A stretch of DNA of 44,033 nucleotides from Herbidospora sakaeratensis (lineage in GTDB: Bacteria; Actinomycetota; Actinomycetes; Streptosporangiales; Streptosporangiaceae). The notes beneath the pieces were generated by a model, which did no database searches, was not told the origin of the DNA, and was given only the letters and a program-made list of their open reading frames with translations. Numbering within the stretch: the first letter of the stretch is position 1; the number at the start of each line of letters is the position of its first letter. The position numbers were made by a program, and so were the translations under genes. Shown here in pieces: positions 1 through 44,033 of this stretch. The stretch spans positions 417,530 to 461,562 of the forward strand of contig NZ_BBXC01000008.1 of assembly GCF_001570525.1 (NCBI RefSeq). The letters are read 5' to 3'.

Positions 1-67
1 CGGTGGGTGGGGCCGGGGTGGGCGGAGCCGTAACGGAAAGGAGCCTTTGAAGGGCCTTTGAAAGGCG

Positions 68-97
68 GAAGCCGCCCGGGTCGGACCGGGCGGCTTC
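68..97 (-). terminator. Terminator hairpin of acnA
   Basis: A perfect 12-bp stem (GAAGCCGCCCGG pairing with CCGGGCGGCTTC) closes a 6-nt loop, 17 nt past the aconitase stop codon. In the direction of that gene it is followed by CGCCTTTC, only weakly T-rich. The first 67 bases of the window hold nothing else I can name. Confidence 0.8.
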
Positions 98-113
98 ACA
101 GGATGAGATGCGG

Positions 114-2852
<2,739 letters not shown>

Positions 2853-2930
2853 GAAGTCTCGCCTCCCCAGAGGTTTGCTGTTGACAACTCGCCCGGCCAT
2901 CCTCCCGTACGCACAGGAGGGGTTGATCGG

Positions 2931-2949
2931 TCAGGCTCGCCTAACCTTG
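2931..2949. promoter_or_regulatory. Iron-box-like operator (DtxR/IdeR type)
   Basis: TCAGGCTCGCCTAACCTTG matches the IdeR/DmdR iron box TTAGGTTAGSCTAACCTAA at 14 of 19 positions and overlaps the likely -10 box and start point of acnA. Aconitase contains an iron-sulfur cluster, so iron-dependent control is plausible. The match is imperfect and binding is an inference. Confidence 0.5.
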
Positions 2950-2971
2950 GGCGAATATCTCTTGATGTCAA
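2943..2971 (-). promoter_or_regulatory. acnA promoter core
   Basis: On the minus strand a perfect -35 TTGACA (2966-2971) is followed after 17 nt by AAGGTT (2943-2948), giving a leader of about 85 nt before the GTG start. The -35 lies inside the palindrome at 2960-2973 and the -10 inside the iron-box-like site. Confidence 0.55.
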
Positions 2972-2973
2972 GA
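2960..2973. promoter_or_regulatory. TCTTGA-TG-TCAAGA palindrome, MarR/TamR-like operator
   Basis: Perfect 6-bp arms TCTTGA and TCAAGA are separated by 2 nt, directly over the acnA -35 box. The MarR-family regulator TamR of Streptomyces is known to bind palindromes upstream of aconitase and other TCA-cycle genes and to respond to citrate and trans-aconitate. Position and form fit such a site. The assignment is from memory of that work, not from a motif search. Confidence 0.55.
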
Positions 2974-2995
2974 TATCGCATTCTCGCGCGGGATC

Positions 2996-3715
2996 TCACA
3001 TCGGCATGAGGCGCAGGAACAGCAGCGCGAACACGGCGACCGACAACGTCGGCGCGAGGATCTTGGTCTCGAACTTCCGGCCGGTCTTCAGGCCCCAGTC
3101 CCACGGCAGCAGCCACTTGTGCTTGAGCGGCCAGAGCACCGGGCAGCCCCGCTCGGTCAGGCAGTCGCCCAGGACGTGGACGAAGCAGCCGATCCCGATC
3201 GCGAACCCCAGCCAGGCGTAGGTCACCCCCAGCCCCCAGAACGCGGCGAATATGCCCCCGGTCAGCACGACGTTGACCACCGCCGAGGCGATCTTGTTCC
3301 CCGGCACCCCGATCCCGACCGCGCGTAACGCGAGCCCGATCGACAACACGACGAGGATGTCCTGCCCCACGGTGAACCGCGTCGCCAGCAGATGGGCCCC
3401 GATCCCCATGAGGACCGCGAACAGCAGCGAGTGGGTCGCCTTGCGGTGCCCCCCGCTGACGAAGTTGACCCCCTTGCTGAGCAGCCACGTCACCGGCCCG
3501 AACGTCTGCGCGATGGTCGCGCTGGGGTGATCGAGGTCGGGCAGCATGGCCGCACCCGCGCAGATGATCGCCCCGGCGATCAACTCGGCCGGGGACATCG
3601 CGGTGGCGAACGCCAGCGACGGCTGGAAGTCGAACACCGAGGGAAGCGCCTGCAACCCGGGCGCGATGCCCAGCCAGACGATCGCCCCGGTCAGCGCGTG
3701 GGAATGGCCCATCAT
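2996..3715 (-). CDS. YdjM-type membrane-bound metal-dependent hydrolase
   Basis: Multi-spanning inner-membrane protein of about 239 residues in the YdjM/LexA-binding membrane hydrolase family. Family metal-binding motifs are visible: MGHSHALTGA at the N-terminus, DLDH near residue 60, HRKATHS near residue 90 and HVLGD further on. About six hydrophobic segments alternate with these motifs. The start is one of two adjacent ATGs (3715 or 3712). Neither has a good ribosome binding site, so the first is an arbitrary choice. The physiological substrate of the family is unknown; E. coli YdjM belongs to the LexA regulon, but I see no SOS box here. Confidence 0.8.
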   Translation of the reverse strand: MMGHSHALTGAIVWLGIAPGLQALPSVFDFQPSLAFATAMSPAELIAGAIICAGAAMLPDLDHPSATIAQTFGPVTWLLSKGVNFVSGGHRKATHSLLFAVLMGIGAHLLATRFTVGQDILVVLSIGLALRAVGIGVPGNKIASAVVNVVLTGGIFAAFWGLGVTYAWLGFAIGIGCFVHVLGDCLTERGCPVLWPLKHKWLLPWDWGLKTGRKFETKILAPTLSVAVFALLFLRLMPM

Positions 3716-3808
3716 GTCGAGATCACGACACGGCAGCGTACGGCAAAGGTACGACAAAACCCGCGAGCCACACGCATGCGGCCCGACTCGGGGCTTCTGC
3801 TCTTGATC

Positions 3809-3905
3809 GCGAGGCGCGGCCGCCCGAAGGGCGGACGGGCCTCGGGCGTCCGAGACGCCGACGGCCGAAGGACGGCGGTGGCTCGGACGTTGAATCTGCC
3901 CAAAT
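3809..3905 (+). repeat. Dispersed GC-rich repeat, copy 1
   Basis: Non-coding segment with two tandem GGCCGNCCGAAGG-type units followed by a GAATCTGCCCAA end. Bases 3860-3905 match 42283-42328 at 34 of 46 positions in the same orientation, and 3809-3834 match the start of that second copy at 21 of 26. The second copy lacks about 40 bp from the middle. Both copies lie in gene-free gaps of 320-380 bp. Together with the hairpin and promoter below, this accounts for most of the gap 3716-4135. Confidence 0.6.
3892..3903 (+). repeat. GAATCTGCCCAA 12-mer, copy 1
   Basis: First of three exact copies in the window (others at 3913 and 34517), all on the plus strand in non-coding DNA. The shorter string CTGCCCAATG also recurs at 3993 and 34521. 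Confidence 0.7.
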
Positions 3906-3912
3906 CAAAGTC

Positions 3913-3924
3913 GAATCTGCCCAA
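3913..3924 (+). repeat. GAATCTGCCCAA 12-mer, copy 2
   Basis: Second exact copy, immediately before the hairpin at 3931-3992. After the 12-mer both this copy and the one at 34517 continue with an ACANGAC string leading into a hairpin arm. Confidence 0.7.
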
Positions 3925-3930
3925 AAAACA

Positions 3931-3992
3931 AGACGGGACTGCTCCGCTCCAAGAGCACCCCCCAGCCCTCTCAGCGCGGAACAATCCCGTCT
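3931..3992. other. Long-arm inverted repeat in intergenic DNA
   Basis: AGACGGGA (3931-3938) pairs perfectly with TCCCGTCT (3985-3992), enclosing 46 nt that contain an inner TGCTC/GAGCA pairing. It is flanked by CTGCCCAA strings. It could terminate the upstream minus-strand or downstream transcript, or be part of a small structured RNA. I cannot decide which. Confidence 0.4.
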
Positions 3993-4049
3993 CTGCCCAA
4001 TGTAACGGAGCGGTCTCAGCACCTGTTCCCCGACATCCCATCTTTTTTC

Positions 4050-4063
4050 GTGACTTGAGTCAC
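4050..4063. promoter_or_regulatory. GTGACT-TG-AGTCAC palindrome upstream of padR
   Basis: Perfect 6-bp arms separated by 2 nt, just upstream of a candidate -35 (TTGCTT, 4073-4078). A second symmetric AT-rich string, CTCGATATATCTTTGAG, follows at about 4094-4110. Either could be the autoregulatory operator of the PadR protein encoded next. Confidence 0.45.
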
Positions 4064-4072
4064 TTGTGGCTT

Positions 4073-4102
4073 TTGCTTGTCGTCGACATGTTCTCGATAT
4101 AT
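4073..4102 (+). promoter_or_regulatory. Candidate padR promoter
   Basis: TTGCTT (4073-4078) and ATATAT (4097-4102) are spaced by 18 nt, about 33 nt before the ATG. The -10 is weak but is the only AT-rich hexamer at a suitable place. Confidence 0.4.
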
Positions 4103-4135
4103 CTTTGAGGCATCGCGTAACACTCTGGAGGACAC

Positions 4136-4858
4136 ATGACCAACGCACACGCCGCCGGCGGCCCCTGGGCCCACCCCCACGAGTTCCACCGGGAGATCCG
4201 CAACCTCAAGGCCGCGCTCAAGGAGAACCTGCGCGGCTTCGCCGCCACCTGGGAGACCCCGGCCGGCGGCCCCCACGACCACCGCCATCGAGGGCATCGG
4301 GGCCGGGGCGGCCCGTGGGGCGGCGGGCCGGGGTTCGGGCCCGGCGGGCCCTTCGGGCCGGGCTTCCCGTTCGGGCCGCGCGGCTTCGGCCGGGGACGCA
4401 AGGCCAAGCGGGGTGACGTCCGGGCCGCCATCCTGGCGCTGCTGTCGGAGGAGCCGCGCAACGGCTACCAGATCATCCAGGAGATCGCCGAGCGGTCGCA
4501 GGGCGGCTGGAAGCCCAGCCCCGGCGCGGTCTACCCGGCGCTCCAGCAGCTCACCGACGAGGGGCTGGTGCGCTCGGAGGAGGCCGACGGCCGCAAGACC
4601 TTCACCCTCACCGACGCCGGCCGCGCCTACGTCGCCGAGCACCAGGACGAGGTCCGCGCCCCGTGGGAGGAGATGACTCCCGACATCGGGGACAACGTCC
4701 ACGAATTGTTTGATTTGTCGCGTCAGGCCGCGTCCGCTTTGTTCCAAATCGCGCAGACTGGAAGTGAGAGCCAGGTGCGTCAGGCCAAGAAGATCCTGGC
4801 CGAGACCCGGCGCAAGCTCTACCAGGTCCTGGCCGACGGCGACACCGACGAGGAGTAG
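4136..4858 (+). CDS. PadR-family transcriptional regulator with Gly/His-rich N-terminus
   Basis: DNA-binding regulator of 240 residues. The PadR winged-helix domain spans roughly residues 93-165 (RGDVRAAILALLSEEPRNGYQIIQEI, then GAVYPALQQLTDEGLV), followed by a helical dimerisation segment to the end. Residues about 46-90 form a low-complexity linker with a His/Arg cluster (HDHRHRGHRGRGG) and Gly-Pro-Phe repeats, longer than in typical PadR proteins. That cluster might bind metal, which is inference. ATG 4136 is preceded by CTGGAGGACAC, a good ribosome binding site. The gene heads a tight run with the DUF1707 and ThiF genes, so it is a candidate local regulator. Confidence 0.92.
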   Translation: MTNAHAAGGPWAHPHEFHREIRNLKAALKENLRGFAATWETPAGGPHDHRHRGHRGRGGPWGGGPGFGPGGPFGPGFPFGPRGFGRGRKAKRGDVRAAILALLSEEPRNGYQIIQEIAERSQGGWKPSPGAVYPALQQLTDEGLVRSEEADGRKTFTLTDAGRAYVAEHQDEVRAPWEEMTPDIGDNVHELFDLSRQAASALFQIAQTGSESQVRQAKKILAETRRKLYQVLADGDTDEE

Positions 4859-5343
4859 TGACCCGTCTCATGACCGCTGACCGTGTTCCGCCCGCCGCGA
4901 TGCGCATCGGCGACAAGGAGCGCGACGAGGTGACCGTCTTCCTGCACGACGCGTTCGCGCAGGGGCGGCTCACCCGCGAGGAACTCGACGAGCGCCTCGA
5001 CGTCACGCTCGCCGCCAAGACCGCCGGCGACCTGGGCGTCGTCCTGGCCGACCTGCCCGGCGGGCAGGGTGTCGGCGCGGCCCCCGTCCCCAAGGCGCAG
5101 ACGCCGCCGGGGATCGACATGGGCAACTGGGGATACCACCTCGCCCGTCCTCCGCACATGCGGGTGCGGCGCGGGCCCGGACCGGGGGCGTTCGTCCCCT
5201 TGATCGTCGTGGCGTTGATCGCGATGATCCTTACGGGTGCGGTGTTCACGGTGTTCAAGATCCTGTTCTTCCTGTGGATCATCTCGCTGGTCGTGGGGGC
5301 GGCCACGCGGCACGGACGCCGTACACCCACGCGGTTCAGATGA
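4858..5343 (+). CDS. DUF1707 domain membrane protein
   Basis: Protein of up to 161 residues with an N-terminal DUF1707 (SHOCT-like) domain: MRIGDKERDEVTVFLHDAFAQGRLTREELDERLD, about residues 15-65. A Pro-rich linker leads to a C-terminal hydrophobic hairpin (about 113-150) ending in a basic tail. The GTG at 4858 overlaps the padR stop (TAGTG), implying translational coupling. An ATG at 4870 is an alternative start, but neither is well spaced from the GAGGAG at 4850-4855. The family's function is unknown; members commonly sit beside PadR or two-component regulators. Confidence 0.85.
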   Translation: MTRLMTADRVPPAAMRIGDKERDEVTVFLHDAFAQGRLTREELDERLDVTLAAKTAGDLGVVLADLPGGQGVGAAPVPKAQTPPGIDMGNWGYHLARPPHMRVRRGPGPGAFVPLIVVALIAMILTGAVFTVFKILFFLWIISLVVGAATRHGRRTPTRFR

Positions 5344-5367
5344 GGCGTCGCACGGGGGAGATCGAGA

Positions 5368-6447
5368 TTGCGGTTTCCGCGGGTCAAAGCGGAGCACCGC
5401 CCGTTCCGCACCACCGAGGGGACCGTCCGGATCGGCGGCGAGATCTACGGGCTCGCCGCCGAGATCGACGACCCCGGGGGCTGGGTCTGGGCGGCCCTGT
5501 CGCTGCTCGACGGGCGGCGCGGGCCTGAGGCGGTGGCCGCGCGGCTGATCGTGATGTTCCCCGATCTCAGTCCCGGCGAGGCGCGCGGCGTCGTCGACGA
5601 CCTGGTCGGCTCCGGCTACCTGGAGGAGGCGACCGCTCCCCCGCCGCGCGGGCTCACCCCGCGTGAGGTCGACCGCTACAGCCGCAACCAGGCCTTCTTC
5701 CGGGGCGTCGACCTGGTGCCCGGCCACAGCGCGTGGGAGACCCAGCTCGCCCTGAAACGGGCGCGTGTTGTCGTGGTGGGGCTCGGCGGCACCGGCAGCC
5801 ACGCCGCCTGGGCGCTGGCCGCGATCGGGGTCGGACGGCTCCACTGCGTCGACCCCGATCTGGTCGAACTGTCCAACCTCAACCGGCAGCTGCTCTACGC
5901 CGAGGCCGACGTCGGCCTCCCCAAGGCCGACCTGGCGCGCGACCGGCTGGGCGCGGCCAACAGCGACATCGTGGTCACCTCGGCCCGCCACCGCGTCACC
6001 GGCGAGACCGACTTACGATCACTGGTCGACGGCTACGACGCCCTCGCCCTCTGCGCCGACGAGCCCAGGGGCGAGGGCATCCGCGTCTGGGCCAGCCGGG
6101 CCTGCGCGGCGGCCCGGGTGCCATGGGCGGGCGGCGGCTACAACGGTCCGCTCGTCACCGTCGGCGTGTTCGACCCGCCGAACGGCGCCTGCTACGAGTG
6201 CGTCGCGGCGGCCGAGCAGGCCCACCGGCCCGACGGCGGGATCCCCGACCTCGGCGGCCCCGGCGTGACCGGAACCTCGGCCGGCATCTCCGGCCATCTC
6301 GTCGCGCAGGCGATCGTCTCCCTGGTCACGGGGGTGCCCGAGGTGGCGCCGGGCTACGTCCACGGCATCAATCTGCTCTCGCCCGACCACCACGTCTACG
6401 CCCGTCATCCCGGCCGCGCGGGATGCCCGACGTGCTTTGGGTCTTGA
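5368..6447 (+). CDS. E1-like ThiF/MccB-type adenylyltransferase
   Basis: Protein of 359 residues. Residues 120-359 are an E1/ThiF/MoeB adenylation domain: nucleotide loop GLGGTGS (138-144), acidic VDPD (161-164), NLNRQ with the arginine finger (170-174), Lys186 in LPKAD, and two CxxC pairs (CYEC 275-278, CPTC 353-356) that form the usual structural zinc site. Residues 1-90 look like a small winged-helix domain as found in RiPP recognition elements and in MccB. Start is TTG 5368, the only in-frame start after the previous stop with a ribosome site (GGGGGAG, 7 nt). It lies 24 bp after the DUF1707 gene and 61 bp before a 37-codon peptide gene whose product ends in Asn, the residue MccB adenylates in microcin C7. 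Not a sulfur-carrier ThiF, since no thiS-like or thi genes are nearby. The substrate is inferred. Confidence 0.88.
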   Translation: MRFPRVKAEHRPFRTTEGTVRIGGEIYGLAAEIDDPGGWVWAALSLLDGRRGPEAVAARLIVMFPDLSPGEARGVVDDLVGSGYLEEATAPPPRGLTPREVDRYSRNQAFFRGVDLVPGHSAWETQLALKRARVVVVGLGGTGSHAAWALAAIGVGRLHCVDPDLVELSNLNRQLLYAEADVGLPKADLARDRLGAANSDIVVTSARHRVTGETDLRSLVDGYDALALCADEPRGEGIRVWASRACAAARVPWAGGGYNGPLVTVGVFDPPNGACYECVAAAEQAHRPDGGIPDLGGPGVTGTSAGISGHLVAQAIVSLVTGVPEVAPGYVHGINLLSPDHHVYARHPGRAGCPTCFGS

Positions 6448-6471
6448 CGGTTCCGGGGGCCGCCTTACGAT
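6444..6471 (+). promoter_or_regulatory. Promoter of the 37-codon peptide gene
   Basis: TTGACG (6444-6449) and TACGAT (6466-6471) with a 16-nt spacer make one of the best sigma70-type promoters in the window. The -35 overlaps the ThiF stop codon. It would give a leader of about 30 nt ending in the strong ribosome site GGAAGG (6496-6501). Confidence 0.6.
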
Positions 6472-6508
6472 CACCTCGTGTCGGGGAACCGGGACGGAAG
6501 GTAACGGG

Positions 6509-6622
6509 ATGAAACAGTCGCAAAACGACGCCACGCCCAGTACGCCCGTCAGACGGCAGATCACCATTCGCCGCCTGGGACGTAACGAGACAGCCATCTG
6601 CAGCAACTCGTACGGGAACTGA
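6509..6622 (+). CDS. Candidate RiPP precursor peptide (37 residues, C-terminal Asn)
   Basis: ATG 6509 lies 7 nt after GGAAGG and opens a 37-residue peptide. Residues 1-14 are polar (MKQSQNDATPSTPV), residues 15-25 are basic (RRQITIRRLGR), and the tail is NETAICSNSYGN. It contains one Cys (31), two Ser and a C-terminal Asn. It sits between an E1-like enzyme and a DUF6879 gene on the same strand, has its own promoter, and is followed by a hairpin. This is the usual layout of a ribosomally made peptide that must be produced in excess over its modifying enzyme. Ending in Asn recalls the microcin C7 precursor MRTGNAN and its longer relatives. I do not recognise the peptide family, and no product has been seen. 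Confidence 0.65.
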   Translation: MKQSQNDATPSTPVRRQITIRRLGRNETAICSNSYGN

Positions 6623-6635
6623 CCACCACTTCGGG

Positions 6636-6659
6636 CCGGCGAGTGGCGCGGATCGCCGG
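6636..6659 (+). terminator. Hairpin between peptide gene and DUF6879 gene (possible attenuator)
   Basis: CCGGCGA (6636-6642) pairs perfectly with TCGCCGG (6653-6659) around a 10-nt loop, 13 nt after the peptide stop. There is no T-tract, so it would lower read-through or protect the 3' end of a short mRNA rather than stop transcription outright. Confidence 0.4.
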
Positions 6660-6676
6660 ACCCGCCAGGAGGATGT

Positions 6677-7285
6677 GTGCGGGAGATCGTGCAAGGCGCA
6701 CCCGGGGTCATGCTCGACCGGCAGGCGTACACGACCGAGTTCTACGGCCTCTACCGGGAGATGGAGGGGGTGCTCTGGAAACTCGAGCGGGCCCAGCACT
6801 TCCACGAGCCCTACAGTCCGAGCTGGGTCGCCTGGGCCGGGGGCGACTGGGACCGGGCGATGGAGCTGATCGAGGAGTCGGCCGGGGAGTTCGCCGCCGA
6901 CGTGCCCGATTCGGTGGAGCTGCGGCGGTTGCGGATCGCCGAACGGCCGCTGACGGCGTACCTGCGGTGGGAACTTCAGGTTCTCAGGGCGCGGGCCAGG
7001 GCCGGCGAGCGCGCCCGCGTGCTCGACGCGGCGGCGGTGGGGCACCTGGAGCGGGCGGGGCCGCTCCCCGAGATCCTGGTCCTGTCCCGGGATCTCATGT
7101 ACGAGGTCCGCTACGACGACATCGGCGCCCACCTCGGCGGGCGGCGGATCACCGACAGAGACGTGATCGCGGCCTGCGTGACGGAGCTGGAGGTCCTCTA
7201 CGGCCAGGCCGACGCGCTCGGCCCGTGGCTGGCGGAGGCTACCCCATCTCCTCCAGTCTTCGGCCCTTCGTCTCCTGCACGATGA
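6677..7285 (+). CDS. DUF6879 family protein
   Basis: Soluble protein of 202 residues with the hallmark pattern of DUF6879: an early aromatic/LE segment (LYREMEGVLWKLERAQHF), a Trp-rich middle (SWVAWAGGDWDRAM), then LRRLRIAERPLTAYLRWEL and the late LPEILVLSRDLMYEVRYD. GTG 6677 follows AGGAGG (6668-6673) by only 3 nt, an unusually short spacing; no better in-frame start is visible. The family is common in actinomycetes, often near small-peptide or XRE/DUF397 genes, and its activity is unknown. Here it closes the PadR-DUF1707-ThiF-peptide run. Its last 47 bp overlap the end of the convergent MFS gene, so the C-terminal residues may be poorly conserved. Confidence 0.8.
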   Translation: MREIVQGAPGVMLDRQAYTTEFYGLYREMEGVLWKLERAQHFHEPYSPSWVAWAGGDWDRAMELIEESAGEFAADVPDSVELRRLRIAERPLTAYLRWELQVLRARARAGERARVLDAAAVGHLERAGPLPEILVLSRDLMYEVRYDDIGAHLGGRRITDRDVIAACVTELEVLYGQADALGPWLAEATPSPPVFGPSSPAR

Positions 7286-8648
7286 ACACCACGAACAGGT
7301 ACGACAGCGCGGCGAAGACGGCGTAGCACAGGTAGGTGAGCGCCAGGTTCCACGCGGCCAGCGGCGGGAACGTCACGGTGATCGCCCAGTTGGCCAGCCA
7401 CTGCGCCGCCGCCGCGACCGACAACGCCGCCGCCCTGATCCGGCCGGGGAACATCTCGCCCAGCAGCACCCACACGATGACCCCCCACGACAACGCGAAG
7501 AACAACACGAACGCGTTGGCCGCGATCAGGGCGACGGCGCCCTGCACGGCGGGCAGCTGCACGATCCCGTCGACGCTGCGGCTGTAGCTGAACGACCACG
7601 ACGCCACGGCCAGCGCGATCGCCATGCCGGCCGAGCCGACCAGCAGCAGCGGGCGGCGGCCGACCTTGTCGACCAGGGCCATGGCGATGAACGTGCCGAC
7701 GATGTTGATGATCGAGGCGGAGAAGCTGATGAGCAGCGAGTCCGACTGGGTGATGCCGACCGACTGCCACAGCACCGACGAGTAGTAGAAGATCACGTTG
7801 ATGCCGACGAACTGCTGGAACACCGACAGGATGACACCGACCCAGACGATCGGCAGCAGCCCGAAACGCGGTCCCCGCAGGTCGCCGAGCCGGGGACGCC
7901 GCCGGGTGCGCAGCACGCTCCTGATCTCGGTCACCCGTTCGTCGAGGTCGACGTGCTCGCCCTCCAGATCGCGCAGCACCTCGCGGGCCTGCTTCTCGCG
8001 CCCGGCCGCGACCAGGTAGCGGGGCGACTCGGGGATGACGCTGGCGAAGGCCAGGAAGATCAGGGCGGGCACCAGGCAGGCGCCGAGCATCCACTGCCAC
8101 GCCTGCAGAGGCCCCAGGTCGTTGTTGACCTCTCCCCCGGCCCACAGGTTGATGGCCAGGTTCACCAGCTGCGAGACGGCGATGCCGAGCACGATCGCGA
8201 GCTGCTGGAACGAGCCGAGCCGCCCCCGGTAGGCGGGCGGGGCGACCTCGGCGATGTAGGCGGGCCCGAGGACCGAGGCCATGCCGATCGCGGCCCCGGC
8301 GAGCACCCGCCAGAAGACCAGATCCCAGATGGCGAACGGCAGCGCCTGCCCGACGGAGCTCACGGCGAAGATGACCGCGGCCAGCCGCATGGTCTTGGTG
8401 CGGCCCCAGCGGTCGGCGAGGCTGCCGGCGAACCAGGCCCCGACGGCCGAGCCGAGCAGCGCGATGGCCACCACCGCGCCGATGGTGAACGGGCCCACGT
8501 TGAAGTAGCGCTGGATGCCCACGACCGCGCCGTTGATCACGGCGCTGTCGTAGCCGAACAGGAATCCGCCGATGGCGCCGGCCGCCGCGATGAACGTGAC
8601 GTAGCCCAGACGCTCCTGCCGTCGTACGGCTACCGGTGGACCCCCCAT
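7239..8648 (-). CDS. Sugar porter family MFS transporter
   Basis: Twelve-helix major facilitator of 469 residues, of the sugar/inositol porter branch. Diagnostic motifs are DRWGRTK (79-85), PESPRYL (206-212) after the sixth helix, QQFVGINVIFYYS (278-290) in the seventh helix, DKVGRR in the central-symmetric position, and ETKGRRLEEM at the C-terminus. It should import a monosaccharide or polyol by proton symport; the substrate cannot be read from sequence. ATG 8648 follows TAGGCTGC with no clear ribosome site. The gene converges on the DUF6879 gene with a 47-bp overlap, so it is unlikely to belong to that operon. Confidence 0.93.
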   Translation of the reverse strand: MGGPPVAVRRQERLGYVTFIAAAGAIGGFLFGYDSAVINGAVVGIQRYFNVGPFTIGAVVAIALLGSAVGAWFAGSLADRWGRTKTMRLAAVIFAVSSVGQALPFAIWDLVFWRVLAGAAIGMASVLGPAYIAEVAPPAYRGRLGSFQQLAIVLGIAVSQLVNLAINLWAGGEVNNDLGPLQAWQWMLGACLVPALIFLAFASVIPESPRYLVAAGREKQAREVLRDLEGEHVDLDERVTEIRSVLRTRRRPRLGDLRGPRFGLLPIVWVGVILSVFQQFVGINVIFYYSSVLWQSVGITQSDSLLISFSASIINIVGTFIAMALVDKVGRRPLLLVGSAGMAIALAVASWSFSYSRSVDGIVQLPAVQGAVALIAANAFVLFFALSWGVIVWVLLGEMFPGRIRAAALSVAAAAQWLANWAITVTFPPLAAWNLALTYLCYAVFAALSYLFVVFIVQETKGRRLEEMG

Positions 8649-8653
8649 GCAGC

Positions 8654-8680
8654 CTACTTGCCCACGATTACGACAAGTAG
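8654..8680. promoter_or_regulatory. CTACTTG-N13-CAAGTAG inverted repeat upstream of MFS gene
   Basis: Perfect 7-bp arms 6 bp upstream of the MFS start codon, covering the place where its promoter must lie. Form and position suit a LacI/GntR/TetR-type sugar-regulator operator; the regulator is not in the window. Confidence 0.5.
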
Positions 8681-8925
8681 CGCAATGGCTACACTAAGGG
8701 CCCATTACCGGATTCGGACTCTGCTTTTCAGGCACACAGTGCAGTGCTGCACCACGACATTGCCGATGCGCTCGGTGTCCTGCCAGTCATGACGCAGGTG
8801 GAACCATGGTCTTCTCGATGCACGTTCATTCATGAGTGATCGCAAGTTCACGCTCTGTCGTCTGCCCCGATGTTAGGCCCTCATAGAGGACCCTGGGGGT
8901 GACGAACGTGTCGCTTCCGTGAAGG
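8681..8925. other. Non-coding gap between MFS and pnkp genes
   Basis: About 245 bp, less GC-rich than its surroundings, with no convincing gene on either strand. It contains a small GTAGC/GCTAC repeat (about 8677-8692, overlapping the operator above) and a 14-bp palindrome GTGCAGTGCTGCAC at 8739-8752. Either could be a further operator for the MFS gene. I can assign nothing else. Confidence 0.4.
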
Positions 8926-8941
8926 CCCGCTCACAAGCGGG
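8926..8941 (-). terminator. Small hairpin over the pnkp stop codon
   Basis: CCCGCT (8926-8931) pairs with AGCGGG (8936-8941) around a CACA loop. The pnkp stop codon (8931-8933) lies inside it. The stem is short and there is no T-tract, so termination here is uncertain. Confidence 0.35.
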
Positions 8942-11387
8942 GGTCGACAGGCTCACACTCCAGGGCGAGCACGGCGAAAACCGCCTCATGGACGCGGTGG
9001 AGCGGCTCACCGGCCGCCAGTCGCGACAGCGCCTCCACCCCCAGGCTATGCTCGCGCAGCGCCAGCGACCGCTTCCGGCCGAGGAAACGTCTGCGCAGCT
9101 CGTCGAGCGATTCCAGGTAGTCGGGGCCGTAGATGATGCGCAGGTACTCGGGCCCGCGCACCTTCACGCCCGGCTGCACCCGGCCGCCGGGGTGGGCGAC
9201 GGGCTTGACCACCATGCCCTCGCCGCCGGCGTCGGTGAGCGCCGTCCACCAGTCGACCGCCGCCCCGCGCTGGTCTTCCTGCTCCAGGTCCACGTACGTG
9301 TGCCGGGTGGCGTGCACCAGCGGATGCGCGACGGCGGCCAGCCGGTCGAGGTGCCAGTCGTGCGGCCGGGTCACGGCCGTGGCGCCCTCGGCGCAGGCGA
9401 GGATCTGGAAGGGCGCGAACCGCAGACCGGAAAGACCGGAAACGGGCTCGCAGTAACGGGCATACGCCTCGCGGAACCGGGCAGCGTTGATCTCGCGGCG
9501 CCGGGCGCGGTCCAGTATCGATCCCACATCCAGACCTCGCCCGGCCGCCGCCTCGAGCGCGCGCACCGCGACGGGCAGCGCGGCCCCGGCGGCGGCGCCG
9601 ACCGAGGCGTACTGGCCGCGGATCAGCTCACCGGCCTTGGCCGACCAGGGCAGCAGTTCGCCGTCGAGCACCAGCCACGGGGAGTCCTCCAGCAGCGGCG
9701 CGAACGCCTCGCGCAGCCCGGCCACGAACCGGTCCTGCAGGTCGCCGGCGAAGAAGGGGCGGCCGGTCCGGGTGAAAACCGTGCCGGCGCCCTCGACGCC
9801 GAACCGCGCCCGGGCGTCGTCGGGGGTGCGGGCCAGCACGACGATCGCGCGGGAGCCCATGTGCTTCTCCTCGCACACCACCCGGGTCACCCCGGCGGCG
9901 GCGAACTCGGCGAAGGCCTCGTCGGGGTGTTCGAGGTAGCCGTCCTTCTTCGAGGTCTCCGGCGGGGCCATCGTCGGCGGCAGGTAGACCAGCCAGCGCG
10001 GGTCGACCGCGAACCGGCTCATGATCTCCAGGGCGGCGACGGCGTTCTCCTCCCGGACCTTGATCGTGCCGCCCGGGGTCTCGACGTAGCGGTCGCCGGT
10101 GACGTCGCCGATGTCCAGCACGTCGGGCTCCCGGCCCCGCGAGGTGAGCGGCCGGGCGGGCTCGTACCAGACCTTCTCGGCCGGGACCGAGACCAGTTCC
10201 CTCTCGGGGTAGCGCAGCGCGGTGAGCCGGCCGCCGAAGACGACGCCGGTGTCGAGGCAGATGGTGTTGTTGACCCATTCGGCGAGGGTGGTCGGGGTGT
10301 GGCCGTAGACGACCGTCGCCCTCCCCCGGTACTGCTCGGCCCACGGGTAGCGGACCGGCAGGCCGTATTCGTCGGTCTCACCGGTGGTGTCGCCGTAGAG
10401 GGCGAACGACCGCACCCGGCCCGAGGCGCGGCCCTGGTACTCCTCCTTGAGGCCGGCGTGCGCGACCACCAGCTTCCCGCCGTCGAGGACGTAGTGGCTG
10501 ATGAGGCCCTGCATGAACGTCTTGGCCCGGACGTTGAACGCCTCGTCTTCGAGGGCGAACTGCTCCAGCGACTTCTCCAGGCCGTGGGCGACCCGCACCT
10601 TGCGGCCGTCGAGGGCGCGTACCAGCTTCTGCTCGTGGTTGCCCGAGACGCACAGCGCGGCGCCGCGCTCGACCATGTCCATGACCCGGCGCAGCACCCC
10701 CGGGCTGTCGGGGCCCCGGTCGACGAGGTCGCCGACGAACACGGCCGTGCGGCCGTCAGGGTGGACGCCGTCGACGTAGCCGAGCGCGGCCAGCAGGGTG
10801 TCCAGCTCCGAGGCGCAGCCGTGCACGTCGCCGACGATGTCGAACGGGCCGGTCAGGTCGGTCTTGTCGGTCCACGCGCGCTCGTAGGAGATCACCGCGT
10901 CGTCGATCTCGTCGCCGCGCAGCACGTGGACGCGGCGGAACCCGTCGCGGGAGATCTTCGACAGCGACTGGCGCAGGTCGTTCCGCTGCCGGCGGATCAC
11001 GTGGGAGCCGAAGTCGCGGTCGGGCCGGACCGCGTTGCGGGCGACCGCGACCTCCTCCGGCACGTCGAGCACGATGGCGTCGCACAACACGTCGTGGCTC
11101 TTGGCCAGGGCGACCAGCGCCTGGCGGGCCTTCCACTGGACGTTGGTCGCGTCGACCACGGTCAGCAGGCCGCGCCGCAGCCGCACGCCGACGATGTGGT
11201 GCAGCAGGTCGAACGCCGCCGGGGTGGCGGCCTGGTCGTTCTCGTCGTCGGCGACCAGCCCCCGGCAGTAGTCGGAGGAGATGACCTGGGTGGGCTTGAA
11301 GTGCCTGCGCGCGAAGGTGGACTTGCCGCTGCCGGACACCCCGACCAGCACGACCAGCGACATCTTCGGAACACTGATCTCGGTCAT
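8931..11387 (-). CDS. pnkp: Polynucleotide kinase-phosphatase-ligase Pnkp (RNA repair)
   Basis: Bacterial Pnkp of 818 residues with three catalytic modules in order. The 5'-kinase has P-loop GVSGSGKST (16-24). The binuclear metallo-phosphatase has DVHG (187-190), GDLVDRG (219-225) and GNHE (249-252). The adenylyltransferase (ligase) domain has the nucleotidyl lysine Lys508 in EEKHMGSRA and DGELLPW near 575. It heals and seals RNA ends such as those left by tRNA-cleaving ribotoxins. The ligase domain needs the partner Hen1, encoded just upstream: the genes overlap as ATGA (start 11387, hen1 stop 11384-11386), and AGGAGG sits 7 nt before the ATG. Slightly shorter than the roughly 870-residue Clostridium thermocellum enzyme. 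The same frame stays open further upstream, but that part is antisense or out-of-frame to hen1 and not real. Confidence 0.96.
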   Translation of the reverse strand: MTEISVPKMSLVVLVGVSGSGKSTFARRHFKPTQVISSDYCRGLVADDENDQAATPAAFDLLHHIVGVRLRRGLLTVVDATNVQWKARQALVALAKSHDVLCDAIVLDVPEEVAVARNAVRPDRDFGSHVIRRQRNDLRQSLSKISRDGFRRVHVLRGDEIDDAVISYERAWTDKTDLTGPFDIVGDVHGCASELDTLLAALGYVDGVHPDGRTAVFVGDLVDRGPDSPGVLRRVMDMVERGAALCVSGNHEQKLVRALDGRKVRVAHGLEKSLEQFALEDEAFNVRAKTFMQGLISHYVLDGGKLVVAHAGLKEEYQGRASGRVRSFALYGDTTGETDEYGLPVRYPWAEQYRGRATVVYGHTPTTLAEWVNNTICLDTGVVFGGRLTALRYPERELVSVPAEKVWYEPARPLTSRGREPDVLDIGDVTGDRYVETPGGTIKVREENAVAALEIMSRFAVDPRWLVYLPPTMAPPETSKKDGYLEHPDEAFAEFAAAGVTRVVCEEKHMGSRAIVVLARTPDDARARFGVEGAGTVFTRTGRPFFAGDLQDRFVAGLREAFAPLLEDSPWLVLDGELLPWSAKAGELIRGQYASVGAAAGAALPVAVRALEAAAGRGLDVGSILDRARRREINAARFREAYARYCEPVSGLSGLRFAPFQILACAEGATAVTRPHDWHLDRLAAVAHPLVHATRHTYVDLEQEDQRGAAVDWWTALTDAGGEGMVVKPVAHPGGRVQPGVKVRGPEYLRIIYGPDYLESLDELRRRFLGRKRSLALREHSLGVEALSRLAAGEPLHRVHEAVFAVLALECEPVDPRL

Positions 11388-12769
11388 GCCGGGTCCTCCT
11401 TGCCGAAGACGGCCATCTGGGTGGGCGAGCCGACCTCGGGGTCGTCGTCGCCGACGGCGCGGAACTCCACCTGGTAGCCGTAGCGTGCGGCGACGCTCCG
11501 CGCCCAGTCGCGGAACTCGGCCCGGGTCCACTCGAAGCGGTGGTCGGGGTGGCGCAGGCCCGTCAGGTTCTCGTAACGCGGGTTGTATTCGGCGTTGGGC
11601 GTGGTGACCAGCACGTGGGCGGGCTTGGCGGCGCCGAAGACGACCCTCTCCATGGCCGGGAGCCGGGGCGGGTCGAGGTGCTCGACGACCTCCATCAGGA
11701 CGGCCGCGTCGTATCCGGCGAACCGGGCGTCGGTGTAGGTGACCGATCCCTGGAAGAGGTCCACCCGCTCGCGGGTCCGGCTGCCCATGCGGTCGAGCTT
11801 GAGTCTCCGGGCCGCGACCATGAGCGTGTGGGCCGACACGTCCACCCCCGTGATCTTCGGTACGCCCTGGTCGAGCAGGGCCGTGATCAGCTGCCCCGTC
11901 CCGCAGCCGAGGTCGATGACGCTGCGCGCCTGGAGCTCGGCGAGGGCCGCCACGACGGCGTCCCGGCGGAGGGTGTTGAGGGGGATGCGCACCTCCTCCT
12001 CGGCCGGCGGCTCCAGCGTCTCCTCCGCGTCGTCGCCCACCTCGGCCAGCCGGGCGAAGGCGGCCCTGGTCAGGGCGGTGCGGCGGTTGAGGAACCGGCG
12101 GGTGATGAGGGTGAGGTCGGGGTGGGCGGCCAGCCAGCCCTCGCCCGCGCGGATCAGCTTGTCGACCTCGTCCTCGGCGATCCAGTAGTGCTTGGCGTCG
12201 TCGAGGACCGGCAGCAGGACGTAGAGGTGGTTGAGCGCGTCGGCGAGCCGGAGCTCTCCGGTGAGCGTGAGGGTGACGTAGCGGGAGTCGCCCCACTCGG
12301 GGAAGGCCGGGTCGAGCGGGATCGGGTCGGCGGTGACGTCCCAGCCCATGGGCTCGAACAGCCGCCGGGCCAGCGCGGGCCCGCCCCGGCACGGCAGCGC
12401 CGGCAGCGTGATCTCCAGCGGGATGGCGGTCCCGGCCAGCTCCGGCCGGGCGGCGCAGCGGCCCGACCTGGCGGTCCGGAACACCTCGGCCATCGCGGTC
12501 GACAACAACGACGACGCGGCGTAGGGACGGTCGTTGACGTACTGGCCCAGGCTGAAGTCGGGGGTGGTCTTGCCCTGGGTGCGCGCCAGGCGTACCGGAT
12601 CGACGTCGAGCAGCAGGGCGGCGGTGCACCTCCGGTCGGTGGCCTCGGGGTAGAAGACGTGGGCCGTCCCGAACGCCCGTGGGAACTCCTGCACCCGATC
12701 GGGATGCTTGTGCAGCAGGAAGCCGAGATCGGTCGCCGGTTCACGGGTGGTCGAGATTGTCAGCAGCAC
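11384..12769 (-). CDS. hen1: RNA 3'-terminal 2'-O-methyltransferase Hen1
   Basis: Protein of 461 residues, the same size as characterised bacterial Hen1. The N-terminal half (1-240) is the Hen1-N region that binds and activates the Pnkp ligase. The C-terminal half is a SAM methyltransferase with DLGCGTG (286-292) and the Hen1 metal ligands: Glu360, Glu363 and His364 in MEVVEHL, and His410 in HRFEW. It 2'-O-methylates the 3' end of broken RNA before sealing, so that the repaired junction resists renewed cleavage. Start is GTG 12769 (MLLTISTTREPATDLGFLLHKH, as in the family). No ribosome site is visible, so the mRNA may be leaderless. Translationally coupled to pnkp. Confidence 0.95.
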   Translation of the reverse strand: MLLTISTTREPATDLGFLLHKHPDRVQEFPRAFGTAHVFYPEATDRRCTAALLLDVDPVRLARTQGKTTPDFSLGQYVNDRPYAASSLLSTAMAEVFRTARSGRCAARPELAGTAIPLEITLPALPCRGGPALARRLFEPMGWDVTADPIPLDPAFPEWGDSRYVTLTLTGELRLADALNHLYVLLPVLDDAKHYWIAEDEVDKLIRAGEGWLAAHPDLTLITRRFLNRRTALTRAAFARLAEVGDDAEETLEPPAEEEVRIPLNTLRRDAVVAALAELQARSVIDLGCGTGQLITALLDQGVPKITGVDVSAHTLMVAARRLKLDRMGSRTRERVDLFQGSVTYTDARFAGYDAAVLMEVVEHLDPPRLPAMERVVFGAAKPAHVLVTTPNAEYNPRYENLTGLRHPDHRFEWTRAEFRDWARSVAARYGYQVEFRAVGDDDPEVGSPTQMAVFGKEDPA

Positions 12770-12799
12770 AGGGAGAAGTGTGCCCTGCCGTAAATGCCG

Positions 12800-12827
12800 G
12801 GAGCGACCGGGTTTCCCCGGTCGCTCC
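12800..12827 (-). terminator. Terminator after the LLM oxidoreductase gene
   Basis: Perfect 12-bp stem GGAGCGACCGGG / CCCGGTCGCTCC with a TTTC loop, 14 bp past the stop of the minus-strand oxidoreductase and 30 bp before the hen1 start. It separates the two units. No T-tract. Confidence 0.75.
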
Positions 12828-12841
12828 GGTGTTCTCGCCTC

Positions 12842-13753
12842 TCAGACGTGCGGCAGGACCTCGCGCGCGATCAGGTCGAGGTGGTCGAGGTCGGACAGGT
12901 CCATGACCTGGAGGTAGACGCGCTCGGCGCCCAGTTCGCCGAAGCGGCCGATCTTGTCGACGACCTCCTCCGGCGTGCCCGCGATCCCGCCCGACCGCAG
13001 CTGCGCGGGCGACTGGCCGATGGCCTCGGCGCGGCGGGCCACCTCGGTCTCGTCGGCGCCGACGCAGACGGTCTGGGCGACGGAGTAGACCAGCGACCGG
13101 CCGGTCTCGGCGGCGGCGGCCCGGACCCGGGCGAAGCCCGTGGCGACGTCGTCGAGGGAGCGGAAGGGGATGTTGTACTCGGCCGCGTAGGCCGCCGCCA
13201 ACCGGGGGGTGCGGGTGGCGCCGAAGCCGCCGATGATGATCGGGAGGGGGGTCTGCACCGGCTTGGGCAGGGCCGGGGAGTCGGTCAGCTGGTAGTGCGT
13301 TCCGGCGTACGAGAACGGCTTCTCGGCCGCCCAGAGGCCCGTGACGATCGCGAGCTGCTCCTCAAGACGGTCGAAGCGCTCCTTCACCGGAGGGAAGGGG
13401 ATGCCGTAGGAGCGGTGCTCGGCGTCGTACCAGCCGGTGCCGAGACCCAGCTCGACGCGGCCGCCGCTCATCTGGTCGACCTGGGCGACGCTGATGTCCA
13501 GCGGGCCGGGGAGGCGGAAGGTCGCGGGGGTCACCAGGGTGCCGAGCCGGATCGTCGTGGTCTCGCGGGCCAGCCCGGCGAGGGTGATCCAGGCGTCGGT
13601 CGATCCCGGGCCGGGATCGTCGGCGTCGAACGCCTGATAGTGGTCGGATCGGAAGAACGCGTCGAACCCCAGCCGCTCGGCCGCCCGCGCGACCGCGAGC
13701 AGATCGTCGTAGGTCGCGCCCTCCTGGGGCTCGGTGAAGATCCTCAACTTCAT
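12842..13753 (-). CDS. LLM-class (F420-dependent type) oxidoreductase
   Basis: Luciferase-like TIM-barrel oxidoreductase of 303 residues. Family features are GFDAFFRSDHY near residue 30, RLGTLVTPATFRLPGPLDISVAQVDQMSGGRVELGLGTGW (about 70-108), LPIIIGGFGATRTPRLAA near 170, and the C-terminal SGGIAGTPEEVVDKI. Actinomycete members of this subfamily (TIGR03560-like) are usually F420-dependent rather than FMN-dependent. The substrate is unknown. ATG 13753 has no ribosome site but a GATAAT box 6 nt upstream, suggesting a leaderless message. It is divergent from the GH18-like gene. Confidence 0.93.
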   Translation of the reverse strand: MKLRIFTEPQEGATYDDLLAVARAAERLGFDAFFRSDHYQAFDADDPGPGSTDAWITLAGLARETTTIRLGTLVTPATFRLPGPLDISVAQVDQMSGGRVELGLGTGWYDAEHRSYGIPFPPVKERFDRLEEQLAIVTGLWAAEKPFSYAGTHYQLTDSPALPKPVQTPLPIIIGGFGATRTPRLAAAYAAEYNIPFRSLDDVATGFARVRAAAAETGRSLVYSVAQTVCVGADETEVARRAEAIGQSPAQLRSGGIAGTPEEVVDKIGRFGELGAERVYLQVMDLSDLDHLDLIAREVLPHV

Positions 13754-13759
13754 TCGGCC

Positions 13760-13765
13760 ATTATC
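13760..13765 (-). promoter_or_regulatory. -10 box GATAAT of the LLM gene (leaderless)
   Basis: Reads GATAAT on the minus strand, 6 nt before the ATG, so transcription should start at or next to the start codon. Confidence 0.55.
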
Positions 13766-13859
13766 GCCGTCCGGCCCTTGCTAGGGTCCCTTGCGGATAG
13801 TAGTCGTCGCGCGACGCTCGGTGGTGAACCAGTTGGATTCCGCTCCTCGGCCCCGCCCC

Positions 13860-14804
13860 ATGGGCACCCCTCCGCGCGCCCTCGTCATGGCCGCCGCGAC
13901 CGCCCTCGTCGGGGCCACGGCCGCCGCCCTCGTGCTGCTGCCGGCCGAACCGCTGCCCGAATGGGCCGCGCCCGTCACCCCGCCCGTGGCCGCCGCCCCC
14001 GCCGTCGCGGTGGCCCCCAAGCCCGAGCAGACCGTGCCCTACGTGACGTTCGTCGACGCGATCCGCGAGGAGGGCGGCATCTCGCGGGCGCCGTCCTACC
14101 TGGTCGGCCACGTCAACGCCACCGGCTGCCTGCCGACGTGGAGCGGCCTGCCCGCCTCGGCGAAGAGACCCCTGGTGTCGACCCTCCACAAGACCGGCCG
14201 CCCCGTGGGCCTGTCGTTCGGCGGCCCCCGCGGCGCCGAACTCGCCGCGACCTGCGCCGGCCCGGCCCGGCTGCTGCGCGCCTACCGGTCGGTCCTGAAG
14301 GCCTACCGCCCCTGGCTGATCGACTTCGAGGTGACCGACTCGGCCGACCTGGTCACGGCCGGCCGCCGGGCGGCCGCGATCCAGCGCCTCCAGGAGGAGG
14401 CCCGCAAGGTCGGCTCCGAACTGATGGTGACGATGACCCTCCCCGCGACCAGAACGGGCCTGTCGATCGCCGACCGCGCGATGCTCAAGGCGACCCGCGC
14501 GGCGGGCGCGGAGATCGGCCGGGTCAACGTGCTGGTGCCCTTCAGCCCCGGCGCCCGCGACAACCTCCGCGCCCTGGCCGACGCCGCCCACGCGGCCAAC
14601 CGCCAACTGACCCGCCTGCTCGACCGCCCCGCCTGGCCCCACCTGGGCCTCACCCCGGTCCTGGCCAGCCCCGACGACCTGACGGTCGCCGACGCCAAGA
14701 CGCTGGTGGCCTTCCAGACCAGGAACAGCCTGGGCGAACTGTCGATCAGGGGCGCGACCCCGGCGGCGGCCGTCGCCCAGATCCTGACGGCGCCGCGTCA
14801 GTAG
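13860..14804 (+). CDS. Exported or membrane-anchored GH18-like hypothetical protein
   Basis: I start at ATG 13860 (314 residues), which puts a basic-hydrophobic signal anchor first (MGTPPRALVMAAATALVGATAAALVLL), then an Ala/Pro linker to about residue 55. The rest resembles a glycoside hydrolase 18/chitinase-like barrel: YLVGHVNATGCLP, RPVGLSFGGPRG, then PWLIDFEV where GH18 enzymes have the catalytic DxDxE strand. Here the strand reads LIDFEV, with only part of the acidic motif, so activity is doubtful. In-frame GTG/TTG codons at 13791-13824 are alternative starts; none has a ribosome site. Its end overlaps the convergent lipoprotein gene by 7 bp. Functional call is tentative. Confidence 0.65.
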   Translation: MGTPPRALVMAAATALVGATAAALVLLPAEPLPEWAAPVTPPVAAAPAVAVAPKPEQTVPYVTFVDAIREEGGISRAPSYLVGHVNATGCLPTWSGLPASAKRPLVSTLHKTGRPVGLSFGGPRGAELAATCAGPARLLRAYRSVLKAYRPWLIDFEVTDSADLVTAGRRAAAIQRLQEEARKVGSELMVTMTLPATRTGLSIADRAMLKATRAAGAEIGRVNVLVPFSPGARDNLRALADAAHAANRQLTRLLDRPAWPHLGLTPVLASPDDLTVADAKTLVAFQTRNSLGELSIRGATPAAAVAQILTAPRQ

Positions 14805-15169
14805 CCGAAGGGCACCTCGATCGGGGTGCCCGCTCTGCGGCACGCCCCCTCGACCGCGCTCAGCGCCGTCGCCAGGGCCGTGGCGTCGGCCGCTTCGGCG
14901 GCCAGCACGGCGTCGTCCATCAGGGGGGCGACCTCACCGTTGGCGGCCTGGACGGCGCGGTCCATGTGGCGCAGTGCCGGGGTCAGCGCGGCGCGGAGTT
15001 CGGCCGCCGTGGCCTGGGCCGCCGCGCGGAGGTCGTCGGCGGCCAGGGCGAACTCCAGACAGGCCGCCGCGTTGACCGGGTCGTGCGCCTGGGCTCCGGG
15101 GGCCTCGCCGGTCGCGGTGCCGCAGGCGGTCAGGGCCAGGACGAGGCCCAGTAAGGCGGTCACTCTCAT
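14798..15169 (-). CDS. Small putative lipoprotein
   Basis: Protein of 123 residues with a lipoprotein signal (MRVTALLGLVLALTAC, lipobox LTAC with Cys16). The mature part is Ala-rich and largely helical, with Cys37 and Cys109 that could pair outside the cell. ATG 15169 is preceded by GAGGAGCCTC, a good ribosome site. I do not recognise a family. The small convergent overlap with the GH18-like gene suggests a compact but independent unit. Confidence 0.75.
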   Translation of the reverse strand: MRVTALLGLVLALTACGTATGEAPGAQAHDPVNAAACLEFALAADDLRAAAQATAAELRAALTPALRHMDRAVQAANGEVAPLMDDAVLAAEAADATALATALSAVEGACRRAGTPIEVPFGY

Positions 15170-15289
15170 GAGGCTCCTCGGGGGTGCTCACTCCCAGGGT
15201 TGCCCCAGGTGTCCGGTGAACCGCCGTTACTGACCGGATTGGTTGGTGTACCAGGCGCACACGCCGTCAGGCCGCGATCGTTCGCGAGC

Positions 15290-15754
15290 TCAGCCTCGCC
15301 CGTCGGCTGCCGGCCCCGACGGCTCGTCGGCGCCGAGCACCCGCAGTATGTCGACCAGTGTCGACAACTGCTCCGAGGTGAGCGGCCTGAACAGCTCTTC
15401 CGCGGCCAGTTCGTAGCCGGCCGTCCAGTCCTGAGCCAGTGCGGCCCCCTGCGCCGTCACCCGGAGGAGAACGGACCGGCGGTCGTCGGTGCTGGCCTGG
15501 CGTTCGAGCAGGCCGTCGCGGACGAGCGCGTCGACCAGGGTGGAGGCGGTCCCCTGGGCGATGCCGACCGCGAGAGCGAGCTCGGTCAGGCGAACCGGTT
15601 GCGACCGGGCCACCTCCACCACCAGGCGGGACCTCGGCGTCGACACCCCGTGCTCGCCCAGGCGCTCGTTGAAGTGACGCACGAGCACCTTCGCCGTACG
15701 GCTGAACTCATCGGCGACCTGTGCCGCCGTCAGCCGCTTCCCGCCGTCTGGCAT
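15290..15754 (-). CDS. MarR-family transcriptional regulator
   Basis: Winged-helix regulator of 154 residues. Helix 1 (AAQVADEFSRTAKVLVRHFNERL) and the C-terminal helix form the dimer interface. The DNA-binding part is LTELALAVGIAQGTASTLVDALVRDGLLERQASTDDRRSVLLRVTAQG, with the wing DDRR. Start ATG 15754 has AGGAGG 6 nt upstream; an earlier in-frame ATG at 15781 would place that site inside the coding region. It is divergent from an SDR gene, with one strong palindrome between them, so it very likely represses itself and the SDR. Ligand unknown. Confidence 0.92.
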   Translation of the reverse strand: MPDGGKRLTAAQVADEFSRTAKVLVRHFNERLGEHGVSTPRSRLVVEVARSQPVRLTELALAVGIAQGTASTLVDALVRDGLLERQASTDDRRSVLLRVTAQGAALAQDWTAGYELAAEELFRPLTSEQLSTLVDILRVLGADEPSGPAADGRG

Positions 15755-15797
15755 CGCCCACCTCCTGCTTGACGCACCCATCGTACGGGAGGTTACA

Positions 15798-15821
15798 TTG
15801 ACATAGATGCATCGATGTCAA
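15798..15821. promoter_or_regulatory. MarR operator between marR and SDR genes
   Basis: A 24-bp palindrome, TTGACAT-N-GATGCATC-N-ATGTCAA, symmetric at all but one base pair. TTGACAT also reads as a -35 box. Being the only strong palindrome in the divergent promoter region, it is the likely binding site of the adjacent MarR protein. Confidence 0.75.
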
Positions 15822-15852
15822 ACTATTCGATGCCAATGAAAGGAGCAGAAGG

Positions 15853-16818
15853 GTGAAGATCTTCATCACCGGCGGCGGCGGTTTCGTCGGCGGCGCTCTC
15901 GTCCATCGCCTCATCGCGGAAGGACACGAGGTCCTGGCCCTCGCCCGATCGGGCCCGAGCATTCGGCGGGTACGCGCGGCCGGCGCCGAACCCGTTCCAG
16001 GTGATCTCACCGACCCCCCGCCGTGGCTCGCCAGGCTGCGAGAGGCCGACGCGGTCGTGCACGTCGCGGCGCACATGGAGTTCTGGGGTCCCGACGCGCT
16101 CTTCGAACGCGCCAACCACGTGCCGACGGTCGCCCTGCACGCCGCGAGCGTGGCGGCCGGAGTGCGGCGCTTCGTGCTCGTCAGCGCCGCATCCGTCTCC
16201 ACGGGCAGTCAACGTCGTCCCGTCGTCGACGAGTCGACACCGGAGGGCAGACCGAACATCGCCTACAGCCGCGTCAAGCTGGCCACCGAGCGCGCACTCC
16301 GGGGAGCCCCCGGCGGGAACACCGAACTGGTGGTGCTCCGCCCGCCGTTCATCTGGGGTCGCGGCATGACGACGATCGACGAACTGGCCGGGGTCGCCGA
16401 AGCCGGGCGGTTCGCCTGGATCGACCACGGCAGGCACATCGTCGATTTCGTGCACGTCGGCAACCTGGTCGCCGCCACGCTCCTCGCGCTCACCCGGGGC
16501 CGCAGCGGTGGGGTCTACTACGTGACCGACGGCGCCCCGACGCCCATCCGGGACTTCCTCACCCCCCTGCTGGCGACCCGCGGCGTGGATCTGTCGAAGA
16601 GCCGCAGCGTCCCCCTGGCGGTGGCCGCGCCCATGGCGGCGCTGATGGACCGCACGGCACGCCTGCTCCGCCGGAAGTCGGCGCCCCCGCTGACGAACTG
16701 GCTCGTCAGCTTCACCGGCCGCGACCGCTCCTACGACATCACCGCCGCGAGATCAGAACTCGGCTACTCGCCCGACGTGACCCTGGAGAAGGGCCTGGCC
16801 GAGATGAGCTCCTCGTGA
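15853..16818 (+). CDS. NAD(P)-dependent epimerase/dehydratase (extended SDR)
   Basis: Protein of 321 residues of the extended short-chain dehydrogenase family. The Rossmann glycine motif is TGGGGFVGG (6-14), DLTD at 51-54 marks the nucleotide contact, SAAS near 111-114 contributes the catalytic serine, and YSRVK (Tyr138, Lys142) is the catalytic pair. The C-terminal half (VDFVHVGNLVAATLLAL, GGVYYVTDG) resembles 3-beta-hydroxysteroid dehydrogenase/dihydroflavonol reductase-like members. GTG 15853 is preceded by AGGAGCAGAAGG. It is probably repressed by the divergent MarR protein. Substrate unknown. Confidence 0.9.
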   Translation: MKIFITGGGGFVGGALVHRLIAEGHEVLALARSGPSIRRVRAAGAEPVPGDLTDPPPWLARLREADAVVHVAAHMEFWGPDALFERANHVPTVALHAASVAAGVRRFVLVSAASVSTGSQRRPVVDESTPEGRPNIAYSRVKLATERALRGAPGGNTELVVLRPPFIWGRGMTTIDELAGVAEAGRFAWIDHGRHIVDFVHVGNLVAATLLALTRGRSGGVYYVTDGAPTPIRDFLTPLLATRGVDLSKSRSVPLAVAAPMAALMDRTARLLRRKSAPPLTNWLVSFTGRDRSYDITAARSELGYSPDVTLEKGLAEMSSS

Positions 16819-16940
16819 GCGGGGAGACGGCGCGCTCACCAGCTGCTATGAACGCCCTCAACCTGCGCTGGACCCGCGCACCCCGGGCGTCCAGAACGTG
16901 CTGCTTGCCATGCGAAGTACGCATCCTTCAGCCGATGACT

Positions 16941-16984
16941 CGATGACGGCGGCGGTCCGCACGTGCGACCCGCCGCCGTCATCG
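16941..16984. terminator. Bidirectional terminator
   Basis: A perfect 15-bp stem (CGATGACGGCGGCGG with its complement) has a 14-nt loop that can itself fold (CGCACGTGCG). It lies between the converging SDR and secreted-protein genes, is followed by TTT on the plus strand, and ends 3 bp before the stop of the minus-strand gene. The 120 bp before it (16819-16940) hold nothing convincing. Confidence 0.8.
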
Positions 16985-16986
16985 TT

Positions 16987-17457
16987 TCAGGTGGTGATGC
17001 ACATCTGGTTCGTCGCCGCGTACGCCTCGCGGTAGTCGACGGGCGAGTCCTCCCAGGCGTAGCTGTAGCCCACCTTCGCGTAACCCTGGACGTTGGCCGT
17101 GCAGGGCAGGCTGAAAGTGGGGCCGAAGCACGCCGAGCTTCCCAATCCGAGATTGGCCCAGTCGCACGAGTCGGAGGAGTCGTCTACTTCGGCGCCCCGG
17201 GAGTAGGCCCAGACGTCGGCCTGGACGGACAACCATTCCTCGGTGTTGTTCGAGACGATCACGACCCCCTGGGCGAGGGTTCCGTTGATCACGGTGCAGA
17301 CGGTGATCGTGATCATCCATGTGTTGGACGCATCCGGCTTGCAGTGCCACGTGTTGGTGATTCTGTAGTTCTTCCAGGACTGGGCATGGGCCGCCTGAGG
17401 CATGGCGACGAGGCATGTCGCCAAGATCGTCACAACGACGAACAATCGCCGGAACAC
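16987..17457 (-). CDS. Secreted Cys-rich hypothetical protein
   Basis: Protein of 156 residues with a Sec signal peptide (MFRRLFVVVTILATCLVAMPQAAHA, predicted cut after AHA). The mature part is small, beta-rich in appearance (alternating aromatic/Thr/Val) and holds six cysteines (in HCKPD, VCTV, SCDW, ACFG, PCTAN, MCITT), probably three disulfides. GTG 17457 has GGGAGG 9 nt upstream. I do not recognise the family; many actinomycete secreted proteins of this kind are uncharacterised. Confidence 0.8.
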   Translation of the reverse strand: MFRRLFVVVTILATCLVAMPQAAHAQSWKNYRITNTWHCKPDASNTWMITITVCTVINGTLAQGVVIVSNNTEEWLSVQADVWAYSRGAEVDDSSDSCDWANLGLGSSACFGPTFSLPCTANVQGYAKVGYSYAWEDSPVDYREAYAATNQMCITT

Positions 17458-17584
17458 GTGTTTCGACCTCCCATCGGAAACGCTGTCTGACTCTCCGAGT
17501 CTCGAAAGTCGTCATCGGCGGGTCAATGATCAGACGCGCCATCTCCGTTGCCCGTTCGCGCCCGGGAGTGGCCGGAAGCCGTCA

Positions 17585-18018
17585 TCACTCAGAAACGGGT
17601 GAACCGCCGTCCCTCCGGAGGCATCGGCCGCCGAAGAAGTAGCCGCCACCCTGGATGGAATGAACGCGGAGAGGAAGCCGCCGCAGGGCTCTCGATATCG
17701 CTGACCGGCTCAGCCGTCGCTCCAGGGCGTCACTGCCTAGCGGCCGGTAGAGCAGCATGGCCGGCCTGCTGTCCTGGGGGACTTCGAGGGGGATCCATCC
17801 GCGGGCACACCGGCCGACCCGCACCAGGCGGTCCTGGGGTACACGGGGACGCTGAACACGCCTTCGCTCATGAAGAGGGCAGGGGGCGGGCGAAACGGTC
17901 GCCGCCGTCCTCCGCGACACACGGCTTGACGTCTGCGGCGAAGTAGCGGAATCCGTCCTGGGGGAATCTTGATGCTCGATGGGGCGACCTGGAGTTCTGC
18001 GGAACAATCGCTATTCAC
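17585..18018 (-). pseudogene. Frame-broken gene of unknown function
   Basis: Coding-like segments with strongly G/C-biased third positions lie in different frames of the minus strand. GTG 18018 starts NSDCSAELQVAPSSIKIP; the next frame carries QDGFRYFAADVKPCVAEDGG and ends in TGA; a third stretch reads MSEGVFSVPVYP; the last reads QDRLVRVGRCARGW and then VPQDSRPAMLLYRPLG, open to 17585. Each switch falls in or beside a run of four or five C (twice at CCCCAGGAC). A one-base change at each would join all the segments. So this looks like a recently decayed gene (or local base-calling error), 24 bp downstream of the RNA methyltransferase stop. No family recognised. Confidence 0.5.
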
Positions 18019-18042
18019 AGAACCCCAGGTCAGCGAAGTAAT

Positions 18043-19275
18043 CTAGCCTCTGACCAGCAGCGCCACGCACTCCACGTGATGCGTCATCGGATACTGGTCG
18101 AAAGCGCGGATGTCAGCCAGGTCGTAGCCGTGTTCCCCGAACCACTTGATGTCCCGCGCCAGGGTCGCCGGATCGCACGACACGTACACGATCCGGGAGG
18201 CGCGCAGCCCCGCCACGCGATCCACGACCTCGCGCCCCAGCCCCGCCCGAGGCGGGTCGGTCACGACCAGGTCGGCGCGTTCGATCTCCAGCCGGTCGAG
18301 GGCCTCCTCGACCCGGCCGCGCTCGAAGGAGACCTGGGCGACGCCGCGCAGGTTCCACCGGGCGTCCTGCACCGCCTGGGCCTCGCTCTCGATGCCGAGC
18401 ACGGCGCCCGAGGGGCCGACCGCCTCGGCCAGGCCGGCGGCGAACAGGCCGGCGCCGCAGTAGAGGTCGAGGGCCCACTCCCCCGGCTTCGGCTGGGCGA
18501 AGTCGAGCACGGCGTCGAGCAGGGTCGCGGCGGCGCCGGGGTGGACCTGCCAGAAGCCGCTGGCCGAGACGCGGAAGTCGCGGTCGCCGACCCGTTCGGT
18601 CAGGGTTCCGTGGCCCTGGAGGACGCGGGTGCCGCGGCGGCCCTCGTCGAGCATCACGCTCGCGTCGATGTCGGGGATGCGCACCTCGCGGTGGGGCTTG
18701 GGGGTGACCACGACCGCGTGGTCGCCGCCGGTCGAGGCGATGAACTCCACCGACGACGCGCCGCGCCAGCCCTCGGTGGCGACGCGCAGTTCCTCGATCG
18801 CGGGGTCGGCGATCAGGCAGTCGGTCACCGGCTCGACGTCGTGGGACCGGTGGCGGCGCAGGCCCAGCAGGCCGTCGCGGCCGGTGGCGTACTGGACGCG
18901 GGTGCGCCAGCCGAGGCCGTCGGGCGCGCCGGGCACCTCCTCGACCGTGATCTCCCGCTCGATTCCCGCCAGGCGGGACAACTGTTCGGCCACGACGTCG
19001 GCCTTCAGGCGTCGCTGCGCCTCCAGGGAGGCGTGCTGCCAGTCGCAGCCGCCGCACTTGCCCGGCCCGCTGAAGGGGCAGGGCGGGGTCACCCGGTCGG
19101 GCGAGGGCTCCAGGATCTCCACCGCGTCGGCGCGGAGGAACCGGGCCGTCTCCTCGGTGACCCGGGCCCGCACGCGCTCTCCGGGAAGCGCGTGCCTGAC
19201 GAACACCACCCGCCCGTCGTGCCGGGCGACGCACCATCCGCCATTGGCCACCTGGCCCACCGTCAGTTCAAGCAT
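18043..19275 (-). CDS. TrmA/RlmD-family RNA (uracil-5-)-methyltransferase
   Basis: Class I SAM-dependent RNA methyltransferase of 410 residues. An N-terminal TRAM domain (1-60) is followed by [4Fe-4S] cysteines Cys66, Cys74, Cys77 (PCPFSGPGKCGGCDW) and Cys153. The catalytic domain has DLYCGAG (270-276), DPPRAG (340-345) and the nucleophile Cys367 in VSCDPATLARD. It methylates C5 of a uridine in tRNA or rRNA; which one cannot be told. It corresponds in gene order to M. tuberculosis Rv2689c. Start ATG 19275 abuts GGAGGG, so initiation probably relies on coupling with the KimA-like gene, whose stop is 7 bp upstream. Confidence 0.92.
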   Translation of the reverse strand: MLELTVGQVANGGWCVARHDGRVVFVRHALPGERVRARVTEETARFLRADAVEILEPSPDRVTPPCPFSGPGKCGGCDWQHASLEAQRRLKADVVAEQLSRLAGIEREITVEEVPGAPDGLGWRTRVQYATGRDGLLGLRRHRSHDVEPVTDCLIADPAIEELRVATEGWRGASSVEFIASTGGDHAVVVTPKPHREVRIPDIDASVMLDEGRRGTRVLQGHGTLTERVGDRDFRVSASGFWQVHPGAAATLLDAVLDFAQPKPGEWALDLYCGAGLFAAGLAEAVGPSGAVLGIESEAQAVQDARWNLRGVAQVSFERGRVEEALDRLEIERADLVVTDPPRAGLGREVVDRVAGLRASRIVYVSCDPATLARDIKWFGEHGYDLADIRAFDQYPMTHHVECVALLVRG

Positions 19276-19282
19276 CCCTCCA

Positions 19283-21331
19283 TCATGCCTTGGACTGACC
19301 GTCGGACCGACCGGACGAAGATCCATAAGGTCGTCGCACCGAGCCCGGCGCGGCCGGTTCGACCCGGCCGATGACCCGGTCGGCCGACTGGAGCTGCCAG
19401 GGCACGCTGGTGACCATGACCCCGGGCTTGAACAGCAGCTTCGCCTTCAGCCGCAGCGCGCTCTGGTTGTGCAGCAGGTGCTCCCACCAGCGGCCCACGA
19501 CGTACTCGGGGATGTAGACGGTCACCACGTCGCGCGGGGAGCGGCGGCGCAGCGACTTGACGTACTCGAGGATGGGCCGGGTGATCTCGCGGTAGGGCGA
19601 GTCGAGGATCTTCAGCGTCACGGGGATGCCGCGCCGGTCCCACTCCTCCTGGAGCCGCTGCGACTCGGCCGGGTCGACGCCGACCGAGACGGCCTCCAGG
19701 GTCGAGGGGCGGGTGGCGCGGGCGTAGGCCAGCGCCCGCAGCGTCGGCTTGTGGATCTTGGAGACCAGCACGATCGCGTGGTTGCGGGCCGGCAGCATCG
19801 AGGCGTCGACGTCGTCCTCCGGCGCCGACAACTCGGTCGCGACCGCGTCGTAGTGGTGCCGGATGCCCTTCATCATCAGGAACAGCACCGGCATGGCGAT
19901 GCAGACGATGTAGGCGCCGTGGGTGAACTTCGTGATCAGCACGACCACGAGCACGATCCCCGTCATCACGCCGCCGAACCCGTTGATCACCCGGGCCCGC
20001 ATCATCTGGAACCGGACCTTGGCGTCGGTCTCGGTGCGCAACATCCGGGTCCAGTGGCGGACCATGCCGGTCTGGCTGAGCGTGAACGACACGAACACGC
20101 CCACGATGTAGAGGTTCAGCAGCTTGCTGACGTCGGCGTCGAAGGCCCAGATCAGCAGGCCCGCCCCGGCGGCCAGGATGATGATGCCGTTGCTGAACGC
20201 CAGCCGGTCGCCCCGGGTGTGCAGCTGGCGGGGCAGGTAGCGGTCCTGCGCCAGGATCGAGCCCAGCACCGGGAAGCCGTTGAACGCCGTGTTGGCCGCC
20301 AGGAACAGGATCAGCGCCGTCACGGCCGAGACCAGGATGAACAGCAGCGTGCCCGGCCCGAAGACGGCCGAGGCGACCTGCGAGATGATCGGCTCCTGGT
20401 AGTAGTTCGAGCCGACCGCCGTGCCGTCGGGCCGCAGCAGGCCGCTGGCGACGTGGGCCGGCTCGGCGACCGTCACGCCCGCCTTCAGGCCGAGGAAGAT
20501 GATGCCGCTGAACATGCTGACGGCGACGGTGCCCATCAGCAGCAGCGTGGTCGCGGCGTTGCGGCTCTTGGGCTTGCGGAAGGCCGGCACCCCGTTGCTG
20601 ATCGCCTCGACCCCGGTCAGCGCCGCGCAGCCCGACGCGAACGCCCGCAGCACCAGGAACGCCATGGCGAACCCGGCCAGGTCCATCTCCTCGGGCACCA
20701 CGTCGAACCCGGCCGTCGGGGCGCGCAGCTCGTCGCCCAGGACGACCAGCCGGAACAGCCCCCACAGGATCATGCCGACCACGGACGCCATGAACAGATA
20801 GGTGGGCACCGCGAACGCGATGCCCGACTCGCGGATGCCCCGCAGGTTCATCAGCGTCAGGACCACCACGATGACGATCGCCACGAGCGGCTTGTGGGTG
20901 GCCACGAACGGGATGGTCGCGCCGACGTAGTCGACCCCGTTGGCGACCGACACCGCCACCGTGAGCACGTAGTCGACCAGCAGCGCGCTGGCCACCGTAA
21001 GCCCGGCGTTGGGCCCGAGGTTGACCGTGGCCACCTCGTAGTCGCCGCCGCCCGAGGGGTAGGCGTGCACGTTCTGCCGGTACGACGCCACCACCGTCAG
21101 CATGATCACGACGACGCCCACGGCGACCCACGGGCTGAAGTTATAGGCGGCGACGCCGGCGATCGAGAGGATGACGAGGATCTCCTGCGGCGCGTAGGCC
21201 ACGGAGGAGAGCGCGTCGCTGGCGAAGACCGGCAGGGCGACGCGCTTGGGCAGGAGCTGCCCGTGCAGTTCGGTGCTGCGCAAGGCGCGCCCGACCACAA
21301 GGCGCTTGACGAGATCCGTCACCTTTGGCAC
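19283..21331 (-). CDS. KimA-like APC-superfamily permease (probable potassium transporter)
   Basis: Membrane protein of 682 residues with about 12 helices of the APC fold (ALPVFASDALSSVAYAPQEIL, YPSGGGDYEVA, ALTGVEAISNGVPAFRKP) and a C-terminal cytosolic universal-stress-like domain from about 530. That domain carries VTVYIPEYVVGRWWEHLLHN and VMVTSVPW, close to what I recall of the C-terminus of Bacillus subtilis KimA, a c-di-AMP-regulated K+/H+ symporter. Usually annotated as amino acid permease (Rv2690c position). It is divergent from two TrkA/RCK genes, which supports a potassium role. GTG 21331 has no ribosome site but a TACGCT box 8 nt upstream; earlier in-frame codons would extend over that promoter. 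Confidence 0.88.
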   Translation of the reverse strand: MPKVTDLVKRLVVGRALRSTELHGQLLPKRVALPVFASDALSSVAYAPQEILVILSIAGVAAYNFSPWVAVGVVVIMLTVVASYRQNVHAYPSGGGDYEVATVNLGPNAGLTVASALLVDYVLTVAVSVANGVDYVGATIPFVATHKPLVAIVIVVVLTLMNLRGIRESGIAFAVPTYLFMASVVGMILWGLFRLVVLGDELRAPTAGFDVVPEEMDLAGFAMAFLVLRAFASGCAALTGVEAISNGVPAFRKPKSRNAATTLLLMGTVAVSMFSGIIFLGLKAGVTVAEPAHVASGLLRPDGTAVGSNYYQEPIISQVASAVFGPGTLLFILVSAVTALILFLAANTAFNGFPVLGSILAQDRYLPRQLHTRGDRLAFSNGIIILAAGAGLLIWAFDADVSKLLNLYIVGVFVSFTLSQTGMVRHWTRMLRTETDAKVRFQMMRARVINGFGGVMTGIVLVVVLITKFTHGAYIVCIAMPVLFLMMKGIRHHYDAVATELSAPEDDVDASMLPARNHAIVLVSKIHKPTLRALAYARATRPSTLEAVSVGVDPAESQRLQEEWDRRGIPVTLKILDSPYREITRPILEYVKSLRRRSPRDVVTVYIPEYVVGRWWEHLLHNQSALRLKAKLLFKPGVMVTSVPWQLQSADRVIGRVEPAAPGSVRRPYGSSSGRSDGQSKA

Positions 21332-21339
21332 GACTGAGA

Positions 21340-21345
21340 AGCGTA
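21340..21345 (-). promoter_or_regulatory. -10 box TACGCT of the KimA-like gene (leaderless)
   Basis: TACGCT on the minus strand ends 8 nt before the GTG start. Confidence 0.5.
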
Positions 21346-21429
21346 GCCGCCCTGACCAGGGACACGGCACGCGGCGGTGCCGGTAGACGGGATACTGTCC
21401 CCATCGACGTCTCGACATCGGCGGGGAGC

Positions 21430-22101
21430 ATGCACATCGTGATCATGGGGTGCGGGCGCGTGGGATCCACGCTCGCCCACATCCTGGAGGACAACGGCCA
21501 TTCGGTCGCGATCATCGATCGTGATCCCCAGGCGTTCCGCCGCCTGCGCGCGGGGTTCCGTGGGCGCCGGGTCACCGGAATCGGCTTCGACCGCGACGTC
21601 CTGGAAGAGGCCGGCATCGAGTCGGCCCAGGCCTACGTCGCCGTGTCCAGCGGCGACAACTCCAACATCATCAGCGCCCGGGTGGCCCGCGAGACCTTCG
21701 GCGTCGACAACGTCGTGGCCCGCATCTACGACCCCCGCCGCGCCGAGGTCTACCAGCGCCTGGGCATCCCGACCGTGGCCACCGTGCGCTGGACGGCCGA
21801 CCAGATCCTGCGCCGGGTGCTGCCCGAGGGCGCCGAGCCGCTGTGGCGCGACCCGACCGGCACCGTCGTGCTGGCCGAGGTCACCTACAACCCGGCCTGG
21901 ATCGGCACCCGCGCGGTCGACCTCGAGAACGCCGTCGGCGGCCGGGTCGCGTTCTTCAACCGGATGGGCGAGGCGGTCGTGCCGACCGAGGACACCATGC
22001 TCCAGGAGGGCGACGTGCTCCACGTCGTCGCCGTGGGCAGCCACATGGACCACATCAACAAGGTGCTGTCCGGCACTCCGGCCGAGACCGAGGAGAACTG
22101 A
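21430..22101 (+). CDS. ceoB: TrkA-family RCK potassium regulatory protein (CeoB)
   Basis: Cytosolic RCK/KTN protein of 223 residues. The N-domain has the NAD-binding motif MGCGRVGS (6-13) and the acidic strand end IIDRD. The C-domain (TrkA-C) covers about 140-220, with VPTEDTMLQEGDVLHVVA. It binds NAD(H) and gates a K+ transporter. ATG 21430 is preceded by GGGGAG, and GATACTGT about 40 nt upstream is a likely -10. Orthologous by position to M. tuberculosis ceoB (Rv2691). No TrkH/TrkG membrane subunit is near; the divergent KimA-like permease is the only candidate partner in view. Confidence 0.92.
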   Translation: MHIVIMGCGRVGSTLAHILEDNGHSVAIIDRDPQAFRRLRAGFRGRRVTGIGFDRDVLEEAGIESAQAYVAVSSGDNSNIISARVARETFGVDNVVARIYDPRRAEVYQRLGIPTVATVRWTADQILRRVLPEGAEPLWRDPTGTVVLAEVTYNPAWIGTRAVDLENAVGGRVAFFNRMGEAVVPTEDTMLQEGDVLHVVAVGSHMDHINKVLSGTPAETEEN

Positions 22102-22760
22102 TGCGCGTCACGATCGCGGGGGCGGGCGCCGTCGGCCGCTCGATCGCGGCCGAGCTCCTGGAGAACGGCCACGAGGTGCTGCTGATCGACATCGACCCCA
22201 AGGCCATCAAGATCGACAGCGTGCCGAGGGCCGAGTGGCTGCTCGCCGACGCCTGTGAGATCTCCGCGCTCGACGAGGCCGGGCTGAACGCCTGCCACGT
22301 CGTGATCGCCGCCTCGGGCGACGACAAGGTCAACCTGGTCGTCTCGCTGCTGGCCAAGACCGAATACGGCGTGCCGCGGGTGGTCGCCCGCATCAACCAC
22401 CCGAAGAACGAGTGGTTGTTCAACGAGTCGTGGGGCGTCGACGTCGCGGTCTCCACGCCGCGCCTGATCAGCGCGCTCGTCGAAGAGGCGGTCAGCGTCG
22501 GCGACCTGGTGCGGCTGATGACGTTCCGCCAGGGCCAGGCCAACCTGGTCGAGCTGACCCTGCCCGAAGACGCGCCCGTGGTGGGCCAGCGGGCCGGTTC
22601 GGTGCCGTGGCCGACCGATTCGGCGCTGGTGGCGATCCTGCGTGAGGGCCGGGTGCTGGTGCCCTCGGCCGACGACCCGCTCGAGGCCGGCGACGAACTG
22701 CTGTTCGTGGCCAGCCAGGAGGTCGAGGAGGAGCTGGCCCAGCTCCTCGCGCCCCACTGA
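22101..22760 (+). CDS. ceoC: Second TrkA-family RCK protein (CeoC)
   Basis: RCK protein of 219 residues, a paralogue of the preceding gene: IAGAGAVGRS nucleotide loop (5-14), LIDIDPKAI, then a TrkA-C domain with LVPSADDPLEAGDELLFVAS. The ATG overlaps the previous stop as TGATG, so the two are translated in tandem and probably form hetero-oligomers. Position matches Rv2692 (ceoC). It ends 4 bp from the end of the converging DUF3159 gene, with no hairpin between. Confidence 0.92.
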   Translation: MRVTIAGAGAVGRSIAAELLENGHEVLLIDIDPKAIKIDSVPRAEWLLADACEISALDEAGLNACHVVIAASGDDKVNLVVSLLAKTEYGVPRVVARINHPKNEWLFNESWGVDVAVSTPRLISALVEEAVSVGDLVRLMTFRQGQANLVELTLPEDAPVVGQRAGSVPWPTDSALVAILREGRVLVPSADDPLEAGDELLFVASQEVEEELAQLLAPH

Positions 22761-22764
22761 TCCG

Positions 22765-23439
22765 TTACGAGGTGGGCTGGGCGGTCCGGCCGCGGGCCAG
22801 CATCCAGCCCACCGTGGCCAGCGCGGCCAGGTAGACCGGCCAGCCGAGGGCGACCTTGGCGATGCCGAGCCAGAAGACGTAGTCGCTGCCCGCCAGGTAG
22901 AGCGGGATCTGCACGCTCAGTTTGATCAGGCCGGGCAGGGCCATGATCCACGAGAGCTTCACGCACAGGTCGACGATGCTCTTGTCGCGGTGCCAGGCGA
23001 TCGGGTCGTCGGGGTTGGTGGCCCCCAGGAGAAAGCCCAGGAACGGCCAGCGCACCAGGATCGACAAGATCATCAGCGCCTCGACGACCGCGATCCAGAG
23101 CATGCCGGGCAGGAACGCGTCCTCCGCGTTGCCGCTGCGCAGCGCGAAGAACGCGCCGATGCCGATGCCGAAGAGGCTGTTGAGCACGAACTGCGGCGTC
23201 GAGCGCTGCACGATGCGGGCGACCAGCAGCACCACCGACAGCGCGACCGACAGGATCACGGAGAACTTCAGGTCTTCGGTGAAGATCCAGGTCAGCGTGA
23301 AGGCGATCGTCGGCACGGCCGCCTCGACGGTGCCCCGCTTGCCGCCGAACGCCTTGGCGATCTGGGCCCTGACCACGGCCTCGACGGTCTCGTGGGCGCT
23401 CACCGGGGGTGGCGGCGCGGCCTCTTCGGCAGTGCTCAC
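22765..23439 (-). CDS. DUF3159 integral membrane protein
   Basis: Protein of 224 residues with about six transmembrane helices after a Pro-rich cytosolic N-terminus. Family-typical strings are AFGGKRGTVEAAVPTIAFTLTW, FVLNSLFGIGIGAFFALRSG, and DDPIAWHRDKSIVDLCVKLSW. Function unknown; it is a conserved neighbour of ceoBC and dut (Rv2693c position). GTG 23439 is taken because upstream codons overlap the OB-fold gene, which ends 20 bp earlier. Spacing implies one transcript with that gene. Confidence 0.9.
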   Translation of the reverse strand: MSTAEEAAPPPPVSAHETVEAVVRAQIAKAFGGKRGTVEAAVPTIAFTLTWIFTEDLKFSVILSVALSVVLLVARIVQRSTPQFVLNSLFGIGIGAFFALRSGNAEDAFLPGMLWIAVVEALMILSILVRWPFLGFLLGATNPDDPIAWHRDKSIVDLCVKLSWIMALPGLIKLSVQIPLYLAGSDYVFWLGIAKVALGWPVYLAALATVGWMLARGRTAQPTS

Positions 23440-23459
23440 GTGTGGTTCACCGTTCCTCG

Positions 23460-23846
23460 TCACCCGGTTGGGCGAAGTTCGTACCGCGGGTTGAACATGA
23501 CCTTGCGACCGTCTTGCAGGCTCACGAGGCCCTCGGCCCGGACCACCCGGCCCGGCTCGATGCCGACGATCTTGCGTCGGCCCAGCCAGACCAGGTCGAT
23601 GACGTCGGAGCCGTCGTACAGCTCGGCTTCGAGTGCCGGGGCGCCGCCTCGTGGCCGGAGGGTCACCGTACGAAGGGTACCGGCCACGCAGAAACGCTGG
23701 CGCTGGCCACACGCCGCGATGGGAGTGGCCCCGTGACTTTCGAGGTCTTCCTGTAGCTCGGCCGCCTCCAGCTCGGCCTGGCTGGTGGCCAGCCGCCGGA
23801 AGAAGCCGCGTAGTCCGCCCTTTTTGACGGGCTCCTGTGTGCTCAT
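23460..23846 (-). CDS. OB-fold nucleic acid-binding protein
   Basis: Protein of 128 residues. A basic N-terminus (VKKGGLRGFFRRLATS) and a short helix are followed by an OB-fold barrel: RFCVAGTLRTVTLRP, ALEAELYDGSDVIDLVWLGRRKIVGIEPGRVVRAEGLVS, and the final MFNPRYEL typical of this actinobacterial family (Rv2694c). Likely binds single-stranded nucleic acid; target unknown. ATG 23846 lacks a ribosome site but has TAGGCT 8 nt upstream. Confidence 0.9.
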   Translation of the reverse strand: MSTQEPVKKGGLRGFFRRLATSQAELEAAELQEDLESHGATPIAACGQRQRFCVAGTLRTVTLRPRGGAPALEAELYDGSDVIDLVWLGRRKIVGIEPGRVVRAEGLVSLQDGRKVMFNPRYELRPTG

Positions 23847-23854
23847 GATGCTTC

Positions 23855-23860
23855 AGCCTA
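23855..23860 (-). promoter_or_regulatory. -10 box TAGGCT of the OB-fold gene (leaderless)
   Basis: TAGGCT ends 8 nt before the ATG, in the 70-bp gap after the DUF3710 gene. Confidence 0.5.
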
Positions 23861-23916
23861 GGCGATGGGCGTCCGGGTGCATAACGGTCGCATATCGACC
23901 GGGCAAAAGCGGGAAT

Positions 23917-24618
23917 TCACCGGGTCTCGGTGATCTCCGGGCCGCGCTCGTAGGGGTCGTAGCCCTTGTCCTCCGACTGCTCCTCCAGGGCCTGGCGGGC
24001 CTCGGGCGGGAGCTGGAGCGGGATGCCCTCGCGGGGCGCCATCGGGTCGTCGCCCCGGACGACCACGACCTCGCGCACCACGCCCTCGAGGACGGCGGCG
24101 GCGTTGGGGTCGACGGCGGCCCGGCCGGTGATCACGGCCCGCAGGAACCAGCGCGGCCCGTCGACGCCGATGTAGCGGATCGGGGCGGCGGGGCCGTTCT
24201 CCTGCGGCACGACCGCGTGGAGCTCGGTGCCGAAGGGGCCCTCGGTCTCCTCGACGGTGCCCTTGGCCGACTCGACGTCGCGGGCGAGCTCGACCCGCAG
24301 GTCGTCCCACAGGCCCGACTTCTTCGGGGCGGCGAAGGCGTGCAGCTGCAGGGCGCTCTCGTGGGCCAGCACGAGCGCGCCGACGATCTGGTCGCCGGCC
24401 ACCTGGAGCTGGACCTCGAAGTCGGGCCCGATGGGCAGGTGGAGCCCGCCCAGGTCGACCCGGTCGGCCTGCGGGTAGCCGTCGGAGGCGTCCCACGGGC
24501 CGGACTCGCGGGGCGGGCCCGCGGGCGCGGAGGCCGTCTGCTGGCCGGGAGTGGGCTCGGACGGGTTGTCAGACGGGGTCTCGGCCGCGCCGCGTCGGCG
24601 TCGGAACACGATGGTCAC
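23917..24618 (-). CDS. DUF3710 domain protein
   Basis: Soluble protein of 233 residues. The first 55 are disordered and basic/Pro-rich, then the DUF3710 domain runs to the end (DLGGLHLPIGPDFEVQLQV, LQLHAFAAPKKSGLWDDLRVEL, RYIGVDGPRWFLRAVITGRAA). Function unknown; it is a constant downstream neighbour of dut in actinobacteria (Rv2696c). GTG 24618 lies 5 bp after the dut stop; a second in-frame GTG at 24609 is better spaced from AGGAAAG and may be the true start. Confidence 0.9.
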   Translation of the reverse strand: MTIVFRRRRGAAETPSDNPSEPTPGQQTASAPAGPPRESGPWDASDGYPQADRVDLGGLHLPIGPDFEVQLQVAGDQIVGALVLAHESALQLHAFAAPKKSGLWDDLRVELARDVESAKGTVEETEGPFGTELHAVVPQENGPAAPIRYIGVDGPRWFLRAVITGRAAVDPNAAAVLEGVVREVVVVRGDDPMAPREGIPLQLPPEARQALEEQSEDKGYDPYERGPEITETR

Positions 24619-24623
24619 CTTTC

Positions 24624-25061
24624 CTATCTGCCGGTGGAGCCGAAGCCGCCGGCGCCGCGCGCCGATCCGGGCAGCCGCTCCACCTCGTAGAACGCCGCCT
24701 TCTCGACCCGCTGGATGACCAGCTGGGCGACGCGGTCACCGCGCCGCAGCCGGACGGCCTCCTTGAGGTCGGTGTTGAGCAGCGTCACCTTGATCTCGCC
24801 TCGGTATCCGGCATCGACCGTTCCAGGCGCGTTCACCAGCGTCACGCCGTGTTTCGCGGCCAGCCCGGAACGTGGGTGGACGAACGCGGCGTAGCCGTCG
24901 GGCAGCGCGATCGCCACGCCCGTGCCGACCATGGCCCGCTCGCCCGGGAGCAACTCGACGTCTTCGGCCGCGTAGAGATCGGCGCCCGCGTCGCCCGGAT
25001 GGGCGTACGCGGGTAGCGGCAGCTCAGGGTCGAGCCGGTGGATCAGCACCTCGACACTCAT
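24624..25061 (-). CDS. dut: Deoxyuridine 5'-triphosphate nucleotidohydrolase (dUTPase)
   Basis: Trimeric dUTPase of 145 residues, hydrolysing dUTP to dUMP and pyrophosphate to keep uracil out of DNA. All five motifs are present: AGADL (25-29), PRSGLA (63-68), GTVDAGYRGE (80-89), GDRVAQLV (108-115) and the C-terminal arm GAGGFGSTG (136-144). ATG 25061 follows TAGGGT by 8 nt; that box includes the stop codon of the preceding AI-2E gene. It can therefore be made from its own leaderless mRNA as well as by read-through. Confidence 0.97.
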   Translation of the reverse strand: MSVEVLIHRLDPELPLPAYAHPGDAGADLYAAEDVELLPGERAMVGTGVAIALPDGYAAFVHPRSGLAAKHGVTLVNAPGTVDAGYRGEIKVTLLNTDLKEAVRLRRGDRVAQLVIQRVEKAAFYEVERLPGSARGAGGFGSTGR

Positions 25062-25069
25062 GGATCGCA

Positions 25070-25075
25070 ACCCTA
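25070..25075 (-). promoter_or_regulatory. -10 box TAGGGT of dut (leaderless)
   Basis: TAGGGT ends 8 nt before the dut ATG, and its TAG is the stop codon of the upstream AI-2E gene. Confidence 0.5.
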
Positions 25076-26242
25076 CCGGTTTGGACCACCCGGGACCGCG
25101 TCTCCCGCGCCTGGTGAGGGCTCTGGTTCGGGCGGGTCGGGTTCGACCGGCTTGGGCGGTTCGGCGGGCCGGTCGCGGCGCAGCTCGGGCAGCGCCCGGT
25201 AGATCACCGCCGTGACCGGGACGGCCACCACGGCCCCCGCGATGCCGCCGATGATGCCGCCGACGGCCAGCACGATGATGATGGCCAGCGGGTGGAACTC
25301 CAGCGCCCGGCCGACGATCAGCGGCTGCAGCACGTGGTTCTCCAGCTGCTGCTCGACCACCAGCACGCCGACGAAGATCAGGGCGTACACCCAGCCCTGC
25401 GAGCCGAAGACGACGAGGGTGGCGACGCCGCCGGCGAAGAAGATGCCGACGATCGGGATGAACGAGGCGAAGAAGATGAGCACCGCGAGCGGCGCCCACA
25501 GCGGCACCCGCATGCCGGCCAGCACGATGCCGATGACCACGGCGTGCACGGCCGCGACCGCGACGGTGCCCAGCACGTAGTGGGACAGGGTGCGCCAGGC
25601 GGCGCGCCCGGCCCGGTCGACCCGGTCGGCCGCGCCGCCGAACGCCCGCAGGAACCAGGCCCAGATGCGGTCGCCGTCCTTGAGCAGGAAGAACGTCACG
25701 AACAGCAGCAGCACGATCGCGGCCAGCGCCTCGACCAGGGCGGTGGCGCCGGTCAGCACGGTGTCGGTGATCTGGCTGCGCTGCTCGTTGATCTGCCGCG
25801 TCAGCTCCTCGACGAAGTCGGCGATCTGCGCCTCGCGCAGGTGGAGCGGCCCGGTGAGCAGCCACGCCTGCACGTCGCGCGCGGTCTGCTGGATCTGCGC
25901 GACCAGGCCGGGGAACTCGTCGTTGGCCCGGTTGCCGATCAGGAAGCCGAGGCCGCCGATGAACGCCAGGGCGACGAGCATGGTCGTCCAGGTGGCGTAT
26001 ATCGGCCGGAACCCGGCCCGGCGCAGGCGGCTGGTGATCGGGTAGAGCAGCGCCGTCAGCAGGAACGCGATCGCGACCGGGAGCGTCACGAAGCTCAGCC
26101 GGGCGAGGATCATGGCGAAGAAGTAGACGACCACGCCGATGACGATGACCCGCCACGACCAGGCCGCGACGATGTTCAGTGTGGGCGGTACGCCCGCCCG
26201 CCGGCCCTTCCCCGGATGGGCATGCTCACGTTCTGCGATCAC
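25073..26242 (-). CDS. AI-2E family transporter
   Basis: Membrane protein of 389 residues of the AI-2E/PerM/TqsA family: two N-terminal helices (WRVIVIGVVVYFFAMIL, FVTLPVAIAFLLTALLYP), a cytosolic helical stretch, then VLLLFVTFFLLKDGDRIW, a further helix cluster, and VEQQLENHVLQPLIVGRALEFHPLAIIIVLAVGG, the most conserved family segment. The C-terminus is Pro/Glu-rich. Members export quorum-signal, ion or metabolite; the substrate here is unknown. GTG 26242 has no ribosome site. It lies between valS (42 bp) and dut (11 bp) on the same strand. Confidence 0.92.
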   Translation of the reverse strand: MIAEREHAHPGKGRRAGVPPTLNIVAAWSWRVIVIGVVVYFFAMILARLSFVTLPVAIAFLLTALLYPITSRLRRAGFRPIYATWTTMLVALAFIGGLGFLIGNRANDEFPGLVAQIQQTARDVQAWLLTGPLHLREAQIADFVEELTRQINEQRSQITDTVLTGATALVEALAAIVLLLFVTFFLLKDGDRIWAWFLRAFGGAADRVDRAGRAAWRTLSHYVLGTVAVAAVHAVVIGIVLAGMRVPLWAPLAVLIFFASFIPIVGIFFAGGVATLVVFGSQGWVYALIFVGVLVVEQQLENHVLQPLIVGRALEFHPLAIIIVLAVGGIIGGIAGAVVAVPVTAVIYRALPELRRDRPAEPPKPVEPDPPEPEPSPGAGDAVPGGPNR

Positions 26243-26284
26243 GCGTCCAGCCTGGCACGGGAACAGGCCGGGCGCGCAACCGGA

Positions 26285-28807
26285 TTAGGCTTCTTCGAGG
26301 ACGGTGTTGACCACCAGCGGGCCTTCGGCCGTCTCGAGCACGAACTCCTCGACGTTGCCCGCCGCGCACAGGTCGTCCTGGGCGAGCCTGACCAGGTCGG
26401 CCTTCTCGCCGCGCACGTCGAGCCGGGTCACCTCGGCCCGCATCGACACCTTGGCCGCCGACTTGGCCTTGCGCACCCGCGCCAGCACGTCGGCCACCGC
26501 TTCGAGCACCTCGGGGTCGCCGCCGCGACCGGCGACGGCCGGCCAGGCGGCGGTGTGGACGGAGCCCTCCCGCCACCACGACCAGACCTCCTCGGTCACG
26601 AACGGCAGGAACGGCGCGAACAGCCGCAGCAGGGTGTCGAGCGCGGCGCGCAGCGCGACCACGGCCGAGGCGTCGCCGTCGTAGGCACGCGCCTTGACCA
26701 GTTCGAGGTGGTCGTCGCAGAACGCCCAGAAGAACCGCTCGGTGCGTTCGAGGGCCTTGGTGTAGTCGAACGCCTCGAAGGCGCGGGTGGCGTCGCGCAC
26801 CACCTCGTCGAGGGCGGCCAGCATCGACAGGTCGAGCGGCGCGGTGACCTCGCCGGGGTTGTCGTCGAAGGAGAGCACGAACTTCGACGCGTTGAGGATC
26901 TTGATGGCCAGACGGCGGCCGATCTTGATCATCCCGGTGTCGAAGGTGGTGTCGGTGCCCGGACGGCCGTTGGCGGCCCAGTAGCGGACGGCGTCGGAGC
27001 CGTACTCCTCCAGCAGGCCCATGGGCGTGACCACGTTGCCCTTGGACTTCGACATCTTCTTGCGGTCGGGGTCGAGGATCCAGCCCGAGATGGCGGCGTG
27101 CTTCCACGGCAGCACGCCTTCCTCCTGGTGGGCCCGGACCATCGTGGAGAACAACCAGGTGCGGATGATCTCGTGGGCCTGGGGCCGCAGGTCCATCGGG
27201 AAGACCCGCCGGAACAGGTCGGCGTCGCGCTCCCAGCCGCCCGCGATCTGCGGGGTCAGCGACGAGGTCGCCCAGGTGTCCATGACGTCGGGGTCGCCGG
27301 CGAAGCCGAAGGGCTTGCCGCGCAGGTCTTCGGTGAAACCGGGCGGCACGTCGCTCGACGGGTCGATCGGCAACATGCTCTCGGGCGGCACGATCGGCGC
27401 CTCGTAGACGATCTCGCCCTCGGAGTCGAGCTGGTACCAGACCGGGATGGGCACGCCGAAGAACCGCTGCCGGGAGATCAGCCAGTCGCCGGCCAGCCCC
27501 TCGACCCAGTTGTCGTAGCGGACCCGCATGTGGGCGGGGTGCCAGATCAGCTCGCGGCCCCGGTCGAGCATCTCCCAGCGCAGCTTGGCGTCGCGGCCGC
27601 CGTTGCGGATGTACCACTGGCGGGTGGTCACGATCTCGAGCGGCTTGTCGCCCTTCTCGTAGAACTTGACCGGCCGCTTCACCGGCCGCGGTTGCCCTTC
27701 GAGCTCACCGCTCGCGGCGAGCATCTCGACGATGCGCTCGCGCGCGCCGTGCATGGTCTTCCCGGCCAGTTCCTTGTACGGCTCCGCGTCCACGCCCTCC
27801 GGGGCGTCCGGCAGCATCCGGCCGTCCCAGCCGACCACGGCGCGGGTGGGCAGTTCGAGCTCCCGCCACCAGGTGACGTCGGTGACGTCGCCGAAGGTGC
27901 AGATCATCGCGATGCCCGAGCCCTTGTCGGGTTCGGCCAGGTGGTGGGCGAGGACCGGCACCTCGGCCCCGAAGACGGGCGTGCGCACGGTCGAGCCGAA
28001 CAGCGGCCGGTAGCGCTCGTCGTCGGGGTGGGCGACCAGCGCCACGCAGGCCGGGATCAGCTCGGGCCGGGTCGTCTCGATCCACACCCGGCCGGAGAAC
28101 CCCTGCGCCTGCTGCTCGGGCGACAGGTGGAAGGCGATGCGGTGGAAGGCGCCCGGCCACTCGCGGTCTTCGAGCTCGGCCTGGGCGACGGCGGTGCGGA
28201 AGGTGACGTCCCACAGGGTCGGGGCCTCGGCCAGGTAGGCCTGCCCGCGCTCCAGGTTGCGCAGGAACGCGCGCTGCGAGGTCGCCCGGGCGCCCGCGTC
28301 GATGGTCTGGTAGGTCATCGACCAGTCGACCGACAACCCGAGCCGCCGCCAGAGCTCCTCGAACGCCTTCTCGTCGTCGACGGTCAGCCGCTCGCAGAGC
28401 TCGATGAAGTTGCGCCGCGAGATCGGCACCTGCTGCTTGCCGGGCTTGTCGGGCGGCTGGAAATCGGGGTCGTAGGGCACCGAGGGGTCGCACCGGACGC
28501 CGAAGACGATCTGCACCCGGCGCTCGGTCGGCAGGCCGTTGTCGTCCCATCCCATGGGGTAGAAGACGGCCTTGCCGCGCATGCGCTGGAACCGCGCGAT
28601 CGTGTCGGTGTGGGTATAGGAGAAGACGTGGCCGACGTGGAGTGATCCGGAGACGGTGGGAGGCGGCGTGTCGATCGAGAAGATCTGCTCACGCGGGCGG
28701 GTCCGGTCGAACCGGTAGAGGTCGTCGGCGGCCCAGCGGGCTACCCATGCCTGCTCCAAGCCGTCGAGGGAGGGCCTGTCGGGGGGCAGTGGTCGCTGAG
28801 TCGTCAT
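26285..28807 (-). CDS. valS: Valyl-tRNA synthetase
   Basis: Class Ia synthetase of 840 residues charging tRNA-Val. HVGH (57-60), the nucleotide-binding signature, and KMSKS (584-588) are intact; the CP1 editing domain lies between about 190 and 350 (TTRPELIPACVALVAHPDDERY), followed by an anticodon-binding domain from about 650. It lacks the long C-terminal coiled coil of the standard bacterial enzyme and looks like the archaeal/rickettsial-type ValS found in some actinomycetes. ATG 28807 has TAACAT 8 nt upstream and no ribosome site. Confidence 0.95.
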   Translation of the reverse strand: MTTQRPLPPDRPSLDGLEQAWVARWAADDLYRFDRTRPREQIFSIDTPPPTVSGSLHVGHVFSYTHTDTIARFQRMRGKAVFYPMGWDDNGLPTERRVQIVFGVRCDPSVPYDPDFQPPDKPGKQQVPISRRNFIELCERLTVDDEKAFEELWRRLGLSVDWSMTYQTIDAGARATSQRAFLRNLERGQAYLAEAPTLWDVTFRTAVAQAELEDREWPGAFHRIAFHLSPEQQAQGFSGRVWIETTRPELIPACVALVAHPDDERYRPLFGSTVRTPVFGAEVPVLAHHLAEPDKGSGIAMICTFGDVTDVTWWRELELPTRAVVGWDGRMLPDAPEGVDAEPYKELAGKTMHGARERIVEMLAASGELEGQPRPVKRPVKFYEKGDKPLEIVTTRQWYIRNGGRDAKLRWEMLDRGRELIWHPAHMRVRYDNWVEGLAGDWLISRQRFFGVPIPVWYQLDSEGEIVYEAPIVPPESMLPIDPSSDVPPGFTEDLRGKPFGFAGDPDVMDTWATSSLTPQIAGGWERDADLFRRVFPMDLRPQAHEIIRTWLFSTMVRAHQEEGVLPWKHAAISGWILDPDRKKMSKSKGNVVTPMGLLEEYGSDAVRYWAANGRPGTDTTFDTGMIKIGRRLAIKILNASKFVLSFDDNPGEVTAPLDLSMLAALDEVVRDATRAFEAFDYTKALERTERFFWAFCDDHLELVKARAYDGDASAVVALRAALDTLLRLFAPFLPFVTEEVWSWWREGSVHTAAWPAVAGRGGDPEVLEAVADVLARVRKAKSAAKVSMRAEVTRLDVRGEKADLVRLAQDDLCAAGNVEEFVLETAEGPLVVNTVLEEA

Positions 28808-28815
28808 GCCACCAG

Positions 28816-28821
28816 ATGTTA
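28816..28821 (-). promoter_or_regulatory. -10 box TAACAT of valS (leaderless)
   Basis: TAACAT ends 8 nt before the valS ATG in the 68-bp divergent gap with the DUF4235 gene. No T-box-like leader is possible in so short a space. Confidence 0.55.
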
Positions 28822-28875
28822 TGGCGTACGGGCCGGGCGGACGCAGCAGAATAAGGTCGTTACCGAGGAGGGATC

Positions 28876-29175
28876 ATGGCGGGTAAGGAAGAGAAACCGG
28901 ACATGCAGTGGCGCATCGTCGGCGGCCTGGTGGGGCTGGCCGTCGGTTTCGTCGCCAAGAAGGCCCTGTCCTTCGCCTGGGAGAAGGCCACCGGCCGCAA
29001 GCCCCCGGCCAGCGTCGACTCCCCCGACGTGAGCCTCGGCGAGGCCATCGCCTACGCGGTCGTGATGGGGCTGGGCATGGAGGTCACCCGCATCGTCGCC
29101 ACCCGGGCCGCGGCGAAGCGCTGGAAGAACTGGAAGGACATGGCCCAGGACGTCGCCGAAGAGATCAAAGACTAG
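28876..29175 (+). CDS. DUF4235 small membrane protein
   Basis: Protein of 99 residues with two predicted helices across the membrane (VGGLVGLAVGFVAKKALSFAW, about 15-35, and EAIAYAVVMGLGMEVTRIVAT, about 56-76) and a basic C-terminus. It fits DUF4235, a common actinobacterial family of unknown function. ATG 28876 follows GGAGGGATC. A strong bidirectional terminator follows immediately. Confidence 0.88.
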   Translation: MAGKEEKPDMQWRIVGGLVGLAVGFVAKKALSFAWEKATGRKPPASVDSPDVSLGEAIAYAVVMGLGMEVTRIVATRAAAKRWKNWKDMAQDVAEEIKD

Positions 29176-29184
29176 CTTTCGAAC

Positions 29185-29212
29185 AGGCGGCCTTTCTCCC
29201 GAAAGGCCGCCT
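29185..29212. terminator. Bidirectional intrinsic terminator
   Basis: Perfect 12-bp stem AGGCGGCCTTTC / GAAAGGCCGCCT around TCCC, between the converging DUF4235 and otsA genes, followed by TTTC on the plus strand and by TGTTCG on the minus strand. Confidence 0.85.
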
Positions 29213-29213
29213 T

Positions 29214-30587
<1,374 letters not shown>

Positions 30588-30604
30588 GAGCCCTCCAGTT
30601 ATCG

Positions 30605-30627
30605 CCTTACGACAACCATACGTAAGG
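30605..30627. promoter_or_regulatory. CCTTACG-N9-CGTAAGG operator-like repeat upstream of otsA
   Basis: Perfect 7-bp arms, 17 bp upstream of the otsA start codon, within its 5' leader or promoter. Binding protein unknown. Confidence 0.5.
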
Positions 30628-30696
30628 TCCCCGGAACCGCCCATACCCCCATCGACGTGCACAATTCATTACGTCAAGTGTGAGAATGATCTCCTG

Positions 30697-30710
30697 CAGG
30701 TCGTGACCTG
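30697..30710. promoter_or_regulatory. CAGGTC-GT-GACCTG palindrome
   Basis: Perfect 6-bp arms with a 2-bp centre, abutting the next repeat. About 110 bp upstream of otsA. Confidence 0.45.
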
Positions 30711-30739
30711 TTACCGAATGGTTTAGACCATATGGTAAC
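30710..30739. promoter_or_regulatory. DasR (dre)-like palindrome upstream of otsA
   Basis: A 30-bp near-palindrome with outer arms GTTACC/GGTAAC and inner core TGGTTTAGACCA. The core differs at one base from the DasR consensus core TGGTCTAGACCA. DasR is the GntR regulator of N-acetylglucosamine metabolism in actinomycetes. It lies between the EcsC stop and otsA, so otsA is the only downstream gene on that strand. Confidence 0.5.
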
Positions 30740-30748
30740 GGTTTGATA

Positions 30749-31546
30749 TCAGCCCTGCGGAGCGGGGGGAAGACCCCGCTGACGGCGCAGATCGGTGCGC
30801 ACCGCCTGGGCCAGCCGCTTGGTGGCGAGCCGGTTGAGCGCCCCGCCGGCCACGGCGCCGGTGAGGAAGGGGCCGAGGGTGGTCAGGTGGCGGCCGAGGG
30901 TCCGCATGAGCCGGTTGCGCAGCGAGGTCTTGGCGGCCGCCCCGAGGGCGAGCGTGACCGACGCGGGCTTCAGGGGGTCGACCCCACGCTGCTTGGACCA
31001 GGCGATGGCGAACTGCGCCGCCCGGGTGGGCCCCGTGCCGGGCACCTGCACGCCGTAGACCTCGTGGAGCTCGCCCAGCAGCTTGACCTCGATGGCGGCC
31101 ACGACGACGGTCTCGGCGACGAGCTGCGCCGGGGCGGAGAGGAGGAGAGGGGGCGCGGCGAACTCCGCCGCGGCCAGTGCGCCGCCCACGGCGCCGACGG
31201 CCATCGTGGCCTTCGTCGCGGTGCGGACGAGGTCGTCTGCCAGCTGTTCGCCGGTCAGACCGTAGTGATGCTCCTGCAGGGTCGCCAGGTCGCGGATCGG
31301 CAGCCGCGTGGCGACGTTCATGAACAGGTCGGCCAGCCAGCGGCCGCGGCCGACCCCGCTGGCACTCGCCTTCCTGGCGGACGTGGCCAGTGCCCCGCTG
31401 AGGCGGCCGAGCAGCCTGCGCCGCTCGGCGCCGTCAGTTTCCCCCGGTACATCCTGGCTGACAAGCTTGCCGATGATGTCGGCGACTTCGTCGTCGCCGT
31501 CGCGATCTCTACTCTGATCTCTGGTCTGATCCGCTTCTGAGGACAT
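30749..31546 (-). CDS. EcsC family protein
   Basis: Protein of 265 residues resembling EcsC: an acidic N-terminus, a helical region with hydrophobic Ala/Gly stretches (ATMAVGAVGGALAAAEFAAPPLLLS, FLTGAVAGGALNRLATKRLA) and the conserved middle VVVAAIEVKLLGELHEVYG. It is probably membrane-associated. Function is unclear even for Bacillus EcsC. ATG 31546 follows GGAAGGGTCCGTTG and lies 19 bp after the DUF4193 stop, indicating one transcript. Confidence 0.78.
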   Translation of the reverse strand: MSSEADQTRDQSRDRDGDDEVADIIGKLVSQDVPGETDGAERRRLLGRLSGALATSARKASASGVGRGRWLADLFMNVATRLPIRDLATLQEHHYGLTGEQLADDLVRTATKATMAVGAVGGALAAAEFAAPPLLLSAPAQLVAETVVVAAIEVKLLGELHEVYGVQVPGTGPTRAAQFAIAWSKQRGVDPLKPASVTLALGAAAKTSLRNRLMRTLGRHLTTLGPFLTGAVAGGALNRLATKRLAQAVRTDLRRQRGLPPAPQG

Positions 31547-31565
31547 CAACGGACCCTTCCCGGAA

Positions 31566-31865
31566 TCAGGCTGCGCACTCGCGGCAGACCTGCTGTCCGT
31601 TCTTCTCGGAGGCGAGCTGGCTGCGGTGATGCACCAGGAAGCACCGTGAACAGGTGAACTCGTCGGCCTGCCGAGGGATCACTCGGAGCGAGAGCTCCTC
31701 GTTCGACAGGTCAGCCCCCGGCAGCTCGAGCGACTCGGCCAGATCGGTCTCGTCGATGTCGATGCTGCCCGACGACTTGTCGCTGCGCCGCGCCTGGAGT
31801 TCCTGAAGGCTGTCTTCGCTCAGGTCGTCGTCAGTCTTGCGCGGGCTGTCGTAGTCGGTAGCCAT
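31566..31865 (-). CDS. DUF4193 zinc-ribbon protein
   Basis: Protein of 99 residues. The first two thirds are acidic and probably disordered (TDDDLSEDSLQELQARRSD, DIDETDLAESLELP). The C-terminus has CSRC and CREC pairs (TCSRCFLVHHRSQLA, QQVCRECAA) forming a zinc ribbon. This is the actinobacterial DUF4193 family (Rv2699c position), of unknown function; RNA polymerase or ribosome contact is sometimes guessed for such small acidic ribbons. ATG 31865 has GGAG 8 nt upstream. Confidence 0.92.
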   Translation of the reverse strand: MATDYDSPRKTDDDLSEDSLQELQARRSDKSSGSIDIDETDLAESLELPGADLSNEELSLRVIPRQADEFTCSRCFLVHHRSQLASEKNGQQVCRECAA

Positions 31866-32053
31866 TTGCGTACTCCATCCCCCTCATCTGTATCTCTGAC
31901 GCTTCGGGAGGGTGGCGCCCATACCGGGCAATCGGTACCCCGGATGAATGGACGCTGAACCTCCCGCCTCGCGAGGGTGTTCCCCACCTCGGCTCCGGTT
32001 AGCCAAATATGGCGAAACCACAGCATTGGCGGGATGACCCACCGCGTTCGACG
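31866..32053 (-). other. Upstream region of the DUF4193 gene
   Basis: About 190 bp without a gene. On the minus strand an AT-rich string CATATTTGGCTAACC (about 32000-32015) is the likely promoter, leaving a leader of some 130 nt with GC-rich self-complementary parts such as CCTCGCGAGG. It may be a structured 5' untranslated region, but I cannot match it to a riboswitch class. Confidence 0.35.
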
Positions 32054-32086
32054 GCACATCCAACCACATTGCGCGAGTGGATGTGC
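32054..32086 (-). terminator. Terminator after the two-component operon
   Basis: Perfect 9-bp stem (TGGATGTGC / GCACATCCA) with a 15-nt loop, 12 bp past the histidine kinase stop. No T-tract. Confidence 0.6.
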
Positions 32087-32098
32087 AGCAGGGCACGA

Positions 32099-33436
32099 TC
32101 ACCGCGCCGAGGGAGTCGTCGCGGGGGCCGAGCCAGGCAGTCGCACCGTCACCACGAGGCCGCCGCCGTCACGCGGGACCGCCGTGACCGTCCCCCCGTG
32201 GGCGCGCACGATGGCGCGCACGATGGACAGTCCCAGTCCGGCCCCCTTGGCCGACTCGATCCGGTCGGCGTGCAGCCGCCGGAAGGGCTCGAAGAGCGCG
32301 TCGACCTCGTAGGCCGGGACCAGAATGCCGGTGTTGGCGACCTGAACAACGGAGGCCCCGTCGACGATTCCCGATCGCACCCAGACTTTTCCGCCGGACC
32401 CGTTGTTGTACTTGACCGCGTTCTCGACCAGGTTGCTGACGCACCGTTCGAGCAGCACCGGATCGCCGGTGGCCTGGGCGGGGTGGAGGTCGTACTCGAC
32501 GTCGACGCCCTCTTCGGCGGCGAAGGGCGCGAGCTGGTCGACGGCGGTCTTCACGACGTCCTGGACGTCGACCGACTTGCGCACCGACAGGTCGCGTTCG
32601 CTGCGGGCCAGCAGCAGCAGGCCCTCGATGAGGCGCTCGTGCCGGGCGTTGGTGCCGAGCAGGGTCCGGCCGAGCACCTTGAGGTCGTCGGAGGCCTCGG
32701 GGTCGGACAGGGCCACCTCCAGGACGGTCCGGTTGATCGCCAGCGGCGTGCGGAGCTCGTGGGAGGCGTTGCCGACGAACCGCCGCTGGGCGTCGAAGGC
32801 GCTGTTGAGGCGGGTGAGCATGGCGTCGAAGGTGTCGGCCAGCTCCTTCAGCTCGTCGTCGGGGCCCTGGAGGTCGATGCGCTCGTGGGCCAGCGAGGTG
32901 TCCGACAGCCGGCGGGCGGTGGCGGTCATCTGCATGACGGGCCGCAGCGCCCGGTCGGCCACGACGTAGCCGAGGATCAGCGCCAGGATGCCCACCCCGA
33001 GCAGGGCCATCAGCGACCGCTGGAGCACGTAGGTCTGCGCGACCTCGATCGACTCCAGCCGCTTGCTGTTCCAGAACTCCTGGATGTACGGCTCGACGTC
33101 GCCGAGCGGCGGCCAGGCGTCCTTGATGGCCCAGCCGACCAGCGAGTACATGACGAACATCAGCAGCGCCCCGGCCGCGAAGAACATCGCGCCGTAGGTG
33201 ATGGTGAGGCGCCAGCGGATGCTGAGGCGGCTCGACAGCGCCTTGACCTGGTCGGCGATGCCCGGCCGGACCGGGTTGGGGTCGCCGGGCGGCGGGCCGT
33301 CCCAGGCGGGCGGGCCGCTCGGCGGCGGGGGCTGCTGGCTCCGGTAGGGGCCGGTGCCCACCGGCGAGGTCATCCGGTTACCTGGCTTGGGGCGCTCCGT
33401 GGTCACCTCTTCTTTGCGTTCGGTCCAGTCGGTCAC
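32099..33436 (-). CDS. cutS: Sensor histidine kinase, CutS-like
   Basis: Membrane sensor kinase of 445 residues. A Pro-rich cytosolic N-terminus (1-70) is followed by TM1 (about 78-100), a short extracytoplasmic loop (101-139), TM2 (about 140-160), HAMP (161-213), HisKA with phospho-acceptor His226 in FVGNASHELRTPLA, and HATPase with N-box NLVENAVKYN and G-box GAGLGLSIV. GTG 33436 overlaps the regulator stop (GTGA), so translation is coupled. Paired with a CutR-like regulator, hence the name. The extracytoplasmic loop has no cysteine, whereas I recall that Streptomyces CutS sensors have a conserved cysteine pair, so the signal sensed may differ. Confidence 0.85.
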   Translation of the reverse strand: MTDWTERKEEVTTERPKPGNRMTSPVGTGPYRSQQPPPPSGPPAWDGPPPGDPNPVRPGIADQVKALSSRLSIRWRLTITYGAMFFAAGALLMFVMYSLVGWAIKDAWPPLGDVEPYIQEFWNSKRLESIEVAQTYVLQRSLMALLGVGILALILGYVVADRALRPVMQMTATARRLSDTSLAHERIDLQGPDDELKELADTFDAMLTRLNSAFDAQRRFVGNASHELRTPLAINRTVLEVALSDPEASDDLKVLGRTLLGTNARHERLIEGLLLLARSERDLSVRKSVDVQDVVKTAVDQLAPFAAEEGVDVEYDLHPAQATGDPVLLERCVSNLVENAVKYNNGSGGKVWVRSGIVDGASVVQVANTGILVPAYEVDALFEPFRRLHADRIESAKGAGLGLSIVRAIVRAHGGTVTAVPRDGGGLVVTVRLPGSAPATTPSAR

Positions 33437-34086
33437 AGCTTGTACCCCACTCCAGGCACCGTCTCGATCACCTGGGGCTCGCCCAGCTTCTTCCGCAGCG
33501 TCATCATCGTCACCCGGACCACGTTGGTGAACGGGTCGATGTTCTCGTCCCACGCCTTGTCGAGCAGATCCTCCTGGCTGACCACGGCCCCCTCGGCGCG
33601 CAGCAGCTCCTCCAGGACGGCGAACTCCTTCTTGGTCAGCGTGATCTCGCCGCCGTCACGGGTGACCAGGCGTTTGCCGGGGTCGAGCCGGATGCCCGCA
33701 CGCTCCAGCACCGGCGGCAGCGCGGAGGCCGACCGCCGCCCCAGCGCCCGCACCCGCGCCACCAGCTCCATGAACACGAACGGCTTGGCCAGGTAGTCGT
33801 CGGCCCCCAGCTCCAGGCCCTCGACCTTGTCGTCGACGTCGCCGCTGGCCGTCAGCATGATGATCCGCGAGGCGGTGCGCTGGGCCACCAGCCGCCGGGC
33901 CACCTCGTCGCCGTGCACCTTGGGCAGGTCGCGGTCGAGCACGATCACGTCGTAGTCGATGTAGCCCGTCTTCTCCAGGGCCGCGGCGCCGTCATAGGCC
34001 ACGTCGACGGCCATCGCCTCCCGGCGCAGACCGGTCGCGATCGCGTCGGCGAGCACGCGCTCGTCCTCCACCACAAGCACCCGCAT
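33433..34086 (-). CDS. cutR: OmpR-family response regulator, CutR-like
   Basis: Response regulator of 217 residues: receiver domain (1-120) with acidic pocket EDE (7-9), phospho-acceptor Asp51 in VLDRDLP, and Lys in DYLAKPF; winged-helix output domain from about 130 with ITLTKKEFAVLEELLRAEG, WDENIDPFTNVVRVTMMTLRKKLG and PGVGYKL. The WDENxDPFTNVVRVTxMTLR segment is what I recall from Streptomyces CutR. ATG 34086 has GGAGGA 7 nt upstream. The likely binding site lies about 50 bp upstream of the start codon. Confidence 0.9.
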   Translation of the reverse strand: MRVLVVEDERVLADAIATGLRREAMAVDVAYDGAAALEKTGYIDYDVIVLDRDLPKVHGDEVARRLVAQRTASRIIMLTASGDVDDKVEGLELGADDYLAKPFVFMELVARVRALGRRSASALPPVLERAGIRLDPGKRLVTRDGGEITLTKKEFAVLEELLRAEGAVVSQEDLLDKAWDENIDPFTNVVRVTMMTLRKKLGEPQVIETVPGVGYKL

Positions 34087-34133
34087 CGGGCTTCCTCCTT
34101 CATCAGGTGGCTTCATTCTCGCGGCAGTGACCG

Positions 34134-34149
34134 TAAGTGCACGGTAAGC
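34134..34149. promoter_or_regulatory. TAAGT-N6-TAAGC direct repeat (possible CutR box)
   Basis: TAAGTGCACGGTAAGC is a direct repeat with an 11-bp period, typical of OmpR-family regulators and upstream of the cutR start. I recall a TAAGC-N6-TAAGC motif reported for CutR. A third TAAGC half-site is at about 34188. Autoregulation is inferred. Confidence 0.5.
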
Positions 34150-34278
34150 CTCACGCTGAGATGGAGAAATTTCCATGTTTAGGCGTTTAAGCGGAGTGGG
34201 TAGAGGTGGTCATACCCCCGAGCCTTCGCGTCCGCTTCCGCGTCGGCTCGATGAAACCCCCACAGGAAAGAAGGTGAG

Positions 34279-34443
34279 ATGGGCGAGTTCACGACGACGA
34301 TCGAAACCCGGCTCGACCAGGCCTACAAGGGACTCCAGGAGGCCGAGTCGTCCGGCGACGATTTCCTCGCCGACACCCTCACCGCCGAGATCGAAGATCT
34401 TCGGAGGCTGGCCGACGACCACGGCATCCCTCTTCAGCGCTGA
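34279..34443 (+). CDS. Small conserved hypothetical protein (54 residues)
   Basis: ATG 34279 opens a 54-residue protein beginning MGEFTTTIETRLDQAYKGLQ and ending DDHGIPLQR. It is acidic and almost wholly helical, with a heptad-like pattern that suggests a short coiled coil. GAAGG sits 4 nt before the ATG. Codon third positions are strongly G/C. A perfect terminator follows 30 bp after the stop. I recall similar small proteins in other actinomycetes but no function. Divergent from cutR, so possibly under the same regulator. Confidence 0.75.
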   Translation: MGEFTTTIETRLDQAYKGLQEAESSGDDFLADTLTAEIEDLRRLADDHGIPLQR

Positions 34444-34473
34444 CTGACCCAGGCTGAACTCCGAGCAGCAAAG

Positions 34474-34510
34474 CGGACCCCGCCCGGCCTAACAGGCCGG
34501 GCGGGGTCCG
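34474..34510 (+). terminator. Terminator of the 54-residue gene
   Basis: Perfect 16-bp stem CGGACCCCGCCCGGCC with its complement around TAACA, followed by CGTTT. Nearly identical to the hairpin at 34536-34568. Confidence 0.85.
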
Positions 34511-34516
34511 CGTTTC

Positions 34517-34528
34517 GAATCTGCCCAA
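34517..34528 (+). repeat. GAATCTGCCCAA 12-mer, copy 3
   Basis: Third exact copy (others at 3892 and 3913), between two near-identical terminator hairpins. Preceded by TTTC, followed by TGGACAGGAC. Confidence 0.7.
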
Positions 34529-34535
34529 TGGACAG

Positions 34536-34568
34536 GACCCCGCCCGGCTCAACAGGCCGGGCGGGGTC
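34536..34568 (-). terminator. Terminator of the inositol monophosphatase gene
   Basis: 13-bp stem GACCCCGCCCGGC / GCCGGGCGGGGTC, 7 bp past the stop of the minus-strand gene. A tandem duplicate of the preceding hairpin, 62 bp apart. Confidence 0.8.
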
Positions 34569-34575
34569 TCGTCTT

Positions 34576-35385
34576 CTACAGGTCCCTCTCGGGGTCGAGC
34601 GGCAGCAGCAGGTCGTGCAGTTGCCCGAAGAGCTCGGGCGCGGCGGCCAGCCCCATTTCGATGTTGTACGCCGTCCCGCGCAGCCCCCCGACCCGCGCGC
34701 CCGCCTCCTGGGCGATCAGCCCGCCGGCGGCGTGGTCCCAGTAGTTGGTGCCGCGCTCGTAGTAGGCGTCCACCCGCCCGGCCGCCACCGAGCACAGGTC
34801 GACCGCGCACGACCCGCCCCGCCGGATGTCCCGCACCCGGGGCAGCACCTCGGCCAGCACCCGCGCCTGGACGGCCCGCCGCCCGGCGGCGTACCCGAAG
34901 CCGGTCGCGACCAGCGCCCGGTCGAGCGGCACCCCGGTCGAGCAGGCGATCGGCCGCTCGTTGAGGAAGGCCCCGCCGCCGCGCACGGCCGTGAAGACCT
35001 CGCCCATCGGCGGCACGTTGACCACCCCGGCCACGACCTCGCCGTCGACCTCGACGGCGATCGAGACCGCCCAGGCGGGCAGCCCGTAGAGGAAGTTGAC
35101 GGTTCCGTCGATGGGGTCGACGACCCACCGCGCGTCGCCCGCGCCGGGCGTGTCGCCGCCCTCCTCGCCGAGGATCGCGTCGTCGGGGCGGTTCTCGGCG
35201 ATCCGGGCCCGGATCAGGTCCTCGGCGGCGCGGTCGAGGGCGGTCACGACGTCGGTGGGGCTGGACTTGGTCTCCACCACTTCGGGGCGGGCCGAGAGCG
35301 CGGCTCGTTCGGCGAGGAGCAGGTCGCCCGCCTCGATCGCGATGCTCCGGGCGAGATCGAGGAATTTGTCCGGGTTCAGCGGCAT
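34576..35385 (-). CDS. suhB: Inositol monophosphatase family protein (SuhB-like)
   Basis: Mg-dependent phosphatase of 269 residues. The metal site is complete: Glu74/Glu75 in GEEGG, DPIDGT (90-95) and WDHAAG (Asp217). It hydrolyses inositol-1-phosphate or a related sugar phosphate; in actinobacteria this feeds inositol phospholipids and mycothiol, though family members also act on histidinol phosphate or PAP. Position matches Rv2701c (suhB). ATG 35385 has TAACCT 6 nt upstream and no ribosome site. Confidence 0.92.
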   Translation of the reverse strand: MPLNPDKFLDLARSIAIEAGDLLLAERAALSARPEVVETKSSPTDVVTALDRAAEDLIRARIAENRPDDAILGEEGGDTPGAGDARWVVDPIDGTVNFLYGLPAWAVSIAVEVDGEVVAGVVNVPPMGEVFTAVRGGGAFLNERPIACSTGVPLDRALVATGFGYAAGRRAVQARVLAEVLPRVRDIRRGGSCAVDLCSVAAGRVDAYYERGTNYWDHAAGGLIAQEAGARVGGLRGTAYNIEMGLAAAPELFGQLHDLLLPLDPERDL

Positions 35386-35391
35386 GCGGCC

Positions 35392-35397
35392 AGGTTA
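35392..35397 (-). promoter_or_regulatory. -10 box TAACCT of suhB (leaderless)
   Basis: TAACCT ends 6 nt before the suhB ATG, immediately after the terminator hairpin of the upstream gene. Confidence 0.55.
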
Positions 35398-35398
35398 T

Positions 35399-35435
35399 CG
35401 AGGCCGGTGGAACGGCAGGTTTCGCACCGGCCTCG
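35399..35435 (-). terminator. Terminator of the S9 peptidase gene
   Basis: Perfect 11-bp stem CGAGGCCGGTG / CACCGGCCTCG with a 15-nt loop, 20 bp past the peptidase stop and directly before the suhB promoter. Confidence 0.7.
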
Positions 35436-35455
35436 CTGTCGTCAACGGGCGGCGG

Positions 35456-37381
35456 TCAGGCCACCGTGTCGGGCCGGCGCCACTCCTCGCCCAGCACGTG
35501 GTGGGCCAGGAAGGCGAAGATCGTCTCGTACCAGGCGAGGGTGTTGCCCGGCTTGAGGATCCAGTGGTTCTCGTCGGGGAAGTAGAGGAACTTGGCCTCG
35601 GCCCCCGTGCGCTGGAGGTCCCACCAGAGCCGCAGGGCCTCGCCGATCGGGACGCGGTAGTCCTTGTCCCCGTGGATGACCAGCATCGGTGTGGTGATCT
35701 GGTCGAGCGAACGATGGGGCGACAGGCGCTCGTAGCGGGGCGAGCCCGGCAGGCCGAACTCGCGCTGCCAGTACGACGAGACGTCGGTCGTGCCGGCGAA
35801 CTGGTCGAGGTTCCACAACGAGGCGTGGGTGACGATCGCCTTGAAGCGGGCGGTGTGGCCGGCCACCCAGTTGGCCATGTAGCCGCCGAACGAGCCACCC
35901 ATCGCGGCGGTGCGGGTCTCGTCGACCTCGGGGAGCTTGCAGGCGGCGTCGGTGATCGCCATCAGGTCGCCGTGGGTCACCGGGCCCCACTCGCCCCAGC
36001 CGCGGTCGATCATCTCCTGGCCGTAGCCGGTCGACATGGCGGGGTCGGGCAGCAGGACGGCGTAGCCCCGGGCGGCCATGATCCACGGGTTCCAGCGCCA
36101 CGACCAGTCGTTCCAGCTGCCGAGCGGGCCGCCGTGGATCCACAGCAGCAGCGGGGCGGGCGTCTCGGCGGCGGGCAGCACCAGCCAGGCACGGATCTCG
36201 GTGCCGTCGTCGGCGGTGGCGGTGATCTCGGTGAGCGTGCCGGGCAGGTCGGGGACCGGGGTCGGCGACGGCAGCACGACGTAGCCGCCGTCGACCAGCT
36301 CCACCGGCACCGGCGGGTGGTCGACGGCGCCGCGCAGGGCGTAGACCGTGCCGTCGGGGGCCACGTTGATCTCGGTGTACGCGCCGTGGTCGGAGGTGAC
36401 CCGGCGGCGTTCGCCGTCGAGGGACACCGCGAAGATCGGGCGGCGGCCGCGGTCGTCGCAGGCGGCGTACAGGAAAGAGGAGTCGGGGGCCCAGGCCAGA
36501 GAGTAGGCGGAGTCGCCCAGGGCGCGCTGGTCGCCGGTCTCCAGGTCGATCAGCCAGACCTCGCCCCTGGCCGACACCGTCTCGGAGGTGAGGCGCTCGC
36601 GGTGGCAGGCCACGTGGCGGCCGTCGGGCGAGATCACGATCGGGCCCTCGAAGTTGTGGTCGTCGTCGCTCGCCAGCACCCGGCGCTCCCCGCCCGCCAG
36701 GGCGACCACGCGGGCGCGGTAGTCGCCGCCCGGGAGGTCGTCGCGCCACAACGCCACGACGGTCGTGCCGTCGGGGGTGACGTCGAAGGCGGTGCGCTGG
36801 AGGGCGTTCCCGGCGTCGGGGGCCAGGTCGCCGTGCTCCACCGAGAACAGCCGGGGGCTGCCGGGGCCGAGGTCGTGGTCCCAGAAGCGGACCGGGTAGC
36901 CCTCGTGGAGGAGCGCGGTGATGCCGGCCTCCTCACGCTCCTTGCGGCGCTCGCGCTCCGACTCGGGGTCGCCGGGGAGCACGTCGGCGAGGAAGACGAT
37001 CGCCGAGCCGCCGGCCCGCACGCCGGAGATCCCTCCGGGGCGGGTGGCCAGGCGGCGGGCCTCGCCGGTCTTCGGCAGCAGCCACAGGGCGGGCTTGTCG
37101 TCGGCGTCCTTCTCGGCGGGGTCGGGGCGGGCGGAGACGAAGAGCAGGTCGCCGCCGGGGGTGAAGGCGGCGCCGCTCTCTCCCTTGGCCGACCGGGTGA
37201 GCCGGGTCGGCTCGCCGGACGGGTCGAGGGGGATGTCGTAGATCGCGGTGCCGTAACTCTTGCGGTCGGGGTTCAGGGACTGCGTGACGGCCACGAGCCG
37301 GGAGCCGTCGGGGGCGAGTCGCAGCGACGCCGTCCGCGGGACGGCGACGAAGTCACGCACATCCTGGAAGATCGAGCTCAT
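35456..37381 (-). CDS. S9 family prolyl oligopeptidase (acylaminoacyl-peptidase type)
   Basis: Serine peptidase of 641 residues. Residues about 15-380 form a beta-propeller of WD/PD40-like blades (LRLAPDGSRLVAV, AAFTPGGDLLFVS, VTPDGTTVVALWR, ISPDGRHVAC). The alpha/beta-hydrolase domain has GGSFGG with Ser497, Asp574 (or 572) in HGDKDYRVP and His606 in DENHW. It cleaves short peptides; no signal peptide, so it acts in the cytosol. ATG 37381 has TAGGTT 6 nt upstream, in a promoter region that overlaps that of the divergent ferrochelatase gene. Confidence 0.94.
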   Translation of the reverse strand: MSSIFQDVRDFVAVPRTASLRLAPDGSRLVAVTQSLNPDRKSYGTAIYDIPLDPSGEPTRLTRSAKGESGAAFTPGGDLLFVSARPDPAEKDADDKPALWLLPKTGEARRLATRPGGISGVRAGGSAIVFLADVLPGDPESERERRKEREEAGITALLHEGYPVRFWDHDLGPGSPRLFSVEHGDLAPDAGNALQRTAFDVTPDGTTVVALWRDDLPGGDYRARVVALAGGERRVLASDDDHNFEGPIVISPDGRHVACHRERLTSETVSARGEVWLIDLETGDQRALGDSAYSLAWAPDSSFLYAACDDRGRRPIFAVSLDGERRRVTSDHGAYTEINVAPDGTVYALRGAVDHPPVPVELVDGGYVVLPSPTPVPDLPGTLTEITATADDGTEIRAWLVLPAAETPAPLLLWIHGGPLGSWNDWSWRWNPWIMAARGYAVLLPDPAMSTGYGQEMIDRGWGEWGPVTHGDLMAITDAACKLPEVDETRTAAMGGSFGGYMANWVAGHTARFKAIVTHASLWNLDQFAGTTDVSSYWQREFGLPGSPRYERLSPHRSLDQITTPMLVIHGDKDYRVPIGEALRLWWDLQRTGAEAKFLYFPDENHWILKPGNTLAWYETIFAFLAHHVLGEEWRRPDTVA

Positions 37382-37387
37382 CGTTCG

Positions 37388-37405
37388 AACCTACCCCCCT
37401 AAGCT
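37388..37405. promoter_or_regulatory. Overlapping divergent -10 boxes of S9 peptidase and hemH
   Basis: TAGGTT on the minus strand (37388-37393) and TAAGCT on the plus strand (37400-37405) are separated by only CCCCCC. Each ends 6 nt before its start codon, so both mRNAs should be leaderless. The two polymerase footprints must overlap. Confidence 0.55.
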
Positions 37406-37411
37406 GGGCAC

Positions 37412-38389
37412 ATGGGGAACTACGACGCGATCGTCGTGCTGTCGTTCGGCGGGCCCGAACGGCCCGAGGACGTGCTCCCGTTCTTGGAGAACGTGGTGCG
37501 CGGACGGGGTGTGCCGCGCGAGCGGCTCCTGGAGGTGGAGGCCCACTACCAGTCGATGGGCGGGGCCAGCCCGATCAACGCGCAGAACCGGGCGCTGATC
37601 GAGGAACTGCGGAAGATCGTCGACCTGCCGGTCTACTGGGGCAACCGCAACTGGCACCCCTTCCTGGAGGAGACCGTCGCGCGGATGAAGGCCGACGGGG
37701 TCCGGAAGGCGGCGGCGTTCGCGACGGCGGCCACCGCGTCCTATTCCAGCTGCCGGCAGTACCGCGAGGACATCGCGCGGGCCGCCGCCGCGGTGCCCGA
37801 TGGGCCCGAGCTGGTCAAGATGCGCCACTTCTACGACCATCCGGGGTTCGTGGCGGCCATGGCCGACCGCACCCGCGCGGCCCTCGCCGAGGTCGGCGGC
37901 GACGCGCGGCTGGTGTTCACCGCCCACTCGATCCCGGTCTCGATGGCCGGGTCGGCCGGGCCGCGGGGCAACGCCTACGAGCGGCAGCTGCGGGAGGCGT
38001 CCGCGCTGGTCGCCGCCGAGGTCGGGGCGGGCGACTTCGACCTGGTCTGGCAGAGCCGCAGCGGGCCGCCGCACATCCCGTGGCTGGAGCCCGACGTCTG
38101 CGACCACCTGGAGACCCTCCACGCCAAGGGGGTCGAGTCGGTCGTGCTGGTGCCGATCGGGTTCGTCTCCGACCACATGGAGGTGCTCTACGACCTCGAC
38201 GTGGAGGCCCGCGACCGGGCCGCCGAGCTCGGCCTGCGGCTGGCCCGCGCGGGCACGGCCGGCACCCACCCGAGGTTCGTCGAGATGATCCGCGACCTGG
38301 TGAACGAGCCCGAGCCCACCGCCTGCCCGGTCACCTGCTGCCCGGCGCCCTCACGGGTACGCCCGGGCGTAGGCGGCGGCGAGTCCTAG
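37412..38389 (+). CDS. hemH: Ferrochelatase (coproporphyrin type, HemH/CpfC)
   Basis: Protein of 325 residues inserting Fe(II) into a porphyrin, in actinobacteria coproporphyrin III of the coproporphyrin-dependent heme pathway. Motifs: FGGPERPEDV (12-21), YWGNRNWHP (75-83), catalytic His172 in TAHSIP, and Glu257 in SDHMEVLYD. Cys114 (YSSCRQYRED) and the C-terminal CPVTCC (305-310) could bind the [2Fe-2S] cluster known in mycobacterial ferrochelatase. ATG 37412 is taken as leaderless. The last 39 bp overlap the end of the converging transglycosylase gene. No other heme gene is in the window. Confidence 0.95.
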   Translation: MGNYDAIVVLSFGGPERPEDVLPFLENVVRGRGVPRERLLEVEAHYQSMGGASPINAQNRALIEELRKIVDLPVYWGNRNWHPFLEETVARMKADGVRKAAAFATAATASYSSCRQYREDIARAAAAVPDGPELVKMRHFYDHPGFVAAMADRTRAALAEVGGDARLVFTAHSIPVSMAGSAGPRGNAYERQLREASALVAAEVGAGDFDLVWQSRSGPPHIPWLEPDVCDHLETLHAKGVESVVLVPIGFVSDHMEVLYDLDVEARDRAAELGLRLARAGTAGTHPRFVEMIRDLVNEPEPTACPVTCCPAPSRVRPGVGGGES

Positions 38390-39505
38390 GACCTTGTTCA
38401 CGTAGTCCCACGAGTGGTTGTACGCCCACACGGCCTTCCTGAGGCTCTCGCCGCCCCCGGCCGCCCCGGTGGCGCACAGGTAGTTGGCCGCGCCGGGCAC
38501 GGCGTCGTAGGCGTTCCAGATGTCGGCCACCCCGTCGCCGTCGCCGTCGACGCCGTAGGCCCGCCAGGTGGCCGGCATGAACTGCATCGGGCCGAGGGCG
38601 CCGGCCGACGAGGGGCCGTTGTTGCGCCCGTGGCTGCTCTCGACCTGGCCGATCGCCGCCAGGACCGTCCACGACAACCCCGGGCAGACGGCGGCCGACT
38701 TCTGGTAGAGCTCCAGATAGCTGGACGGCCGGCCGACGAGGGTGGTCCGGGCGGCGGGCTGCTGCTCCTTCTCCTGCTTGACCGCGCCGATGGACACGAC
38801 GCTGGAGCCGTCGCCCATCAGCTTGCGGACCCGCGTGCCGTTGACGTTGTCGCCGTGCACGAGCACGACGACGCCGTCGGAGAAGCCGAGCCGCGCCCCG
38901 AGGTCCTTGGAGATCAGGCCGTCGATGTTCGGGAAGCCGAGGTCCGCCGAGGCGGCGATGCGCAGCCGGGGGCCGTTGTCGACCTGGTACTCCTTGCCGA
39001 GCACCATGCCGAGCCGCTTCATGACGGCCGGGTCGGCGACCACCTCGCCGCGCGCGATGGCGCTCCACACCTCCGGGTGCTGGGCGACCGGCTCGGGCGT
39101 CCACGAACGGAACTGGGCCGGTTCGACCGCGAGCAGCTGCAGCGGGTGCCCCGACAGCCTCACCCCGCCCCCGCCCACCAGGGCGACCTTCTGGACGTGC
39201 TTGACCTTGGCGATGCGCAGCACCGTCTCCTGGGGCACCGGGCGGGGCGCGATGCCGAGCAGCTGCGGCGGGGTGACCGGGACGCCGGGCCCGCCGATCT
39301 GCCGGGGCGGCGCCGACGGCGCGAGCGGGCCGGGCAGGACGGTCGGCGAGGGCGGGGGCGGCGCGCCCTCATCGGCGGCGGGACGACCGGTGTCGTTGAG
39401 GAGGAACACACCGCCGGCGGCGACCGTCACCACAATGGTCGCGGCGAGCCCGGTGACGAGGGCAAGAAGCGGCGTGAACCGGGGATGACGGGGAGCCTGG
39501 TTCAC
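38351..39505 (-). CDS. Membrane-anchored lytic transglycosylase
   Basis: Protein of 384 residues: a signal anchor (about 12-37), a Pro-rich spacer to about 90, a beta-rich extracytoplasmic domain (95-245), and a C-terminal lytic transglycosylase domain with catalytic Glu289 in AIGQVESSHG and the family string SSAGALGPMQFMPATW. A DGDGDGVAD loop (about 320-327) resembles the EF-hand calcium loop of MltB/Slt35-type enzymes. It cleaves peptidoglycan glycan strands. The middle domain recalls MacB/FtsX periplasmic core domains, which I infer from pattern only. GTG 39505 has TAAGGT 6 nt upstream. Confidence 0.9.
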   Translation of the reverse strand: MNQAPRHPRFTPLLALVTGLAATIVVTVAAGGVFLLNDTGRPAADEGAPPPPSPTVLPGPLAPSAPPRQIGGPGVPVTPPQLLGIAPRPVPQETVLRIAKVKHVQKVALVGGGGVRLSGHPLQLLAVEPAQFRSWTPEPVAQHPEVWSAIARGEVVADPAVMKRLGMVLGKEYQVDNGPRLRIAASADLGFPNIDGLISKDLGARLGFSDGVVVLVHGDNVNGTRVRKLMGDGSSVVSIGAVKQEKEQQPAARTTLVGRPSSYLELYQKSAAVCPGLSWTVLAAIGQVESSHGRNNGPSSAGALGPMQFMPATWRAYGVDGDGDGVADIWNAYDAVPGAANYLCATGAAGGGESLRKAVWAYNHSWDYVNKVLGLAAAYARAYP

Positions 39506-39511
39506 GTTGGT

Positions 39512-39517
39512 ACCTTA
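39512..39517 (-). promoter_or_regulatory. -10 box TAAGGT of the transglycosylase gene (leaderless)
   Basis: TAAGGT ends 6 nt before the GTG start. Confidence 0.55.
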
Positions 39518-39678
39518 TCGACCGGAAACTCACTTGCCATCCATATCGGCTGTGAGCCATGGTCAGAAGAGTTTCAAGGGGAGTAAGCAGTAGTCGTCCG
39601 CGTGCCATCCCATTCCCCCATGGCCGCAGCCGTCATCGGTTCGCCCGGACGCTTGGGAACGGGTAGAGGACTGCTCTC

Positions 39679-40881
39679 ATGCGTACGTATCGAGGTCTGT
39701 TCCGCACGCCAGGTGCGAAGGGCTTCGTCATCTCCGGTTTCGTCGGGCGCATCCCCATGTCCATGCTGGGCATCGGGATCACGCTGCTCGTCTCGGCGGT
39801 CACCGGATCCATCGCGACGGCGGGCGCCGTCGCGGCCGCCTTCAGTCTCGCCACCGCCGTCGGCGCGCCCGTCATGGGGCGGCTGAGCGACCGCTTCGGG
39901 CAGGCGCGCGTCGTCGTGCCGGCCGTGCTCTCGCACGGCGGCGCGCTGGTGGCGCTCATGCTGCTGGCCCACGGCGAGGCGCCGGTGTGGACGTTGTTCG
40001 CCGCCGCCGCCCTCGCGGGCCTGTCGGCGGTCCAGCTCGGGTCGATGGTGCGGGCGCGCTGGTCGCACCTGCTCGACGACCCGGCCAAGCTGCACACCGC
40101 CTTCTCGTTCGAGTCGGTCGCCGACGAGGTGATCTTCGTCACCGGCCCGGCCTTCACCGCGCTGGTGGCCACGTCCCTGAACGTGTACGCCGGCCTCGTC
40201 GTCGCCGTCGTGCTGGCGGTCTCGGGCACCATCGCGTTCTCGCTGCTCAAGTCGAGCCAGCCGCCGATCGTGCGGCACCGGGAGCACCGGGGGTCGCCGA
40301 TCGCGATCCCGGGCGTGGCGCTGCTGTCGGTCGTGCTGCTCGGCATGGGCGCCGTGTTCGGCACCGTCGACATCGTCACCGTGGCCTTCGCCGAGGAGCA
40401 CGGCCACAAGGGCGTGGCGGGGCTGCTGCTGGCCTCGTTCAGCGCCGGGTCGATGGTCTCGGGTCTCTGGTACGGCTCCCGCGCCTGGAAGATCACCCTC
40501 CGCAGCCGGTTCGTGCGCGGCCTGGGCGTCTTCGCCGTCGGCCTGACCCCGATCGTGCTGATCGGCGAACTGGCCCCGATGGCGCTCGCGTTGTTCTTCG
40601 CGGGCCTGGCCATCTCGCCCACCCTGATCACCGGCTTCTCGCTGATCGAGCGGCTGGTCCCGGCCCCGCAGCTCAACGAGGGCATGTCGTGGTTGTCGAC
40701 CTCGATCGGGTTCGGCGTGGCCATCGGCGCCTGGGCCGGCGGCCACCTGGCGGAGACCTTCGGGGCCTCCAACGCCTACGGCTTCGCCTTCGGCTGCGCC
40801 CTGCTGGCCGCGCTCGTGGGACTGCTGGGATCCGGATGGCTACGCACGCCGGTCGTTTCTGAGTATCGTTCACATTCATGA
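39679..40881 (+). CDS. MFS transporter
   Basis: Twelve-helix major facilitator of 400 residues. The loop 2-3 motif is GRLSDRFGQARVVV (about 67-80), and the large central loop contains ARWSHLLDDPAKLHTAFSFESVADEVIFVTGPA, characteristic of a drug/metabolite efflux-like actinomycete group. No substrate can be assigned. ATG 39679 with GAGGACTG upstream. It overlaps the following oxidase gene as ATGA, so the two are co-translated; the transported compound may be linked to sugar-acid or lactone metabolism, which is inference. Confidence 0.9.
   Translation: MRTYRGLFRTPGAKGFVISGFVGRIPMSMLGIGITLLVSAVTGSIATAGAVAAAFSLATAVGAPVMGRLSDRFGQARVVVPAVLSHGGALVALMLLAHGEAPVWTLFAAAALAGLSAVQLGSMVRARWSHLLDDPAKLHTAFSFESVADEVIFVTGPAFTALVATSLNVYAGLVVAVVLAVSGTIAFSLLKSSQPPIVRHREHRGSPIAIPGVALLSVVLLGMGAVFGTVDIVTVAFAEEHGHKGVAGLLLASFSAGSMVSGLWYGSRAWKITLRSRFVRGLGVFAVGLTPIVLIGELAPMALALFFAGLAISPTLITGFSLIERLVPAPQLNEGMSWLSTSIGFGVAIGAWAGGHLAETFGASNAYGFAFGCALLAALVGLLGSGWLRTPVVSEYRSHS
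40864..40869 (+). promoter_or_regulatory. -10 box TATCGT of the lactone oxidase gene
   Basis: TATCGT lies in the end of the MFS gene and ends 8 nt before the oxidase ATG, so the oxidase may also be made from its own leaderless mRNA. Confidence 0.4.
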
Positions 40882-42155
40882 CGTTCACGAACTGGGCGGG
40901 CAACCAGTCGATCACTCCGGCTGAGACGCGCACGCCCCGTTCGCCCGCCGAGGTCGCCGAAGCGGTGACCGACGCCAAGCGGCAGGGCCGCACGGTCCGC
41001 ATGATCGGCACGGGCCACTCCTTCACCGGCGTGGCCCTCACCGACGGGATCATGCTCCGGCCCGAGGGCCTGAGCGGGGTCCTGTCGTTCGGCGACGACA
41101 TCGTCACCGTGGCCGCTGGCACGCCGATCCACCGGCTGAACGTCGAACTCGACCGGCGCGGGCTGGCGCTGGCCAACATGGGCGACATCACGCTCCAGAC
41201 GGTGGCGGGCGCCGTCCAGACCGGCACCCACGGCAGCGGCCGGGCGGTCGGCGGGCTGGCCGACCAGGTCGCCGCCCTCGATCTCGTCCTGGCCGACGGC
41301 TCCACCGCGACGGTCGCCGAGGGCGACCTGTTCGACGCGGCCCGGGTCGGGCTCGGGGCGCTGGGCGTCGTGACGGCGGTGACGTTCCGCGTCGAGCCCG
41401 CGTTCCTGCTGCGCAACCAGCGTTCGCCGATGCGGTTCGACGAGATCCTCGAGGCCCTCGACACCCTCACGCTGGAGAACGAGCACCTCGACTTCTTCTG
41501 GCTGCCGCACACCGACCTGTGCCTGGTGAAACGCAACAACCGGGCCGACGGGGAGCAGTTCGCGCCGGGCCGGATCCGCACCTGGATCGACGACGTCTTC
41601 GTGGAGAACACCCTGTTCGGGGTGGCCAACCGGGTGGGGGCGCGGTTCCCCTCGATCATCCCGCCGGTCAACCGGCTCTCCGGGATGGTGCTCGGCACGT
41701 CGGAGAGCTCCGACACGGCGTACAAGGTGTTCACCAGCGTGCGCGAGGTGCGGTTCCTGGAGACCGAGTGGGCGATCCCGCGCCGCCATCTGGCCGACGC
41801 CCTCCGGGAGGTGCGGGCCCTGATGGAGCGGTCGCCGTGGCGGATCTCGTTCCCGGTGGAGGTGCGGGTCACGCCGCCCTCGACGGCCTGGCTCTCGACG
41901 GCCTACGACCGCGACTCGGCGTACATCGCCTGCCACGTCTACCGGCGCACGCCCAACCCCGGCTACTTCGCCGCCGTCGAGGAGGTCATGACCGGGCTGG
42001 GCGGGCGGCCTCACTGGGGCAAGCTGCACAACGCGGACGCCGCCTATCTTTCCCAGGTATATCCTCGTTTCACCGACTTCGTCGCGCTACGTAACCGGCT
42101 CGACCCGGACCGGCTCTTCGCCAACGCCTACCTGGACCGTGTCCTGGGCGCCTAG
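40878..42155 (+). CDS. FAD-linked aldonolactone oxidase (D-arabinono-/L-gulono-1,4-lactone type)
   Basis: Flavoenzyme of 425 residues of the vanillyl-alcohol-oxidase fold. The FAD-binding half (1-180) has MIGTGHSFTG (about 42-51), whose His is the usual covalent attachment point in relatives, and TVAGAVQTGTHGSG. The C-terminal half is the D-arabinono-lactone oxidase domain, ending HWGKLHNADAAYLSQVYPRFTDFVALRNRLDPDRLFANAYLDRVLG. It oxidises an aldonolactone or alditol; M. tuberculosis Rv1771 (L-gulono-1,4-lactone dehydrogenase) has the same layout. Overlaps the MFS gene. Confidence 0.93.
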   Translation: MTFTNWAGNQSITPAETRTPRSPAEVAEAVTDAKRQGRTVRMIGTGHSFTGVALTDGIMLRPEGLSGVLSFGDDIVTVAAGTPIHRLNVELDRRGLALANMGDITLQTVAGAVQTGTHGSGRAVGGLADQVAALDLVLADGSTATVAEGDLFDAARVGLGALGVVTAVTFRVEPAFLLRNQRSPMRFDEILEALDTLTLENEHLDFFWLPHTDLCLVKRNNRADGEQFAPGRIRTWIDDVFVENTLFGVANRVGARFPSIIPPVNRLSGMVLGTSESSDTAYKVFTSVREVRFLETEWAIPRRHLADALREVRALMERSPWRISFPVEVRVTPPSTAWLSTAYDRDSAYIACHVYRRTPNPGYFAAVEEVMTGLGGRPHWGKLHNADAAYLSQVYPRFTDFVALRNRLDPDRLFANAYLDRVLGA

Positions 42156-42474
42156 TTCTCCGTTCAGTTGACCCAAGTTCACCTCCATCCGGTACGTCTC
42201 ACGCGAGAATCCGACCAGGACCCTGAATCGCTTGCTCAACCAGCCCGTCTATAGCAGGGTGAACGCGACAAAGCGAGACACGGGCGGCCGAAGGCCGGTC
42301 GTGGTTCGTGCCATGAACCTGCCCAGAAGAAATATGTGACCGGCTTCATGTCGCCTCCGCAGCCCCTGGAGAAGGCGATGTTCGGACATGCCGGGTACGG
42401 TGCTTGGAAGGCAACCGGCTCACGCGAGAGACTCAAGGGTCCGGGGGAAGAATTCGCACGACGAAGGGACTCGC
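42156..42474. other. Gene-free gap before sepH
   Basis: 319 bp without a gene. It contains copy 2 of the dispersed repeat (below), two copies of CTCACGCGAGA (42199-42209 and 42419-42429), and a possible -10 TACGGT near 42396 for sepH. I see no convincing small gene on either strand. Confidence 0.5.
42283..42328 (+). repeat. Dispersed GC-rich repeat, copy 2
   Basis: Matches 3860-3905 at 34 of 46 positions, same orientation, ending GAACCTGCCCAG in place of GAATCTGCCCAA. Similarity extends left to about 42270. Confidence 0.55.
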
Positions 42475-44033
42475 ATGCAGGAGCTCCGTCTCGTCGCGGT
42501 GAGTGAGGACGGCACCTATCTCGTCCTGGCCACGGCCGGGAGGGGTACCCGCTTCACGCTGCCCGTCGACGATCGGCTCCGTGCTGCCGTCCGCGGCAAC
42601 TTCTCCCGTCTCGGTCAATATGAGATCGAAGTGGAGAGCCCGTTGCGCCCCAAGGAGATCCAGGCCCGGATCCGAGCCGGTGAGACCGCCGAGGAGATCG
42701 CCGCCACGGCGGGCATCCCGGTCGAGCGGGTCCGCTGGTTCGAGGGGCCGGTGCTCCAGGAACGCGAATACATGGCCCAGCAGGCCCAGCGCTGCGCCGT
42801 CCGCCTCCCCGGCGAGGCGGCCGCCCGCCCCACGCTCGGCGAGCTCGTCGCCGAGCGCCTCACCCGGCGCGGCGTGCCCACCGACGAGATCGACTGGGAC
42901 TCCTGCAAGCGCGACGACAACCTGTGGCGCATCAAGCTCGGGTACGTCTGGAACGGCCACACCCGCCACGCCGAGTGGCTCTTCGACCCGCGCCGCCGCC
43001 ACGTCTCCCCCTACGACGACGAGGCGATGCGCCTGTCGGCCGACGACTACGTCGAGCCGCAGGCCGAAGAGGCGACGGTCCGGCCTTTCGTGCCCCGGAT
43101 CGCGGGCAAGCTCGCCCCCGTCCCGCGCGACTACGACTACGACCTCGCCGAGACGCCGCCGTTAAGGGTCGCCCCGACCGGCAACCTGCCCGACCACTTC
43201 TCGCCCCGCTTCACCCCCGAACCGGCCGCCTTCCACGAGCCCGAGCCGCCCCGCGTCACCGCGCCCCACCCGGAACCCCGCTACGCGGAGCCGCCGGTCA
43301 GCGCGCCCGCGTCCTACGCGACGCCCGAGCCCCCGGAGCCGCGCCCCGCACCGGCGCCCCACCACCCGGTGGAGCCGCAGGTCAGCACGCCCTCGACGCG
43401 CCCGTCGGCCGAACCGCCCGCCGCCGCGCCTCAGGCCCACCGGGCCCCGGAGCCGCAGGCCGGTGCAGCCACGGCGCACCACGCGCCCGAGCCGCAGGCC
43501 AGCGCAGCCACGGCTCATCACACGCCCGGCCCGCAGGCCGGCGCGTCCGCGCCGCAGCGCACGCCTGAGCCCGCCGCCGCCCCTGAACCGCCGACCGCCC
43601 CGGAACCACAGGGTTCCGCGCCCGCCTCGCCCGAGGTGTCCGGCCCGGCCGCTCCGTCGGCCGTCGCCACCGCGTCGGCCGCGCCGGAGAGCCGCGCGGA
43701 GGCGCGGCCGAGCGCGCCCGGTTCGGAGGCGCACCCTGGCGCGCCCGCTTCCGAGTCCCGTCCTGGCACGCCCGACCAGCAGGCTTCCGCCCCGGCCACA
43801 CCCGAGAACGGATCGGCCACGCCTGAGGAGCAGCAGGTCACGGAGCCGCAGGCCCCCGCCGCCACGCCTCAGGCCGCCGCCACTCCCTCGGCGCCTGCCG
43901 CCACTCCGGAGGCCGACGCCCCGGCGACCGCACCGGCCGCTCCGCAGACCACCGCTCCGGTGACCCCTGCGGCCGCCGCCACCACGCCCGCTTCTCAGCC
44001 CGCCCCGGAAACCCCGGCCCCGCAGGCCGCGCC
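42475..44033 (+). CDS. sepH: Septation protein SepH (DUF3071), 3' end outside window
   Basis: ATG 42475 with AAGGGA 6 nt upstream opens a frame that runs past the right edge (519 codons visible, no stop). Residues 1-165 match the SepH/DUF3071 N-terminus: MQELRLVAVSEDGTYLVL, the helix-turn-helix IQARIRAGETAEEIAATAGIPVERVRWFEGPVL, and IDWDSCKRDDNLWRIKLGYVWNGHTRHAEWLFDPRRRHV. In Streptomyces, SepH binds FtsZ and promotes Z-ring assembly in sporulation septation. From about residue 230 the sequence is Pro/Ala/Glu low complexity, including three 13-residue repeats of the HHAPEPQAGAATA type. The visible part already exceeds the roughly 340-residue Streptomyces protein. Confidence 0.93.
   Translation, partial: MQELRLVAVSEDGTYLVLATAGRGTRFTLPVDDRLRAAVRGNFSRLGQYEIEVESPLRPKEIQARIRAGETAEEIAATAGIPVERVRWFEGPVLQEREYMAQQAQRCAVRLPGEAAARPTLGELVAERLTRRGVPTDEIDWDSCKRDDNLWRIKLGYVWNGHTRHAEWLFDPRRRHVSPYDDEAMRLSADDYVEPQAEEATVRPFVPRIAGKLAPVPRDYDYDLAETPPLRVAPTGNLPDHFSPRFTPEPAAFHEPEPPRVTAPHPEPRYAEPPVSAPASYATPEPPEPRPAPAPHHPVEPQVSTPSTRPSAEPPAAAPQAHRAPEPQAGAATAHHAPEPQASAATAHHTPGPQAGASAPQRTPEPAAAPEPPTAPEPQGSAPASPEVSGPAAPSAVATASAAPESRAEARPSAPGSEAHPGAPASESRPGTPDQQASAPATPENGSATPEEQQVTEPQAPAATPQAAATPSAPAATPEADAPATAPAAPQTTAPVTPAAAATTPASQPAPETPAPQAA

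Follow-up and report, generated by a model that had tools for sequence, protein, structure and literature searches.

A predicted cyclic RiPP family associated with an RRE-fused ThiF/E1-like enzyme in Herbidospora and related actinobacteria

ThiF/E1-like enzymes are distant relatives of the ubiquitin-activating enzyme. Those that are fused to an RRE constitute a young RiPP group in which, to judge from the portions of the literature at hand, few members have been characterized, with sources that include E. coli, Bacillus, a myxobacterium and lactic acid bacteria. According to the available parts of two recent reports, IndF joins the C-terminal Ile to a Trp nitrogen via the adenylated carboxylate (PMC12150305); EnfB generates a C-terminal acyl-AMP that is captured by a backbone amide, and the leader of EnfA carries the motif (V/I)RKA (PMC12250964); and GrcB makes a Glu-Cys thiolactone (PMC12250964). 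Further ThiF clusters are said, in the accessible portion of the former report, to be shown in its Figure S1 (PMC12150305). The locus described here lies within the window, that is, the entire stretch of 44,033 nucleotides from Herbidospora sakaeratensis that was analyzed, and, judging by its sequences, adds a new branch, from actinobacteria, to the known RRE-ThiF RiPPs (MccB, PaaA, GrcB, EnfB and IndF), with a chemistry that we infer. No description of the peptide family was found in the open-licence literature, a search made partly among the matches listed. The predicted genes and elements of the locus, in window coordinates, are the following.

5368..6447, + strand: gene for an RRE-fused ThiF/E1-like adenylyltransferase, 359 amino acids, TTG start (PF00899, E 1.7e-44)
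5368..5652, + strand: N-terminal RRE, predicted to bind the leader, residues 1 to about 95, end approximate (PaaA profile alignment, MccB superposition)
6496..6501, + strand: ribosome-binding site GGAAGG of the precursor gene (sequence inspection)
6509..6622, + strand: predicted precursor peptide gene, 37 amino acids, last residue Asn, MKQSQNDATPSTPVRRQITIRRLGRNETAICSNSYGN (kept in all seven Herbidospora genomes)
6560..6592, + strand: leader motif ITIRRLGRNET, residues 18-28, probable RRE-binding strand (31-row alignment)
6602..6619, + strand: predicted macrolactone ring SNSYGN, residues 32-37, with Ser32 at position -6 and Asn37 at the C-terminus (Ser/Cys position counts)
6677..7285, + strand: gene for a DUF6879 protein, 202 amino acids, predicted PLD-like fold without the HKD motif (possible accessory protein or sensor)

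By the criteria of sequence and predicted structure, the window enzyme is a member of the RRE-ThiF family that combines an E1 domain, intact ATP-site residues and a fused N-terminal RRE. In a profile search, its closest PDB sequence match is PaaA, RRE included (E 8.2e-38), with an alignment that reaches PaaA positions 4-220 and spans the RRE; MoeB and MccB are the next matches (2e-36 to 5e-35). The predicted model of the enzyme superposes full-length on MccB, its quality being modest (pLDDT 65, and under 50 for residues 9-34, within the RRE). We compared 129 non-redundant enzyme loci, identical enzymes (over the last 250 residues) being counted once and the distant enzymes L015 and L016 being omitted from both the residue-conservation alignment and the clade-A counts. 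The ATP-site residues R173 and K186 are present in all 129 aligned enzymes, that of the window included, and D231 in 128; the four zinc-type Cys are kept in 129, 129, 129 and 128 of the sequences. The clades A to D referred to below are score bands of a single HMM rather than branches of a tree, and the window belongs to clade A. The enzyme is concentrated in Streptosporangiales: it was detected in 110 of 345 genomes of this order at E<=1e-40 and, in an even sample of 394 genomes of the class (E<=1e-38), in 13, of which three lie outside Streptosporangiaceae. The similarity to the PaaA/pantocin A system extends to the RRE. The core of PaaP is EEN and, unlike in pantocin, no Glu-Glu-Asn occurs among the final 20 residues in any of 61 clade-A tails, that of the window included.

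The 37-residue peptide has no Pfam or NCBIfam match, and its conservation indicates that it is a real RiPP precursor. A single copy is present in each of seven Herbidospora genomes (7/7, the window's genome included), with the same open reading frame and stop in the six named ones, and the frame, stop and tail persist from genus to genus, with a position relative to the enzyme gene that differs: the precursor is downstream of the enzyme in Microbispora (L011, L012) and upstream in Microtetraspora (L013, L014), and, for the 65 clade-A precursors, downstream in 49 cases and upstream in 16. When a precursor was counted only if it was located on the strand of the enzyme, within about 1.8 kb, and displayed the leader pattern (four were added by hand following inspection of this pattern), precursors with the shared leader were found near 105 of the 129 non-redundant enzymes (A, 65/71; B, 5/8; C, 34/36; D, 1/14), a count that is partly a selection effect because many of the loci (L047-L086) were fetched via a precursor match. 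Where selection was by the enzyme alone, once the precursor-fetched loci had been taken and with duplicates kept in the locus counts, the precursor is present at 58 of 79 loci (A, 21/27; B, 4/5; C, 32/33; D, 1/14). The original prediction of a RiPP locus that pairs an MccB/PaaA-type RRE-E1 enzyme with this particular peptide is supported. The condition given there for its refutation, homologous loci that lack a conserved short frame, was checked and is contradicted by the frame, stop and tail shared between genera. The gene is short, and the support for its translation comes from sequence, so that an untranslated frame, arising by chance or serving as a regulatory feature, has to be weighed. 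We assign this explanation a negligible probability given the conservation across genera on both sides of the enzyme gene, the tandem variant copies at some loci (L207-L209), and the recovery by the leader pattern alone of 61 of 71 clade-A loci, against a single match in 487,432 bases of distant control flank; on the last count a chance frame was rejected.

Across the order, 97 of 345 genomes match the peptide profile at E<=0.1; at E<=1e-3, 57 genomes contain the precursor, and every one of these is among the 110 that encode the enzyme. A class-wide search of 394 genomes (E<=0.05) gave matches in 29, including weak ones inside long open reading frames of one genus that we took as false. Two sequences outside the order, with the ends SNSQGA and SSNSQG, also have Ser at -6 but lend weak support: one (G535) is a frame of 24 codons between stops that lacks a usual start codon, and a search of the surrounding 18 kb revealed no enzyme; the other (G624), with Ser at -5 as well as at -6, is encoded on the strand opposite to the enzyme.

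Several arrangements depart from one enzyme with one precursor. L207, L208 and L209 contain two to four tandem precursors beside one enzyme, with the same leader and differing Cys- or Ser-containing cores. Seven precursors (L055, L059, L067, L068, L079, L082, L086), some accompanied by DUF6879, have no enzyme in the fetched stretch; for six of them, all except L086, the enzyme is encoded elsewhere in the genome. Three of these orphans (L067, L068, L082) occupy the site syntenic to that of the window (aconitase, PadR), and this location suggests that the enzyme gene was lost there and that the enzyme acts in trans. Conversely, six clade-A enzymes of a single genus (L191, L195, L199, L219, L220, L221) have no recognized precursor nearby, and possibly act in trans or on another leader.

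The leader, I-x-I-R-x-L-D-K-x-E-T-T, is nearly constant, with R, L and E invariant and I, I and T nearly so in an alignment of 31 rows; Glu is replaced by Gly in the clade-A precursors L192, L193 and L194, which were fetched after this alignment was made and which keep Ser at -6. The IR[RKL]L segment of the family's leader resembles (V/I)RKA of EnfA, as given in the available part of the report (PMC12250964). The original prediction placed a conserved basic core in the peptide; the basic stretch (ITIRRL and following residues) instead belongs to the leader, and the core is short, with abundant Ser, Asn and Gly. With identical 20-mers and identical cores counted once, position -6 is Ser in 44 and Cys in 3 of the 53 unique clade-A tails, 47 in total. 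Among the 45 unique clade-A cores, 39 have Ser/Cys at -6, five at -5 and one, TTGLNQSEA from the sister genomes L065 and L084, at neither; in 20,000 within-core shuffles, the best position held on average 15 and at most 23 Ser/Cys against the observed 39, a figure that is not a probability because the sequences are related. The pattern recurs in the set retrieved by the leader only (-6 in 47 of 52 unique tails, -5 in four, neither in one) and in the enzyme-chosen set (16 of 21, five and none, respectively). The spacing between the leader Glu and Ser/Cys varies from 5 to 8 while the distance to the C-terminus is fixed, and therefore Ser/Cys is anchored to the C-terminus. Otherwise similar tails exchange Ser for Cys (YSGNSNS, YCGNSNS, KCGNSNS). 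Against a nucleophilic role stands the absence at -6, in all 53 unique tails, of Thr, which could likewise form a lactone. In clade B, only three of 11 tails have Ser/Cys at -6, and in clade C none of 22, so that the rule covers the clade of the window and not the whole superfamily.

Taken together with a last residue that is free to vary, a Ser/Cys at a fixed distance is the pattern that closure of the C-terminus onto Ser/Cys predicts. The locus therefore has, as its probable product, a cyclic RiPP in which the E1 enzyme would close the C-terminus onto Ser32 to yield a six-residue macrolactone. In the proposed pathway, the RRE of the enzyme would bind the leader strand ITIRRL, the E1 domain would adenylate the alpha-carboxylate of the C-terminal Asn37, and the hydroxyl of Ser32 would attack the acyl-AMP, with departure of AMP, to give the macrolactone SNSYGN (-18.011 Da); members with Cys at the ring position would form a thiolactone, and Cys31 may compete in the peptide of the window. 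Leader removal is probably performed, in almost every clade-C relative and in some members of clade A, by an M50-type membrane protein, possibly with an RRE of its own. No relative of this protein was detected in the seven Herbidospora genomes, where another protease would therefore have to remove the leader. If the proposal is true, these enzymes would make peptide lactones from a free C-terminus, in a large actinobacterial branch where a simple sequence rule predicts both ring size and nucleophile, with a signalling role possibly conserved in whole genera.

The last residue bears directly on a different reading, in which MccB-type chemistry converts the C-terminal Asn to a nucleotide phosphoramidate, yielding a microcin-C-like peptide-nucleotide (+329 Da). 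The Asn end, a feature of microcin C, is present in the window and in the Herbidospora genomes seen. Across the 53 unique clade-A tails, the final position is held by N (34 tails), S (8), A (6), Q (2), and M, T and G (one each), such that close relatives of the enzyme adjoin precursors whose final residue is A, S, T, Q, M or G. MccB-type phosphoramidate chemistry uses the side-chain amide, and A, S, T, M and G offer none. A tree of bands A and B, built with a quick method from 70 enzymes with one precursor per locus, implies at least 14 changes of the C-terminal residue and at least seven between Asn and other residues; the ring class (Ser at -6, Cys at -6, Ser/Cys at -5, other) also changes at least seven times. 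Nor was any acetyltransferase, peptidase or nucleotide-tailoring family detected in a family scan of the 14 gene products encoded between 117 and 16815, among which the sole MFS gene is of the sugar-transporter type and on the opposite strand. The precursor is 37 residues long with a long leader, whereas MccA, in the portion of the literature available, is a heptapeptide. A phosphoramidate is thus not expected here, MccB-type chemistry seems to us quite unlikely for this peptide, and as a family rule Asn-specific microcin C chemistry was rejected given the varied last residues. The expectation that this would be no standard microcin C cluster is supported, and that of adenylation specific to a C-terminal Asn is not; of the alternative raised earlier, cyclization at the C-terminal Asn, the cyclization itself (-18 Da) is the better fit, Ser/Cys at -6 being the likely nucleophile, and the Asn specificity falls away.

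The GrcB/GRC system, as described in the accessible part of the report, is similar in that an RRE-ThiF enzyme removes water from a precursor to form a (thio)ester ring, as is predicted here (PMC12250964). It differs in using an internal Glu side chain and a C-terminal Cys together with radical SAM partners (PMC12250964, same portion), as against the C-terminal carboxylate and internal nucleophile predicted for the present family; a C-terminal Cys is found in none of the 53 unique clade-A tails, and no radical SAM family is represented among the 14 gene products around the locus (117 to 16815). A GrcB/PaaA-like route, with activation of the side chain of the leader-proximal Glu27 and attack by a core Ser/Cys or Asn, would be in line with the invariance of this Glu in the 31-row alignment, with PaaA as the best PDB sequence match, and with the joining of a Glu side chain and Cys by GrcB reported in the part at hand (PMC12250964). 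Yet L192, L193 and L194 have Gly at this position and retain Ser at -6, and it is the distance from Ser to the C-terminus, not the 5-8 residues from Glu, that is fixed; we consider such a route very unlikely and rejected it given the absence of Glu from these three precursors.

IndF and EnfB, so far as the available excerpts describe them, are closer to the predicted macrolactone pathway, sharing C-terminal carboxylate adenylation and intramolecular capture. They differ in their cores, NWYFI and WWIVI, in which a Trp or backbone nitrogen is used rather than Ser/Cys at -6 or -5, and, according to the same excerpts, in their hosts, lactic acid bacteria as against mainly Streptosporangiales here; neither core occurs in the clade-A tails. 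The imide or amide reported for EnfB (PMC12250964, accessible part) brings up a further variant, namely, C-terminal activation followed by other capture (amidation, a backbone imide, or a Cys31 thiolactone), with Ser(-6) merely positioning the core; indeed, Ser(-6) might serve in recognition and not itself carry out the attack. A Cys at -7, directly before Ser as in the Herbidospora peptide, is present in six of 53 unique tails, and clade C, where 20 of the 22 unique tails end in Gly and no Ser/Cys is fixed, needs another nucleophile. Against this, all but one of the 45 unique cores (44) have Ser/Cys at one of the positions -6 and -5, which, along with the Ser-Cys exchange, is what a nucleophile predicts, and we regard this variant as unlikely.

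The agr AIPs resemble the predicted macrolactone in geometry, the C-terminus being closed onto an internal Cys or Ser, and differ in being made by AgrB and not, as predicted here, by an ATP-using E1 enzyme. AIPs have five-residue rings, a size predicted for five of the unique cores. A tentative and rather doubtful extension is that AIP-like macrolactones and thiolactones made by E1/ThiF enzymes instead of AgrB are widespread in actinobacteria, with a conserved site in Herbidospora and related genera, and that DUF6879 is an intracellular sensor of the ring.

DUF6879 is encoded beside 34 of 71 clade-A loci and none of 58 others, and beside six of 27 enzyme-chosen clade-A loci. It is thus a frequent neighbor in clade A only. 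Of the two roles proposed earlier, partner or immunity factor, the latter finds no support. The protein, with a PLD/TrmB-like fold, might be a non-obligatory partner that perhaps acts in sensing or regulation. The predicted phospholipase-D-like fold is unexpected for a family of unknown function; the HKD motif was not found in DUF6879, and a catalytic role was rejected on this basis. Foldseek alone gives one DUF6879 match at E<=0.001, and a match to the PLD fold does not specify a function. The other recurrent neighbors, PadR, DUF1707, the aconitase region and MFS (in 12 loci, eight of them on the same strand), look mostly like local synteny, and MFS is a possible exporter in some relatives.

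A second large group of enzymes (L144-L176, e.g. L145, L170 and L175) has the precursor mostly upstream and an M50-type protein downstream. The cores of this group end almost always in Gly (GLREGG, INRGGQSG, SWRDGGG) and have no fixed Ser/Cys, which makes a different nucleophile likely; bands B and C may use other nucleophiles. The sole precursor in band D, at L177:4187-4258 on the + strand, comprises 23 amino acids with the same type of leader and ends in Cys (KITIRRLEKIETTAACPIHGDC).
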